NCBI RefSeq assembly: GCF_963675585.1
Contig: NZ_OY776414.1
Coordinates: 1,529,001-1,593,000, forward strand
Source: an uncultured Draconibacterium sp.
Lineage (GTDB): Bacteria; Bacteroidota; Bacteroidia; Bacteroidales; Prolixibacteraceae
Reading direction: 5' to 3'
Length of the DNA stretch: 64,000 nucleotides
Shown piece by piece: positions 1 through 64,000 of this stretch (positions within the stretch are counted from its first letter, which is position 1; each line of letters starts with the position of its first letter). Under the pieces are notes generated by a model that saw only the letters and a list, made by a program, of their open reading frames with translations, had not been told where the DNA came from and ran no database searches. The translations under genes were made by a program, and so were the position numbers.

Positions 1-1335
1 CTTTAACATGCGGTAAATGGTAGCCGTACCAATGTCAAGTTTTTGAGCAACCAGTTTAATGTTGTTGTCGTATTTTTCGAGGTATTTTTTAACGATTCTC
101 AAATTGTATTCACGCAAACTAACTTCGCCATCCATAACTTCAGGCAAAAGATCATCGTTCCCTAAAATTATATTACTTCCGGGGATTTCGTTGCCATCGC
201 TTAAAGTTACTGCGAGTTCAATAATGGAACGTAATTCCCTTATGTTGCCCGGAAAAGAGTATGCACGCAATTTAGATACAGCATCGGACGCGAGTGTTTT
301 TAAGGGCAATTTATTTTCGGCACAAAAGGTTTTTACAAAATGTGTGGCAAGTATAAAAAGGTCGTTTCCTCTTTCACGAAGCGGAGGCAATTCAATGGGT
401 AATCCGTAAATGCGATAATATAAATCCTGTCTGAAATTTCCGTTTTTTACCTCATTCTGAAAATTGCGATTTGTAGCAACAATTATCCGGCAATCAACTT
501 TTACAGGGGTGTTGCTTCCTACACGAACTATTTCTTTTTCCTGCAGAACGCGCAGCAGACGGGTTTGAAGCGAAATATCCATCTCGGCAACTTCGTCTAA
601 AAAGAGCGTGCCCCCACTCGCCTCTTCAAACTTTCCTATGCGCCGAAAATTGGCACCTGTAAATGCTCCCTTTTCGTGGCCAAACAATTCGCTTTCAACC
701 AAATCTTTTGGAATTGCAGCCATATTTACCGCAACAAATGGTTTACCCGAACGATTTGAATTGTAATGAATGGCTTTTGCCACCAATTCCTTACCCGTTC
801 CGGTTTCGCCGGTAACCGCTACCGAAATGTTTGTACGGGTAGCTTTGTCTATTAAATCGTATATTTTTTGTGTGGCCGGGCTGCTGCCTACAATTGTATT
901 TTCGTAACTGTATTTCTTCTTAACTTCTTTACGCAGACTTACAATTTCCTTTTTTAGCTTATCGCCTTTTCGGATGTTGTTTACAGTGTTCAGAAGTCTT
1001 TCGCGAATTTCGTTCGATTTAACAATGTAGTCGTATGCACCATATTTCAGCAATTCAACAACTACATCAATTTCATTTTGCTCAGAAATAAGAATAACCT
1101 GAATGTCATCGTTTACCGCCTTAATTTTCTTTAAAACCTCCAAACCTTTCATATCCGGCAAGCGGTAATCCAGAGTAATTACATCGGGTTCTTTATCCAG
1201 ATTATCAATACAATCTTTACCGTTTGTAAAGGATACTATCTGATAATCGGGATTTAAGGACAATTGATGCACCAACAAACGATTGTACCACTCGTTGTCT
1301 TCAACTACAAAAATCAAATACGGTTTTTCGCTCAT
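1..1335 (-). CDS. Sigma-54-dependent NtrC-family response regulator (3' end outside window)
   Basis: A cytoplasmic enhancer-binding regulator that, when phosphorylated, would open sigma-54 promoters. The reading frame is open from the ATG at 1335 to the window edge (445 codons). Domains in order: receiver domain with phospho-acceptor Asp56 (TLDYRLPD), a linker, then an AAA+ domain with Walker A GETGTGKE near residue 175-182, the sigma-54 contact motif GAFTGA at about 222-227 and Walker B LFLDEV near 243-248. The last visible residues (DIGTATIYRMLK) are the recognition part of a Fis-type helix-turn-helix, so only a few residues are missing. It lies on the same strand as the hybrid kinase at 1503-3926, about 170 bases downstream of it, so that kinase may be its partner; this is inference. 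Its targets are unknown. Confidence 0.95.
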   Translation of the reverse strand, partial: MSEKPYLIFVVEDNEWYNRLLVHQLSLNPDYQIVSFTNGKDCIDNLDKEPDVITLDYRLPDMKGLEVLKKIKAVNDDIQVILISEQNEIDVVVELLKYGAYDYIVKSNEIRERLLNTVNNIRKGDKLKKEIVSLRKEVKKKYSYENTIVGSSPATQKIYDLIDKATRTNISVAVTGETGTGKELVAKAIHYNSNRSGKPFVAVNMAAIPKDLVESELFGHEKGAFTGANFRRIGKFEEASGGTLFLDEVAEMDISLQTRLLRVLQEKEIVRVGSNTPVKVDCRIIVATNRNFQNEVKNGNFRQDLYYRIYGLPIELPPLRERGNDLFILATHFVKTFCAENKLPLKTLASDAVSKLRAYSFPGNIRELRSIIELAVTLSDGNEIPGSNIILGNDDLLPEVMDGEVSLREYNLRIVKKYLEKYDNNIKLVAQKLDIGTATIYRMLK

Positions 1336-1502
1336 TTTTATTTACATCCTTTTTTTTGGAAATATTAGCCAACCCAAAATTTCTCAAAAGTCAGTTTCTT
1401 ACTTCAAAATTACATTCATTTATCAACAATTAACAGAATTATCCACTGAATAAAAAAAAACAATCCTGAAAAAATCATTTTGAATGTATAAAAATGAAGA
1501 GC

Positions 1503-3926
1503 CTATGAGCTGAAATTTCCGGCCTCAATTTGAGAAAGCAAAGCTGTATTTATTTGATTCACATCGTTTTCAACCGCTAAAACCAGGCTGGTAATTTGAT
1601 TTGAACGAACAAGCTTTTCGGTATTCTTCTCCAGCTCCTTCAATTTAGAATACAAAATATCGGCTTTTATGTGTTTACAAGGTGAAGCAATTTTATGTGC
1701 TTCTTCCGAAATTTTTTCCCATTTTTTTTGTTCCAAAGCCTGTTTTATGTTTGTGATACCGGTTTGCGAGGTACGAATAAAAACTTCGATCATTTCTTTC
1801 ATAAACGTCTTGTCACCATTGGTTAATCGTTCCAATTCGCTTAAATCGAATGTGGACAAATCGGCATCATTGTGCTTCGCATTTACATGGGTAGTTTCTA
1901 TAATTTCCAGCAGCTCCGATTCGGCGTATGGTTTCGACAAGAAATAATTTATTCCGGCATTTTTACACATTGTTCGTTCGGCCTCGCTGTTTATTGTTGC
2001 AAGTGCAATAATTTTCTGCTGAGGTTTTGCTCGGGTTATTATTTTGGAAGCTTCCATTCCATTTAAATCGGGCATGCGCAAATCCATCAAAATAAGGTCA
2101 AAATTTTCGGACAAGGCTAAATCAACTGCTTCATTCCCATTTTTAGCTTCTGTATAATTCGAAATCATTCCCCACTTCTCAAAAATAATCCGAAGCAAAT
2201 AACGGTTGTACTCATCGTCGTCAACTCCTAAAATACGCAAAGCTTTTACATGTGCCGGCACAGAAACTCCGTGTTGTACTGCCTGTAAAATATTATCCAG
2301 CAATCCCAATTTATAAGGAATATGAAAGAACATGCTGGTGCCGTCGTTTAAAACACTTTTAATCCCAATTTCGCCATTTTGCAATTCAACCAGTTTTTTA
2401 ACGATTGATAAACCCAAACCTGTTCCTCTGAATTTTCGGGTATAATCGGTTTCAATCTGCACAAAATCTTCAAAAATCGAATCAAGGTTTTCCTCCGAAA
2501 TACCAATTCCGGTATCAATGATTTGAAATTGCATGTCAAACTGATCGTCGCCAATTCGCTTATAATCAACAAGCAAGGTTACATTCCCTTTTTCGGTAAA
2601 CTTAATGGCGTTTCCGATTATATTAATTAGTATTTGTTTTAAGCGAAACGGATCGCCAAGCAAAACAGCCGGCAGAGTATGTTCGCAGCGGTAAAGTAAT
2701 TCGATGTTTTTTGCTTCTGCTTCCGGTTTTAAGATGGCCAGAATTTCATAAATCAAATTTTCGGGCGCAAAGTCAGTTGCGGAAATCTTTAATTTATTGG
2801 CCTGTATTTTTGAAAAATCGAGTGTATCATTTACCACTTCCTTTAAATGTTTTGAAGAGGTTAAAAGAATACCCAACTTTTGATTCACACTTGCATTGGT
2901 TTCCTCCTGTAACAACTGCTCTGTAAGTCCATGAATGGCATTTACCGGAGTTCTCATTTCATGACTCACATTGGCCATAAAGTTTTCTTTTGCCTGCGCC
3001 AGTTTTTCGGTTTCCTGCTTGGCTGCTTTTAATGCCTTTTGCACTTTGCGCGACTTGCTTAAATACCTTACAAACAGCAATAATACCACAAAGAGCATTA
3101 TTACGGCCACTACCGAAAAGCTTGAAAGACGTTTATAGATTATTGTAGCCAACCTGTCGGCTTCGTTGTTTTTATGAATTAAAGCGTCACGTTCTGCTTC
3201 TTCGATTTGGGCAATCAGGTTATTTAGTTTCCCGGTTACCAGAATATTTTGCTGAATTAGTTTTAATTCGCGCCTGTTTTTACGTTGCTCCTGCATAATC
3301 AATCCGGTCTCCAAAGCTTCAATTTCTTCCCTGATTGCTTCACTCTCCGGAGAAACCTCAACATAACTGGTATCAATCCGGATAACAGCTGTATCTTTTT
3401 TACCAAATATTTTTTTGAAAAAACCCTTCTTTTTTTCAGGTGGAACCAACACTTCAACCTTAACAGTATCAATATCTTTTTGGGCGAGTAAAGTGTAGAG
3501 TTCATCAAATTGCGGCTGCGGATCGTTTTTTTCAACATTGATCTCTTTAATCTCTTCCCAGATTTTTAGTTTGTTATTTACCAACGTTTGCACCGAATCG
3601 ATTAATGATGCATCTTCTTCTGTTTCGGTTTTGTTCTCAGCCAAAAGTTTTAAACGTTCATTTAAACGTTTGTTTACATCCCGGTATTTTTTCAGATTGG
3701 TATTACTCCGGGTTAAGGCAAAAAGTTCTACACTATTCTCAATCTCAAGCAAGTCTAAAGATATGTCCTTGATGATAATTAACTTAAAATCGGTGCTTGC
3801 TTCAGCATGAATGGAATTTACAATATCGGTTAAACTGCGATGCACAAGAATTCCGGAAATACCAACTGCAAGAACAATTAGAATGGCCAAAACAATCATA
3901 TTTAGTTCAATTCCCGATCTTTTCAT
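1503..3926 (-). CDS. Hybrid sensor histidine kinase with receiver and Hpt domains
   Basis: An inner-membrane phosphorelay sensor. I chose the ATG at 3926 (807 aa). The longer open frame reaches 4079 but would run to the edge of the susD terminator at 4083-4106, and its extra 51 residues look non-coding. Visible order: an N-terminal membrane helix (residues about 8-27), a largely charged coiled-coil-like periplasmic segment, a second membrane helix (about 275-295), HisKA with the SHEMRTP H-box (His322), HATPase_c with N, G1 and G2 boxes, a receiver with Asp615 (LMDLRMPD), and a C-terminal Hpt-type helix bundle with candidate His744 (EEAHKIAS). The internal receiver and Hpt suggest that phosphate is passed to a separate regulator; the neighbouring NtrC-type protein is an obvious candidate. 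The signal sensed is unknown. Confidence 0.93.
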   Translation of the reverse strand: MKRSGIELNMIVLAILIVLAVGISGILVHRSLTDIVNSIHAEASTDFKLIIIKDISLDLLEIENSVELFALTRSNTNLKKYRDVNKRLNERLKLLAENKTETEEDASLIDSVQTLVNNKLKIWEEIKEINVEKNDPQPQFDELYTLLAQKDIDTVKVEVLVPPEKKKGFFKKIFGKKDTAVIRIDTSYVEVSPESEAIREEIEALETGLIMQEQRKNRRELKLIQQNILVTGKLNNLIAQIEEAERDALIHKNNEADRLATIIYKRLSSFSVVAVIMLFVVLLLFVRYLSKSRKVQKALKAAKQETEKLAQAKENFMANVSHEMRTPVNAIHGLTEQLLQEETNASVNQKLGILLTSSKHLKEVVNDTLDFSKIQANKLKISATDFAPENLIYEILAILKPEAEAKNIELLYRCEHTLPAVLLGDPFRLKQILINIIGNAIKFTEKGNVTLLVDYKRIGDDQFDMQFQIIDTGIGISEENLDSIFEDFVQIETDYTRKFRGTGLGLSIVKKLVELQNGEIGIKSVLNDGTSMFFHIPYKLGLLDNILQAVQHGVSVPAHVKALRILGVDDDEYNRYLLRIIFEKWGMISNYTEAKNGNEAVDLALSENFDLILMDLRMPDLNGMEASKIITRAKPQQKIIALATINSEAERTMCKNAGINYFLSKPYAESELLEIIETTHVNAKHNDADLSTFDLSELERLTNGDKTFMKEMIEVFIRTSQTGITNIKQALEQKKWEKISEEAHKIASPCKHIKADILYSKLKELEKNTEKLVRSNQITSLVLAVENDVNQINTALLSQIEAGNFSS

Positions 3927-4082
3927 ATCGCATAAAACTTCTGGTAAACTGCAATACTTTCCTGCTGAATAAATTACAATTTTAAAACACTGGCAAAATA
4001 CGAAATATTGTTCTGGCAATTTCAATAAAACAGCAAACACAAGCACAAACCCTGATTTCGGTATACGAAACACCAACAAAAA

Positions 4083-4106
4083 AGGAGCTACCCGAAGGCA
4101 ACTCCT
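4083..4106 (-). terminator. Rho-independent terminator after susD
   Basis: Read on the minus strand: a 10-bp stem (two G-T wobbles) closed by a TTCG tetraloop and followed by six T (plus positions 4078-4083). It lies 34 bases past the SusD stop codon and closes the ECF-FecR-SusC-SusD locus. It also argues that the kinase gene starts at 3926 and not at 4079. Confidence 0.85.
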
Positions 4107-4139
4107 AATTTTGAATTGAATACCAAATTTAGTATGTAT

Positions 4140-5816
4140 TTAGTTGTAACCCGGATTTTGAATTAATGCGTTGTTTCCTGAAAGGGCATCTTGCGGCACA
4201 GGGAAACGACGAAGATGATTGGAATTAGAAGCTTCGTGATCCCACCAATTTTCGGTAGTAAACATGTTCCAGCGGATCAAATCAGTCCGTCTTCTTCCTT
4301 CAGCAAGAAACTCAACTCCCCACTCATCCAGAAAACGGTATTTATCCAAATTCGCCGCACTTACCGGATCAGGATCATTTCCTTCTTCGAAATAACGTGC
4401 TCTTACCGAATTTATAAGACTTGCAGCACTTTCCTTATCACCTGCTCTGAATTTACATTCTGCCAGCATATAATATACTTCGGCCAAACGAAGAATTGTG
4501 TTGTCTGCACTCCAGCGAAGCGATTCATCAGCTAAATTTGGCATTGGTACTTTTACCAAACGAACACCTGTATTCTCTTCACCGTTTGCCATGGTTGATG
4601 GCAAAGAAGCAACATCAGGATAATCACTACCTACCTTTTTAAAGGTGGCTACCATATCAACAAACGATATAACTTCATCTTTGTATTCCTGTGTTCCGTA
4701 TGAAGTTCCGTAAGGACTTATCTGGTCGCCCACAAGAAACATTCCTTCGTATTTACCACCACCTTTATACAAATAAGGTTTTTTTCGAAGATCTGCATCG
4801 TTAAATTTCTCGTATGGATTTCCGAGTTTGAACTCAGTGTACAATTCTCCTGTTGGTTTCCGCGATGGTTGAAGGTGATGTCCGTTCCAGGCTCCGCCAT
4901 CCAATCCGAAATACTTAAAAGTTTCGTAATGGTAAAAGCGATTCCACATCCAATCGTATTGCAGTTTATTAAATTCCGATGGTGCCGACCAAATCACTTC
5001 AGGTGATTCGTTGTTGTAAAAACCATGAACACCATTCCAGGTTGGATCTAAAGTATAATCGCCATATTTTCCATCAATAATATCCTGACAAACGGTGGCA
5101 CATTCGGCAAATTTGCTCTCGCCAATATACGATTCAGCATTAAAGTACAACTGTGCCAGCATAGTAGCAGCACCGGCCTGACGAATGGCTCCTTCTTCTT
5201 TTTCGCCGGCTACTTTTTTAGGTAAGCTTGGAATAGCTTCCAACAAAAGATTTTCAATATGATCGAAAGTTTCTTTATCGGTACTTCGTGGAATGTTTTC
5301 CCCTTCGTTGGAAGTAAAAATTGGCAGACCACCAAAATAATCGAGCCCACGCAGGTAAAAATAAGCGATTAATGTCTGTAACTGCATTACATGTGCTGCT
5401 TTATCCTGATCGGTAAGCCCAACAGTTGTATAATCAAGTTTTTCAAGATCCTGTTTTGTATCCAGTGCCAAAGCAACTCCCATCAGTGTACCACGCCATG
5501 TTCCCCAAATCCAGCCGTCGTTTACTGTCCACTGGTGATAATGATAGCGGTAATTTTCGCCACCGTTGTACCAGTGAGGACCTTTTGTAGTAATGGCAAA
5601 CTGGTCGGCAGTCATTTCCTGCAACTGCCACCTGTCTTCCTGCACATACCAACGGGCATGTGTAAAAGAGCGATAAAGTGCGGCTTTTACATCCTGTTCT
5701 GTTTTAAAGAACGTTTCAGGTACCACTGCGTCGTACCATACCTCTTCCAGGTCGGTACAGGCAACACCCGAAAACAATAAAATGATGAGTAATAAACTAT
5801 ATGTTTTAATTTTCAT
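4140..5816 (-). CDS. RagB/SusD family nutrient-binding outer-membrane lipoprotein
   Basis: A surface lipoprotein expected to cap the SusC channel encoded just upstream and to bind the glycan or peptide ligand. It is 558 aa, usual for SusD. The N-terminus is a lipoprotein signal with lipobox FSGVAC, giving Cys20. The mature start (CTDLEE) and the ETFFKTEQDVKAAL stretch are typical of the family's N-terminal TPR-like region. The C-terminus keeps the family's RSARARY-like and EWGVEFLAEGRRRTDLIRW signature and ends in a LIQNPGY motif. It is separated from susC by 18 bases, so the two are co-transcribed. There are no degradative enzymes next to it, so the substrate cannot be read from context. Confidence 0.95.
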   Translation of the reverse strand: MKIKTYSLLLIILLFSGVACTDLEEVWYDAVVPETFFKTEQDVKAALYRSFTHARWYVQEDRWQLQEMTADQFAITTKGPHWYNGGENYRYHYHQWTVNDGWIWGTWRGTLMGVALALDTKQDLEKLDYTTVGLTDQDKAAHVMQLQTLIAYFYLRGLDYFGGLPIFTSNEGENIPRSTDKETFDHIENLLLEAIPSLPKKVAGEKEEGAIRQAGAATMLAQLYFNAESYIGESKFAECATVCQDIIDGKYGDYTLDPTWNGVHGFYNNESPEVIWSAPSEFNKLQYDWMWNRFYHYETFKYFGLDGGAWNGHHLQPSRKPTGELYTEFKLGNPYEKFNDADLRKKPYLYKGGGKYEGMFLVGDQISPYGTSYGTQEYKDEVISFVDMVATFKKVGSDYPDVASLPSTMANGEENTGVRLVKVPMPNLADESLRWSADNTILRLAEVYYMLAECKFRAGDKESAASLINSVRARYFEEGNDPDPVSAANLDKYRFLDEWGVEFLAEGRRRTDLIRWNMFTTENWWDHEASNSNHLRRFPVPQDALSGNNALIQNPGYN

Positions 5817-5834
5817 AATAATCTGTTTTTAAGG

Positions 5835-8800
5835 TTAGAAAGTTAATTGTACTCCCAAAGTCCAGGTACGTGTTCTTGGATAGATATTATTGTGCCATTC
5901 GAAACCGGGATCAAGGCCGTTGATGTTCGATTCCGGATCCATTCCCGAGTAAGATGTAATGGTAAACAAATCTCTTCCGGTTACATATACATTTGCATTT
6001 TGCAGGAAGCTGATTGCAGAAGTATCAAACCGGTAGCGCACTGTTAATGCTTTCAACTTAAGGAAATCTCCGTCTTCAATCCAGTAATCGCACAATTCTT
6101 TTTCTCCCGTAACATTCTTATTCTTTTCAAAAGCATGTGCAAGTACGTTTTGTTCTTCCACATTCGGAAGGCCATAATACATATCAATTGTATTAAATAT
6201 ATCGTGTCCTAACCAACTGGTAAAAAAGGCATCAACTTCCCAGTTTTTATAACGAACTGTGTTGTTCCATGACATTTGCACTTTTGGAATTGCATTTCCA
6301 ACAAAAGCTTTATCGTCGTTGGTTTTGGTTTGTTTGGTTACGTCAAAAGCATTCCCGTCTTTATCGTAAAGCATCCAGTTGCCTTCTTCAGTAAATCCGG
6401 CAAATTGCCACACATAAAACTTACCAATTTCTTGTCCGGGGAACAAACGAACCGCATTACCCGGAGAGCCCGGAGCAGGAAATCCTACCCTATCCCAATA
6501 GGTTTGACTACCCCACAGCGACTCCAGAGTTGATTTATTATGCGATATTCTTAATGTTGTTGAATAATTCCAGTTACTTGAATTTACAGCATTGTAATTT
6601 AACTCTGCTTCCCATCCTTTGTTACTCATGGTTCCCACATTCATTGTGGTTTTGTCGTGTACCGCAGGAGGAACAGAAACCGAAATATCGTAAATCATTT
6701 TATCTACGGTTCTGTCGTACATATCAAATTTACCGGTCAGTTTGTTATCGAAAAGGCCAAAGTCAACACCAATATTTAGCTCCTTTTTCTCTTCCCATTG
6801 TAAATTTTTGTTTTGATTGTGTGCCGATCCGTAGGTATAAATCCATTCATCGTCAACCAGCCACCATGTATCCGATTGATACATACGTGTTGCAACTCCC
6901 GGTGCAAAACTTTGGTTACCGGTTATACCATAACCACCTCGTAATTTTAAATCGCTTACAAAGTCTACATTGTCCATAAACGATTCTTCACCAATTCGCC
7001 ATCCGGCAGAAACAGCAGGGAAAAATCCCCAACGGTTGTCGGTGTAAAATTTCGATGAACCTTCATATCGGCCACTAACCGAAAGAATGTATTTGTCGCG
7101 GAAAGTATAGTTAGCTCTTCCGAAGAATGCAATTAAACGTTCGCGTGGATTTTTATACGATCCCATTCCGGCTTTTCCTTCCGAAAGGAAAGTTCCTTTT
7201 CCCATGTCCCAGGCTTTAATTCCATCAACCGGGAAATCGTAGTTGGTCATGTCAAATCCATCACCGTTAAACTCTTGGAAACTGTAACCACCAACCGCAT
7301 TAATTGTATGATCGCCAAACTGGTTAATGTAGTTCACCAACCACTCGAATGTTTTGTCGTTATTTTGCGAATAAGACTGGCTGCCACGGCCTGCTCTTGC
7401 ATTATCCAACGATTCTTTGTGTTGAGCAGAATAATACAACACATCACGGTTTTCATACGAACGGTGTGCAATCATTGCCTGAGTGCTCAGGTTCTGCGTT
7501 AAATTCAGTTTCAAAGTAACGTCGCCTAGAAAATTATTCGATTGTCCCTGATCATCACGTAATTTAATATCGGCTACCGGGTTGTAGTATTCCCAACCAC
7601 CGGTCCATACGTTTAATCCATGCACCTGTGTATCGTCGTAAGCAGGTTGAGTAGGATTTAATTTCAAAGCCATGTTGAAAATTCCATTATGAGAACGGTC
7701 GCTACTGGTTTTGCGGTAGTCAGCATGGGCAATAATTTCAGCAAATCCATCCAATAGTGTAAAATTGGCATTTACACGGCCACCCATTTCTTTGCGTTGG
7801 TCGCCAATGGCAATACCTTGCGCATCTGAAGCAATAAAGGTTGCATAAATTCTTGAAGTTTCTGATCCACCTGCCAGGTTAATGTGGTGACGTTGACGAA
7901 ATGGATTATCCACTGTTACTTCATCGTACCAGTCGGTTGCTGAACCATAATCGGTACCCAAATCGTTTGCTACAAACTCTTCTGCCGAAAGCACTTCAGG
8001 TTTTCTGCGAATGGTTTCTGTTGTAAACTCCGAAGTATATGTAAGTCTGATTTTACCCACTTTTGCTTGTTTGGTAGTAATTAAAATAACACCTCCAGCA
8101 GCACGAGTACCATAAATTGCACCAGCCGACGCATCTTTCAATACGTCAATCGATTCAATATCTTCGCGGCTTACCGAAGTTAAACTACCTCCGGGCACTC
8201 CGTCGATAACAATCAGCGGGCCTTGTCCGGCAAGCACCGAAGCCACACCACGTAATTGTACCGATGTTCCCGCGTTTGGACTTGTACCATTACTCGATTG
8301 AATGGTTAAACCCGTAACTTTTCCCTGCATACCAATTAATGGATTACCCGAAACTCCCGGAATCAAGTCTTTTGATTTTACAGTTGTAATCGAACTGGTA
8401 ACTTCCTTTTTCTCCAAAGTACCGTAACCAACAACCACAACTTCGTCCACATTAATTGCATCGGCTTGCATTGTTACGTTTAATGATGTTTGGTCGCCCA
8501 CCTGAAATTCCTGAGTTAGCATTCCCACAAACGAAAATTGCAATGTTGCATCACCCGGCACCCTGGTAATGGTATATTTACCATCAAAATCGGTAATTGT
8601 ACCGTTTGTAGTTCCTTTCACAACAATTGTTACTCCCGGCAGTGGCAATCCATCTGCATCGCTAACAACTCCCGAAATGGTTTTCATTTGCTGTACCTGA
8701 AACAACTCATCTCTGCCCGAATCAGATCCGTTACCTTTTGTAATTACAATGTCTTTGTTCAGTACACGATAAATAAGGCCGGTTCCGGTTAAGACTTCAT

Positions 8801-9095
8801 CCAATACTTTATCAATTTTGGCATTGGCATAAATGGCATCAATTGTTTTATTATTAGGTAAATGCTCGTTTTTATAAAAAATATCAAATTCTGTTTGATC
8901 CTGAATGGATTGAAAAACCGATTCCAGACTTGCATTTTTTAATTCGATGTTAACCCTGACTGTTTGGGAATAAACGCTTGCCGACAGATTAAACATACCG
9001 GCAATGAATAAGATTAAGGATAGTTTCATAATGAGAAACAATTTTTTCCTCTTACTTCTTTTTGGAAGAAAGAGGTCAATTAGTTTTTTTTTCAT
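5835..9095 (-). CDS. SusC/RagA TonB-linked outer-membrane protein with N-terminal STN domain
   Basis: An outer-membrane TonB-dependent importer of 1086 aa that takes up the ligand presented by SusD. The long basic N-terminus followed by a hydrophobic signal ending near SVYSQ is typical of this subgroup. Residues about 46-120 form a secretin/TonB short N-terminal (STN) domain, the part that contacts a FecR anti-sigma factor. A carboxypeptidase-regulatory-like domain follows (ISGVVSDADGLPLPGVTIVVKG), then the plug (VVVGYGTLEKKEV) and a large beta-barrel ending in aromatic F (GVQLTF). The STN domain matches the FecR and ECF sigma genes immediately upstream, so ligand binding probably induces the locus through a surface-signalling relay. 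Substrate unknown. Confidence 0.96.
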   Translation of the reverse strand: MKKKLIDLFLPKRSKRKKLFLIMKLSLILFIAGMFNLSASVYSQTVRVNIELKNASLESVFQSIQDQTEFDIFYKNEHLPNNKTIDAIYANAKIDKVLDEVLTGTGLIYRVLNKDIVITKGNGSDSGRDELFQVQQMKTISGVVSDADGLPLPGVTIVVKGTTNGTITDFDGKYTITRVPGDATLQFSFVGMLTQEFQVGDQTSLNVTMQADAINVDEVVVVGYGTLEKKEVTSSITTVKSKDLIPGVSGNPLIGMQGKVTGLTIQSSNGTSPNAGTSVQLRGVASVLAGQGPLIVIDGVPGGSLTSVSREDIESIDVLKDASAGAIYGTRAAGGVILITTKQAKVGKIRLTYTSEFTTETIRRKPEVLSAEEFVANDLGTDYGSATDWYDEVTVDNPFRQRHHINLAGGSETSRIYATFIASDAQGIAIGDQRKEMGGRVNANFTLLDGFAEIIAHADYRKTSSDRSHNGIFNMALKLNPTQPAYDDTQVHGLNVWTGGWEYYNPVADIKLRDDQGQSNNFLGDVTLKLNLTQNLSTQAMIAHRSYENRDVLYYSAQHKESLDNARAGRGSQSYSQNNDKTFEWLVNYINQFGDHTINAVGGYSFQEFNGDGFDMTNYDFPVDGIKAWDMGKGTFLSEGKAGMGSYKNPRERLIAFFGRANYTFRDKYILSVSGRYEGSSKFYTDNRWGFFPAVSAGWRIGEESFMDNVDFVSDLKLRGGYGITGNQSFAPGVATRMYQSDTWWLVDDEWIYTYGSAHNQNKNLQWEEKKELNIGVDFGLFDNKLTGKFDMYDRTVDKMIYDISVSVPPAVHDKTTMNVGTMSNKGWEAELNYNAVNSSNWNYSTTLRISHNKSTLESLWGSQTYWDRVGFPAPGSPGNAVRLFPGQEIGKFYVWQFAGFTEEGNWMLYDKDGNAFDVTKQTKTNDDKAFVGNAIPKVQMSWNNTVRYKNWEVDAFFTSWLGHDIFNTIDMYYGLPNVEEQNVLAHAFEKNKNVTGEKELCDYWIEDGDFLKLKALTVRYRFDTSAISFLQNANVYVTGRDLFTITSYSGMDPESNINGLDPGFEWHNNIYPRTRTWTLGVQLTF

Positions 9096-9146
9096 AGTTT
9101 CGCTACGATTTAAGTTTATAAATCAAAAAAATTACTTTGTAATGTT

Positions 9147-9177
9147 AAACGGGAAGTATGTGGCGTATTTCCCGTTT
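9147..9177 (+). terminator. Hairpin with plus-strand T-run between fecR and susC
   Basis: Nine-base arms AAACGGGAA and TTCCCGTTT enclose a 13-base loop and are followed by a T-run on the plus strand. Both flanking genes run on the minus strand, where the hairpin has only a weak U-tract (GTTTAAC). It could terminate an antisense transcript or partly attenuate read-through from fecR into susC. Stem is visible; role is inference. Confidence 0.5.
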
Positions 9178-9235
9178 TTTTTTGGCAAAATCCAGTGTTT
9201 TAGTTCATTGGCAAATTAGGTTTAGTTGGTTTAAT

Positions 9236-10231
9236 TTACTTTAATTTCACTACAATATTATCGTTATCAATCTGATAATCAATTGGTATCAATTCATTGA
9301 TAACTTCAAAATGTTGTTTAATTGGTTTATGTTTTCTCAGAACTCCTGAGATGTATTCGTATTTCAATTCTGCTTCGGAGTATTCGATTTCAACGTCCCA
9401 CCAGCGTTCCATAATTTTAAATATTTTCGACACCGATTCATTTCTAAACTCGTATCTTCCTTCTTTCCACGCCGTGTATATATCAAAATCCTTTTCGCCA
9501 ATAGTTATTTCGGCCGTTTCGGTATAAAATGTAGATTGCTGCCCCGGTTTTAAATCCTGGAAAAAATTGCCGGATATTATTTTCACTTTTCCTTCCACCA
9601 GCGTTGTTTCTATCATTTTATCCTCCGGATATTCGCAAATATTAAACCTGGTACCGGTTACTTTAACTGTGTGGTTTTTTGTTTTTACCAGAAATGGATT
9701 TTGTTCGTTTGAGGTGACTTCAAAAAAGGCTTCTCCCTGTAATTCCACATTTCTTGTTTTTGCAGTAAAGTTCGAAGGAAAAGTAAGTTTTGAATCGGCA
9801 TTTAACCATACGTGTGTTCCGTCTGCCAGAAATATTTCTTTTATCTGACCTCTAATCGACTCAACACTTTTCATTTCCACACTACGATTCAATATGTTAT
9901 TTTGCAACAGTGAATTACTCATCCAGCCAATACCAATGGCAAAAATTACGATGGCAGCTATCCGCAGAAATTCTTTAAACCTAAGATTTTTTACAGGAGT
10001 ACTGCCAATTTCCTGCTGAAGTACCTGCCATTGTTTTCTTTCTGTTTCTTTTAATTCGGCCGAATCAATACCTGCAGCATTCCACAAATCCTTTTCACTA
10101 AAAATCTTTTTACGATCTTCAGGATGATCTTCGAGCCACGTTAAAACCAAAGTGTGCTCATCGATATTTGCGTTGCCTTGAATAAAATGCAATATCGCCT
10201 GTTCTATATTTTCAGGTTTCTGGTTCTTCAT
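9236..10231 (-). CDS. FecR-family anti-sigma factor
   Basis: An inner-membrane anti-sigma/regulator that holds the ECF sigma factor until the STN domain of the partner SusC signals ligand binding. It is 331 aa: a cytoplasmic N-terminal FecR_N-like helical part (residues 1-80), one membrane helix (about 86-108), a periplasmic FecR domain (about 120-215; GQIKEIFLADGTHVWLNADS, FEVTSNEQNPFLVKT) and a C-terminal DUF4974-type domain ending near VKLK. It sits 38 bases downstream of the ECF sigma gene and 140 bases upstream of the STN-SusC, the canonical Bacteroidota arrangement. Confidence 0.95.
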   Translation of the reverse strand: MKNQKPENIEQAILHFIQGNANIDEHTLVLTWLEDHPEDRKKIFSEKDLWNAAGIDSAELKETERKQWQVLQQEIGSTPVKNLRFKEFLRIAAIVIFAIGIGWMSNSLLQNNILNRSVEMKSVESIRGQIKEIFLADGTHVWLNADSKLTFPSNFTAKTRNVELQGEAFFEVTSNEQNPFLVKTKNHTVKVTGTRFNICEYPEDKMIETTLVEGKVKIISGNFFQDLKPGQQSTFYTETAEITIGEKDFDIYTAWKEGRYEFRNESVSKIFKIMERWWDVEIEYSEAELKYEYISGVLRKHKPIKQHFEVINELIPIDYQIDNDNIVVKLK

Positions 10232-10269
10232 TTTGTTATACGAGTATTTAAGGAGGCGGAAACCCTACC

Positions 10270-10863
10270 TCAGTTTTGATTTTTTCTAAAAAAAAGCGAA
10301 AAAAGAAAAATTGACATGTCTTTAAATTCATCACGAAACAGCTTTAAAGCCTTTGAAATGTGCATTTCTACAGTTTTAACCGACATCTCTAATTTTTCGG
10401 CTATTTCTTTATTTTGCAGGCCATTAAATCTACTTTCGTTAAAAACTTCGGCACATTTTGGTGGTAATTTGTCAATGGTTTTTCTGATGCGATCATTGAT
10501 CTCAAATTCCAGAATACTTTTTTCGGAATACATAAAGAAATTTAGTTCTTCCTGTTTTAAACGCAAAAGCAGGTCGTCCTGAACATTTAATCGGGCCTTC
10601 TCTTTCTGAAAATGTTTAAAACATTTATTTTTTACTACAGTAAAAAGATATGCTGAGAATGAATTGTTTATTTGCAGTTTTGAACGGTTCTTCCAGAGTT
10701 CCAGAAAACAATCCTGAACAAAATCCTTTGCCAATTCCGGCTCGACAAATTTTTGAGCAAAAAGATACAGTCGCTGAAAATATTCCGAATACAGTTCCCG
10801 GAACGCGTCCACATCACCTTTTCTGATTCTTTCAAGAAGCTTATTTTCTAGTTTAGTTGGCAT
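10270..10863 (-). CDS. ECF RNA polymerase sigma factor
   Basis: A sigma-70 family extracytoplasmic-function factor that should direct transcription of the adjacent SusC/SusD genes. The ATG at 10863 gives 197 aa (MPTKLENKLLERIRKGD), the usual length. The frame is open to 10995, but the extra 44 residues are hydrophobic and Cys-rich, unlike the family. Sigma region 2 is visible (LYLFAQKFVEPELAKDFVQDC) and region 4 has a clear helix-turn-helix (LQNKEIAEKLEMSVKTVEMH). It is the first gene of the sigma-FecR-SusC-SusD unit. It resembles the Bacteroides RagA/SusC-linked sigma subgroup in its region 4 sequence. Confidence 0.94.
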   Translation of the reverse strand: MPTKLENKLLERIRKGDVDAFRELYSEYFQRLYLFAQKFVEPELAKDFVQDCFLELWKNRSKLQINNSFSAYLFTVVKNKCFKHFQKEKARLNVQDDLLLRLKQEELNFFMYSEKSILEFEINDRIRKTIDKLPPKCAEVFNESRFNGLQNKEIAEKLEMSVKTVEMHISKALKLFRDEFKDMSIFLFSLFFRKNQN

Positions 10864-11173
10864 AAAGTTGGAAAAAAATTCCGCGTGCAAGATATATATT
10901 TTGAATTGATAAAAACAAAACATTTCTACATGACACGGCGAAACAAAAAATCCTACCACCACATAAACACCTCTACTAAAAACACTTACAAACACACAAA
11001 AAGATTAAACAATACATAACGGACACATTACTACAGTTAAATCTTGAAAATGCGAAGCCAAGAATACCCCATATTTCATGATGAATCCAATTAAAAAATT
11101 ACATTTGTCCTCGAAAGCCACAAAATGATCCGTAATTTATTCAGAGAACGATTAATTTAAGTAAAATCGTTAT

Positions 11174-11998
11174 ATGAGTTCTATTAACTATAATTCAAAT
11201 TGGCGCAAAGTGGCGTCAACAATTTATAAAAAACCCACCGATTCTAAAATCTACGGTACCGTTGAGTTAGATGTAACCGATCTGGAAAAATACATTTCGA
11301 AGAGACGTAAGGAAGGTGTAAAAACCACTTTAACTTACATCTTGACTTTGATTGTTGGTCGTGCCATTCGGCAAGATGTTCCTGAATTAAACACCTACGT
11401 AAAACGCGGTAAAATTAAACAACGCGAACAAGTTGATGCCACGGTAAGTGTTTTGCTTCCCGGAGGAGAAATGGGTTCGGTAAAAGTTGAAAATGCAGAT
11501 CAACTCACCATAAAAGAGATAACTGATTTAATTGCAGGTAGAATTCGGGACTCGCGGAAAGGTTCTGAAAATGATACCATGCAATCAAAAGGAATGCTTG
11601 CATCTTTTCCCTGGCCTTTCAGAAAATGGCTTTTTAGATTGTACCGAACAATAACCATTGACTGGGGAATGTCGTTGCCCGGAATTGGTCTCGATTCAAA
11701 CAGTTTTGGTTCATACGTAATGTCTAATATCGGCACGGTTGGTTTAGATACCGGTTTTGGATCGCTGCTCCCTTCGTCAAACGTATCGTTTGTTATGGTA
11801 CTGGGTAATGTTGTAAAAAAGCCGGCTGTTGTAAACGACGAAATTGTACCCCGCCGTTTAATGTTGCTTGCAGCCACACTCGACCACAGGGTGGTTGATG
11901 GTTCGCATGGAGGAAGAATGTTCCGGACCATTAAATACCTGATTAAACATCCCGAAATTTTGGAAACCACACCCGACCCTTCAAAGGCAGCTTTTTAG
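11174..11998 (+). CDS. 2-oxoacid dehydrogenase E2-type acyltransferase catalytic core, no lipoyl domain
   Basis: A 274-aa protein that is only the catalytic (chloramphenicol-acetyltransferase fold) domain of dihydrolipoamide acyltransferases. The active-site motif DHRVVDG is present near residues 236-242, giving the catalytic His and Asp, and the preceding SYVMSNIGTVGLD block matches the E2 core. The usual N-terminal lipoyl domain and the peripheral-subunit-binding domain are absent; the protein starts directly with a short lead (SSINYNSNWRKVAS). It therefore cannot carry its own swinging arm. It may use lipoyl groups of another protein, act on a small-molecule acceptor, or be structural. A fused E1 gene lies 35 kb away (46583-48994) but nothing ties the two together. 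Confidence 0.85.
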   Translation: MSSINYNSNWRKVASTIYKKPTDSKIYGTVELDVTDLEKYISKRRKEGVKTTLTYILTLIVGRAIRQDVPELNTYVKRGKIKQREQVDATVSVLLPGGEMGSVKVENADQLTIKEITDLIAGRIRDSRKGSENDTMQSKGMLASFPWPFRKWLFRLYRTITIDWGMSLPGIGLDSNSFGSYVMSNIGTVGLDTGFGSLLPSSNVSFVMVLGNVVKKPAVVNDEIVPRRLMLLAATLDHRVVDGSHGGRMFRTIKYLIKHPEILETTPDPSKAAF

Positions 11999-12044
11999 TT
12001 TCTGATTGTTTAATTTCTGTTGCAAAACATATTGATTGAAATTT

Positions 12045-12064
12045 TTCCGTGTACGAACACGAAA
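12045..12064. promoter_or_regulatory. LacI-type operator in front of the regulator gene
   Basis: TTCCGTGTACGAACACGAAA, a near-perfect palindrome (CGTGT-ACGA-ACACG core). A nearly identical site is at 32149-32168 in front of uxaE. It lies just upstream of a -7 element (12080-12087), in the -33 region of that promoter, consistent with autoregulation by the LacI-type protein encoded next. Sequence and duplication are seen; the binding protein is inferred. Confidence 0.8.
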
Positions 12065-12079
12065 AATAAAAAAAATCCT

Positions 12080-12087
12080 TACTTTTG
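12080..12087 (+). promoter_or_regulatory. Bacteroidota -7 promoter element (TACTTTTG) for the lacI-type operon
   Basis: TACTTTTG matches the Bacteroidota consensus TAnnTTTG exactly. A clear TTG at -33 is missing; the operator at 12045-12064 occupies that position. The predicted start of transcription, around 12093, leaves about 45 bases before the likely translation start. Confidence 0.6.
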
Positions 12088-12135
12088 CTAGTATCACGCT
12101 TGTACAACTCAAGCTAACTAACTTTAAAACAGAAT

Positions 12136-13200
12136 ATTATCAAACAAAACATTCAAATAAGAATTAAAGATATTGCAGAAAGAGCAAAAGTATCAATTGG
12201 CACTGTCGACCGTGTACTTCACAACCGTGGAGAAGTAGCTCCTGCAACCCGTAAAAAGATTCTTCAAATTATTGAAGAACTTGATTATCAACCCAATATT
12301 CTTGCAAGTACTCTGGCATCAAAAAAGTCGGCTGTATTTGCAACCCTATTTCCTGAACCGCCTTCGAAAGAAGGATATTGGAGCAAACCCTTAAAAGGCG
12401 TTAAAAAGCGAATTTCGGAGTTGGGCCAATATGGCGTTCAAATTCAGTCGTTTACATTTGACCAAACCGACTCAAAAAATTTCGTCCATGAAACTGAACG
12501 AATAGTGGAATTACATCCCGACGGAGTTGTTTTGGCACCATTCTTTAAAAAGGAGTCGCTCGAGTTTATTAAAAAGCTTAAAAAACTTGAGATCCCTTTT
12601 GTATTTATCGATTCGGAAATAAAAGATGCAGGCCATTTGGGATACATTGGACAAGACTCTTACCAAAGTGGAATGGTTTCAGGAAAACTTCTTGATTTAT
12701 TGGTTCAGGAAGGAAATATTCTTGTTGTTCATTTTGCAAAAGAAATGGACAATCAAAACCACCTTGTTCAGCGCGAAAAAGGGTTTTACGACTGGTACAA
12801 GAAAAAAGAAGGTAACATTCACGAAATATTTACCACCGATGTACCCGACACCAACGACGCAAAGTGGATGATGAAAATCGAATCAAAAATCAGGGAGAAG
12901 AACATAAGGGGAATTTTTGTTACCAACTCGAAAGTTTTTCACATTGGCCAGTTGCTCGAAAAATTAAATCTGAAGCACATTAAAGTGATCGGGCACGATT
13001 TACTAAAGGAAAACGTAGAATGTTTGAAGAACGATTTGGTGCAATTTTTAATCTGCCAGCGTCCTGAAGAACAAGGATATAACTCTGTAAATAAATTATT
13101 TAGAAGCGTTGTTCAAAAACGTGAAATCGCCAAACGAAATTACACCTCGATTGACATTGTAACCAAAGAAAATATCGATTACTACAAAGAATTTAAATAA
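12136..13200 (+). CDS. LacI-family transcriptional regulator with a non-canonical start codon
   Basis: A cytoplasmic sugar-responsive DNA-binding protein. The frame contains a complete N-terminal LacI helix-turn-helix (IRIKDIAERAKVSIGTVDRV, then the hinge region DYQPNILASTLASKKS) and a periplasmic-binding-protein-like effector domain (VFIDSEIKDAGHLGYIGQDS). No ATG, GTG or TTG occurs in frame between the stop at 12115-12117 and the DNA-binding domain. The first in-frame TTG, at 12421, would remove the whole helix-turn-helix. Homologues usually begin 3-8 residues before IRIKDIA, which fits ATT at 12136 or ATC at 12139 (next codons AAA CAA AAC). I give 12136, 354 aa. The gene ends 7 bases before the SDR gene, so it leads the operon. 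Alternatives: a lost start codon, or a sequencing error. Confidence 0.85.
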   Translation: MIKQNIQIRIKDIAERAKVSIGTVDRVLHNRGEVAPATRKKILQIIEELDYQPNILASTLASKKSAVFATLFPEPPSKEGYWSKPLKGVKKRISELGQYGVQIQSFTFDQTDSKNFVHETERIVELHPDGVVLAPFFKKESLEFIKKLKKLEIPFVFIDSEIKDAGHLGYIGQDSYQSGMVSGKLLDLLVQEGNILVVHFAKEMDNQNHLVQREKGFYDWYKKKEGNIHEIFTTDVPDTNDAKWMMKIESKIREKNIRGIFVTNSKVFHIGQLLEKLNLKHIKVIGHDLLKENVECLKNDLVQFLICQRPEEQGYNSVNKLFRSVVQKREIAKRNYTSIDIVTKENIDYYKEFK

Positions 13201-13207
13201 AACTAAT

Positions 13208-14059
13208 ATGCAAGCATTATCATTCAACGACTTAAACGGCAAAGTATGTGTAATAACAGGCGGTGCCGGTGTTTTAGGAAGCGCCATGGTGAAAGCCATT
13301 GCCTCGGTAGGTACCAAAATTGCCATTGCCGACATCAATAAAGAAGTAGCCGATAAAGTGGCTGCAGAAATCGCTGCAGAATCGGGTGCCACAGTAATTG
13401 GAATTGAAGCCAATGTACTTGATAAAGCTTCACTTGAAAAAGCGAAAGCCGAAATTAACCAGAAACTTGGCGAAATTGATATTCTCATAAACGGTGCAGG
13501 CGGTAATAGTCCGCAAGCTACAACAAAAGTGGAAGTAATGACCGAAGACAACATGGACAAACTGGAAGATACTTTCTATGGTTTGGAGATGGAAGGTTTC
13601 GACAAAGTGTTTGCTTTAAACTTTAAAGGTACATTATTACCCACAATGGTTTTCACCACCGACATGCTCAAAAACAAAAAAGGAGTTGTGTTAAATGTTT
13701 CATCAATGAACTCGTATAAACCATTGACAAAAATTCCGGCTTATTCTGCTGCCAAAGCATCTATAAATAATTTTACCGAATGGCTGTCGGTTCATTTGGC
13801 AAAAGTTGGGATACGTGTAAATGCGATTGCTCCCGGATTTTTCATCACACATCAAAACCGTTTTTTGGTTATGGATGAAAAAACAGGAAACTATAGTCCT
13901 CGCGGACAAAAAATTGTAGACAATACGCCAATGGGTAAATTTGGTGAACCCGAAGATCTTCAGGGTGCCACCTTATTTCTTATTTCCGATGTATCTAATT
14001 TTATTACCGGTATTGTAATCCCGGTTGATGGCGGATACAGCGCTTTTGGCGGAGTTTAA
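13208..14059 (+). CDS. uxuB: SDR oxidoreductase, probable D-fructuronate reductase (D-mannonate oxidoreductase)
   Basis: A cytoplasmic NAD(P)-dependent short-chain dehydrogenase of 283 aa. The Rossmann glycine motif GGAGVLG is at about residues 18-24, the NAG-like block is INGAGG, and the catalytic Ser (NVSSMNS) and YSAAK Tyr/Lys follow. The long, specific middle part (LEDTFYGLEMEGFDKVFALN) and the C-terminus (TGIVIPVDGGYSAFGGV) resemble the Bacillus YjmF/UxuB type that reduces fructuronate to mannonate. This fits the hexuronate genes uxaC and uxaE in the co-regulated minus-strand operon. It starts 7 bases after the LacI-type gene. The substrate assignment is by family resemblance and context. 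Confidence 0.75.
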   Translation: MQALSFNDLNGKVCVITGGAGVLGSAMVKAIASVGTKIAIADINKEVADKVAAEIAAESGATVIGIEANVLDKASLEKAKAEINQKLGEIDILINGAGGNSPQATTKVEVMTEDNMDKLEDTFYGLEMEGFDKVFALNFKGTLLPTMVFTTDMLKNKKGVVLNVSSMNSYKPLTKIPAYSAAKASINNFTEWLSVHLAKVGIRVNAIAPGFFITHQNRFLVMDEKTGNYSPRGQKIVDNTPMGKFGEPEDLQGATLFLISDVSNFITGIVIPVDGGYSAFGGV

Positions 14060-14095
14060 ACCACAAAAAAACCTAAATTCTAACACTTACAAAAA

Positions 14096-15496
14096 ATGAA
14101 AAGAAGAGACTTTCTAACCACAAGTGCCGGTGCTGCAGTTGGAGCTACTGTATTGTCAAATCCGGTTCATGCCGCTGTTTCGAATGCTTCTAAACGAAGA
14201 ATTGCCTTGGTAGGCACCGGAGTGCGGGGAACCTCGTTCTGGGGAAAAAGAATCGTTGAAAACTATGGCGATATAACCGAATTTGTTGGACTTTGCGATA
14301 TTAATCCTGGTCGCCTGGAACTGGCAAAAAAATACATGGGCGTTAATTGCCCGGTTTATACCGATTTCGACAAAATGATAGCAGAAACCAAACCTGAATT
14401 GGTTATGGTGACTACCATGGACTCTACACATCATATATACATTATCCGGGCTTTGGAACTGGGAGTTGATGTATTAACCGAAAAACCATTAACCACCGAC
14501 GAAGTTAAGGCGCAAGCCATTATAGATGCTGAAAAAAGGACAGGTAGAAAAGTTATTGTAGGATTCAATTATCGATACGGAACGTTATTTAGCGCGATAA
14601 AAGAACAGCTGGCAAAAAAACCAACAGGCCAGATAACTTCTGTCGATTTTCACTGGTATTTGAATACATTTCACGGAGCATCCTATTTTCGCCGCTGGCA
14701 TGGTGAGCGCGATAAAGGTGGAACTTTGCTGGTACACAAAGCTACTCACCACTTCGATCTGTTAAACTGGCTGATCGACTCCGATCCGGTTGAAGTAGTT
14801 GCTTATGGCGACCTGGAACATTACGGAAAGAACAATAAATTCCGCGGAGCAAACTGCCGTACTTGTGCTTACACCGATAAATGCCAGTATTATTGGGACA
14901 TAACCAAAGACGAACGTTCGTATCAATTGTATGTTGAAAACGAAAAATACGATGGATACATCAGGGACAATTGTTTGTGGCGTAACGATGTTGACATTTA
15001 TGATAAAATGGCCGTTCAAATAAAATATGCCAATAATGTACAAGTGAGTTACTCACTAACTACCTACTCTCCTTATGAAGGTTGGCGAATTACATTCAAC
15101 GGCAAAAACGGACGACTTGAATCGTGGGAGGATATTCCATGGAGAAGAAATGAGAAAGTCGATCAGGCTGCTCTTCATGCGGCTGAAATGAATCAGGATG
15201 CAGGAGGCGATGTGCGTTATGATGAGATCTTTTTCCAGGAGAATTTTACAAAAGACTACGAAATGATTAAGGTTGAATCAACCAAAGGTGGTCATGGCGG
15301 TGGCGATAACCGTTTGCAGGATAAAATTTTCAGAACACCGGATATGGCTGATCCATACAAACACGCAGCCGGTTTGCGCGATGGAGTAATGTCGGCAATA
15401 ATCGGAATTGCAGCCCGTAAGTCAATCGAAGAAAAACGACCAGTTAAAATAGAAGAACTAACAAGTATAGTACCTCACCCAACCAGAGGAGCTTAA
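14096..15496 (+). CDS. Tat-exported Gfo/Idh/MocA family oxidoreductase
   Basis: A predicted NAD(P)-dependent sugar or glycoside oxidoreductase of 466 aa with a twin-arginine signal (KRRDFLTTSAGAAVGA, ending near VHAA), so it should act in the periplasm. The Rossmann motif VGTGVRG, the EKPL motif and the (V)GFNYRYG block are those of the family. A Cys-rich stretch around residues 254-265 (NCRTCAYTDKC) is unusual for the general family and may bind a metal or form disulfides outside the cytoplasm. Such exported members often remain bound to their cofactor. It follows the SDR by 36 bases and is separated from the next gene by a hairpin at 15504-15527. The substrate is unknown; a glycoside or uronate derivative is plausible from context. 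Confidence 0.85.
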   Translation: MKRRDFLTTSAGAAVGATVLSNPVHAAVSNASKRRIALVGTGVRGTSFWGKRIVENYGDITEFVGLCDINPGRLELAKKYMGVNCPVYTDFDKMIAETKPELVMVTTMDSTHHIYIIRALELGVDVLTEKPLTTDEVKAQAIIDAEKRTGRKVIVGFNYRYGTLFSAIKEQLAKKPTGQITSVDFHWYLNTFHGASYFRRWHGERDKGGTLLVHKATHHFDLLNWLIDSDPVEVVAYGDLEHYGKNNKFRGANCRTCAYTDKCQYYWDITKDERSYQLYVENEKYDGYIRDNCLWRNDVDIYDKMAVQIKYANNVQVSYSLTTYSPYEGWRITFNGKNGRLESWEDIPWRRNEKVDQAALHAAEMNQDAGGDVRYDEIFFQENFTKDYEMIKVESTKGGHGGGDNRLQDKIFRTPDMADPYKHAAGLRDGVMSAIIGIAARKSIEEKRPVKIEELTSIVPHPTRGA

Positions 15497-15503
15497 AAAA
15501 AAA

Positions 15504-15527
15504 TAAGCCAGATTGTTATCTGGCTTA
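15504..15527 (+). terminator. Hairpin after the exported Gfo/Idh gene
   Basis: A perfect 10-bp stem (TAAGCCAGAT / ATCTGGCTTA) with a TGTT loop, followed by a short T-containing tract (ATTTTC). It is 8 bases past the stop. The short T-tract suggests partial termination, which would make the downstream genes depend partly on a second promoter. Confidence 0.65.
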
Positions 15528-15535
15528 ATTTTCGC

Positions 15536-15557
15536 ACGTTACCGTTAACGCTAACGT
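15536..15557. promoter_or_regulatory. 22-bp imperfect palindrome before the PfkB kinase gene (possible operator)
   Basis: ACGTTACCGTT and AACGCTAACGT form a palindrome centred on GTTAAC with a single mismatched pair. It lies between the hairpin at 15504-15527 and the kinase gene, and a TTATTTTG sequence (15562-15569) resembling a -7 element follows at once. This arrangement suggests an internal promoter with its own operator, different in sequence from the CGTGTACG site. The palindrome is visible; its function is inference. Confidence 0.5.
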
Positions 15558-15694
15558 ACTTTATTTTGAAGAATAATTAGTTAAAGAATTATAAGAAGTA
15601 TGGATTGGAAAACTAAAGCTTATTTATTTGCGTAGTAAATAAGATAGTTAACCGGTGTGATGTAAAATTGAAAACAAATCAAAAAAATAGAACA

Positions 15695-16774
15695 ATGAGT
15701 ATTGAATTAAAACAAAATTGTAAATATGCGATGTTGGTTCCAACCAGCATGGGAACCAGAATTACCCCTGAAAACGGACAACCCGTTCACTCCAGCGATA
15801 AATTTACATTATATGCAACCAGTGCTGAAACAAATGTGGCCAGCATTTCGTCGTATTTAGGTTTACCGGTAAAGGTGCTAACAACCTTTGTAAAAGGAAG
15901 TCCGATTGCTCAGTTTATCAAAAGCAACCTAAAAGCCCGCCATATGGACTACGAAGGTCCGGAAGTAGAACAAGGTGATCCGTGGGGTTATCGTCACCAG
16001 ATTAATATCGCCGACAGTGGTTACGGTTCGCGTGGGCCTCGTGTATTTAACGATCGTGCCGGCGAAGTTGGACGTACCTTAAACGCCAAAGATTTTGATT
16101 TGGAAAGAATTTTTGGAGAAGAAGGAGTTCAAATCGTACATCTTTCAGGTTTAATTGGTGCTCTTTCTCCTGAAACCACACAGTTCTGTCTTGAAATTGC
16201 CAGAGCTGCAAAAAAACACGGCACTAAAATTTCTTTCGATTTAAATCACAGAGCTTCGTTTTGGAAAGGTCGTGAAGAACAATTGCGCAAAGATTTTACA
16301 GAAATCGCTTCAGTTTCTGATATACTTATTGGTAACGAAGAAGATTTCCAGTTGTGTTTTGGCATTGAAGGACCAGCTGCCGGAGGCGAAGGACTAAAAG
16401 CAAAAATTGATGGTTTTAAAGGTTTAATAAACCGTGTAAAAGAAGCGTTTCCTAATGCTTCCGTTTTTGCAACCACACTTCGCGAAGTAATCAGTGTAAA
16501 TGAACATTTATGGGGAGCCATAATGTTGGATGGAGAAAACTGGCATGTTGTTGAGCCCCGAAAAATTACAGTGCTCGACCGAATTGGTGGAGGCGATGGT
16601 TTTGTGGGAGGAATGCTCTACGGTATACTTAAAAACTGGGATGCCGAAAAATGGCCTCAGTTTGGCTGGGCTACAGGAGCAATGGCAACCACCTTTTTAA
16701 CCGACTATGCGCAACCTGCCGACGAAGATCAGGTATGGAGCATCTGGGGCGGAAATGCACGGGTAAAACGATAG
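15695..16774 (+). CDS. PfkB-family sugar (acid) kinase
   Basis: A cytoplasmic ATP-dependent kinase of 359 aa. The ATG at 15695 (MSIELKQN) is preferred over the TTG at 15668. The PfkB C-terminal signature is present as DRIGGGDGFVGG with the catalytic Asp, and an IGNEEDF block as in 2-keto-3-deoxygluconate kinases. It is a clear paralogue of the KdgK-type kinase at 28085-29185: both share IGNEEDF, FATTLR/IATTLR, and a C-terminal GG-ARV-R ending. Having a second KdgK-like kinase in the co-regulated cluster suggests a different substrate. I propose gluconate or another aldonate feeding Gnd, but 2-keto-3-deoxygluconate is also possible. It is followed by the LarA-type gene after 96 bases. Confidence 0.85.
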   Translation: MSIELKQNCKYAMLVPTSMGTRITPENGQPVHSSDKFTLYATSAETNVASISSYLGLPVKVLTTFVKGSPIAQFIKSNLKARHMDYEGPEVEQGDPWGYRHQINIADSGYGSRGPRVFNDRAGEVGRTLNAKDFDLERIFGEEGVQIVHLSGLIGALSPETTQFCLEIARAAKKHGTKISFDLNHRASFWKGREEQLRKDFTEIASVSDILIGNEEDFQLCFGIEGPAAGGEGLKAKIDGFKGLINRVKEAFPNASVFATTLREVISVNEHLWGAIMLDGENWHVVEPRKITVLDRIGGGDGFVGGMLYGILKNWDAEKWPQFGWATGAMATTFLTDYAQPADEDQVWSIWGGNARVKR

Positions 16775-16870
16775 ATTTTCCAAATCTGACGTAATCCGGT
16801 ATTCTAGCTGACAGATGATAAAATTCAAATTAAAAGTCGGGCAGCAGCCCTTTATTTTAAAAATTACAAA

Positions 16871-18157
16871 ATGTTATATTACGAAATAGGTTCAACCGAA
16901 ACAGCGCTAAAAGCTGAAGACCTGAGATACGGATTGTTTGTTGCTTTAAAAAAATTAGGCAATAAACAGAAGGTATTGGCTATTCCTCCTGATTATACTC
17001 GTTTGCCTTCGCGCGCAGGAGAATTGACAGAATATGCATGGGAGTATTACAAAGAAAAACTGACCGATGTACTTCCTGCGCTTGGTACGCATTCACCTAT
17101 GACAATGGAACAAATAAGCCATATGTTTGGAAAAATGCCGACTGACTTGTTTCGCGAACACGATTGGAGAAATGATGTAATTACGCTGGGTACCGTGCCT
17201 GCTGAATTTGTAAAGGAAGTTTCGGAAGGAGCTTGTGATTATACATGGCCGGCACAGGTAAATAAATTATTGGTTGAAGGAAATTTCGACCTGATTCTTT
17301 CCATTGGCCAGGTGGTACCACACGAAGTAGTAGGAATGGCCAACTACAACAAAAACATTTTTGTTGGAACCGGTGGTTCTGAGGGAATTAATAAAAGCCA
17401 CTACATTGGAGCTGCCTATGGAATGGAAAAAATGATGGGTAGAGCTGATACTCCTGTGCGTAAAGTTTTTAATTACGCATCAGAAAATTTCTCGAACCAC
17501 CTTCCCATATTATACATACAAACCGTTGTTGGCTTAAACAAACAAGGCAAGTTACAAACGTACGGATTGTTTATTGGCGACGATTTTGAAGTATTCGACA
17601 AAGCAGCAAAACTCTCGTTGCAGGTAAATTTTGAAATGCTCGACAAACCAATTAAAAAGGCTGTTGTCTGGCTCGATCCTACCGAATTTAAAAGCACATG
17701 GCTGGGTAACAAAAGTATTTACCGTACACGAATGGCTTTGGCCGATGACGGTGAACTAATTGTACTTGCACCGGCATTAAAAGAATTTGGAGAAGACAAG
17801 CAAATTGATAAACTGATACGTAAATATGGTTATTTTGGAACACCTCACACCTTAAAAATGGTGAGCGAAAACGAAGAATTACAGAATAACCTTGGAGCAG
17901 CTGCTCACCTTATTCACGGTTCTTCCGAGGGTCGTTTCAGCATAACATATTGTCCGGGAAAAGGCGAAGAAAACCTTACACAAAAAGAAATAGAAAGTGT
18001 TGGTTTTAAGTATGCCGACTACGATGAAATGACCGCAAAATACAATCCGAAAAAGCTGAAAGATGGATACAATACCTTACCCGATGGTGAAGAAATCTTT
18101 TATATTTCAAATCCAGCCATTGGACTTTGGGCCTTTAAGGATCGGTTTGAGTATTAA
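16871..18157 (+). CDS. LarA-type (DUF2088) nickel-pincer racemase/epimerase homologue
   Basis: A 428-aa member of the lactate racemase superfamily, whose studied members use a nickel pincer nucleotide to racemise or epimerise 2-hydroxyacids. Relative to Lactiplantibacillus LarA (His108, His174, Lys184, His200, from memory), this protein has His74 in GTHSPMT, His151 in VVPHEVVG, Lys161 in NYNKN and His177 in NKSHYIG. The spacings 151-161-177 equal 174-184-200 exactly, so the cofactor lysine and nickel/acid-base histidines appear intact. The family motif PPDYTRLPSR is also present. The maturation genes larB, larC and larE are not in the window. Between a sugar kinase and sugar-acid dehydrogenases, it is more likely an aldonate 2-epimerase (for example mannonate/gluconate) than a lactate racemase; this is inference. 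Confidence 0.85.
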   Translation: MLYYEIGSTETALKAEDLRYGLFVALKKLGNKQKVLAIPPDYTRLPSRAGELTEYAWEYYKEKLTDVLPALGTHSPMTMEQISHMFGKMPTDLFREHDWRNDVITLGTVPAEFVKEVSEGACDYTWPAQVNKLLVEGNFDLILSIGQVVPHEVVGMANYNKNIFVGTGGSEGINKSHYIGAAYGMEKMMGRADTPVRKVFNYASENFSNHLPILYIQTVVGLNKQGKLQTYGLFIGDDFEVFDKAAKLSLQVNFEMLDKPIKKAVVWLDPTEFKSTWLGNKSIYRTRMALADDGELIVLAPALKEFGEDKQIDKLIRKYGYFGTPHTLKMVSENEELQNNLGAAAHLIHGSSEGRFSITYCPGKGEENLTQKEIESVGFKYADYDEMTAKYNPKKLKDGYNTLPDGEEIFYISNPAIGLWAFKDRFEY

Positions 18158-18197
18158 ATAACTGTTTAATAGAATAAAATTCAATTCATTTATAAGA

Positions 18198-19187
18198 ATG
18201 GACACCGTTAACTGGGGAATCATAGGAGTTGGAAATGTTACTGAAGTAAAAAGCGGACCGGCCTTTTACAAAATCGCACATTCAAAATTAGTTGCAGTAA
18301 TGCGCCGTAATGCTGATAAAGCTGAGGATTTTGCAAAACGACATAATGTTCCCAAATGGTACTCCAACGCATCTGAATTAATTAACGATCCGGATATAAA
18401 CGCCATTTACATAGCCACTCCACCCAATTCGCATGCCGATTATGCCATTGAAGCCATGAAAGCCGGGAAAGCGGTTTACGTAGAAAAACCCATGGCAAAA
18501 TCGTATGCCGAATGTATGAAAATGCTTCAAGTGGCAGAAAAAACCGGCTCGTCTTTATGGGTAGCTTATTATCGACGAACACTGCCTGCTTTTCTAAAAG
18601 TGAAAGAGTTGGTGGAAAGCGGAGCAATTGGTAAGCCATTAATGGTAAACATTAAGCTCTACAAACAGGCTACAGAAAGAAACCAATTGCCGGAAGAAAT
18701 GCACTGGCATGTGTTTCCCGAAATTTCGGGAGCCGGGCATTTTTTCGACCTGGCTTCGCACCAATTGGACTATCTCGATTTTGTATTTGGAGAAATAGCC
18801 GATGTGAAAGGAAATGCAGCAAATATTGGAGGATTATATCCTGCTGAAGATACCGTTTCCGGTACATGGAAACATAAATCGGGGATTATTGGAAGCGGAA
18901 GCTGGTGTTTTGTAGTAGATGAAAATTCGGAGGAAGATTATATACAGATTATCGGAGAAAAAGGCGAAATTTGTTTGCCTTGTTTTAGTCCGGGAAATGT
19001 AAAAGTAAAAACAGCGGAAGGAATCAGGGAATTAACATTCCAGAATCCGGAACACATTTCACAGAACCTTGTGCAACAGGTTGTAGATGAATTAAGAGGA
19101 ATTGGCAAATGTGTAAGTACCGGCAAATCGGCTGCCCGAACAAGTTGGGTACTCGATGAAATGGTAAAAGAATATTACGCTGACTAG
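18198..19187 (+). CDS. Gfo/Idh/MocA family oxidoreductase, cytoplasmic
   Basis: An NAD(P)-dependent dehydrogenase of 329 aa without signal peptide. The N-terminal Rossmann motif is IIGVGNV (residues about 8-14), the family EKPMAKS motif follows near residue 97, and the catalytic-domain helix has a HFFDLASHQLDYL stretch with the conserved Asp and His. Unlike the gene at 14096 it lacks a Tat leader and the Cys cluster, so the two work in different compartments. It lies 40 bases after the LarA-type gene and 41 before the PdxB-type gene, in the same operon. The substrate is not evident; a sugar or aldonic acid is likely. Confidence 0.88.
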   Translation: MDTVNWGIIGVGNVTEVKSGPAFYKIAHSKLVAVMRRNADKAEDFAKRHNVPKWYSNASELINDPDINAIYIATPPNSHADYAIEAMKAGKAVYVEKPMAKSYAECMKMLQVAEKTGSSLWVAYYRRTLPAFLKVKELVESGAIGKPLMVNIKLYKQATERNQLPEEMHWHVFPEISGAGHFFDLASHQLDYLDFVFGEIADVKGNAANIGGLYPAEDTVSGTWKHKSGIIGSGSWCFVVDENSEEDYIQIIGEKGEICLPCFSPGNVKVKTAEGIRELTFQNPEHISQNLVQQVVDELRGIGKCVSTGKSAARTSWVLDEMVKEYYAD

Positions 19188-19228
19188 TTATTATAATCTG
19201 ACTAATCGAATTGAAAAGAATAGAATAA

Positions 19229-20365
19229 ATGAAAATTGTTGTTGATAACAAAATACCTTATATAAAAGGAGCATTGGAACCTTTCGCCGAAGTAGTTTAC
19301 CTTCCGGGAAGTGAAACGACCAAAGAAGTTGTAAAAGATGCTGATGCAATTATCACGCGTACCCGCACCATTTGTAACAGTAGTTTGCTCGAAGGTTCGA
19401 AAGTAAAATACATCGCTACTGCCACCATTGGTTTCGATCACATTGATACCGATTATTGCGAAAGAGCCGGTATTAAATGGACAAACGCACCGGGATGTAA
19501 TGCAGAGAGTGTAAACCAGTACGTTGCTTCTGCCCTGTTCTCCTGGTCGATGCGTAAACGAAAAGATTTAGCCGGATTAACAATTGGCATAGTTGGAGTT
19601 GGCAATGTCGGGAGTAAAGTGGCCAGAACATGCGAAATTATTGGCATGAAAGTGCTGTTAAACGATCCTCCACGAGAAAGAATGGAAGGTTCGGACAAAT
19701 TTGTTTCGCTCCAAACCATTCAAAAACAAGCAGATATAATCACCTTTCATGTTCCTTTAAATATGAGTGGACCCGATTCCACTTTTCATATGGCAAATGA
19801 AACCTTTCTTCAAAATCTGGACAAAAAACCATTGATCATCAATTCTTGTCGTGGTGAAGTAGTTGATACTGAATCGATTTACAACGCCATTGAAGCCAAC
19901 GATGTGGATGGTTTTATAGTTGACTGCTGGGAAGACGAACCGGAAATCAACCTTGATTTACTCAATCAAACCGAATACGGAACGCCACACATTGCAGGTT
20001 ATTCAAAAGACGGGAAAGCCAACGGCACTAAAATGAGCATTCAGGCATTAAGCCGGTTTTTCAATCTTGGAATTAATGATTGGCAACCATCGGGAGTTGA
20101 TCTTCCTGAAAATACAACCATAAAAATTGATGGAAACCAACGACGTGAATATTCAATTCTTGCAGAAGCAATTCTTTCAACCTACGATATTGAAACAGAC
20201 GATGAAGCATTAAAAGATACCCCCCATTTGTTTGAAAAACTAAGAGGCGATTATCCGGTTCGCAGAGAATTTGACACCTACACTATTGAAGCAAAAAACA
20301 TTGAAAAAGTGACTTTGGATAAATTGAAGGCACTGGGATTTAAAATACAACAAATTACAAATTAG
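19229..20365 (+). CDS. pdxB: PdxB-type 4-phosphoerythronate dehydrogenase family protein
   Basis: A D-2-hydroxyacid dehydrogenase of 378 aa. The NAD-binding motif is GIVGVGNVGS (about residues 119-128), followed by the catalytic Arg block (NSCRGEVVD), Glu (WEDEPEI) and His (TPHIAGYS). A C-terminal extension of about 90 residues (KLRGDYPVRREFDTY) is the PdxB-specific dimerisation domain, so it belongs to PdxB and not generic SerA-like dehydrogenases. PdxB oxidises 4-phospho-D-erythronate in vitamin B6 synthesis. Here it lies in a sugar-acid operon, 6 bases before gnd, so it may serve as the genome's PdxB, supplying PLP, or oxidise another phospho-aldonate. A search for a second pdxB and for pdxA/pdxJ elsewhere would decide. 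Confidence 0.85.
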   Translation: MKIVVDNKIPYIKGALEPFAEVVYLPGSETTKEVVKDADAIITRTRTICNSSLLEGSKVKYIATATIGFDHIDTDYCERAGIKWTNAPGCNAESVNQYVASALFSWSMRKRKDLAGLTIGIVGVGNVGSKVARTCEIIGMKVLLNDPPRERMEGSDKFVSLQTIQKQADIITFHVPLNMSGPDSTFHMANETFLQNLDKKPLIINSCRGEVVDTESIYNAIEANDVDGFIVDCWEDEPEINLDLLNQTEYGTPHIAGYSKDGKANGTKMSIQALSRFFNLGINDWQPSGVDLPENTTIKIDGNQRREYSILAEAILSTYDIETDDEALKDTPHLFEKLRGDYPVRREFDTYTIEAKNIEKVTLDKLKALGFKIQQITN

Positions 20366-20371
20366 TATAAA

Positions 20372-21826
20372 ATGAAAAAATTAGCAGACATTGGTTTAAT
20401 AGGCTTGGCCGTAATGGGCGAGAACCTTGTATTAAACATGGAGAGTAAAGGTTTTACTGTTGCAGTTTTTAACCGTACAGTTGAAAAAGTTGACAGTTTT
20501 ATTAGTGGTCGCGGTGCGGGCAAAAATTTTATCGGAGCCCACTCCATCGAAGAGCTTTGTGCTTCGCTCGAGCGTCCAAGAAAAGTTATGATGCTTGTAA
20601 AAGCAGGTGCCCCTGTCGATGCATTTATCGATATGGTAATCCCTCATTTAGAAGAAGGCGATATAATTATCGATGGTGGAAACTCACATTTCCCTGATAC
20701 GATCCGTCGTACAGAATATGTAGAAAGTAAAGGACTTCTTTACATTGGAACAGGTGTTTCGGGTGGTGAAGAAGGTGCTTTATTAGGACCCTCAATTATG
20801 CCGGGTGGATCGGCAAAAGCATGGCCTGCTGTTAAAGAAATATTCCAGGCTGTTTCGGCAAAAGTAGAAGATGGCTCACCTTGCTGCGAGTGGGTTGGTA
20901 CTGATGGTGCCGGTCATTTTGTAAAAATGGTTCACAACGGTATTGAGTATGGCGATATGCAAATTATTACCGAAGCCTATCAGTTAATGAAAGAACTGAT
21001 GGGAATGAACAACGACGAAATGCACCAGGTTTTCAAAAAATGGAACGAAGGTATTTTAGATAGTTACCTGGTTGAGATTACACGTGACATTTTGGGTTAC
21101 AAAGACGAAAACGGTGAAGAAACTGTTGAGATGATTTTGGATACAGCGGGTCAGAAAGGAACCGGTAAATGGACCGGTATTTCGGCGCTCGATTTAGGTA
21201 TTCCTTTAACGCTTATTGGCGAATCGGTTTTTGCACGTTGTTTATCGGCTCAAAAAGATTTACGTGTTGAGGCATCAAAAGTAATTAATGGACCAAAACC
21301 AGAATTTGTTGGTGACAAACAGCAATTTATCGACGATATTGAAAGTGCATTATTGGGAGCAAAAATTATTTCTTATGCACAAGGTTACAACCTGATGATG
21401 GAAGCTGCGAAGGAGTACAACTGGGATTTAAATTATGGCGATATCGCCCTGATGTGGCGCGGCGGTTGTATTATCCGTTCGGTGTTCTTAGGCGACATTA
21501 AAAAAGCGTTTGATAAAAATGCTGAATTGCCTAATTTATTGCTCGATCCGTTCTTTAAAGAAAAAGTGGAAGAAGCTCAGGCTGGCTGGAGAAGAGTTTG
21601 TGCAACTGCCCTTTCAAATGGTGTTCCTGTTCCGGCATTAACTTCGGCACTTTGTTATTTCGACGGTTTCCGCAGCGAGCGTTTACCGGCTAACTTACTT
21701 CAGGCACAACGCGACTATTTTGGTGCGCATACGTACGAAAGAATTGACAAACCTCGCGGCGAGTTTTTCCACACCAACTGGACCGGACGTGGTGGTGATA
21801 CTGCTTCGTCAACATACAATGTATAG
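20372..21826 (+). CDS. gnd: 6-phosphogluconate dehydrogenase, decarboxylating
   Basis: The cytoplasmic pentose-phosphate enzyme that oxidises and decarboxylates 6-phosphogluconate to ribulose-5-phosphate. It is 484 aa, the usual length. The N-terminal Rossmann motif is IGLAVMGENLVLNM, followed by VFNRTVEKVD (an NADP-type NRT signature). The substrate loop GGNSHFPDT, GVSGGEEGAL and the catalytic HFVKMVHNGIEYGDMQ block are complete, and the C-terminal HTNWTGRGGDTASSTYNV ending is typical. It is the last gene of the plus-strand cluster, 6 bases after pdxB, and is followed by two hairpins. Its presence in a sugar-acid operon without zwf or pgl suggests that 6-phosphogluconate is made there directly by phosphorylation of gluconate. 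Confidence 0.97.
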   Translation: MKKLADIGLIGLAVMGENLVLNMESKGFTVAVFNRTVEKVDSFISGRGAGKNFIGAHSIEELCASLERPRKVMMLVKAGAPVDAFIDMVIPHLEEGDIIIDGGNSHFPDTIRRTEYVESKGLLYIGTGVSGGEEGALLGPSIMPGGSAKAWPAVKEIFQAVSAKVEDGSPCCEWVGTDGAGHFVKMVHNGIEYGDMQIITEAYQLMKELMGMNNDEMHQVFKKWNEGILDSYLVEITRDILGYKDENGEETVEMILDTAGQKGTGKWTGISALDLGIPLTLIGESVFARCLSAQKDLRVEASKVINGPKPEFVGDKQQFIDDIESALLGAKIISYAQGYNLMMEAAKEYNWDLNYGDIALMWRGGCIIRSVFLGDIKKAFDKNAELPNLLLDPFFKEKVEEAQAGWRRVCATALSNGVPVPALTSALCYFDGFRSERLPANLLQAQRDYFGAHTYERIDKPRGEFFHTNWTGRGGDTASSTYNV

Positions 21827-21837
21827 TATTTATTATT

Positions 21838-21861
21838 AGCAGAGAATTGTAGTTCTCTGCT
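21838..21861 (+). terminator. Hairpin downstream of gnd
   Basis: Nine-base perfect arms AGCAGAGAA / TTCTCTGCT with a 6-base loop, 12 bases after the gnd stop. No long T-run follows. It precedes the stronger terminator at 21880-21925 and probably protects or terminates the operon transcript. Confidence 0.6.
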
Positions 21862-21879
21862 AAACAATACAAATATAAA

Positions 21880-21925
21880 GAACCGTTTCCCGTAGATTAA
21901 AATATGGTAAACGGTTCTTTTTTTA
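21880..21925 (+). terminator. Rho-independent terminator of the sugar-acid operon
   Basis: Nine-base arms GAACCGTTT and AAACGGTTC with a 20-base loop and a run of seven T directly after the stem. Lies between gnd and the FetA-like gene, so the ABC pair is a separate unit. Confidence 0.8.
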
Positions 21926-21971
21926 TTCGTATCTCAAACAACGCCAGACGAATTCTTACTATTTTAGTGAT

Positions 21972-22565
21972 ATGATATGTTTCGAAAATATAAGTCTTTC
22001 CTTTTCCGAGAAAATAATTTTCGAGAATCTGTCAATTACGATCAATAAAGGCGAAAACATTTGCTTGAGCGGTCCTTCCGGAAGAGGTAAATCAACACTT
22101 TTAAACCTTTTACAAGGATATATTTTGCCCGATAAGGGAATTATTTCAGTTAATGACACAGTACTTAATGATTCAACCATTAAAGAAATAAGAAAACAGA
22201 TAATTTCAATTCCTCAAAATATTAATCTTCCTGTAAAAAATGGGATGGAACTGGTTGAATTGTTAGAAATATCGCAACTCTTACCCGGGATTAATGAATA
22301 CATGCAAAAGCTTGATCTGGAACAGGATATTTTATCAAAAGACTTTGCAAAAATTAGCGGGGGGCAGAAACAACGACTATTAATTTCCATTTGTTTGAGT
22401 CAGCCAAAGGATATTATATTAATGGACGAACCTACTTCTTCGCTTGATGACAAATCAATTGAACTTCTATTACATGCAGTTGGTGAGTTAAAAGGAAAAA
22501 CCATTATTTCTGCATCGCACAATCAACTTTGGGCCCAAAGTACAGATAAAACAATTGAGCTATGA
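21972..22565 (+). CDS. ABC transporter ATP-binding protein, FetA/YbbL-like
   Basis: A short cytoplasmic ATPase of 197 aa. Walker A is GPSGRGKST (about residues 34-42), the ABC signature is ISGGQKQR, Walker B is IILMDEPTSSLDD and the H-loop is SASHNQ. It overlaps the next gene by 4 bases (ATGA), so the pair is translationally coupled. The partner is a UPF0014 permease, which identifies the pair as FetA/FetB (YbbL/YbbM), implicated in iron homeostasis and oxidative-stress resistance in E. coli. The 197-aa length is somewhat short for an ABC ATPase but typical of this pair. Confidence 0.88.
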   Translation: MICFENISLSFSEKIIFENLSITINKGENICLSGPSGRGKSTLLNLLQGYILPDKGIISVNDTVLNDSTIKEIRKQIISIPQNINLPVKNGMELVELLEISQLLPGINEYMQKLDLEQDILSKDFAKISGGQKQRLLISICLSQPKDIILMDEPTSSLDDKSIELLLHAVGELKGKTIISASHNQLWAQSTDKTIEL

Positions 22566-23377
22566 ATGCAATAATAGACATCAATATTTGGGAACTGGCT
22601 TTTGGATTTCTACTACTGATTTTTCCAATGTCCTTTTTCTATTATTTCCGAATAAGGATGGAAAAGGATGTACTGATTAATGTTATTCGAATGGCAGTGC
22701 AACTCTTTCTGGTGGCACTTTATCTCGAATTTATTTTTACATTAAATAACGCCTGGGTGAATAGTTTATGGGTGCTGTTAATGATAATTGTGGGAGTATT
22801 TACCATTACCAAACGTGTAGCTTTAAACCGAAAATATTTTATTGTTCCTTTTTTTATTGCCGGTTTAACTTCCATACTTATTATCGATGTATTTTGCCTT
22901 GGATTTATTCTCAATCTCGATTATGTTTTTGATGCCAGGTATTTTATACCAATTACGGGAATGGTACTTGGAAATGCACTAAATCATAATATAGTTGGGC
23001 TAAACCGATATTTTACCAGCCTTACCGAGAAAAGAGAACTCTATCAGTTTTTACTTACCAACACAGGAAATAATAAAATTGCAATACGGCCTTTTATCGA
23101 AGAAGCTGCCAGAGCTGCCTTAAATCCTATGATTGCAAATATGTCGGTTATTGGTTTGGTTACACTTCCGGGAATGATGACCGGACAGATTTTAGGTGGC
23201 AGCCCACCTGCAGTCGCCATAAAATATCAGGTAATGATTATGGTGGCCATTTTTGTGGGGTGTACCATCAATATATTTTTAAGTATTATTTTATCGAACC
23301 GATTTATATTTGATGAATATGGCAATTTTAAGCAGAATTTAATTCAGCTAAAGAAAAAACAGCTGCAAAAAAAATAA
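22562..23377 (+). CDS. UPF0014 ABC permease, FetB/YbbM-like
   Basis: An inner-membrane permease of 271 aa with about seven hydrophobic helices. The family block RYFIPITGMVLGNALN and the strongly conserved LPGMMTGQILGG-PP--AIKYQ stretch are both visible. The ATG overlaps the stop codon of the ATPase gene. Together they would form a FetAB exporter, in E. coli linked to iron. It ends 13 bases before the convergent zinc dehydrogenase gene, with no obvious terminator between them. There is no functional tie to the sugar-acid genes beyond position. Confidence 0.88.
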   Translation: MNAIIDINIWELAFGFLLLIFPMSFFYYFRIRMEKDVLINVIRMAVQLFLVALYLEFIFTLNNAWVNSLWVLLMIIVGVFTITKRVALNRKYFIVPFFIAGLTSILIIDVFCLGFILNLDYVFDARYFIPITGMVLGNALNHNIVGLNRYFTSLTEKRELYQFLLTNTGNNKIAIRPFIEEAARAALNPMIANMSVIGLVTLPGMMTGQILGGSPPAVAIKYQVMIMVAIFVGCTINIFLSIILSNRFIFDEYGNFKQNLIQLKKKQLQKK

Positions 23378-23390
23378 AGCACCTCGCCAA

Positions 23391-24428
23391 TTACAAATCA
23401 ATCATCGCTTTAATTGCCCCGTCTTTATACCCGGCAACAATATCAAAAGCTACACTACTTTCTTCAAGCGAAAAAGTGTGCGTTACCATTTTTTCCACAT
23501 CTATTTTACCAGACACTACCAAATCGATGGCTTCTTCCACACAATGGTTCTGGCGGCGAACATTTATAATGGTTAACTCTTTTCTGCGCATTTGATCCAT
23601 GTCGAAAACATACTGTGCATCCGGAGGTATTCCAACCAACACCAGTTTACCGCCCGGTTTTAAAATATTTATTGCATTTGTTACTGCTTCCTGTTCTCCA
23701 CTGGCTTCAAAAACAACATCAAGCAACAATGCTTCCTGCTCCGCAATTTTTTTCTCTACATCTTCGGTTTCAGGATTAACCAGGTATTTTGCACCAATTT
23801 CATTGGCTTTTTTAAGTCGGTACTCCAGTGGTTCAATCATTCCCACATTGGTTATTCCATCGGCCAAAAGTTTCATTAAAATGCTTAAACCAATTGGGCC
23901 GGCACCAAATATTCCTACCGATGAATTTATATTCTGAAGCTGGGCCAACTTAACCGTATACACACCAATTGTTAAGGGTTCAATTAACGCAGCCTGCACT
24001 TTATTTAGTTTGCCACTAACCGGGAAGCAAGTAAAATGGGGCATTACAATATAATCTGCCAAACAACCTTCCAGTTGACCGGGGCAACCTAAAAATTTAT
24101 TGTTACGGCATGTGTGTGGTCGACCTGCCAAACACTGATCGCACTCGCCACAATGTACTGAAGGATCGACAACAACAAGGTCTCCAACTTTTACGTTTGT
24201 TACTCCCTCGCCTACTTCTTCAATAACTCCAGAGCACTCGTGCCCTACCGGGAAAGGATATTGAACCACCTGGCTGCCAATTTTTCCTTCCGAATAATAG
24301 TGAATATCAGATCCACAAACTCCTATTGTACTTAGCTTTATTTTAACCTCCTTATCGCTTTTTATTTCAGGAATGTTGGAATCTACAAGCTCCATTTTTT
24401 GAATACCGGTTAGTACTATCTTTCTCAT
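23391..24428 (-). CDS. Zinc-dependent MDR dehydrogenase, sorbitol/sugar-alcohol type
   Basis: A cytoplasmic medium-chain zinc dehydrogenase of 345 aa that should oxidise a polyol or sugar acid. The catalytic-zinc Cys is in GVCGSDIHYY and the catalytic His/Glu in GHECSGVI. The structural zinc is bound by four Cys (CGECDQCLAGRPHTC). The cofactor domain has GAGPIGL. CGSDIHYY and the C-terminal EEAIDLV are typical of sorbitol/xylitol-type enzymes, which often act on L-idonate or sorbitol. The gene stands alone, preceded by a large 5' region (24429-24530) with overlapping palindromes, probably its operator. It is not clearly part of the hexuronate operon upstream. Confidence 0.9.
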   Translation of the reverse strand: MRKIVLTGIQKMELVDSNIPEIKSDKEVKIKLSTIGVCGSDIHYYSEGKIGSQVVQYPFPVGHECSGVIEEVGEGVTNVKVGDLVVVDPSVHCGECDQCLAGRPHTCRNNKFLGCPGQLEGCLADYIVMPHFTCFPVSGKLNKVQAALIEPLTIGVYTVKLAQLQNINSSVGIFGAGPIGLSILMKLLADGITNVGMIEPLEYRLKKANEIGAKYLVNPETEDVEKKIAEQEALLLDVVFEASGEQEAVTNAINILKPGGKLVLVGIPPDAQYVFDMDQMRRKELTIINVRRQNHCVEEAIDLVVSGKIDVEKMVTHTFSLEESSVAFDIVAGYKDGAIKAMIDL

Positions 24429-24503
24429 TTTTATTTCGTGTTATTTATCAAAAGTATGTTTTTTCTTTCAATTACAATGCTGTACTGTGCTGCTACTTAA
24501 ATC

Positions 24504-24528
24504 ACAAATGTCATGACATTTGTCATGA
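24504..24528. promoter_or_regulatory. Overlapping palindromes upstream of the zinc dehydrogenase (probable operator)
   Basis: ACAAATGTCATGACATTTGT (24504-24523) is a perfect 20-bp palindrome. It overlaps a second perfect inverted repeat, TCATGACA-TT-TGTCATGA (24511-24528). A related half-site, TTGTCATGTCAT, recurs at 24601-24612. The cluster is 75-100 bases upstream of the dehydrogenase start codon. This looks like cooperative binding of a dimeric regulator; no regulator gene lies next to it. Confidence 0.6.
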
Positions 24529-24725
24529 ATCACTCTTAGGTGCAATTTTGAATATTATTATAAGATATTCGAAAAAACATAGAAATATTATAAAACATAT
24601 TTGTCATGTCATTCATCTTAATAACCAAGCAGTTAATACTCACAATTCGAGATTTTTTAACAAACATTAATAAATTTTTAAAATTGCCTCACGTTTAAAT
24701 CAATTTTATGTTATCTTAGCGATGC

Positions 24726-24853
24726 CTTTATAAAGAATGAATTAGAGACTTATTAAAACTACCTTTTCTCTATTAGACCAATAAGTTTTCTGATCTAACT
24801 AAACTAGACTATGAACAATCGGGTTATCGGAACAAGATAACCCGTTTTTTTTT
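24726..24853 (+). ncRNA. Candidate small RNA ending in a strong terminator
   Basis: An intergenic stretch with no open frame of note that ends in a classic intrinsic terminator: arms CGGGTTATC / GATAACCCG (24820-24828 / 24836-24844), 7-base loop and about ten T. No plus-strand gene lies upstream for it to terminate (the nearest, fetB, ends at 23377 and the dehydrogenase is on the minus strand). A degenerate -7 element, TATCTTAG (24712-24719), would start a transcript near 24726, about 130 nt long; a -33 element is not clear. The terminator is strongly supported; the RNA itself is inferred. Confidence 0.5.
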
Positions 24854-24943
24854 GCCTTCACTTTCCCATTTTTCAATTTAAATTATATGATGTTTGGGTG
24901 TGCGCTCACATACCATTTCAATCGTAATAAACGGCAAAAAAAA

Positions 24944-24963
24944 AATCCCAGATCACCAGGATT
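24944..24963 (-). terminator. Terminator downstream of the HAD phosphatase gene
   Basis: On the minus strand AATCCTGG / CTGGGATT pair (two wobbles) around a TGAT loop and are followed by ten T. There is also a T-run on the plus side, so it may act in both directions. It lies about 190 bases beyond the phosphatase stop codon. Confidence 0.6.
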
Positions 24964-25154
24964 CTTTTTTGGAAAACTACTTAAAATTTTGAAACTTAAC
25001 TGCAATAATGGGTTATTTACAAATTCAAATATACAAAGGGCAACTCTCTGCCCGACGCTTTGTAATGCCTAAATTATTGTTAAAATTGCTCATTTACAGT
25101 TCAGTAAATCAAACATTACCGGGTTAAATTTTCTTAGTTTATTTTCAAAATCGG

Positions 25155-25610
25155 TTATAAATACTCTTTAACCATAGAAAGTGTTATTCCTTTAGAAACT
25201 AAAACAGAATTCACCCCCAAGGCACTAACTTCCCTGACATTTCGATATTCATCATCAAAAAATACCATTTCTGAAAACAACATTTTAAAGTGATTTTCGA
25301 TCTGATTAAAATGGTGAATTTTACTGCTCGGATATATTTCTTTTAAATCGAAGTATTTATCAATATCCAACAATTGCAATAATTCCTGAGCCCAGATGGG
25401 ACGGTAAGTTCGTGATGCTGCCACGATAAATTTATTTTGACTTTTTAATACATCGAGAATTTCGACAACTTCTTCATACAATCGAATCCACCCTCCTTTT
25501 TGGTCTAACAGCTTTCCATTTTCCCATTTATAAGGTGGACTTGTCGCGTCGCACCAGGTACCCCCGGCATCCCAAATGGTAAAGTCCAAATCAAAAACAA
25601 AAATTCTCAT
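25155..25610 (-). CDS. HAD-superfamily phosphatase, magnesium-dependent phosphatase-1-like
   Basis: A small cytoplasmic HAD hydrolase of 151 aa. Motif I is FDLDFTIWD (residues 4-12), with the nucleophile and general acid Asp pair, motif II Ser/Thr is in AASRTYRP, and motif IV is FFDDEYRNVREV, followed by LGVNSVLVSKGI. This order and the short length resemble magnesium-dependent phosphatase-1 (HAD subfamily IIIC), which acts on protein tyrosine-phosphate or sugar-phosphate-like substrates. It is the last gene of the minus-strand hexuronate cluster, but a terminator (25634-25656) separates it from exuT, so it may be transcribed separately. Substrate unknown. Confidence 0.8.
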   Translation of the reverse strand: MRIFVFDLDFTIWDAGGTWCDATSPPYKWENGKLLDQKGGWIRLYEEVVEILDVLKSQNKFIVAASRTYRPIWAQELLQLLDIDKYFDLKEIYPSSKIHHFNQIENHFKMLFSEMVFFDDEYRNVREVSALGVNSVLVSKGITLSMVKEYL

Positions 25611-25633
25611 TCAGAAAACGTTTTATACAAAAA

Positions 25634-25656
25634 AGGGCTGGTAAACTACCAACCCT
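25634..25656 (-). terminator. Rho-independent terminator after exuT
   Basis: On the minus strand AGGGTTGGTA / TACCAGCCCT form a 10-bp stem with one wobble and a short loop, followed by six or more T. It ends the hexuronate transcript 20 bases after the transporter stop codon. Confidence 0.8.
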
Positions 25657-25676
25657 CTTGTATATAATTCTATTTT

Positions 25677-27137
25677 TTATACTAAATCAGTAATTCGTTT
25701 GTACTCGGGTACCAGCGACTTCATTACTACCCATCCAATCAGGTACGCAAATGCACAAATACAGAAAATAATAAAATAACCTGCTTCAACACCTTTGAAA
25801 TTTAAAAGTGTCATTTGAGTTTCGCGTGCAAAATCGAACAATACACCTGATCCTTTATTAATGACTACCGAACCTAAACCACCGGCTAATCCACCAATAC
25901 CGGTAACTGTTGCAACCGCTGCCTTTGGAAACATATCGCTTACTGTAGTAAAAATATTTGCCGACCAAGCCTGGTGCGCAGCACCTGCAATACCAATAAT
26001 AACAATGGGGAACCAATAAGAGAAATGGCCCAAAGGTTGCGCCACTACAGCCAACAATGGAAAGAATGCAAAAATCAGCATCGATTTCATACGACCGGCA
26101 TACGCATGCATTCCTTTCTGCTCAACAAAATAGGTGGGTAACCAGCCTCCAATAATGGATAATAATGTGATTGCATACAAAATGAATAAACCAATTTGTG
26201 CTCTTGGATCAGATGATTCCATACCATAAACAGAACTCAAATATGCAGGTGTCCAGAACAGGTAGAACCACCAAACACCGTCAGTCATGAATTTTCCGAA
26301 TGCAAATGCCCAGGTCTGCTTGTATTTAAACAATTTCATAAAGCTTATTTTTCGTCCGGCATTATCATCTGTTCCATCCTGAACTTCATCATCATCCTGA
26401 TCTTGTCTGATGTAATCCAATTCTGCTTTATTTACTTTTGGGTGTTTGTAAGGCTTATTATAGCCAAACTGCCACCATCCCATCCAAAGAAAACCCAATG
26501 CACCAATAAGAATAAAGGCAGCTTCCCATCCAAAATGTTTTGCTAAAAGCGGAATGGTAACCGGAGCGGCCAAAGCTCCAACAGTTGAACCTGCGTTAAA
26601 AATGGAAGTAGCATAAGCACGGTCTTTTTTAGGAAAGTATTCGGCAGTTGTTTTAATAGCAGCCGGAAAGTTACCTGCTTCACCAATGGCTAAAACCAAA
26701 CGGGCAAAAACAAACAGAACAACACTCACATTAAGAACTCGTGCAACATCTTCCACCTGATTAATGTAGTGACGTGCCTGCTCGAATCCAACAAACCAAT
26801 GTCCTGTAATTACTCCTGATGTTGCAATTCCACAAAATGCGTGTAACACAGCACCAACTGACCAAATTGCAATGGCCCACATGTATCCTTTTTTGGTACC
26901 TAACCAGTCAACCAAACGACCGGCAAAAAGTAAGCTTATTGCGTAAAAAAGAGAGAATAAGGCAGTGATAGTTCCATAATCGCTATCTGTCCAATGAAAT
27001 TCCGGTGCGATAAAGTCCTTCCACGTCAGGGAAAGCACCTGTCGGTCCATGTAATTTACGGTCGTTGCCATAAACAACATTGCTACTATCGTCCATCGAT
27101 ATTTGGACATTTTTTCAACTGTTTGATTTATGCTCAT
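25677..27137 (-). CDS. exuT: MFS hexuronate transporter, ExuT-like
   Basis: An inner-membrane major-facilitator symporter of 486 aa expected to import galacturonate or glucuronate. About twelve hydrophobic helices are seen. The first helix carries the anion:cation symporter signature TTVNYMDRQVLSL, and GRLVDWLGTKKGY is the MFS loop 2-3 motif. GEAGNFPAAIKTTAEYFPKKDRAYATS is the family block after helix 4. A longer than usual loop between helices 3 and 4 (about residues 110-140, EQARHYINQVEDVARV) is present. It follows eda by 52 bases and belongs to the same operon, with kdgK and uxaC/uxaE upstream, which supports the hexuronate assignment. Confidence 0.88.
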   Translation of the reverse strand: MSINQTVEKMSKYRWTIVAMLFMATTVNYMDRQVLSLTWKDFIAPEFHWTDSDYGTITALFSLFYAISLLFAGRLVDWLGTKKGYMWAIAIWSVGAVLHAFCGIATSGVITGHWFVGFEQARHYINQVEDVARVLNVSVVLFVFARLVLAIGEAGNFPAAIKTTAEYFPKKDRAYATSIFNAGSTVGALAAPVTIPLLAKHFGWEAAFILIGALGFLWMGWWQFGYNKPYKHPKVNKAELDYIRQDQDDDEVQDGTDDNAGRKISFMKLFKYKQTWAFAFGKFMTDGVWWFYLFWTPAYLSSVYGMESSDPRAQIGLFILYAITLLSIIGGWLPTYFVEQKGMHAYAGRMKSMLIFAFFPLLAVVAQPLGHFSYWFPIVIIGIAGAAHQAWSANIFTTVSDMFPKAAVATVTGIGGLAGGLGSVVINKGSGVLFDFARETQMTLLNFKGVEAGYFIIFCICAFAYLIGWVVMKSLVPEYKRITDLV

Positions 27138-27189
27138 AAAGCAAGGTTTTTTATAATTATTATTAGTTCTAATTGATCAAAGTGTAAAC

Positions 27190-27858
27190 TTAATTTAGCT
27201 TTTGAATAATTGCAAGTGCATCTTTACATTTATTCGTAATATAATTCCAGTCTTTGTTCTCTAGTACATCTTTTGGAAATAATTGCGATCCCATTCCTAC
27301 ACAAGTAACTCCGGCATCAAACCAACCTTTTAAGTTATCTTCGGTTGGGGTTACACCGCCGGTAGGCATAATACTTGCCCATGGCATTGGCCCTTTTACT
27401 GCAGCAACAAAACTAGGTCCTCCCACCTGCGAACCAGGGAATATTTTAACTACTTCTGCTCCCAACTCGTGAGCTCTTCCAATTTCGGTTACTGAACCAC
27501 AACCGGGACTCCAGGCTATTTTTCGTCTGTTACAAACTTTTGCAGTTGCTTCGTCGATTAAAGGAGCCACAACAAAGTTGGTTCCCAAGGCGATGTACAT
27601 GGCAGCAGTTGCCTCATCAACAATAGAACCAACTCCCATAATCATTTCAGGACAGTTTTCAATTGTCCATTTGTTTAACTCTGCAAACAGCAATGTTGCA
27701 AAATCACCACGGTTAGTATACTCGAAAACACGTGCTCCACCATCGTAACAAGCTTTTACAACAGCCTTGCAAACGTCGATATCTTTGTGATAGAAAACCG
27801 GTACCATACCTGTTTCCTTCATTTTTAATGCTACTTCTATTCTTGAAAATCTAGCCAT
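27190..27858 (-). CDS. eda: 2-dehydro-3-deoxyphosphogluconate (KDPG) aldolase
   Basis: A cytoplasmic class I aldolase that splits 2-keto-3-deoxy-6-phosphogluconate into pyruvate and glyceraldehyde-3-phosphate. The ATG at 27858 (MARFSRIEVALKMKETGMVPVFYHKD) gives 222 aa, close to family length; the frame extends to 27912 but the extra 18 residues do not look conserved. The active-site Glu is in FEYTNRGDF, the GVGSIVDEATA block is conserved and the Schiff-base Lys is in EVVKIFPGS. The TGGVTPTEDN phosphate-binding loop is also seen. It lies between kdgK and exuT, and completes the KDG to pyruvate + G3P branch. Confidence 0.93.
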   Translation of the reverse strand: MARFSRIEVALKMKETGMVPVFYHKDIDVCKAVVKACYDGGARVFEYTNRGDFATLLFAELNKWTIENCPEMIMGVGSIVDEATAAMYIALGTNFVVAPLIDEATAKVCNRRKIAWSPGCGSVTEIGRAHELGAEVVKIFPGSQVGGPSFVAAVKGPMPWASIMPTGGVTPTEDNLKGWFDAGVTCVGMGSQLFPKDVLENKDWNYITNKCKDALAIIQKLN

Positions 27859-28000
27859 TTTCTTTGTAATTTTTCTTAATTCTATTTTTGTTTTTATGTA
27901 ACTGCTCTGCATTTGGCTGCAAAAGAAGTTTCGTGTTGTGAAGCGATTTTTCCAAATTACTAAAAGATGAAGTAAACCTCAACACCAATTTTGTATTTAG

Positions 28001-28021
28001 GCCCCGGATAAATCCCGGGGC
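28001..28021 (+). terminator. GC-rich hairpin between kdgK and eda
   Basis: Seven-base arms GCCCCGG / CCGGGGC around a 7-base loop. A T-run (TATATTTTTT) follows on the plus strand, opposite to both flanking genes. On the minus strand it would be an intercistronic hairpin, possibly a processing or attenuation point between kdgK and eda. Confidence 0.4.
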
Positions 28022-28084
28022 TATATTTTTTCAAAGCAGAACCGTAGTATTTATAACTACTATATACTACATTCAATCTTTACT

Positions 28085-29185
28085 CTAGCGATCAACACGT
28101 GCGCTCCCACCTCCGATTATCTTTTCAACTTCGGATAAAGTTGCCATAGTAGTATCACCAGGGGTTGTCATGGCCAATGCGCCGTGTGCAGCACCATATT
28201 CAACAGCCTTCGCCCCATCATTAAATTCGAGGAATCCATAAATTAAACCAGATGCAAAACTATCGCCACCACCAACACGATCCATGATTTCAAGATCTTC
28301 GCGGTGTTGAGCTTCGTGAATAACACCTTCGGAATAACAGATTGCACCCCATGAATTTACAGTTGCTGTTTTAACGGTACGTAATGTGGTTGCAATAACA
28401 TTAAAATTTGGAAATTCTTTGATTGCACTCTCAATCATTCCTTTGTATCCCGACAAATCCAATTCTTTCAGATTTTCGTCGTTTCCTTCAACTTCCAAAC
28501 CTAAACATGCCGTAAAATCTTCTTCATTACCGATCATTACATCCACATATTTGGCAATTTCGCGGTTTACTTCCTGTGCTTTCGCCTCACCACCAATTGC
28601 TTTCCAAAGCGATGGTCGGTAATTTAAATCATACGAAACAATGGTGCCGTATTTTTTAGCAATTTTTACTGCCTCGATAACAGTTTCGGCAGCAGATTCA
28701 GATAATGCAGCAAAAATACCACCGGTGTGCATCCAACGAACTCCTAAGGTTCCGAAAATGTATTCCCAGTCGATATCACCCGGTTTTAATTGAGAGGCTG
28801 CTGTATTTCCACGATCGGAAACGCCTTTTGCACCACGAATACCAAAACCTCTTTCAGTAAAATTCAATCCGTTACGAACGGTACGCCCACAACCATCGTA
28901 AGGCATCCATTTAACAAATTGGGTGTCTAATCCTCCCTGGAGCATGAAATCTTCAACTAAAGCCCCAACTTCATTGTCGGCAAGTGCTGTAATAATAGCG
29001 GTTTTCTTTCCAAAACACCTTCTAAGGCCACGGGAAACATTATATTCTCCTCCACCTTCCCAGGCTTTAAACTGGCGGGCAGTTCGTATTCTGCCTTCAC
29101 CCGGATCCAACCTTAACATAACTTCACCAAGAGAAATACAATCGTATGTGCACTCTGATTTTGATTTGATATTCAATTTTGCCAT
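28085..29185 (-). CDS. kdgK: 2-dehydro-3-deoxygluconokinase (PfkB family)
   Basis: A cytoplasmic sugar-acid kinase of 366 aa that phosphorylates 2-keto-3-deoxygluconate at C6. N-terminal GEVMLRLDPGEGRI, the GGGEYNVSRGLRR sugar-binding block, IGNEEDF and the catalytic signature DRVGGGDSFASG near the C-terminus are all present. It lies upstream of eda in the same operon and downstream of uxaC, so its role is well placed. The start ATG at 29185 follows a leader containing a LacI-type palindrome (29292-29305). It is a paralogue of the kinase at 15695-16774. Confidence 0.92.
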   Translation of the reverse strand: MAKLNIKSKSECTYDCISLGEVMLRLDPGEGRIRTARQFKAWEGGGEYNVSRGLRRCFGKKTAIITALADNEVGALVEDFMLQGGLDTQFVKWMPYDGCGRTVRNGLNFTERGFGIRGAKGVSDRGNTAASQLKPGDIDWEYIFGTLGVRWMHTGGIFAALSESAAETVIEAVKIAKKYGTIVSYDLNYRPSLWKAIGGEAKAQEVNREIAKYVDVMIGNEEDFTACLGLEVEGNDENLKELDLSGYKGMIESAIKEFPNFNVIATTLRTVKTATVNSWGAICYSEGVIHEAQHREDLEIMDRVGGGDSFASGLIYGFLEFNDGAKAVEYGAAHGALAMTTPGDTTMATLSEVEKIIGGGSARVDR

Positions 29186-29291
29186 GATTTAATTATTTTT
29201 TTATAGAACCAAAGGTTAATAGCTATCGGCAAAATATGCTTTTTCCTATGGTTACTATTTTCAGGTTAATGATGCAATTCGAATTATTCTA

Positions 29292-29305
29292 TGCAATCGA
29301 TTGCA
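29292..29305. promoter_or_regulatory. LacI-type operator-like palindrome upstream of kdgK
   Basis: TGCAATCGATTGCA is a perfect 14-bp palindrome with the central CG typical of LacI-family operators. It lies 107 bases upstream of the kdgK start and just before the end of uxaC. It differs from the CGTGTACG site, suggesting a second regulator or a separate kdgK promoter. The palindrome is seen, the function is inferred. Confidence 0.5.
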
Positions 29306-29360
29306 AAAATACTATTCCTTTTCTAATCAGCACACTTGCACCATTAATTAATACCATTCT

Positions 29361-30764
29361 TTACTCAAAATTAAAATACTCTTTCGCGTTATTGAAACTG
29401 ATATTCTCTACCATTTTACCCAACAATTCCATGTCGTATGGAATTTCACCATTTTCTACATCGTTACCCAATAAATTACACAGAGTTCTGCGGAAATATT
29501 CATGGCGGGTGTATGATAAATAACTACGCGAATCGGTTAACATCCCCACAAAACGACTTAAAAGTCCCAAACTCGAAAGCGCCTGCATTTGTTTTTCCAT
29601 TCCATCTTTTTGATCGAGGAACCACCAGCCTGAACCGTACTGCATTTTACCAGGGACCGAACCGTCCTGGAAATTACCAATCATAGTTGCCATCAACTCA
29701 TTATCGCGCGGATTCAAATTATACAACACCGTCTTCGATAGTTTATCTTCCAAATCCAAACGGTTTAATAATTTTGAAAGCGGACGTGCAACATCAAAAT
29801 CACCGATCGAATCAAAACCGGTATCAGGGCCTAACTTATTAAATAGGCGGGTATTGTTGTTGCGTAATGCGCCTATGTGGAATTGCTGAGTCCAACCCCG
29901 CGAATGATCCATGATTCCAAACTCGTACAGCATGCACGACTGGAATTTTAAAATTTCTTCGGCTGTTAAATTATTTCCACCACGTACTTTTGTAAAAATC
30001 TTTTCAATTTCAGCTTCGATATAATCGGCAGCCAAAACAGTTTCAATTCCATGGTCGCTCAAACGGCATCCATTTTGATGGAAAAATTCGTGACGATTAT
30101 CCAACGCATCCATTAAGTCGCTAAAACTTGCAATATTCATATCTGCAGCTTCTTCCAGCTTTTTAATGTAGTCGTTATACGATTTTGTATCTTCTACAGC
30201 CATGGCTTTATCGGGGCGCCAGGCCGGTAAAACATTTACTTCAAAACCATCGGCTTTTATCGCACGGTGGTATTCAAGAGAATCAATTGGATCGTCGGTT
30301 GTACAAATTGTATGAACGTTTGCCATTTTAATAATACCACGACACGAATACTCAGGAGTCTGTAATTTTGCGTTACATTCATCCCAAATCTCTTTCGCTG
30401 TTTCCGGGCTGAGTACTTTATCAATTCCGAAGAATTTTTTCAACTCAAGATGTGTCCAGTGAAACAAAGGATTACGAACCGTGTGCGGAACGGTTTCTGC
30501 CCATTTTTCAAATTTTTCCCAGTCGCTGGCATCGCCTGTACAATATTTTTCGTCAACACCATTGGTACGCATTCCACGCCATTTGTAATGGTCGCCATAC
30601 AACCAAATTTGTGTTATATTTTCGTAGCTTTTATCCTCTGCAATTTCCTTTGGATTGATATGACAGTGGTAATCAAAAATCGGCATCTTAGCCGCATGAT
30701 TGTGATATAATTCCTTTGCAACATCGTTCTGCAACAAGAAATCCTTATCCATAAACTTTTTCAT
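29361..30764 (-). CDS. uxaC: Glucuronate/galacturonate isomerase
   Basis: The cytoplasmic uronate isomerase that turns glucuronate into fructuronate and galacturonate into tagaturonate. It is 467 aa, the usual length. The amidohydrolase-like N-terminal metal motif FDYHCHINPKEIAED is present, with TDDPIDSLEYH and HIGALRNNN further on, and SRSYLSYTRHEYFRRTLCN near the C-terminus. It is 97 bases downstream of uxaE and 175 bases upstream of kdgK in the same direction. It is the first committed step after uptake by ExuT. Confidence 0.95.
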   Translation of the reverse strand: MKKFMDKDFLLQNDVAKELYHNHAAKMPIFDYHCHINPKEIAEDKSYENITQIWLYGDHYKWRGMRTNGVDEKYCTGDASDWEKFEKWAETVPHTVRNPLFHWTHLELKKFFGIDKVLSPETAKEIWDECNAKLQTPEYSCRGIIKMANVHTICTTDDPIDSLEYHRAIKADGFEVNVLPAWRPDKAMAVEDTKSYNDYIKKLEEAADMNIASFSDLMDALDNRHEFFHQNGCRLSDHGIETVLAADYIEAEIEKIFTKVRGGNNLTAEEILKFQSCMLYEFGIMDHSRGWTQQFHIGALRNNNTRLFNKLGPDTGFDSIGDFDVARPLSKLLNRLDLEDKLSKTVLYNLNPRDNELMATMIGNFQDGSVPGKMQYGSGWWFLDQKDGMEKQMQALSSLGLLSRFVGMLTDSRSYLSYTRHEYFRRTLCNLLGNDVENGEIPYDMELLGKMVENISFNNAKEYFNFE

Positions 30765-30861
30765 AATAATAACTTAGTAGTTGAAAGCACTTTAACAAAT
30801 TTACCCTCCTCAAGTCAAAAAAACCTGAGAAGGGCGAATTGTTGTACTATCTATTTTGTTT

Positions 30862-32109
30862 TTATAAATCAAATAATCTTTTTAGGTGTCGGTCGTAAAT
30901 GTTCTCTTCCACACATCCACCAACAACATCCGAATACTTTTTCAAAAGACCGGTATATCCATCGCCCATTTCGGCGGCTACTTTGTATCCAACGTGAATT
31001 AACTGACGGAAATTAAGGTTGTAGTCGGCGTGACCGGGAATATGACGAAGTGTGTTTCCAAATTTTTCGCCTGACCAGCTTAAAACTTCTTCCGGGCTTG
31101 GTAATGCAGCATCGTCAATATCAATTACATCGGCATAAGGTGCGCAAAGCTCATCTTTACGTTCCAATGCTTTGATATAAATTTCTTTGGCAACTGCCAA
31201 ACCTTCATCTCCCGAAATCGACAAACCAATTACTTCTTCGAGCCAGGTAGTACCGGCAGTTTTCACGTGAAGTCCTTTATCGTATTTCTTAATAATGTTA
31301 GCCATAATCGGGTAAATGGTAAATTTATCCGATCCCGAGTGAACACTCAATTTCAAGTCTTCAGGAAGTCCGAATTCTTTTACTGCGTAGTCAATTACCA
31401 AAACATCCTGCTCGAATTCTTTTGTAAACTGATCAACGTCGCCAACATAGTCAACACCTTTATTAAAGCGACCTGTAAATTTAGGAGCTATGGTTTGTGC
31501 CGGAATATTTTCGTTGGCAATCATTTTTAAAATAAAGAACATATCAACCGGAGTTTGCGGAGCTTCCACCTCATCCATCGATACTTCGGTAACAAAATTA
31601 CCTTTCCCTTTAATCGATTCGATGTGTGCATAAATCTTAGCCGCTTCTTTTACAGCAGCCAAATATTTCGACGCTACTTCGTCCAATAATTCATCCGAAA
31701 TTAGTATTGCTTCTTCAATACCAGGAATTGTAACTTTTTCGCCCAGTGCCTCACACGATTTTTTGAAAGCGGCAACATCGGCTGATGCGGCATCATTTCC
31801 AATATACATGGCAACATCTAAAGTAAAAAAGTCGCTATAATCAATAAATCGATCCACGTTTGTTAAATTAATATGGTCGGCATCAACACAATAAGGTCCT
31901 TCCCATCCCAATTCTTTAACGGCTTCGTTGGCTTCAATCCTTGTCCCAGCTGGTTCTGAATGTACGATTTGGTGCTCACGATTCGATTTATTCCAAACCG
32001 GTGTCACCTCAATTCCCTTGGCATTTGCTTTCATTAGGGCGCGTAGTTGTGCTTGCCCTTCGTGATTAAAACGGTCTCCTACTCCAAAGCTGTATTTTCC
32101 TAGTTTCAT
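30862..32109 (-). CDS. uxaE: Tagaturonate epimerase family protein
   Basis: A cytoplasmic protein of 415 aa. The N-terminus (LGKYSFGVGDRFNHEGQAQL) and the block GIEVTPVWNKSNREH resemble the Thermotoga-type UxaE family, which interconverts tagaturonate and fructuronate and replaces the UxaB/UxaA branch. YCVDADHINLTN is a possible metal-binding segment. The assignment rests on family resemblance and on its position before uxaC. It would let galacturonate and glucuronate converge on fructuronate, the substrate proposed for the SDR at 13208-14059. The ATG at 32109 is preceded by an operator and promoter at 32149-32194. Confidence 0.8.
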   Translation of the reverse strand: MKLGKYSFGVGDRFNHEGQAQLRALMKANAKGIEVTPVWNKSNREHQIVHSEPAGTRIEANEAVKELGWEGPYCVDADHINLTNVDRFIDYSDFFTLDVAMYIGNDAASADVAAFKKSCEALGEKVTIPGIEEAILISDELLDEVASKYLAAVKEAAKIYAHIESIKGKGNFVTEVSMDEVEAPQTPVDMFFILKMIANENIPAQTIAPKFTGRFNKGVDYVGDVDQFTKEFEQDVLVIDYAVKEFGLPEDLKLSVHSGSDKFTIYPIMANIIKKYDKGLHVKTAGTTWLEEVIGLSISGDEGLAVAKEIYIKALERKDELCAPYADVIDIDDAALPSPEEVLSWSGEKFGNTLRHIPGHADYNLNFRQLIHVGYKVAAEMGDGYTGLLKKYSDVVGGCVEENIYDRHLKRLFDL

Positions 32110-32148
32110 TTTTATTGATTTAATTATTTAAAAACACTAAAATAAAAT

Positions 32149-32168
32149 TTCCGTGTACGTGCACGAAA
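32149..32168. promoter_or_regulatory. LacI-type operator in front of uxaE
   Basis: TTCCGTGTACGTGCACGAAA, differing from the site at 12045-12064 at only two central positions. It is 40 bases upstream of the uxaE start codon and overlaps the -7 element of the predicted promoter, so binding would block transcription. The duplicate links the two divergent clusters to one regulator. Confidence 0.8.
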
Positions 32169-32194
32169 GTAGATATATATTTCCAACTACCAAA
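32164..32194 (-). promoter_or_regulatory. Predicted uxaE operon promoter
   Basis: On the minus strand TTTG (plus 32191-32194), a 19-base spacer and TACTTTCG (plus 32164-32171) match the Bacteroidota TTTG / TAnnTTTG promoter with one mismatch at -7 and the usual 19-21 spacing. The -7 box overlaps the operator at 32149-32168. Confidence 0.6.
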
Positions 32195-35798
<3,604 letters not shown>

Positions 35799-35807
35799 AT
35801 AATAGTG

Positions 35808-35850
35808 GTATCAGTGATAGGCTGACTCAAAGTCAGGCTATCACTGATAC
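35808..35850. repeat. 20-bp inverted repeat between the GH2 and GH20 genes
   Basis: Arms 35808-35827 and 35831-35850 are inverted copies with one mismatch and a 3-base loop (CAA). The outer part TATCAGTGATAG resembles a tet operator core by chance. There is no T-run after it. It could be a transcript-stabilising or attenuating hairpin in a GH2-GH20 message. Confidence 0.6.
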
Positions 35851-35879
35851 AATCAGAAATCAGAATAAAATAGAAAATA

Positions 35880-38186
35880 ATGAAGAAACAATTTTTAGCA
35901 ATCCTTCTGTCTGTAATTTCGCTGGGCGTTTTTGCGCAGGAAATTGATGTGATACCCCAACCGGTTAGCGTAATAAAAAACAGTGGAAATTTTAAACTTA
36001 CCGAAAACACGAACCTCCTGTTTAATGTTACCAGCTCAAGCGAAAAAGATTTTGTTGATTTGGCAACATCACTAATTCAGGATGGCGCAGGTTTAACACT
36101 TCAACACAAAAATTCATCTGCAAATCCCGAAGGAAATATTTTGGTACAAATCAACAATCCCTTTAACTCGGAACTGGGTACCGAAGGGTACAAATTAAGC
36201 ATTAAAAACGATCGTGTATTTTTATATGCCAACACTACTTCAGGTTTGTTTTATGGCATGCAAACCATTTGGCAACTGCTAACCGCAAATAGTTCAAACA
36301 GCCTGCCTTGTATGGAAATCACAGATTATCCCCGCTTTGGCTGGCGAGGTATGCACCTCGATGTTTCACGTCATTTTATGCCGGTTGATTTTATTTACAA
36401 ATACATCGACTACATTGCCATGCACAAAATGAATGTGTTTCACTGGCATTTGGTTGACGACCAGGGCTGGAGGATTGAGATAAAAAAATATCCAAAATTA
36501 ACTGAAATTGGAGCCTTTCGCGCAGATCGTGAAAACCTGGACTGGAATTCACGAAAAACGCCAATTAAAGGAAACGAAGCTAAATACGGTGGTTTTTATT
36601 CGCAGGAAGACGTAAAAGCCATTGTGGCTTATGCACAAAAAAAGCACGTAACCGTTATTCCTGAAATTGAAATGCCTGCCCATGTTATGTCGGCTTTGGC
36701 TGCCTACCCCGAATTGTCGTGTACCGGCGAATACCAAGCTGTTCCTCCGGGCGGAGTTTGGCCAATCACACATATTTTCTGTGCAGGAAAAGAGGAAACA
36801 TTCAATTTTCTGGAAGATGTTTTAAGCGAAGTGATGGAACTTTTCCCTTCAACTTACATTCACATTGGAGGCGATGAAGCTACTAAAACCGAATGGGAAA
36901 AATGTGAACTTTGCCAAAACAGAATGAAACAGGAAAGTTTAAAAGATGAACATGAATTACAGGCCTATTTTATAAAACGTATCGAAAAATTCCTGAATAA
37001 AAATGGCCGACAGTTAATTGGCTGGGACGAAATTCTGGAAGGTGGTTTAAATCCATCGGCTACTATTATGTCGTGGCGTGGTTCAGGTCCGGGTACCGAA
37101 GCCGCAAAACTTGGGCACGATGTTGTAATGACGCCAACCTCGCATTGTTATTTCGATTACTACCAGGGCGATCCTTCATTGGAACCAAAAGCGTTTGGAG
37201 GCAAAATAACATTAAAAAAAGTATATCACTACGAACCGGTTCCCGAAAATCTAACTACCGAAGAAGCAAAGCACATAATTGGTGCGCAGGCCAACATCTG
37301 GACCGAACAAATGCCAAATGGGAAACATGTGGAATACATGATCATGCCGCGAATGACGGCACTGTCAGAAGTGCTTTGGTCAACCAAAGAAAGCAGAGAC
37401 TGGGGAAATTTCTCAAAACGTATGGAAACACAATATCAGCGATTTGAAAAATTGGGTATTAACTTTGCAACCAGTGCATTTCAGGTGGCTGCAACTCCCG
37501 AACTGGATTCGAAAAGCAAAGCCATAAAAATAGCATTGTCAACCGAAGCCTGGCAACCTGAAATTCGCTATACAACAGATGGAACAGAGCCAAACGCAAA
37601 CTCTACTTTATACACTAAACCTTTTAAAATTACAGAAACAACTACCGTAAAAGCAGTGGTTGTAAAAAATGGAAAACCGATGTCGAAAGCCCTGGCAACC
37701 GACTTTTATATTCACAAAGCCATTGCCGGCGAATTGAGTTTAAAATACCCCAACAGCAAAAGCTATAATTCTACAGGAAAATTTGCGTTGGTTGACGGGA
37801 TAAAAGGCTCTAAAAATCATGCCGACGGGAACTGGAAAGGTTTTAACGGCGACGATCTGGTTGCCACTATTGACATGGGAGACTCAAAATCATTTTCTTC
37901 TGTGAAAATAGGAGCCTTACAAAACGTGGGATCGTATATTTTTTACCCAACACAGCTTATTGTGGAAAGTTCGGATGACGGACAGAATTTCAAGAAACTG
38001 GGTACTGCTAAAAACAAAGTAAGTGTTTACGATGGTGCCACTCAAATTCAGGATTTGGAAGTTAAAAAGAAAGCGAAAGCACGCTACTTACGTGTAACTG
38101 TAAAAAACCTTGGATTATGTCCGAAAGGCCATGCCGGCGAAGGATCACCTGCCTGGTTGTTTGTTGATGAAATTGTAGTTGAATAA
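35880..38186 (+). CDS. GH20 beta-N-acetylhexosaminidase with C-terminal carbohydrate-binding modules
   Basis: A secreted enzyme of 768 aa with signal peptide (ending near VFAQ) that removes terminal beta-GlcNAc or GalNAc. The GH20 N-terminal domain covers about residues 25-145, then the TIM barrel (FGWRGMHLDVSRHFMP, HWHLVDDQGWRIEIKKYP). The catalytic Asp332-Glu333 pair is in HIGGDEATKTEW. C-terminal to the barrel are a chitobiase/FN3-like domain (IRYTTDGTEPNANSTLYTKPF) and an F5/8 type C-like sheet domain (SVKIGALQNVGSYIFYP). Follows the GH2 gene by about 80 bases including an inverted repeat and ends at a bidirectional terminator. Confidence 0.95.
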   Translation: MKKQFLAILLSVISLGVFAQEIDVIPQPVSVIKNSGNFKLTENTNLLFNVTSSSEKDFVDLATSLIQDGAGLTLQHKNSSANPEGNILVQINNPFNSELGTEGYKLSIKNDRVFLYANTTSGLFYGMQTIWQLLTANSSNSLPCMEITDYPRFGWRGMHLDVSRHFMPVDFIYKYIDYIAMHKMNVFHWHLVDDQGWRIEIKKYPKLTEIGAFRADRENLDWNSRKTPIKGNEAKYGGFYSQEDVKAIVAYAQKKHVTVIPEIEMPAHVMSALAAYPELSCTGEYQAVPPGGVWPITHIFCAGKEETFNFLEDVLSEVMELFPSTYIHIGGDEATKTEWEKCELCQNRMKQESLKDEHELQAYFIKRIEKFLNKNGRQLIGWDEILEGGLNPSATIMSWRGSGPGTEAAKLGHDVVMTPTSHCYFDYYQGDPSLEPKAFGGKITLKKVYHYEPVPENLTTEEAKHIIGAQANIWTEQMPNGKHVEYMIMPRMTALSEVLWSTKESRDWGNFSKRMETQYQRFEKLGINFATSAFQVAATPELDSKSKAIKIALSTEAWQPEIRYTTDGTEPNANSTLYTKPFKITETTTVKAVVVKNGKPMSKALATDFYIHKAIAGELSLKYPNSKSYNSTGKFALVDGIKGSKNHADGNWKGFNGDDLVATIDMGDSKSFSSVKIGALQNVGSYIFYPTQLIVESSDDGQNFKKLGTAKNKVSVYDGATQIQDLEVKKKAKARYLRVTVKNLGLCPKGHAGEGSPAWLFVDEIVVE

Positions 38187-38190
38187 CAAA

Positions 38191-38225
38191 TAAACGGTGT
38201 GTAAATTGAATCTACACACCGTTTA
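38191..38225. terminator. Bidirectional terminator between GH20 and methyltransferase genes
   Basis: Perfect 13-bp arms TAAACGGTGTGTA / TACACACCGTTTA with a 9-base loop, followed by TATTTTTC on the plus side and preceded by A-rich sequence that gives T on the minus side. Lies between convergent genes. Confidence 0.8.
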
Positions 38226-38240
38226 TATTTTTCAAAAGGC

Positions 38241-39080
38241 TTATTTTCCGGCTACTGTAAAAGTTACATTTTTGCCGCTAAACAAGTTCTCTTCAAGCAG
38301 AACATCCTCAAAGAAATCATATTCTTCAAAACCACTTTCAGTAAGTAGTTTCGCCAAATCGGCGCGTGAAAAAAAGTGAGTCCAGAAACGATAAACATCC
38401 AATTGTTCCTTTTCATCCAGAACTAAATGCTGATACAGAATCACTTTTTCTTTTTCGTACAAAAACGATTCCGATAAAGCCAGATAAGGTTCCGGTTTCC
38501 AGAATCCATTTGTTGCAAGCTCCCAGTTTTTCGGCGTAATTTTCTGTTCCAGACTTACATCATTAAGAACATCAAAAATAAAAACGCCTCCAGGCTTCAG
38601 AACTCTGTAAATAATTCGCAATAATTGCTGCTGTTCTTCAGGATGTAGCACGCCAAAATCGGTATAAACGAGTATTACCAGGTCAAAGGTATTATCGTCC
38701 AATTTCAGATCCAGATAATTTGAATGAATATAAGTGATATTCTGCTGCTGCTCGCGGGCTTGCTTTTTGGCATATTCTATCGATGATTTGGAGAAGTCGA
38801 CACCCGTAACTTTACAGCCTTTTTCAGCCAGCAATCCGGCATATAATCCGGGTCCGCAACCTAAATCCAGAATATCTGATTTTTTATCCTGAACTTTGCT
38901 TAATATCCATTCCACCGTCTGTATAATGGTTTCTTTTTTACGACTGGCCAAATCAATTTCTGCATTTAAATGTACAGCCAACAGTTGTTCAGAGATGTAT
39001 TCGTCTGTCCACATTACCGCTGTTCCTTTTTCGTAAATAGCCGGTTTTTGTGATTTCGAAAGTATTGAATCAAGTTTCAT
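38241..39080 (-). CDS. Class I SAM-dependent methyltransferase
   Basis: A cytoplasmic methyltransferase of 279 aa. The SAM-binding motif I is ILDLGCGPGLYAGLLAEKG, followed by the acidic GVDFSKSSIEYAKKQA and the motif LKPGGVFIFDVLN of methyltransferase 11/25 domains. The N-terminal 50 residues and the C-terminal region (FWTHFFSRADLAKLLTESGFEEYDFFEDVL) are less typical. The substrate is unknown and the neighbours give no clue. It is convergent with the GH20 gene. Confidence 0.85.
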   Translation of the reverse strand: MKLDSILSKSQKPAIYEKGTAVMWTDEYISEQLLAVHLNAEIDLASRKKETIIQTVEWILSKVQDKKSDILDLGCGPGLYAGLLAEKGCKVTGVDFSKSSIEYAKKQAREQQQNITYIHSNYLDLKLDDNTFDLVILVYTDFGVLHPEEQQQLLRIIYRVLKPGGVFIFDVLNDVSLEQKITPKNWELATNGFWKPEPYLALSESFLYEKEKVILYQHLVLDEKEQLDVYRFWTHFFSRADLAKLLTESGFEEYDFFEDVLLEENLFSGKNVTFTVAGK

Positions 39081-39375
39081 ATCTAATTTGTATAAAGTAG
39101 AACAAGTAATGTTACTACTTCAATTGATAATTTATGTATTAAAATAATTTAAGGTAAACGAAAGACACACAGCTAAGTGCCATTCAAGTTTCGATAGCCC
39201 TGTGCTTTTCTGTTTTACAGAAAGAAATTACGATATGCTACTTATCTATAGAAAGTAGTGCAAATCTATCAATTTTATAATTCAACAACAAATACATACA
39301 ACTGAGGTGTAACTTCATGATTTTCTGTGCGTCTATTCAGAAAGCAATTAACAATATTCAGAAAAATTCCTTCTT

Positions 39376-41796
39376 ATGATCAAGAACTTGCTAAAAACCA
39401 GTCTCCGCTCACTGAAAAAACAAAAAGGTTATACCTCCATCAATATTCTTGGTTTAGCCATCGGAATTGCCTGCAGTTTAATCATTGCGTTGTTTATTCT
39501 ACATCAGCTAAGCTACGATCAGTACCACACCAAAAAAGACCGCATTTACAGATTGATACTTGACGGAAAGATTGGAGAACAGGAAGTTCTGGTGTCATCA
39601 ACGGCTGCTGTAATTGGCCCCACAATTGTAACTGATTTTCCGGAAGTAGAAAGTTGTATGCGACTAAATACTTTTGGCGAAACCATTGTAAAAAAGGAAG
39701 ACAAAACCTTCACTATCCGGGATTTTGCAGAAGCAGACTCCACTTTTTTCAGTTTCTTTTCGATCCCCTTATTAAAAGGTGAATGCAAAAATGTACTCAA
39801 CGAACCATACACAATGGTTTTATCGGAATCAACTGCCAAAAAGATTTTTGGTAATGAAAATCCAATAAACAAAACCTTAAAAATTAATACCCGGAATGAA
39901 CCATACCGCATAACCGGTGTAATGGCAGACTTCCCTGAAAATACACATTTTAAAGTCGACATTTTAACTTCTTATATGACGAACCCACGATCAAGAGATC
40001 CGGAATGGTTGAACAATAGTTTTGAAACCTATTTAATGTTGTATGAAAATACAAATCCGGAACAAGTGAATGCAAGGTTTTCCGGTATGATTAAAAAATA
40101 CATTGGTCCACGTGTTCAGGAATTGTTTGGAGTTTCGCTGGAAGATTTTTTCGCATCGGGCAACCGTTATAATTTTCATTTGCAGCCACTAACCAAAATC
40201 CATCTTGACCCAACTGTGGAGCACGAAGTTAAACCGGCAACCGATCCTAAATATTTATGGATCTTTGGTAGCATTGCAATCCTCATTATCGTTATTGCCT
40301 CCATTAATTTCATGAATCTGTCTACCGCACAAGCCAGCAAACGAGCCAAAGAAGTTGGAATAAAAAAAGCCACCGGGGCATCGCGTGCTAGTTTGGTTAC
40401 GCAGTTTTTAAGCGATTCTGTTCTTATCTCTTTTATAGCTCTAATCGTTGCCATTGTAATTGTGCTTTTTGCACTTCCTTCGTTTAATCGTTTATTGGGA
40501 GCAGAAGTAGAACTGAGTCTTTTTAGCAATTGGTACACCATTCCACTGTTGCTTGTATTTTCAGTTTCCGTTGGTTTGTTAGCTGGAATATATCCGGCAT
40601 TTTACCTTTCGTCGTTTGTACCGGTAAAAGTGTTGCGAGGCAAAGTACGCGATGCCATGAAAAACGGAAAATTAAGAAGCGTTCTGGTCTCATTTCAATT
40701 TTTAATTTCGATTGTTTTGATTATTGGCACCATGATCATGTATCGCCAACTGCAGTACATGTTAAACAAAGATGTGGGATTTAACAAGGAAAAGGTGCTT
40801 GTGATTCAGCAGGCCGGTTCCATTGGTGATAAAGTAAAAACATTTAAACAGGAGGTGCTTAAAATACCTGAAATATCGTCAGTATCTGCATCAACAGCTA
40901 TTCCGGGGCACAACAATAACAACAACGGATACATGCTCGAAGGAAATTCGGATCAAACCTTTTTATTACAATCAAATTGGGTTGACTATGACTTTTTTAA
41001 AACGTACCAGATAAAACTTCAGGACGGTCGGCTATTCGACCGATCATTTACTTCTGATGAGCAAGCTTGTATTGTAAATGCACAAACAATAAAAGAATAT
41101 AATCTGACAGATTTTTCGGCGTCTCGTTTTATTGTTATAGGCGATAACAACGAAAACATTTACCTGCCCATTATCGGCGTAACCAACGATTTTCATTTTC
41201 GATCGCTGCATAACCGAATAACACCCTACATTATTCGATTTAAAGACGAAAATCAAAACTATGGATACATCAGTATTCGTTTTAACAATCAGTCTACAAT
41301 GCAAACCATAAATGAAATTGAAACCATCTGGAAAAAGTTTGCATCAAATAATCCCATGCAATACTTTTTTATGGACAAAGATTTTAATCAAATGTATCGT
41401 GCCGAACGTCAAAATGCACAGTTGTCGGTATTGTTTGCCATTCTCGGAATATTTATTGCCGCCCTGGGTTTATTTGGCCTAACCTCGTTTACCATCGAAC
41501 AGCGAACCAAAGAAGTGGGCGTTCGAAAATCGCTGGGAGCTTCCGACAGCAGTATCTTTTATTTGATTTCGAAAGAGATAATTATTTTGGTGTCTATAGC
41601 CACTTTAATTGCCTGGCCTTTGGTATTTTTTGGTGCCAACAGTTGGCTGCAGAACTACTACTACCGGGTTAATTTAAGCGTTTACGAATTTGTTTTAGGT
41701 TTTGTAATTGCGATTTCCATTGCCTTACTTACCATTAGTTACCGCACCATTCAGTCGGTTCGTACAAATCCGGCGCTAACACTGAGGTATGAGTAA
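39376..41796 (+). CDS. MacB/FtsX-like ABC transporter permease
   Basis: An inner-membrane permease of 806 aa with the doubled FtsX architecture. An N-terminal membrane helix (GLAIGIACSLIIALFILHQL, residues about 23-45) is followed by a periplasmic MacB_PCD domain. A first FtsX region with three helices comes next (residues about 290-400; MNLSTAQASKRAKEVGIKKATGASR), then a fourth helix, a second periplasmic domain and a second FtsX region (TIEQRTKEVGVRKSLGASDSS). No ATPase gene is adjacent, so the partner is encoded elsewhere. Bacteroidota carry many such permeases for efflux or antimicrobial peptide resistance; the substrate is unknown. A tandem-like repeat follows at 41801-41876. Confidence 0.9.
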   Translation: MIKNLLKTSLRSLKKQKGYTSINILGLAIGIACSLIIALFILHQLSYDQYHTKKDRIYRLILDGKIGEQEVLVSSTAAVIGPTIVTDFPEVESCMRLNTFGETIVKKEDKTFTIRDFAEADSTFFSFFSIPLLKGECKNVLNEPYTMVLSESTAKKIFGNENPINKTLKINTRNEPYRITGVMADFPENTHFKVDILTSYMTNPRSRDPEWLNNSFETYLMLYENTNPEQVNARFSGMIKKYIGPRVQELFGVSLEDFFASGNRYNFHLQPLTKIHLDPTVEHEVKPATDPKYLWIFGSIAILIIVIASINFMNLSTAQASKRAKEVGIKKATGASRASLVTQFLSDSVLISFIALIVAIVIVLFALPSFNRLLGAEVELSLFSNWYTIPLLLVFSVSVGLLAGIYPAFYLSSFVPVKVLRGKVRDAMKNGKLRSVLVSFQFLISIVLIIGTMIMYRQLQYMLNKDVGFNKEKVLVIQQAGSIGDKVKTFKQEVLKIPEISSVSASTAIPGHNNNNNGYMLEGNSDQTFLLQSNWVDYDFFKTYQIKLQDGRLFDRSFTSDEQACIVNAQTIKEYNLTDFSASRFIVIGDNNENIYLPIIGVTNDFHFRSLHNRITPYIIRFKDENQNYGYISIRFNNQSTMQTINEIETIWKKFASNNPMQYFFMDKDFNQMYRAERQNAQLSVLFAILGIFIAALGLFGLTSFTIEQRTKEVGVRKSLGASDSSIFYLISKEIIILVSIATLIAWPLVFFGANSWLQNYYYRVNLSVYEFVLGFVIAISIALLTISYRTIQSVRTNPALTLRYE

Positions 41797-41800
41797 TTGT

Positions 41801-41876
41801 AGGAATAAGGAATTGGGTGAATGAGGGAATGAGGAATTGAGGAAATGAGGAAATGCGTGAATGAGTAAATGAGGGC
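41801..41876. repeat. Degenerate tandem repeats of an ATGAGGAA-like unit
   Basis: Downstream of the permease stop the sequence reiterates short units such as GAATGAGG, GGAATTGAGG, GGAAATGAGG and GTGAATGAG about eight times. The units are 8-10 bases and imperfect. They look like slippage-derived microsatellite-like DNA. I see no hairpins or spacers, so it is not CRISPR-like. Confidence 0.7.
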
Positions 41877-41904
41877 TAGTTTATGTTTTTAACATGGAAA
41901 TCGC

Positions 41905-42393
41905 TTAAAACTCATATTTAATCGCATTCCTCAATGCTTTTCGCGAAGCCTTATCAACCAACGAAAAAATCTGTTCAATTTCATTTTTATAGCGCGAAGG
42001 TTGATGCCCTTTTACTTTTACAAGCTCGCAATTTAAAGCATCAAAAATTGTATAAAACTGATTGTACAACTCAGCATTTTTAAGAGGTTTGCCACTTTTC
42101 GAACAAAAATTATTTTCCTCTAATCGATAGCGGCGATCCAATAGTTGTGTAATATTTTGAGAATCGGTGTAAATTAAAACTGTGTACTCCCCTTTTTCAA
42201 TTTCAGATAAAGCCCAGAGTAACGTTTGTAATTCGAGTTTGGTTGACGAAGTATTTTCGAAACGTTTGGTTCGGACACGTTGCTTCAGAATTTCAATGTT
42301 AAGTTCTGACTCAATGGCAAACAGACAGGCCCCGTATCCAATTTTTGATTGAACATGTACACTTCCATCGGTAAATACACACAACTTATCCAT
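41905..42393 (-). CDS. RNase H-like protein
   Basis: A 162-aa cytoplasmic protein of the RNase H fold. I chose the ATG at 42393 (MDKLCVFTDGSV); the longer frame to 42492 adds 33 residues without conservation. The catalytic carboxylates are recognisable: Asp in FTDGS, Glu in TKLELQTLLWAL, Asp in IYTDSQNI and a C-terminal Asp in SLVDKASR. The role would be degradation of RNA in RNA-DNA hybrids. It is shorter in some loops than E. coli RnhA, so it may be one of the RNase H-like relatives; activity is likely but not certain. It stands alone, after a terminator. Confidence 0.8.
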   Translation of the reverse strand: MDKLCVFTDGSVHVQSKIGYGACLFAIESELNIEILKQRVRTKRFENTSSTKLELQTLLWALSEIEKGEYTVLIYTDSQNITQLLDRRYRLEENNFCSKSGKPLKNAELYNQFYTIFDALNCELVKVKGHQPSRYKNEIEQIFSLVDKASRKALRNAIKYEF

Positions 42394-42503
42394 AATTAAA
42401 TAATGCTGCAAAATAGGTATAGTATGGCTTCCAACCACAACCTTTAGCAGATTATTTGTAATTGTTGAAAAATGGGATTTGAAATACAGCAATTTGATTC
42501 AAA

Positions 42504-42553
42504 AAACGGATCCGATCTTTTTAGTTTTATACTAAAATAGACCGGATCCGTTT
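42504..42553. terminator. Bidirectional terminator downstream of the second GH2 gene
   Basis: Eleven-base perfect arms AAACGGATCCG / CGGATCCGTTT, with an inner second stem, separated by 28 bases. T-tracts are present on both sides. It lies between the minus-strand GH2 gene (stop at 42606) and the RNase H gene. It may also end antisense transcription. Confidence 0.65.
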
Positions 42554-42605
42554 ACAAAATTCAAATCGTTATTCTTGAAATAGTATTTTATTAATCTAAA
42601 GAAGT

Positions 42606-46421
<3,816 letters not shown>

Positions 46422-46582
46422 CTACTATTTAAGACACAAAAAATGCAGATATAACCTAATTGGATTGCATGTTTTTTTAACATTGATTTTAGGAGGACTC
46501 AATAATCATCACATTTCGAACAAATCATCATTAAAAACGTTATTCTTGCAGCTATAGATCACACGATCTGAAATTAAAATAC

Positions 46583-48994
46583 ATGATTTTAGAAAAGACT
46601 GAATTGGCCACCAACAAACAAATATCTACAAAAGAAGCACTTGAGGATTATTACATCGCTTATTTGAGCCGGCAACTAAGTGTGCTTGGCCGACGTGAGG
46701 TTCACAACGGGCGAGCGCATTTTGGAATTTTTGGCGATGGAAAAGAAGTTGCCCAGATTGCGTATGCCAAAACGTTTAAAAAAGGCGACTGGCGCTCGGG
46801 ATATTACCGCGATCAGACTTTTATGCTTGCCCTGGATTTGTTGCAGCCGGAAGAATTTTTTGCCATGATTTATGGCGATACCGATACCGAAATAAATCCA
46901 TCAACAGCAGGTCGTAATTTCAACAACCATTTCAGTACGCCAAATATTAACGAAAAAGGTGAGATCAAAAACCTGACTGAACAATACAATTCTGCTTCTG
47001 ATATTTCGTCAACAGGCGGACAAATGCCGCGTTTACTGGGAATGGCGCAGGCCTCAAAAATTGCACGCCAGCGGCCCGATCTGATACAGAGTTTAAATAA
47101 CAATGTTACAGGTAACGAAGTAGCTTTTGGGAGCATTGGCGATGCCAGTACATCGGAAGGCATATTTTTTGAAACAATAAATGCCGCCGGAGTAATGCAG
47201 GTTCCGCTGGCTGTTGCCATTTACGACGATGGTTTTGGAATTAGCGTACCCATTGAACTGCAGACCACAAAATCGAGTATTTCGGAAGCATTAAAAGGTT
47301 TTGAAAAAGAGAAAGGCACAAATGGAATTAAAATATTAAAATGCAAAGGCTGGGATTACCCGGGATTAATTAAGACTTTTAAAGAAGGCATTGATTTTTG
47401 CAGAAAAACACATACACCGGTTGTATTTCATATTTACGAAGTTACACAACCACAGGGACACTCAACTTCCGGATCGCACGAACGTTATAAAACAAAAGAA
47501 CGGCTTGCCTGGGAAAACGAATACGACAGTGTAAACCAGATGCGCAAATGGCTTTTGGATTCCGGAATTGCTGACGCAGACATGTTGGAAGAACTGGAGA
47601 AATCGGCTAAGAAACGAGCGAAAGATGCAAAAAACAAAGCCTGGAAAAACTATACCGATGGTTATTTGAAAGAACGCTCAGAGTTAAAGGAAATCCTTCA
47701 CCGCATCGACAGCATAACCAGTTTGCAAAATATGCGTCGCTTCGAAAAAGTGACTAAAAAGATATTCCCTACCCGACGTTCGCACATAAGTTTTGCTAAA
47801 CGATTGAATCTTGAGATTCATTTGAATCCGGATTTACAGGTTGAGCGTAAAGAATTAAAAGCGTGGATCAAAAGGTTTGAAGAACGAACTGCAGAATTTT
47901 ACAGCAGTAGTTTATACCGCATCGGAAACGATTCGGCTCTGGCGATTGGAAGTACTCCCGCAGAATACAAGGACGATTCGCCCGACGTAAATGGATCGGA
48001 AATAGTCAATAAAAATTTTGACGTTTTATTTGAGAAATATCCAAACCTGGTAACTTTTGGTGAGGACACCGGGAAACTAGGTGGTGTAAACCAGGGGATG
48101 AAAGGTATGCAGGCAAAATATGGTATTGATCGGGTTTCGGATACCGGAATTCGTGAGGCGACCATTATTGGACAGGGAATTGGGCTGGCGCTGCGTGGTT
48201 TCCGCCCCATTGCCGAAATACAGTACTTAGATTACCTGATTTATGCCCAGTCGCAATTAAGCGACGATTTAGCAACCTTGCAGTACCGCACAAAAGGGAA
48301 ACAGGCTGCACCTCTGATTGTACGCACACGTGGCCATCAACTACAAGGAATCTGGCATGCAGGATCGCCAATGCAGATGTTGCTGGGTTCGTTACGCGGA
48401 ATGTATTTATGCGTTCCACGAAACCTGACACAAGCGGCGGGTTTTTACAATACCTTACTGGAGGCAAACGATCCGGCTTTGGTAATTGAACCCTTAAAAG
48501 GCTACAATGTTAAAGAGAAATTGCCGGCTAATCCGGGCGAATACAAAGTTCCGCTGGGCGTACCAGAAATCATGATTGAAGGAACGGATGTTACCGTTGT
48601 TACTTATGCATGGAATGTACATCATGCGGTAAAAGCAGCAAAACTACTCCAGGATTTCAAAGGGATTTCAATTGAAGTAATTGATGTACAAACTTTGATG
48701 CCTTTTGATGTAAATCATAGTATTCTGAAATCGATAAAAAAGACGAATAAAGTGATCTTTATGGACGAAGATGTTCCTGGAGGAGCAAGTGCATATATGA
48801 TGCAAAAGGTATTGGAAGAGCAAAAAGCTTTTGATTACCTCGATACGGCACCACGAACGCTGCCTGCACGGGAACACCGCCCTGCTTATGGAATTGATGG
48901 AGAATACTTTTCGAAACCAAATGTGGAGCGCTTGTTCAGAAATGTGTACGAAATGATGCGGGAAGTGGAACCGAAAAGGTTTCCGGAGCTCTAA
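46583..48994 (+). CDS. Fused E1 alpha-beta subunit of a 2-oxoacid dehydrogenase
   Basis: A cytoplasmic thiamine diphosphate enzyme of 803 aa in which E1 alpha (about residues 1-400) and E1 beta (about 440-803) are joined. The alpha part has the thiamine pyrophosphate/Mg motif GSIGDASTSEGIFFETINAAGVMQ and the DDGFGISVP block. The beta part has FGEDTGKLGGVNQG, RVSDTGIREATIIGQGIGLA and RGHQLQGIWHAGSPMQML, ending near MREVEP. This arrangement is typical of the branched-chain or pyruvate-type dehydrogenase E1 in Bacteroidota. No E2 or E3 gene is adjacent. It is separated from the GH2 gene upstream by about 180 bases. Confidence 0.93.
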   Translation: MILEKTELATNKQISTKEALEDYYIAYLSRQLSVLGRREVHNGRAHFGIFGDGKEVAQIAYAKTFKKGDWRSGYYRDQTFMLALDLLQPEEFFAMIYGDTDTEINPSTAGRNFNNHFSTPNINEKGEIKNLTEQYNSASDISSTGGQMPRLLGMAQASKIARQRPDLIQSLNNNVTGNEVAFGSIGDASTSEGIFFETINAAGVMQVPLAVAIYDDGFGISVPIELQTTKSSISEALKGFEKEKGTNGIKILKCKGWDYPGLIKTFKEGIDFCRKTHTPVVFHIYEVTQPQGHSTSGSHERYKTKERLAWENEYDSVNQMRKWLLDSGIADADMLEELEKSAKKRAKDAKNKAWKNYTDGYLKERSELKEILHRIDSITSLQNMRRFEKVTKKIFPTRRSHISFAKRLNLEIHLNPDLQVERKELKAWIKRFEERTAEFYSSSLYRIGNDSALAIGSTPAEYKDDSPDVNGSEIVNKNFDVLFEKYPNLVTFGEDTGKLGGVNQGMKGMQAKYGIDRVSDTGIREATIIGQGIGLALRGFRPIAEIQYLDYLIYAQSQLSDDLATLQYRTKGKQAAPLIVRTRGHQLQGIWHAGSPMQMLLGSLRGMYLCVPRNLTQAAGFYNTLLEANDPALVIEPLKGYNVKEKLPANPGEYKVPLGVPEIMIEGTDVTVVTYAWNVHHAVKAAKLLQDFKGISIEVIDVQTLMPFDVNHSILKSIKKTNKVIFMDEDVPGGASAYMMQKVLEEQKAFDYLDTAPRTLPAREHRPAYGIDGEYFSKPNVERLFRNVYEMMREVEPKRFPEL

Positions 48995-48997
48995 TTA

Positions 48998-51535
48998 TTA
49001 TTTCACCAAATCTTTAAATGAAATACTAAAATCTTCGTTGTATAAATTCGAATAAAGTTTTGTGTAGTGATTGTACACCTCAAGTGCCAGTGTGTGTTTA
49101 CCTTGTTTGTTTAAAATTTTGCATTTATACTCAAGGGCGGTTTCATTCATCTGATCGAATGTAAAAAGTACATCAGCGACTTCTAGAAGTAGGTTTTCAT
49201 TGTCTTTACTGTCAATCAGCGAACAAAGTTTCTCGAGGCTGGTTAATATCCTTCCTGTTACATCGTCTTTTATCGGATCGAGCCAATCCGCTTCTGTATT
49301 TTCTAAAAAACTCCCCCTGCTTAAAATGCTAATAACCTGTCTAAAACTATCAATATTGGAGCTATTTATTTCCAGCGAAATATGATGTCTGATAAATTCA
49401 ATGTCACAAAATACTTCTTCGCCATGATTAATACGCCAGAAATTACCGTCGTAGCTAATTGAAATATCTCCAACATCTTCCAGTATCAACCGCAGCTTTT
49501 TAATATTTACCCCACGGTTATTTTTTCCTTTTACATCCGATTTATCAGGCCATAAATATTCCTGAATCTTTTTGGATGAAATACCCTTATTATTGTCGGT
49601 TGTGCTGAGTAACAACAACAGGAATAGTTCCTTTAAGGTAGGACTAAAACGATAGGTAATATCTGTATTTCGTTTATCAAAAACCTGAAAACCACCGAAC
49701 ATTAGTATTCGTCCGTTTTCGGAATACTGAACTGCTTCGTTATTTAGTTCGCTTGAATCAATTTTTACTGCTTCATGCGGTGGCGATTTAGCTTTTCTAC
49801 GCATTAAAAATACCACCATTGCCACTACTCCAAACACAAAAACTGCACCCAACAAATACAACATCCAATTCAATCGGCTACCTGATTCAAGGTTTGCATT
49901 TGAATCGATTTTTTCGGGAGCAAAATTAAGCGAATATAAAATCACTTCGAATTTGCCCTGTTCCTTTTCGGTACAGGTTAGTGCAATTAACTCGTGGTGC
50001 GTTTCCCAATAATACAGGTCGGCAAACGATTTTATGTCTTTAAAATTATAAGGTATTGTATCGGCCAGAAATTCCCAGTCCGGGCTGTTCAAATCGCCTT
50101 TTAACACCTGCAGGTAGGTTGAAAATTTATTATGAGGAAAACACAATGTGTAAAAACAGCCAGTTTTGTCATCAACAATCATCGAATTTACAGGCGTAAA
50201 ATCAAGATCGGGATGTTTAGTTGATTCCCAAATCCGACTAATCCGATTCGAATCGCAATCGATACGGTACAAGTCGTAGTAAAACTCACGGCCAAATATT
50301 TGCTTTCCTTTTCGGTTTCCCAGTCCTCCAAATAAATAATAAATGTTTTTATCGATATTGCTTTCACCCAACGACGACAAGTATCTCGGGTAAATCTCAT
50401 CGCCTGTCATTTCAAGATTTTTCCAGTTTTTTTGCTTGTAATCGTATTGTTGAAACCGATTAAAATACTGAAAGAATCCATATCCGCATATAATTGTTAA
50501 AACACTATCGGCCGGATGTAACATTTTGTTGTGGTGCCAAAATTCGGGTAGTGGAGGAATCGTATCGACTCTATTATCCCAACTTAATTTACTTTCATCA
50601 AATTCCGATATTTTATCAGAATAAAAGCTGTAAGCAATTAAATTATTTGCTTTGTTAAAAGCCACTTGCTGCCCATCTTCATAAAATGGTTTTCCACTTA
50701 TTCCGTTGTAATGAATCAGGTTATCAACATTCAACTCGTACTTAAAAACACCATCGTTTCGAACTAAAAAGTAAATACTCTCAGTTTCTTTATTGAAAGC
50801 CATTTGCGGAAATGCGCTAAACTCCATCGATTTAATTTTCTCCCAATGCCGGTGCTGTTCAATGTGCCATACGGGGTGAATGAGTTGTGCTTTTTTACCT
50901 GCAACAGAGTCTTTTGCCCACAGTCCATTTACCTGGTTTAGTGGCCAAAAATATTTAGTTGAATTGTTTTCTGTAAAGCGAATATTTTTGATTGACATTG
51001 GAGGTACTTCATCGGCATCAAAATCTGCCTTATTCACCACGCCAAATGTCCACTTCAGCTCCGACTCCTCAGGTAAATCTATTGTATCTTTTACATGAAT
51101 ATCGTCGAAAACCATTTCTGCCACTCCGGTTTTTGCATCAACCGAAAGCGAAAACGAGTACCATCTATTGGTCATTTCGTTATGTATTGGCGCCAAACCT
51201 ATTTTCAAATCGGTTTCATTCTTGTTTTGGAGAACAAATAAATCGGGAAAAAAAGCATCGATTTTACAAATTAAATCGAGTTGGTTATTGCCCTTTGTTT
51301 CTTTCAATTGAAAAATAGTTCCGTAACGTTCGGCTAAAAAACGAAATGAAATATCAAACGATATTGAAAATGAACCACTGTATTCTATTTCACCTTTTTT
51401 TGTGATGTCAATACCAGTTCTATTTTCGAGTCCCACTTCTTTCGACAAAAACAACAATCCTCTGTTGTCGTTAGCAAAACCAGAAAAAGTTAAGAGAGTT
51501 ATGAGAATAATAAATACTATCCTGAAGTACTTCAT
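48998..51535 (-). CDS. Membrane-spanning transcription regulator: periplasmic LamG/propeller-like sensor, TM helix, winged helix and BTAD-like domain
   Basis: A predicted one-component regulator of 845 aa (ATG at 51535; the frame extends to 51562 but MKYFRIVFIILI is the natural signal start). Order: a signal peptide (residues 1-22), a LamG/concanavalin-like domain (about 40-190; SGSFSISFDISFRFLAERYGTIFQ), and a region with repeated YFLVRND, YYLFGGLGNRKG, FYTLCFPHN segments suggesting a Kelch-like propeller (about 220-540). A single membrane helix follows (about 555-577; LNWMLYLLGAVFVFGVVAMV), then an RRK stop-transfer. The cytoplasmic part has a winged-helix domain (about 610-705) and a helical BTAD-like C-terminus (VLFTFDQMNETALEYKCKILNKQG). 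It is divergent from the SusC gene, so it probably controls that locus after sensing a glycan in the periplasm. It replaces the usual hybrid two-component or ECF/FecR control. Confidence 0.85.
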   Translation of the reverse strand: MKYFRIVFIILITLLTFSGFANDNRGLLFLSKEVGLENRTGIDITKKGEIEYSGSFSISFDISFRFLAERYGTIFQLKETKGNNQLDLICKIDAFFPDLFVLQNKNETDLKIGLAPIHNEMTNRWYSFSLSVDAKTGVAEMVFDDIHVKDTIDLPEESELKWTFGVVNKADFDADEVPPMSIKNIRFTENNSTKYFWPLNQVNGLWAKDSVAGKKAQLIHPVWHIEQHRHWEKIKSMEFSAFPQMAFNKETESIYFLVRNDGVFKYELNVDNLIHYNGISGKPFYEDGQQVAFNKANNLIAYSFYSDKISEFDESKLSWDNRVDTIPPLPEFWHHNKMLHPADSVLTIICGYGFFQYFNRFQQYDYKQKNWKNLEMTGDEIYPRYLSSLGESNIDKNIYYLFGGLGNRKGKQIFGREFYYDLYRIDCDSNRISRIWESTKHPDLDFTPVNSMIVDDKTGCFYTLCFPHNKFSTYLQVLKGDLNSPDWEFLADTIPYNFKDIKSFADLYYWETHHELIALTCTEKEQGKFEVILYSLNFAPEKIDSNANLESGSRLNWMLYLLGAVFVFGVVAMVVFLMRRKAKSPPHEAVKIDSSELNNEAVQYSENGRILMFGGFQVFDKRNTDITYRFSPTLKELFLLLLLSTTDNNKGISSKKIQEYLWPDKSDVKGKNNRGVNIKKLRLILEDVGDISISYDGNFWRINHGEEVFCDIEFIRHHISLEINSSNIDSFRQVISILSRGSFLENTEADWLDPIKDDVTGRILTSLEKLCSLIDSKDNENLLLEVADVLFTFDQMNETALEYKCKILNKQGKHTLALEVYNHYTKLYSNLYNEDFSISFKDLVK

Positions 51536-51690
51536 TCCTGCGTTTAAACAATTCAGATACAAAAAAACGATTTATTATACAAAACGAGTAAATAATGAAT
51601 ATTAAAACAACAAAAATCATAAAAATATTTCATTTCTCTTAATTTTTGTAAAAATCGCATTTACCTCTCTACCAACTAATTACACCATTA

Positions 51691-51749
51691 TTAATCGATT
51701 ATTAATCAGAATTAACAATAATAATCGTCTGATTAATCAATAGTTAACC
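51691..51749 (+). promoter_or_regulatory. Array of phased TTAATC-like direct repeats upstream of susC
   Basis: TTAATC at 51691, TTAATC at 51702, TTAACA at 51712, ATAATC at 51721, TTAATC at 51733 and TTAACC at 51744: six copies on one strand with steps 11, 10, 9, 12 and 11 bases, close to one DNA turn. This lies 70-127 bases before the susC start. Similar direct repeats near 11 bp are the sites bound by AfsR/SARP-type regulators, and the neighbouring gene encodes a winged-helix/BTAD regulator. Repeats are seen; binding is inference. Confidence 0.55.
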
Positions 51750-51817
51750 TTAAAATTAAGCCCCTGCGCTTAACATCGTATCAAAATTTTAGAAATTTTA
51801 AACTTAACTCAAATTTT

Positions 51818-54800
51818 ATGGAAAAATCTTTTTTTAAGATCAGTCATCAAATTACAAATGGATGGCTCTCTGTGACAAAATTTGCTGTTATTATTTCCTT
51901 AATCCTATCTGTATTCACCGGACTAGCCGCCGGTGCTGATCAGTCGGGAGACTTAACAGGTAAAGTAACAGACGACACTAATTTCTCTCTTCCGGGAGTT
52001 ACCGTAATGGTAAAAGGGTCAACAAATGGAACCATCACAAATGGCGATGGTGTTTACGTACTCAAAAATGTAAAAGAAGGCGATGTTATTGTATTCAGCT
52101 TTATTGGAATGCTAACACAGGAAGTTTCTTTTACAGGCCAGTCAACACTCGACATTACATTGACTACCGACACCCAGGACCTTGATGAAGTTGTTGTAAC
52201 AGCTCTTGGTATTCAGCGCGACAAAAAAACGCTGACTTATTCATCGCAACAAGTTTCGGGTGAAGAAATGATGAAAGCCAGAGACATAAACTTTATGAGT
52301 GGTTTAAGTGGTAAAACTGCCGGTTTAGAAATCAAGAAAAGTGTTTCGGGTGCAGGTGGTTCTACAAAAACTGTATTAAGAGGTAACCACTCTTTAAGTC
52401 AGTCGAGCGATCCTCTTTATGTTATCGATGGTATTCCAATGGTAAACCGTAAAGGAAATCAATCGGGTATGTGGGGTGGAACTGACGAAGGTGACGGTCT
52501 TTCGCAAATTAACCCTGATGACATCGAAAGCATTAGCATTTTAAAAGGTGCTAACGCCGCTATTTTATATGGTAGCCAGGGTGCCAACGGTGTTGTAATT
52601 ATCAATACTAAAAAAGGAAAAGAAGGTCAAACTTCGGTTAACTTCAGCTCCAGTACAATTTTCGAAAGCATTATTGAAACTCCCGAACTTCAGTTTACAT
52701 ACGGAAGTGAAGGCGGTGCAAAAGAAAGCTGGTCGTACACAAAAGGGAACTATGCCAGCGACTACGTTGATGATTTCTTTCAAACCGGTTACAACCTTGT
52801 AAATACTTTATCGGTAAGCGGTGGCAACGAGAAAACTACTGCCTATTTCTCATACGGAAATACTTCAGCAGCAGGTGTTATTCCAAACAACGAATACGCA
52901 AAAAATAACGTCTCATTCCAACAGTCTACCAAGTTATTTAACGACAAAGTTAAAGTTAGCTCGAATGTTATGTTGGTTTCGGAAAAAGCAAAAAACCGTA
53001 ACACTGCAGGTTATTACCTGAATCCACTTACAGGATTGTATTTCTTCCCTCGCGATAAAGATTTTGCTGATTACAAAGAAAACTACCAGTATTTTGATGC
53101 TGAAAGAAACATGAACCTGCAAAACTGGTTTGTTGAAGATCATCATCAATCAAATCCTTACTGGTTAATTAACAATCAACCAAAAGAAGATATCACAAAA
53201 CGTGTTATTGCAAGCATGACCGTTGATTATGACATTACCGACCACTTGAAATTCAAAGTTCGTGGAAGTTACGATTATGCCAACAAATCATACGAGCAAA
53301 AATTCTACGCAGGTGGTAACGGAACCAACGTTTCTACAAACGGCCGTTGGAGCTACAAAAAATTTACCGACGAGCAAGTATACACTGACGGATTGTTTAC
53401 ATACGACAACAAATTCGGCAACTTTAGCATTAATGGTGTTTTGGGTGCCAGTTACCAAAAAGGTACTTACGGAAGTGGTATAAGCGTTGACAACGGAACG
53501 AACGCATTACTTTATCCTAACGAATTCAATTTCCAGAACCTACCAACAAATGTACAGGTTCAGTCGATTTATGCCGGACAGATTATTAAAGAAGGTGTTT
53601 TTGCGAATGCTCAGTTGGGTTACAAAGACATGATCTTCCTTGATCTTTCAGGTCGTAACGACTGGTCTTCAACTTTAGCCGGAACAGGTAACGAATCGTA
53701 TTTCTACCCATCAGTAGGTTTATCGGGTATTGTTACTGAAATGATTGAAGCTCCTGAATTCCTAAGCTTCTGGAAAGTTAGAACATCGTACAGTACTGTT
53801 GCCAACGAAGTACCATTTAACGTGGTAAATCCAATGCACACAATCAACTCTGGTGGTGGCGTTGACCGCAACACACAACAACCTTTCGACAATCTGAAAC
53901 CAGAAATGATCAGAAGTTTTGAGGTGGGTACCGATGTAAGATTGTTTGAAGGCCGTCTTGGTTTAGACCTTACTTATTACAACATTAACAGCCAGGATCA
54001 GTTTATTACCTTGCCAGCTCCATCTGGTTCGGGATATACTTTCTACTATATTAACGCCGGAGAAATTGTAAACAAAGGTATTGAAATTACATTGAACGGT
54101 TCAGTTGTTGAAACCAGTGACTTTAGCTGGAACACAAGCATTAACTTCTCGAACAACCACAACGAAATTGTTGAGTTGGTTCCTGAATTTGCCGACAAAC
54201 AAATTTCTTACGGAAGTTCGGAAGGTTACACTACCTACATTATGGCAGGTGGATCGTTTGGTGACTTGTACGGATACAAATTTAAACGTAACGAGGCTGG
54301 CCAAATTATGCTAGACGAAGACAGCGGTGCTCCGTTAAAAACAGCTGACAAAGAATACCTGGGTAACCTTGAACCTGATTTCAGTTTAGGATGGAACAAC
54401 AACTTTAACTACAAACAGTTTGGTTTAAGTTTCCTTATCAACGCTAAAATTGGCGGCGAATGTTTCAGCCAGACTGAAGCTATGTTAGACGGATACGGAG
54501 TAAGTGCACGTTCTGCTGAAGCACGCGATAACGGTGGTGTTGCCATCAACGCAATCCAGGGAACTACTGCTGTAACTTCTATCGATCCACAATTGTACTA
54601 CACAACTGTTGGTGACCGTAACGGTATTGCAGAAGCTTACGTTTACGACCGTACCAACATTCGTTTAAGCCAGTTGTCGCTTTCGTACGATTTTAATGTA
54701 CAAAGTCTTGGTTTACCTATTAAAGCAGCTTCATTCTCTGTAGTTGGACAAAACTTGTTCTATTTCTACAAAAAAGCTCCTTTCGATCCTGAATTGACAA

Positions 54801-54889
54801 TGAGTACAGATATGAATTCTCAATCGCTTGATAACTTCAATGTACCGGCTACAAGAACTTACGGATTCAACCTTAAAGTTACATTCTAA
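51818..54889 (+). CDS. SusC/RagA TonB-linked outer-membrane protein (no STN domain)
   Basis: A TonB-dependent outer-membrane importer of 1023 aa. The signal region ends near GLAAGA, followed by the carboxypeptidase-regulatory-like domain (GKVTDDTNFSLPGVTVMVKG), a plug domain (DEVVVTALGIQRDKKTL, DPLYVIDGIPMVNRKG) and a barrel ending in aromatic F (GFNLKVTF). It lacks the STN domain of the SusC at 5835-9095, so it does not signal to FecR, in line with control by the divergent transmembrane regulator. The SusD partner follows after 12 bases. The GH92 gene downstream suggests a mannose-rich glycan as cargo. Confidence 0.96.
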   Translation: MEKSFFKISHQITNGWLSVTKFAVIISLILSVFTGLAAGADQSGDLTGKVTDDTNFSLPGVTVMVKGSTNGTITNGDGVYVLKNVKEGDVIVFSFIGMLTQEVSFTGQSTLDITLTTDTQDLDEVVVTALGIQRDKKTLTYSSQQVSGEEMMKARDINFMSGLSGKTAGLEIKKSVSGAGGSTKTVLRGNHSLSQSSDPLYVIDGIPMVNRKGNQSGMWGGTDEGDGLSQINPDDIESISILKGANAAILYGSQGANGVVIINTKKGKEGQTSVNFSSSTIFESIIETPELQFTYGSEGGAKESWSYTKGNYASDYVDDFFQTGYNLVNTLSVSGGNEKTTAYFSYGNTSAAGVIPNNEYAKNNVSFQQSTKLFNDKVKVSSNVMLVSEKAKNRNTAGYYLNPLTGLYFFPRDKDFADYKENYQYFDAERNMNLQNWFVEDHHQSNPYWLINNQPKEDITKRVIASMTVDYDITDHLKFKVRGSYDYANKSYEQKFYAGGNGTNVSTNGRWSYKKFTDEQVYTDGLFTYDNKFGNFSINGVLGASYQKGTYGSGISVDNGTNALLYPNEFNFQNLPTNVQVQSIYAGQIIKEGVFANAQLGYKDMIFLDLSGRNDWSSTLAGTGNESYFYPSVGLSGIVTEMIEAPEFLSFWKVRTSYSTVANEVPFNVVNPMHTINSGGGVDRNTQQPFDNLKPEMIRSFEVGTDVRLFEGRLGLDLTYYNINSQDQFITLPAPSGSGYTFYYINAGEIVNKGIEITLNGSVVETSDFSWNTSINFSNNHNEIVELVPEFADKQISYGSSEGYTTYIMAGGSFGDLYGYKFKRNEAGQIMLDEDSGAPLKTADKEYLGNLEPDFSLGWNNNFNYKQFGLSFLINAKIGGECFSQTEAMLDGYGVSARSAEARDNGGVAINAIQGTTAVTSIDPQLYYTTVGDRNGIAEAYVYDRTNIRLSQLSLSYDFNVQSLGLPIKAASFSVVGQNLFYFYKKAPFDPELTMSTDMNSQSLDNFNVPATRTYGFNLKVTF

Positions 54890-54901
54890 TAAAGTAAAAT
54901 C

Positions 54902-56473
54902 ATGAAAAAAATTATATTCTTACTTTTAGTGGCCCTATTTGCGGGCGCATGTACGGATAACTTCGAAGAAGCGAATACCAATCCGTACCAAATAAGCGAC
55001 AAGTCTCTGGAGCAGGATTTTAACAACGTTGGAGCCTATTATTCTTCAATGTTGGGAAACATTTTCGGTCACCAGATTGAAGAAAACCTTGTGGCAGAAT
55101 CGTTCTGCGATTACATGGCTACTCCTACTCCATTTGTGAGCGGAGTTAACAATACAACGTATTACATTCGTTGGAATACATACTGGAATCGTATTTACGG
55201 TTCAATTATGGCTCCTTCGAAACAAGTAATTGAAATTGCTGAGGCAGGTGGATACGATGTATTTACAAAATGGGCAAAACTGATCCAGATTCTTGGATTG
55301 TCACGTTTAACTACTTACCACGGTCCGCTAATTTATTCTGATTATGGTTCTAGCAATTCAACCATTAATTACGACAGCGAAGAAGAACTTTACACAGCCT
55401 GGTTTAATGAATTAGACGAAATTCAGGCCGTATTTGCTGCAAATGAAGATTATGCTGGGATGCAAAATTTTGATGCCAGTTACGGTGGAGATGTTACAAG
55501 CTGGATGAAATTAGTAAACTCTATGCGTTTGCGTTTGGCCATTCGTATTTCGAAAGTTGCACCTGCTTTAGCAAAAGCTGAAGGAGAAAAAGCAATTGCT
55601 GATGCAGCCGGATTGATTGTAACAAACGAAGATAACTTCAACGTTTCTTTATACGGATCGAAATTATACCTTGCTGTAATTTGTTTCGAATGGGGCGATA
55701 CACGCATGTCTGCCGGAATGGAATCGTTTATGGTTGGCTTGAAAGACAACCGTATTTCAAAATATTTTTCACCTGCAACCGACGAAAGTTTGTATGCCGA
55801 TCATCCTGAATTCCCTTACAAAGGGATTCGCAACGGTGCATCGTTGGTAGCAAAAAGCGATCACTCAGCATGTTCATCAATCAACGAAAGCTTTAAATCA
55901 ATTTCGGAAAGAAGTTACATTACAAGTGCCGAAGTTAATTTCGATTTGGCAGAAGCTGCTTTACGTGGTTGGGAAGGTGCAGGCGATGCCGGAGCAAACT
56001 ACGAAGCTGGTGTACGTGCGTCTTTTGCTGAGTGGGGTGCTGCAGGTGTAGATGATTACCTGGCTGATGCAACAAGCACACCAATCGATTACAACGACCC
56101 TGTTTATGCAGGCGATGTAAACGACTTTGTTTCTCGTTCAACTGTTACAGTTGCCTGGAACGAAGCAGCTACAAACGAAGAAAAACTAGAGAAAATCATT
56201 ACCCAGAAATGGATTGCCGGATTTACAAATCCGAACGAACCATGGGCTGATTTCCGTAGAACAGGATATCCAAAATTACCTTTGGTATATCAAAATGACA
56301 GCAACTCTGACTGGGGCGTAATTCCTGACGACGAATGGATTAAACGTATGCCGTTCCTGAACGACGAACGTACCGGAAACACTGAAGGAGTAGCCGGAGC
56401 AGTTGCTACAATGAAAGGAGATGATTTGATTAGCACCCGTCTTTGGTTTGATACCGGCGGTTCTAATTTTTAG
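54902..56473 (+). CDS. SusD-like nutrient-binding lipoprotein
   Basis: A surface lipoprotein of 523 aa and partner of the SusC encoded 12 bases upstream. The lipobox is LFAGAC (Cys17), followed by TDNFEEANTNPYQ, a start typical of the SusD-like-2 subfamily, in contrast to the RagB-type protein at 4140-5816. The C-terminal segment has WIAGFTNPNEPWADFRRTGYP and a final LWFDTGG. It should bind the glycan at the outer surface and close the SusC pore. A terminator at 56495-56527 follows, so the GH92 gene may have its own promoter or depend on read-through. Confidence 0.93.
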   Translation: MKKIIFLLLVALFAGACTDNFEEANTNPYQISDKSLEQDFNNVGAYYSSMLGNIFGHQIEENLVAESFCDYMATPTPFVSGVNNTTYYIRWNTYWNRIYGSIMAPSKQVIEIAEAGGYDVFTKWAKLIQILGLSRLTTYHGPLIYSDYGSSNSTINYDSEEELYTAWFNELDEIQAVFAANEDYAGMQNFDASYGGDVTSWMKLVNSMRLRLAIRISKVAPALAKAEGEKAIADAAGLIVTNEDNFNVSLYGSKLYLAVICFEWGDTRMSAGMESFMVGLKDNRISKYFSPATDESLYADHPEFPYKGIRNGASLVAKSDHSACSSINESFKSISERSYITSAEVNFDLAEAALRGWEGAGDAGANYEAGVRASFAEWGAAGVDDYLADATSTPIDYNDPVYAGDVNDFVSRSTVTVAWNEAATNEEKLEKIITQKWIAGFTNPNEPWADFRRTGYPKLPLVYQNDSNSDWGVIPDDEWIKRMPFLNDERTGNTEGVAGAVATMKGDDLISTRLWFDTGGSNF

Positions 56474-56494
56474 ATTGTTCATAGTTTAGTTAGT

Positions 56495-56527
56495 AAGGGC
56501 CATCACAATGTGGTGGCCCTTTTCTTT
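56495..56527 (+). terminator. Terminator between susD-like gene and GH92 gene
   Basis: AAGGGCCATCACA / TGTGGTGGCCCTT pair with one wobble around a very short loop, followed by TTCTTTT. It is about 22 bases after the SusD stop and 36 before the GH92 start, so part of the transcript would end before GH92. Confidence 0.75.
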
Positions 56528-56562
56528 TAAAACACTATCTCTACCATTAATTAATACTTACC

Positions 56563-58788
56563 ATGTATAAATTTACACTACCGCTGTTTATTCTTCTTTT
56601 AGGTGGTTTTCTTGTTGAATGTACACAAAAAACCGCTCCTATTGATTATACGTCTTTTGTTGATCCATATATTGGCAGCGATGGTCATGGTCATGTTTTT
56701 GTTGGTGCAAATGTACCCTTTGGCCTGGTTCAACTCGGTCCAAACAACGATAAAGAAGAATGGGATTGGTGCTCGGGCTACCATTTCTCCGACTCTGTTT
56801 TAATTGGTTTTGCACACACTCACCTCAGCGGAACAGGGATTGGTGACTTAGGCGACATACTTTTTATGCCTGTTTCTGATTCGTTCACCACCAAAGAAAT
56901 ACATGAAAGCCCCTACCCCTGGCAGGCAAAATATACGCACGCTGACGAAATTGTTAAACCGGGCTACTATTCCATTAACATTAAAAAATACAATGTTCAG
57001 GCAGAGCTAACTGCTACCGAACGTGTAGGTTTTCATAAATACAACTTCAATTCCGGTGGAAATTCAAAACTTATTATCGATTTCGAATATGGAACCGGGT
57101 GGGATGAGCTTACAAAAGCTGAACTCACTCAAATCAATGATAAAACAATAAGTGGCTCGCGTTACTCCACCGGCTGGGCTAAAAACCAACAAATATATTT
57201 CTATACTGAATTCTCAAAAAAAATTAAAAGCCTCAACGTAATTTCCAGCAACAAAACATCTGGAACTAAAACCGTACTTATCGAATTTGAAGGGAACGGT
57301 GAATTATTGGCAAAAACTGCGCTATCGCCAACAAGTACCGAAGGAGCAAAAAACAATCTTCAAAATGAATTGAAGAGTTGGGATTTTGAATCCACAATAA
57401 AAGAAGCATGCACCAAATGGAATGCAGAGCTTTCAAAAATTCAAATAACAACTGAAAATCCAAGAGACAAAAAAATATTTTATACATCGCTTTACCACAC
57501 CATGTTTGTACCATCGTTGTATAACGACACAAACGGAGATTACCGAGGAACCGACAGAGAAATTAAAAAGAATCCCGGACACGAAACATACACAACCTTT
57601 TCGCTTTGGGATACCTACCGTGCAGCACATCCACTATACACAATATACCAGCCCGAAAGAGTGAACGACATGGTAAATTCGATGCTCGATATTTACCGAC
57701 AACAGGGCAAACTTCCGGTATGGCATTTACACGGAAACGAAACCAATACCATGGTTGGAAATCACGCCATTCCGGTTATAACCGATGCCTACTTAAAAGG
57801 TTTTCGCGGATTTGACGCAGAAGTAGCTTTTGAAGCAATGAAAACATCAGCACTTTTGCAAGAAAGAGGTCTAAACTTTCTGCAGTCGAACAAATACATC
57901 CCTGCCGATTCGCTGCTTGAATCCGTTGCCATTGCATTGGAATATGCAATTGACGACTGGTGTATCGCAACCATGGCCAAACAATTGAATAAAACTCAGG
58001 ACTTCGAATTGTTTTCGAAACGTGCCAAATATTACAAACACTATTTCGACAAGAATACAATGTTTATGCGGGGAAGAATGGCTGACGGAACATGGCGTAC
58101 CCCTTTTGACCCCGTGGCATCGAAACACCGCGACGACGACTATTGCGAAGGAAATGCCTGGCAATACTCGTGGTTGGTTCCACACGATGTGGAAGGTTTG
58201 ATTGAACTTTATGGAGGCGATAAAACTTTTACCTCAAGGTTGGATAGCCTCTTCTCTACCGAGCAAAAACTAAATGCCGGTGCTTCGGTTGATATTTCGG
58301 GTTTGATTGGCATGTATGCCCAGGGGAATGAACCCGGACACCACATTCCTTACCTCTATGCTTTTGCAGGCGAACAATGGAAAACAGCCCAAAAAATTAA
58401 TTTTATACTTACCAATTTATATTTCGACACACCCAACGGGCTTAGCGGAAACGAAGACTGCGGTCAAATGTCGGCCTGGTATATATTTTCGTCTTTGGGA
58501 TTTTACCCGGTAAATCCGGCCAATGGAATATATGTGCTGGGAAGCCCGCTATTCGACAGCGCCAGCATTAAATTGCCGGACAATAAATCATTTAATGTGA
58601 AAACAATCAACCGAAACCAGGTAAACATATACATTCAAAGCGCCACACTAAATGGCAAACCGTATTCTAAAAGTTACATCAGGCACTCCGATATACTTGA
58701 AGGGGGTGTGTTGGAAATAACCATGGGATCGATTCCCAATAAAGAATTTGGATTGAACAATGAAGACCGGCCAACATCGAACTACTAA
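56563..58788 (+). CDS. GH92 alpha-mannosidase, probable lipoprotein
   Basis: A secreted exo-alpha-mannosidase of 741 aa, acting on mannose-containing glycans such as N-glycans or mannans. The signal has a possible lipobox (GFLVEC, Cys20). The N-terminal GH92 domain shows DPYIGSDGHGHVFVGANVPFGLVQLGP and WCSGYHFSD, plus FAHTHLSGTG. The (alpha/alpha) barrel shows WDTYRAAHPLYTI, HLHGNETNTMVGNHA, YCEGNAWQYSWLVPHD (containing the probable catalytic Glu) and LSGNEDCGQMSAWYIFSSLGF (with a likely base Asp), all standard. It lies directly downstream of SusC/SusD, so it degrades the glycan they bring in. Specificity (alpha-1,2, 1,3, 1,4 or 1,6) is not readable here. Confidence 0.94.
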   Translation: MYKFTLPLFILLLGGFLVECTQKTAPIDYTSFVDPYIGSDGHGHVFVGANVPFGLVQLGPNNDKEEWDWCSGYHFSDSVLIGFAHTHLSGTGIGDLGDILFMPVSDSFTTKEIHESPYPWQAKYTHADEIVKPGYYSINIKKYNVQAELTATERVGFHKYNFNSGGNSKLIIDFEYGTGWDELTKAELTQINDKTISGSRYSTGWAKNQQIYFYTEFSKKIKSLNVISSNKTSGTKTVLIEFEGNGELLAKTALSPTSTEGAKNNLQNELKSWDFESTIKEACTKWNAELSKIQITTENPRDKKIFYTSLYHTMFVPSLYNDTNGDYRGTDREIKKNPGHETYTTFSLWDTYRAAHPLYTIYQPERVNDMVNSMLDIYRQQGKLPVWHLHGNETNTMVGNHAIPVITDAYLKGFRGFDAEVAFEAMKTSALLQERGLNFLQSNKYIPADSLLESVAIALEYAIDDWCIATMAKQLNKTQDFELFSKRAKYYKHYFDKNTMFMRGRMADGTWRTPFDPVASKHRDDDYCEGNAWQYSWLVPHDVEGLIELYGGDKTFTSRLDSLFSTEQKLNAGASVDISGLIGMYAQGNEPGHHIPYLYAFAGEQWKTAQKINFILTNLYFDTPNGLSGNEDCGQMSAWYIFSSLGFYPVNPANGIYVLGSPLFDSASIKLPDNKSFNVKTINRNQVNIYIQSATLNGKPYSKSYIRHSDILEGGVLEITMGSIPNKEFGLNNEDRPTSNY

Positions 58789-58890
58789 AAACAAAATACA
58801 GATTTACGTTGACAGAGGTTATTTAGCATATTTTTGGGGAATCATTTGCTACAATATTTGAAGGAGATCTGTCCGTACAATCTATTTCGA

Positions 58891-58932
58891 AATGACCCGT
58901 AATGAGTAATCAGATCGGGTCATTTTTTTTCA
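58891..58932 (+). terminator. Terminator of the SusCD-GH92 locus
   Basis: Nine-base perfect arms AATGACCCG / CGGGTCATT with a 16-base loop, then eight T on the plus strand. It is about 100 bases after the GH92 stop. Confidence 0.8.
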
Positions 58933-58985
58933 AACCAATCCAATTCAGGAAAAGTTTAAAGTGATATTTCGGATAGTACTTTTTA

Positions 58986-59408
58986 CTACTTCCAAAACTG
59001 CAACAGCAGTCCAAAAACAGTGAAAATTACCAATTGATAACCTCCCTGAATGAGGAACCGCGACCATTTTAGCGTACTATTTTGATTGGTCCACATAACA
59101 GCTCCTGCCATGGTAGGAATTACAAAAGCGGCCCAAATCCACAAAGCACGTTCCAATCCGCCAACCCTTGAAGTATCAGCAATTAAATGTGCCAAAACCA
59201 AAACCTGGAATAAGGTTAATAGAAACTGCGCTAAATACAGTGGTCCCGCCGTTTTTTGCATCTTTTTTCGGGCTTCTTCATCCGCCGGATCTACTCCAAT
59301 AATTTCCATCCATTTTTTGCCAAACACAGGCCCGTACCAGATTGCTCCAATAATCATCGACAATATTGCTCCGGCAATAACTGCGAAATAATTGACATGT
59401 ATTTCCAT
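58986..59408 (-). CDS. DUF1761 family membrane protein
   Basis: A 140-aa integral membrane protein with about four hydrophobic helices. The N-terminal block NYFAVIAGAILSMIIGAIWYGPVFGKKWMEIIG is the DUF1761 signature, with WIWAAFVIPTMAGAVMW and the last helix (GGYQLVIFTVFGLLLQF) following. The function of the family is unknown. It stands alone between two intergenic gaps with no operon link. Confidence 0.85.
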   Translation of the reverse strand: MEIHVNYFAVIAGAILSMIIGAIWYGPVFGKKWMEIIGVDPADEEARKKMQKTAGPLYLAQFLLTLFQVLVLAHLIADTSRVGGLERALWIWAAFVIPTMAGAVMWTNQNSTLKWSRFLIQGGYQLVIFTVFGLLLQFWK

Positions 59409-59591
59409 TTTAAAAGATTTTGTATTTGAATTTACATAACAAACTAATATATAATCTGTTCAAACAGGTTGGAGTAAGCTTCAGTATCTTCGCTTCCCGT
59501 AATCGTGCAAAGAATACAATTCTGATTAAACGTACAGAAAAACGGATTTTTATGATTACTGCCGGGGACAGCTTTAATAAGAATCATTGAA

Positions 59592-60251
59592 TTATTTCTT
59601 ATTCGAAATGTACTTGCCCATTATTATTCCGATGACTACCACACCGTAAAAATAGCCAATCAGTCCAAAAAACAAAGCCATTTTCTGAGCCACATCGGAA
59701 GCTGGAGTAATGTCGCCATAACCGATAGAAATTATGGTTATAAAACTGAAATAAATAAGATCTTCCAATCCTCCGAGTCCATCTGCCAAATTGTTAAACG
59801 AACCTTGATGTAAAGTTTCTATAATCGAAAACACATAACCGCCAATCAATCCCAACATAATAAATCCACATAAAACGGCCGCAATCATTCCAACATCAAC
59901 ATCCTTTACTTTTAAAATCTGACTGTATACTTCAATCGATAAAAACAAAAAATAGATGATGTAGGCAGAAAAAAACATTAACCGGCTGTTGGGGACAGTT
60001 ATGGTCAGATTTAAAAATTCCAGAACGAATAAAAAGAAAAGTAGCAAAATAAGAGGATACCGCCACCGCTTTTTACCATAGAAAATTACAGTGCTGGCAA
60101 ATACATTTTGAAAAATAAGGATTGGCATGGCATCCACATCTGAAGGCATAAATACATCGCCAAATAACAGTATAAGAAAACTAACCAGCAAAATCTCATA
60201 TTTGTGCTTCATTCGTAGTTCGTGTATTCTCCTTATTTTTTGTTTTACCAT
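59592..60251 (-). CDS. Potassium channel family protein
   Basis: An inner-membrane protein of 219 aa. About five N-terminal hydrophobic helices (residues 15-130) precede the pore module. The pore loop has FSFITIISIGYGDITP, a near-consensus potassium selectivity filter (T-I-GYGD), followed by a final helix and a short C-terminal tail ending near YISNKK. There is no regulatory RCK domain. The role is probably K+ flux across the inner membrane, with an extended N-terminal membrane part. It is divergent from the VOC gene at 60413. Confidence 0.85.
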   Translation of the reverse strand: MVKQKIRRIHELRMKHKYEILLVSFLILLFGDVFMPSDVDAMPILIFQNVFASTVIFYGKKRWRYPLILLLFFLFVLEFLNLTITVPNSRLMFFSAYIIYFLFLSIEVYSQILKVKDVDVGMIAAVLCGFIMLGLIGGYVFSIIETLHQGSFNNLADGLGGLEDLIYFSFITIISIGYGDITPASDVAQKMALFFGLIGYFYGVVVIGIIMGKYISNKK

Positions 60252-60412
60252 AGTTTAAATTTAAAAGGCGATTTGGCTCGTAGTTTAGCAATGGCTAAAG
60301 AACTCTAATTAATAGAGTTAAATATAAAAATTAATCGAACATAAAACTGAATTCGTTTTGATTTGTTACAGATTTTAGTCAACGTAAAACTAAGAATTAA
60401 AATTTTGAACTC

Positions 60413-60796
60413 ATGAAAAACAATATTGTAGGATGGTTTGAGATTCCGGTTTCAAACATGGAACGTGCCATCTCTTTCTATGAAGAGGTATTTGACATAT
60501 CGCTGGAGCGCAATCAAATGGGGCCACTTGACATGGCCTGGTTCCCGTATATTGATGGAGCATATGGTTCAGGTGGTTCGCTGGTGTACCACCAGGAATT
60601 TTACAAACCATCAAACGATGGTGTGGTAGTGTATTTAACAGCCTTATCGGGCGACCTGGAGTACGAACTTTCAAAAGTGGAAGATGCCGGAGGAACAATT
60701 CTTCAGCACAAAACAAAAATTTCTGACGACCATGGATTTATGGCTGTCATTCACGATTCGGAAGGAAATAGAATAGCCTTGCATTCGAGAGCCTGA
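60413..60796 (+). CDS. VOC family (glyoxalase/bleomycin-resistance fold) protein
   Basis: A small cytoplasmic protein of 127 aa with the two betaalphabetabetabeta modules of the family: N-terminal GWFEIPVSNMERAISFYEEVF and C-terminal DHGFMAVIHDSEGNRIALHS. The metal-binding residues could be His and Glu in these strands, but its specificity is unknown. The EIPV-MERA-FYE start is common to a Bacteroidota subgroup of VOC proteins. It precedes the dienelactone hydrolase gene by 53 bases, so the two may be co-transcribed. Confidence 0.88.
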   Translation: MKNNIVGWFEIPVSNMERAISFYEEVFDISLERNQMGPLDMAWFPYIDGAYGSGGSLVYHQEFYKPSNDGVVVYLTALSGDLEYELSKVEDAGGTILQHKTKISDDHGFMAVIHDSEGNRIALHSRA

Positions 60797-60849
60797 CATA
60801 TATTTTCTCACACATTCATGTAGTTAAACACCAATTAAATTCAATAAAA

Positions 60850-61737
60850 ATGACTAAAATAAAAAAGGAACAAATCAGCCAGGAAGTTTTTGATTTATAC
60901 GATCAATACGCACATAACAAAATTGAAAGACGCGATTTTGTGCAAAAGCTTTCTGCATATGCAGTGGGTGGGCTAACGGTAACATCGCTCCTGAGTTTTA
61001 TAATGCCCAATTACCAGGACAAGATTCAGATTGTTTCTGACGACAATCGTTTAAAAACCAGTACTATTGAATACAAATCGCCCAAAGGCGGAGGTACAAT
61101 AAAAGCGCAGTTATCGAAACCTGCCAATGCAAAAGGCAAGCTACCGGGAATTGTTGTGGTACACGAAAACAGAGGTTTAAATCCACACATTGCCGATGTT
61201 GGACGCAGAGCTGCCCTGGCCGGTTTTGTATCCATTTCGCCCGATGCTTTAACTCCGCTGGGAGGTTACCCGGGTAACGACGATGATGGCAGAACCTTGC
61301 AAAGTCAACGCGACAGAAATGAAATGCTGGAAGATTTTATTGCCGCTTTCGAAACTTTACAAAATCACCCTGACTGTAACGGGAATATTGGTGTTGTTGG
61401 TTTTTGTTTTGGTGGCTGGATTTCGAATATGATGGCTGTTCGTGTTCCGGAACTTAAAGCGGCAGTACCTTTTTATGGCGGGCAACCGGCAGATGAAGAT
61501 GTTGTAAAAATTAAAGCAGCCTTGTTGCTGCATTATGCAGGACTCGACCAACGTGTTAATGCAGGTTGGCCGGCATACGAAGCAGCCTTAAAGAATAACA
61601 ACAAAGATTACACCGCATATATTTATCCCGATGTAAACCATGGTTTTCACAACGATACCACTCCCCGATTTGATGAAAAAGCAGCTAAATTGGCATGGGA
61701 ACGTACAATCGGCTTCTTTAATCAGAAGTTAGGATAA
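60850..61737 (+). CDS. Dienelactone hydrolase family protein with Tat-like N-terminus
   Basis: An alpha/beta hydrolase of 295 aa. The DLH-type active-site residues are Cys in GVVGFCFGGW, Asp in the LDQRVNAGWP region and His in DVNHGFHND. The N-terminal extension (residues 1-55) has RRDFVQKLSAYAVGGLTVTSLLSF, a twin-arginine-like signal, so the protein is probably exported or membrane-anchored. DLH proteins split cyclic esters or lactones, but many members have unknown substrates. Here it follows a VOC protein; no dioxygenase or aromatic-degradation gene is nearby. Confidence 0.88.
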   Translation: MTKIKKEQISQEVFDLYDQYAHNKIERRDFVQKLSAYAVGGLTVTSLLSFIMPNYQDKIQIVSDDNRLKTSTIEYKSPKGGGTIKAQLSKPANAKGKLPGIVVVHENRGLNPHIADVGRRAALAGFVSISPDALTPLGGYPGNDDDGRTLQSQRDRNEMLEDFIAAFETLQNHPDCNGNIGVVGFCFGGWISNMMAVRVPELKAAVPFYGGQPADEDVVKIKAALLLHYAGLDQRVNAGWPAYEAALKNNNKDYTAYIYPDVNHGFHNDTTPRFDEKAAKLAWERTIGFFNQKLG

Positions 61738-62130
61738 ATGTACATTTGTTCTATTGGTGGCAAACTGAAAATACTAATAGCTTTGACTCTTTCATAAATA
61801 GTAGTACAATAAAAAATATTTATTGATATTTTTTTTCGTAGTATAATACTAAATATCAACACATAAACAACATTTGTGGTATCTCTGGGGCTTTATTGGT
61901 GCTGTAAAGCGCTTCAAAGAATGAAACTTTTACTAAATCTTTACGTTAGTTTTGGTTAAATTCAGTATGTAATAAATGTTGTGTGAATAATGATTCTGCA
62001 TTTACATAAAAAAGCTAAAAACGTAAGTACTACTGAAATTACAAGAGCAAATCGAATAAGAGAATAATTAATACTTGTTTCCATCCCAAAAATTGATTAA
62101 AGTTGTGTAAACCAAAGAAATGGCATTAGG
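61738..62130. other. Intergenic region before the multi-PAS kinase
   Basis: About 390 AT-rich bases between the hydrolase and the sensor kinase. I see no convincing gene. A short palindrome (TAGTATAATACTA near 61833-61855) and T-rich tract are present. It probably carries the kinase promoter. Confidence 0.4.
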
Positions 62131-64000
62131 ATGACTAAACGCAAAAATTTGAAATCATCAGATCATTCAAAAGAAGCATTGGAAAACCAATTGAATGATT
62201 CATTTCCCACGCAACAGAATTTATTCGAAGAAGTATTTAAGAACAATCCTATAGCAATTGCCATTTTGAACAGCGACGGTACTGTTTCAATGGTAAATCA
62301 GGCTTTTTGCAATTTCAGTGGATATTCTGAAGAAGAAATTACGGGCAAAAACTGGATGAATAAACTGCCACCACACGAAGCAGAACGCTTATTTAGCAAC
62401 AATCAAAAAAGAAATAAAGGAGATAAAGATGTTCCTGATAAATACGAAATACCATTTTATACAAAAAACGGTGAGTATAGGTATGCACTCATCTCTCTTT
62501 CGATGCTTCAATCGTCGGATAAAACAATAGCGTCATTTATCGATATTACGGAACAAAATCGCGAAAAGAAAAAAAGATTTCAAAACGAAGCACTTCTTAC
62601 GATATTGATGGAAACCCTTCCCAATCTTATTTGGCTTAAAGATGTGAATGGTGTTTATTTATGGTGCAACCATATGTTTGAACGTTTCTTTGGTGCAAAA
62701 AAGGAGAATATTATTGGCAAAACCGATTATGATTATTTCTCAAAAGAAATGGCCGAATTCTTTCGAATGAATGACCAAACTGCCATCGACAACGGTGGAC
62801 CGTCAAAAAATGAAGAATGGATAACTTTTGCCGACGATGGACACAAAGCTTTGTTGGAGACGACAAAAACTCCCATGTTTGACACCAATGGAAACTTTGT
62901 AGGCGTATTGGGATTAGCCCACGACATAACGGAAAGAAAACAATTGGAGAACCAACTGGAAGAAAGTATTTTCTTTTTTAAAGAATCGCAACGTGTGGCA
63001 GCAATCGGTTCGTATAAAGCTGATTTTATTTCTCAGACCTGGGAGTCTTCAGAAGTTCTCGACGATATATTTGGTATTGATTCCAACTACGACAGAAGTG
63101 TTTCTCCGGGTTGGCTTGGACTTATACATCCGGACGACAGTGCTTATATGAGCGATTATCTTAGCAATGATGTTATAAAAGATCAAAAACCGTTTGATAC
63201 AGAATATCGGATAATCCGTAACTCGGACAATGAAGTAAGGTGGGTACACGGACTCGGACAGGTAATACTCGATAAAGATGGAAATGTTACTTCTCTAATT
63301 GGTACTATTCAAGATATTACAACTCGAAAACTGGCAGAACAGGTCATAATCGAAAACCAATCGAAACTCGACATCGCACTAAAAATTGCTCATTTGGGGC
63401 CTTGGGAATACGATGTAAAAAGTCGACGTTTTATATTGAATGATACATTTTATGCCATCTTTAAAACCAACACTGAAAAAGAAGGAGGCAATACCGTTTC
63501 GCCCTATGAATTTGCCACAAAATTTATTCATCCCGATGATTTTAACATTGTAGCCGATGAAATAGAAAAGGCTTTAGAAACTAACGATCCAAAATACATT
63601 CGTCAGTTTGAACATAAAATAGTTGATGCGGAAGGCGAAGTCGGTTATCTAACCGTTCGTTTCTCGATTTTAAAAGATAAACACGGTAAAACCATAAAAT
63701 TGTATGGTATAAATCAGGATATAACAGCCACGAAAAAAGCAGAAGCCGAGTTGCGTGCAAGCGAAATTCAATTGCGGGAACTTAATGCAATGAAAGACAA
63801 GTTCTTAACCATTATCGCCCATGATTTAAAAAGTCCGTTTAATTCCATTATGGGTTTAAGCGACATTTTGGTTGATCATGTAAAAGAAGGAGATTTTAAT
63901 GAAGTTGAGACCTTTGCCGAACGTATTCTTCAATCTTCTGAAAAAGCAATGGATTTACTCAATAATCTGGTGCAGTGGTCACAATCAGAAACGGGAAGAA
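62131..64000 (+). CDS. Multi-PAS sensor histidine kinase (3' end outside window)
   Basis: A cytoplasmic-looking sensor kinase. The ATG at 62131 (MTKRKNLKSSD) starts a frame open to the window edge (about 623 codons). No membrane helix is visible. Four PAS/PAC repeats follow: about residues 30-150 (NNPIAIAILNSDGTVSMVNQ), 155-275 (TLPNLIWLKDVNGVYLWCN, ending in HDITERKQLE), 280-400 (FFKESQRVAAIGSYKADF, ending GTIQDITTRKL) and 405-520 (ALKIAHLGPWEYDVKSRRF, ending INQDITATKKAEAE). A coiled linker leads to the HisKA with FLTIIAHDLKSPFNSIMG (His564). The HATPase_c domain lies beyond the edge. Signal and partner are unknown. Confidence 0.93.
   Translation, partial: MTKRKNLKSSDHSKEALENQLNDSFPTQQNLFEEVFKNNPIAIAILNSDGTVSMVNQAFCNFSGYSEEEITGKNWMNKLPPHEAERLFSNNQKRNKGDKDVPDKYEIPFYTKNGEYRYALISLSMLQSSDKTIASFIDITEQNREKKKRFQNEALLTILMETLPNLIWLKDVNGVYLWCNHMFERFFGAKKENIIGKTDYDYFSKEMAEFFRMNDQTAIDNGGPSKNEEWITFADDGHKALLETTKTPMFDTNGNFVGVLGLAHDITERKQLENQLEESIFFFKESQRVAAIGSYKADFISQTWESSEVLDDIFGIDSNYDRSVSPGWLGLIHPDDSAYMSDYLSNDVIKDQKPFDTEYRIIRNSDNEVRWVHGLGQVILDKDGNVTSLIGTIQDITTRKLAEQVIIENQSKLDIALKIAHLGPWEYDVKSRRFILNDTFYAIFKTNTEKEGGNTVSPYEFATKFIHPDDFNIVADEIEKALETNDPKYIRQFEHKIVDAEGEVGYLTVRFSILKDKHGKTIKLYGINQDITATKKAEAELRASEIQLRELNAMKDKFLTIIAHDLKSPFNSIMGLSDILVDHVKEGDFNEVETFAERILQSSEKAMDLLNNLVQWSQSETGR

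Follow-up and report, generated by a model that had tools for sequence, protein, structure and literature searches.

A group 18 LarA homologue in a putative LacI-controlled hexuronate gene set of a Draconibacterium genome with no detected larB, larC or larE

An operon of an uncultured Draconibacterium sp. encodes a LarA homologue of group 18 (LarA18) together with a PfkB-family kinase (PfkB2) and 6-phosphogluconate dehydrogenase (Gnd), and shares an operator with the uxaE/uxaC genes; larB, larC and larE were all undetected in the same genome. The best reading of these sequences is a branch that would lead from mannonate through 6-phosphogluconate to ribulose-5-phosphate. Taken as a whole, an explanation with a single LacI regulon, a LarA18/PfkB/Gnd branch and NPN chemistry without LarB, LarC and LarE appears to us fairly probable.

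Gene content and the shared operator

The open reading frames of the window, a stretch of 64,000 nucleotides, were subjected to profile searches. The operon genes named in the first-pass annotation were all found with strong family matches (Table 1); both Gfo/Idh/MocA genes and pdxB are additional members of the operon. The first Gfo/Idh/MocA protein has an N-terminus that looks Tat-like by eye. Its gene is an optional member of the locus, and sits between the SDR and kinase genes in a minority of related loci. Between this gene and pfkB there is a stem-loop (15499-15532) with a terminator score on the minus strand only, so that a single uninterrupted operon transcript is not assured. The start of PfkB2 was placed, by our choice, at an internal ATG (15695) of a TTG-started ORF. 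The LacI regulator apparently starts with ATC; no ATG, GTG or TTG was found ahead of the HTH in its ORF.

Table 1. Features of the LarA operon and of the divergent uxaE/uxaC group (window coordinates)
Feature	Position	Strand	Evidence
Operator 1, upstream of the LacI regulator heading the LarA operon	12044..12064	+	exact match to TTTCCGTGTACGnnCACGAAA
LacI-family regulator, probable local repressor	12139..13200	+	PF00356, PF13407
SDR, putative fructuronate -> D-mannonate (UxuB/UxaD type)	13208..14059	+	NF006132 D-mannonate oxidoreductase, 379 bits vs cut-off 281
Gfo/Idh/MocA oxidoreductase, first copy	14096..15496	+	PF01408, PF02894
PfkB-family sugar(-acid) kinase, PfkB2	15695..16774 (TTG-started ORF 15668-16774)	+	PF00294
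Group 18 LarA homologue (LarA18), putative C2 epimerase acting on mannonate or 6-phosphomannonate	16871..18157	+	NF052594, 669 bits vs cut-off 500
Gfo/Idh/MocA oxidoreductase, second copy	18198..19187	+	PF01408
PdxB, 4-phosphoerythronate dehydrogenase	19229..20365	+	NF001309, 450 bits vs cut-off 434
Gnd, decarboxylating 6-phosphogluconate dehydrogenase	20372..21826	+	TIGR00873, 757 bits vs cut-off 427
MFS transporter, hexuronate/galactonate type	25677..27137	-	TIGR00893, 177 bits, below cut-off 395
Eda, KDPG aldolase	27190..27912	-	NF005499, 370 bits, above cut-off
KdgK-like PfkB kinase	28085..29185	-	KDG-kinase models, every one below cut-off
UxaC, uronate isomerase	29361..30764	-	PF02614, 719 bits; NF002794, 681 bits
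UxaE, tagaturonate/fructuronate epimerase	30862..32109	-	PF16257, 184 bits
Operator 2, upstream of uxaE	32148..32168	+	exact match to TTTCCGTGTACGnnCACGAAA, as in operator 1

An operator common to the LarA operon and uxaE/uxaC had been postulated, and both it and the hexuronate context that it gives the operon were borne out: the window contains two exact copies, and the operator recurs in relatives. With up to three mismatches allowed, 0.02 matches to TTTCCGTGTACGnnCACGAAA were expected by chance in shuffled sequences, a value obtained with a pattern derived from the two sites themselves. Recurrence of the operator core near LacI-type genes in relatives is independent support. The two divergent gene groups would constitute one hexuronate regulon, with the LacI protein as its repressor.

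The association of LarA18 with the kinase and Gnd was steady across the order. Of 80 related loci, 75 had the kinase gene and 68 had gnd no more than 7 kb from larA, counts which include contigs that end early; all the misses were on contigs ending nearby. The 7 kb limit, like the 25-codon limit and the 75% majority, was our own choice. In relatives the genes for the kinase, LarA18 and Gnd are for the most part kept as a group, and where the kinase gene belongs to the locus it is mostly found between those of the SDR and LarA. In 9 of the 45 order-sample loci gnd was not found at up to 7 kb (in 5 of these the contig extended far enough), and 14 of the 45 had neither kinase type nearby. In some related loci a PFK-type protein occupies the place of PfkB2.

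LarA18 and its active-site residues

Membership of the LarA homologue in a hexonate-epimerase-like group was supported by the NCBIfam model NPN_18_hexonate (Table 1). Its AF2 model (pLDDT 93.5) found the best fold match among solved structures in 4nar, the GntE2 protein of Thermotoga maritima (TM-score 0.79, E 9.8e-31, 25% identity in the fold alignment). Conservation was scored in 45 aligned sequences (alignment A1), from which the truncated L135 was excluded; the divergent second copy of genome G252 (L131) was kept in A1, in the tree and among the 45 loci. Seven residues are invariant: D41, R44, H74, H151, K161, H177 and K281. According to sequence alignments and PMC7583248 they correspond to the NPN-binding and catalytic residues D72, R75, H108, H174, K184, H200 and K298 of LarA. 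The Glu of the E-V/S loop and the Trp of groups 18-20, as identified by alignment, are likewise invariant, and N340, which aligns with the substrate-side N348 of GntE2, is at least 90% conserved. R285, R287 and R355 are also invariant; opposite them, reading the 4nar alignment by eye, stand K, Q and T, although 4nar carries a separate arginine four positions ahead of the T.

Distribution of larB, larC and larE

The first-pass annotation had made the route depend on the pincer-cofactor genes. In the source genome, rated 100% complete, the profile search gave zero matches to LarC, and only sub-cut-off matches to LarB and LarE, which correspond to PurE, NadE, GuaA, QueC, ArgG and MnmA. A complete NPN system (LarA with LarB, LarC and LarE) was thus not found there. 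The absence of LarE is by itself weak, because the LarE model TIGR00268 stays below its cut-off in the C. glutamicum control, though LarB and LarC match there; C. glutamicum is the source of GntE1 (PMC11770544). Of the proposed hexuronate route via gluconate, the context, the operator, the LarA group and the kinase/Gnd association stood, and the pincer-cofactor genes did not. Since larBCE are equally missing from many relatives in which the locus is intact, we do not regard their absence as a refutation of the route.

We counted 45 LarA18 genomes in a 295-genome sample of the order: 44 above the cut-off and G226, in which the gene is broken across contigs; G003, with an E-value of 6e-4, was excluded. 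The searches for LarB, LarE, Lar_N and Zwf covered 56 genomes, comprising these 45, 10 other LarC genomes and G288. All three genes were missing in 20 of the 56, and 19 of the 20 carry LarA18; these 19 belong to several lineages. Without correction for relatedness, LarA18 tracks larBCE overall (26/45 genomes with LarA18 vs 10/250 without). This association fits a need for the cofactor, and makes the absence in the source genome harder to explain. A sister genome of the same genus (G156) has larB, larC and larE, which the source genome lacks. In a family sample searched for LarC only, 46 of 108 genomes had it, 5 of them from the own genus, at least 20 other genomes of which were without it. On the LarA tree, a quick tree with SH-aLRT support only, parsimony required 8 changes of the larBCE label, at least 4 of them on starred branches.

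Technical causes of the missing genes were considered and rejected. Assembly gaps do not fit the source genome (rated complete, in 4 contigs), nor the sampled LarA18 members of groups g21 (three) and g55, g110 and g147 (two each), which uniformly lack larBCE, nor G144, which has LarA18 but no larBCE and in which one contig accounts for 5.26 of 5.6 Mb, though with 6% contamination. Diverged larBCE genes below the threshold were discarded as well: the sub-cut-off matches were other named enzymes, and strongly diverged LarB and LarC were still detected in G128 and G209. Nor do larBCE serve other LarA proteins only: among the 36 LarA18 genomes lacking a further Lar_N match, 17 had larBCE and 19 did not. 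Eight of the 10 LarC genomes without LarA18 had no Lar_N match. Both counts may overlook divergent copies, as the Lar_N model misses the C. glutamicum control. A Fisher test that treated all genomes outside the 56 as free of LarA was set aside.

Residues for NPN tethering and nickel were retained in all 19 LarA18 genomes lacking larBCE, and at a 75% majority in each class no residue pattern divided LarA18 proteins with and without larBCE. Among the neighbour genes compared, none was exclusive to genomes without larBCE. In seven pairs from such genomes pN of LarA18 was 0.06-0.22 vs a pS of 0.77-0.83 (raw pN/pS was used instead of dN/dS, silent sites being saturated in 12 of 14 pairs). LarA18 thus evolves under constraint in genomes without larBCE. 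Cells of this kind probably have another way of obtaining the cofactor or an equivalent.

The kinase, UxuA and Gnd

PfkB2 falls in the KDG-kinase branch, and its nearest solved proteins of named function are KDG kinases. It is 32% identical to the KdgK paralogue of the uxaE/uxaC group. The best NCBIfam models, all below cut-off, were the KDPG-aldolase/kinase fusion and KDG kinases; no gluconokinase family model was among the matches. We are not aware of any kinase for gluconate or mannonate in this branch, and a very strict literature search for one, which carries little weight, returned nothing. Its genomic context suggests that PfkB2 is a gluconate or mannonate kinase.

The claim that UxuA is lacking holds for the operon, but not for the genome: UxuA is encoded at G000:C3:256305-257486, next to a second mannonate-type SDR, and the 19 kb around it contained no copy of the operator. 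Zwf is also present in the source genome, therefore Gnd is not dedicated to the route there. Zwf was absent in 16 of the 45 LarA18 genomes, 14 of which have gnd inside the LarA locus; in these, 6-phosphogluconate should derive from the LarA18 route. The combination of no Zwf with gnd inside the LarA18 locus occurs in eight of the 19 LarA18 genomes without larBCE.

Discussion

In the proposed mechanism UxaC and UxaE would convert uronates to fructuronate and the SDR would produce D-mannonate from it. LarA18 would invert C2 and the PfkB kinase would phosphorylate C6; Gnd would then yield ribulose-5-phosphate, CO2 and NADPH. The LarA18/Gnd branch would run beside a UxuA/KdgK/Eda branch, with UxuA encoded elsewhere. 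LarA18 would employ the usual tethered nickel-pincer chemistry, its cofactor coming from a source other than LarB, LarC and LarE. Gene content, the shared operator, locus conservation, intact active-site residues and the undetected larBCE are direct observations; every reaction, the repressor role and the cofactor source are inferred. A counterpoint is that mannonate has another fate, UxuA being in the genome and KdgK/Eda in the uxaE/uxaC group.

We slightly favour epimerisation before phosphorylation. The reverse order, with PfkB2 as a mannonate kinase and LarA18 as a 6-phosphomannonate 2-epimerase, would give 6-phosphogluconate without free gluconate and is a serious possibility, a little short of probable. 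The position of the kinase gene between those of the SDR and LarA and the three invariant arginines speak for it, as do Lactobacillus suebicus extracts, in which 6-phosphomannonate and then 6-phosphogluconate were formed, with no gluconate from mannonate alone (PMC6978723). However, gene order is weak evidence, and the candidate gene named for L. suebicus in that paper is a homologue of T. maritima GntE. The assay tables examined for GntE enzymes report unphosphorylated D-mannonate as the substrate (PMC7583248, PMC11770544), and D-mannonate -> D-gluconate activity was measured for GntE2 of T. maritima (PMC7583248). A more distant possibility, and an unlikely one, is that LarA18 epimerises a different hexonate, with Gnd linked to the locus by pentose phosphate or vitamin B6 (PdxB) needs. 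PMC7583248 gives 'a hexonate' as the group 18 substrate, and only as a hypothesis, and the proposed route assigns no step to the Gfo/Idh/MocA and PdxB proteins; but Gnd is expected to require 6-phospho-D-gluconate, and through its operator the operon is linked to uxaE/uxaC.

As to the cofactor, where larBCE are lacking the LarA18 pocket may be occupied by another cofactor, or the cells may take up NPN or one of its precursors much like a vitamin, or may make it by an undescribed synthesis. Such arrangements, which are compatible with the preferred scheme, are plausible if not quite probable; the joint absence in 20 genomes, 19 of them with LarA18, the repeated label changes on the tree and the retained tethering and nickel residues all point this way. 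The unchanged residues, however, argue for the same cofactor, hence for a difference in supply more than a replacement, and the present analysis, short of genome-wide, brought no transporter or alternative pathway to light. It is improbable that LarA18 is idle where larBCE are missing, the operon working via UxuA, KdgK and Eda with PfkB2 as a second KDG kinase. The undetected larBCE, the presence of UxuA and the similarity of PfkB2 to KDG kinases would agree with this, but sequence constraint and a conserved locus in the same lineages argue against it, as do the eight Zwf-less genomes that retain gnd in the LarA locus.

The mannonate/LarA/Gnd route itself is not new: a mannonate -> gluconate type of route was reportedly proposed for T. 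maritima by Rodionova in 2012. The UxaR regulon of that organism, gnd-uxaRED-gntEK with kdgAK-uxuBA (PMC3750489), likewise has UxaE, UxaD, a LarA-type GntE, a kinase and Gnd under common regulation and UxuA in a separate operon. It differs in its regulator (GntR-type UxaR vs LacI here), kinase (GntK vs PfkB) and LarA (group 20 GntE2 vs group 18), and T. maritima, unlike the source genome, matched the LarB, LarC and LarE models in control searches. LarA18 has in common with GntE1/GntE2 (LarAH19/20) and LarAH15, as described in PMC7583248 and PMC11770544, the fold, the NPN-binding and catalytic residues, the hexonate signature loop and the Trp; it differs from the GntE enzymes in its 25% identity to 4nar and its partner kinase, and no assayed member of group 18 was met with in these papers. 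The L. suebicus pathway (PMC6978723) resembles the proposed route in starting from mannonate and ending in 6-phosphogluconate, followed by 6-phosphogluconate dehydrogenase, but phosphorylation comes first, the phosphoketolase pathway follows and neither step has been assigned a gene. In the literature examined we found no description of a variant with a PfkB or PFK-type kinase, a LacI operator and a group 18 LarA; a search for nickel-pincer with Bacteroid- listed one unrelated paper, on THI4.

An enzyme family regarded as dependent on LarB, LarC and LarE is thus conserved in lineages where none of the three was detected, and there retains every cofactor residue. A joint reading, tentative and rather doubtful, would make NPN or a precursor a shared, vitamin-like cofactor: many Bacteroidota that have lost larBCE would run an NPN-dependent uronate route on cofactor taken up from neighbouring cells or made in some undescribed way, with LarA18 and PfkB2 as 6-phosphomannonate 2-epimerase and mannonate kinase. 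If true, it would supply genes for these two activities, so far without any. The larBCE-less LarA18 lineages offer a clean test of whether the nickel cofactor is salvaged, made differently or replaced. Via a nickel-type epimerase, the gene set itself probably channels sugar acids of plant walls into the pentose phosphate pathway.

Gene content and operator

The plus-strand set of SDR, PfkB kinase, LarA homologue and Gnd described in the first-pass annotation was confirmed by gene calls and family models. The gene order is SDR, Gfo/Idh/MocA, PfkB, LarA, Gfo/Idh/MocA, PdxB and Gnd, with a LacI-family regulator gene immediately 5′ of the set; the minus strand carries uxaE, uxaC, a KdgK-like kinase gene, eda and an MFS transporter gene. 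The claim that UxuA is missing held for the operon only: the gene is encoded on another contig of the same genome. There, a second uronate locus (L136) contains UxuA, a second mannonate-type SDR (39% identity) and, assigned by eye, a further SDR, a KduI-like protein and another LacI-like regulator. In many relatives, too, PdxB (vitamin B6 synthesis) separates LarA from Gnd, a placement perhaps linked to erythrose-4-phosphate supply.

Coordinates of the features discussed
Feature	Sequence	Position	Strand
LacI regulator start	window	12139-12141	
SDR to Gnd gene set	window	13208-21826	+
PfkB2 kinase	window	15695-16774	+
LarA18	window	16871-18157	+
PdxB	window	19229-20365	+
Overlapping palindromes	window	24504-24529	
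Second uronate locus	L136, contig C3	3607-11451	

The operator said to be common to the operon and uxaE/uxaC was also borne out. A 21-base element has two exact sites in the window, 5′ of the LacI regulator gene and 5′ of uxaE (0.02 matches expected in shuffles, the pattern being derived from these same two sites), and it recurs in the fetched loci. There, 52 of 86 LacI-like and 23 of 56 UxaE-like genes have its core close to their start (-450 to +120), some sites being counted twice because the two genes often have a common divergent intergenic region. The core occurred 67 times in 2.15 Mb, versus none in one mononucleotide shuffle. Search of the 19 kb surrounding uxuA in the second uronate locus, on the other contig, revealed no operator site.

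The LacI regulator gene has no ATG, GTG or TTG before the HTH. With a limit of 25 codons, 34 loci show this feature, the window among them, out of 72 distinct loci that bear an HTH. In all 34 the codon eight positions before the I-K-D-I-A motif is ATC (26), ATA (6) or ATT (2), and several carry a TAA stop in frame at -10 or -11. In the other 38 loci this position is ATG or GTG in six (L056, L073, L074, L079, L094, L133) and TTG in one (L121). The pattern suggests that a repressor which regulates itself has kept a non-canonical start codon. Separately, overlapping palindromes (ACAAATGTCATGACATTTGT and its neighbour) upstream of a minus-strand ADH gene are possibly that gene's own operator.

LarA18 and the kinase slot

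The window's LarA homologue, LarA18, passes the NCBIfam model 'nickel-dependent putative hexonate epimerase'. In the work of Desguin and co-workers (PMC7583248) group 18 is placed beside the two D-gluconate 2-epimerase groups and its hexonate substrate is a guess. The AlphaFold model (mean pLDDT 93.5) fits best to 4nar (TM-score 0.79), which the same work identifies as GntE2, with substrate-recognition positions E155, S156, G286 and N348. The aligned LarA18 residues are E152, V153, N280 and N340: the E and N match, whereas V153 and N280 differ from S156 and G286 (2/4 the same). NPN-binding and catalytic residues are invariant across 45 aligned relatives.

Close relatives were represented by 80 loci, the best of 151 encoding stretches, which came mainly from Prolixibacteraceae and Paludibacter-like records. 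LarA identity among these 80 was 78-93%, Draconibacterium aestuarii being the nearest named (93%); the organism of the window is thus probably closely related to it. No more than 7 kb separated LarA from PfkB2, the PfkB-family kinase of the set, in 75 of the 80, and from Gnd in 68; where either was missing, contigs end close by. In a more distant, order-wide sample of 45 LarA loci, 21 had PfkB2, 10 had a PFK-A-type protein instead and 14 neither; none had both. Pfam scans of four of the PFK-A-type proteins gave PF00365, NCBIfam scans of two gave a PRK14072-like match, and a HAD-type hydrolase accompanies the PFK-A-type protein in 9 of the 10 loci. That the kinase beside SDR and LarA can be of one type or the other favours a phosphorylation step in the route. 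Gnd was near LarA in 36 of the 45; five of the nine loci without it had contig room. The PFK-A-type protein and hydrolase occupy the PfkB2 place, in the SDR-LarA interval, in L092, L094, L098, L101, L103, L106, L107, L115 and L125.

LarA18 in genomes without larBCE

The pincer-cofactor genes larB, larC and larE (larBCE, known NPN synthesis genes) all went undetected in the genome that holds the window, which is rated 100% complete and comprises 6.03 Mb in 4 contigs. Profile search gave no LarC match, and the LarB and LarE matches, all below cut-off, were PurE, NadE, GuaA, QueC, ArgG and MnmA. In G156, another genome of the genus, these genes form a cluster in the order NikR-LarE-LarC-LarB, with a membrane protein (DsbD_2 match) next in line, and LarC is present in 46 of 108 genomes of the family.

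Among 295 genomes of the order LarA18 occurs in 45, LarC in 36 and both in 26. In the 56 of these genomes that were scanned for LarB and LarE, both track LarC exactly (all three in 36, none in 20), and 19 of the 20 larBCE-free genomes carry LarA18. In these 19 all key residues are kept and sequence constraint is evident; eight also lack Zwf, yet have gnd in the LarA locus. Presence of larBCE changes eight times by parsimony on the LarA tree, and at least four times on its starred branches (a quick tree with one support value). The simplest reading of these sequence data is that LarA18 works in larBCE-free genomes, with cofactor coming from outside LarBCE. Against this reading stands the strong overall association of LarA18 with larBCE (Fisher p 2e-17, kinship ignored), which suggests that LarA18 does have need of the cofactor. 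The literature passages retrieved contained no report of a LarA family whose host genomes lack larBCE, nor any treatment of nickel-pincer enzymes in Bacteroidota; the reverse case, larBCE without larA, is given for about 15% of genomes in PMC11796402. Eight genomes of our sample (G013, G119, G138, G172, G193, G209, G212, G213) have LarB, LarC and LarE and no match to the LarA domain model Lar_N. NPN may serve another protein there, as PMC11796402 suggests for cyanobacteria.

Proposed route from mannonate to the pentose phosphate pathway

Sixteen of the 45 LarA18 genomes lack Zwf; gnd is in the LarA locus in 14 of these 16, which supports this locus as a source of 6-phosphogluconate. The window's own genome has Zwf. 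In L. suebicus extracts phosphorylation comes first, the genes for the steps being unassigned (PMC6978723); our sequence data are compatible with either order of phosphorylation and epimerisation. For GntE2, conversion of mannonate to gluconate was shown, and its authors consider that it probably lets mannonate into the pentose phosphate pathway (PMC7583248). By our analysis, the putative route encoded in the window is a Bacteroidota version of this T. maritima GntE2 route.
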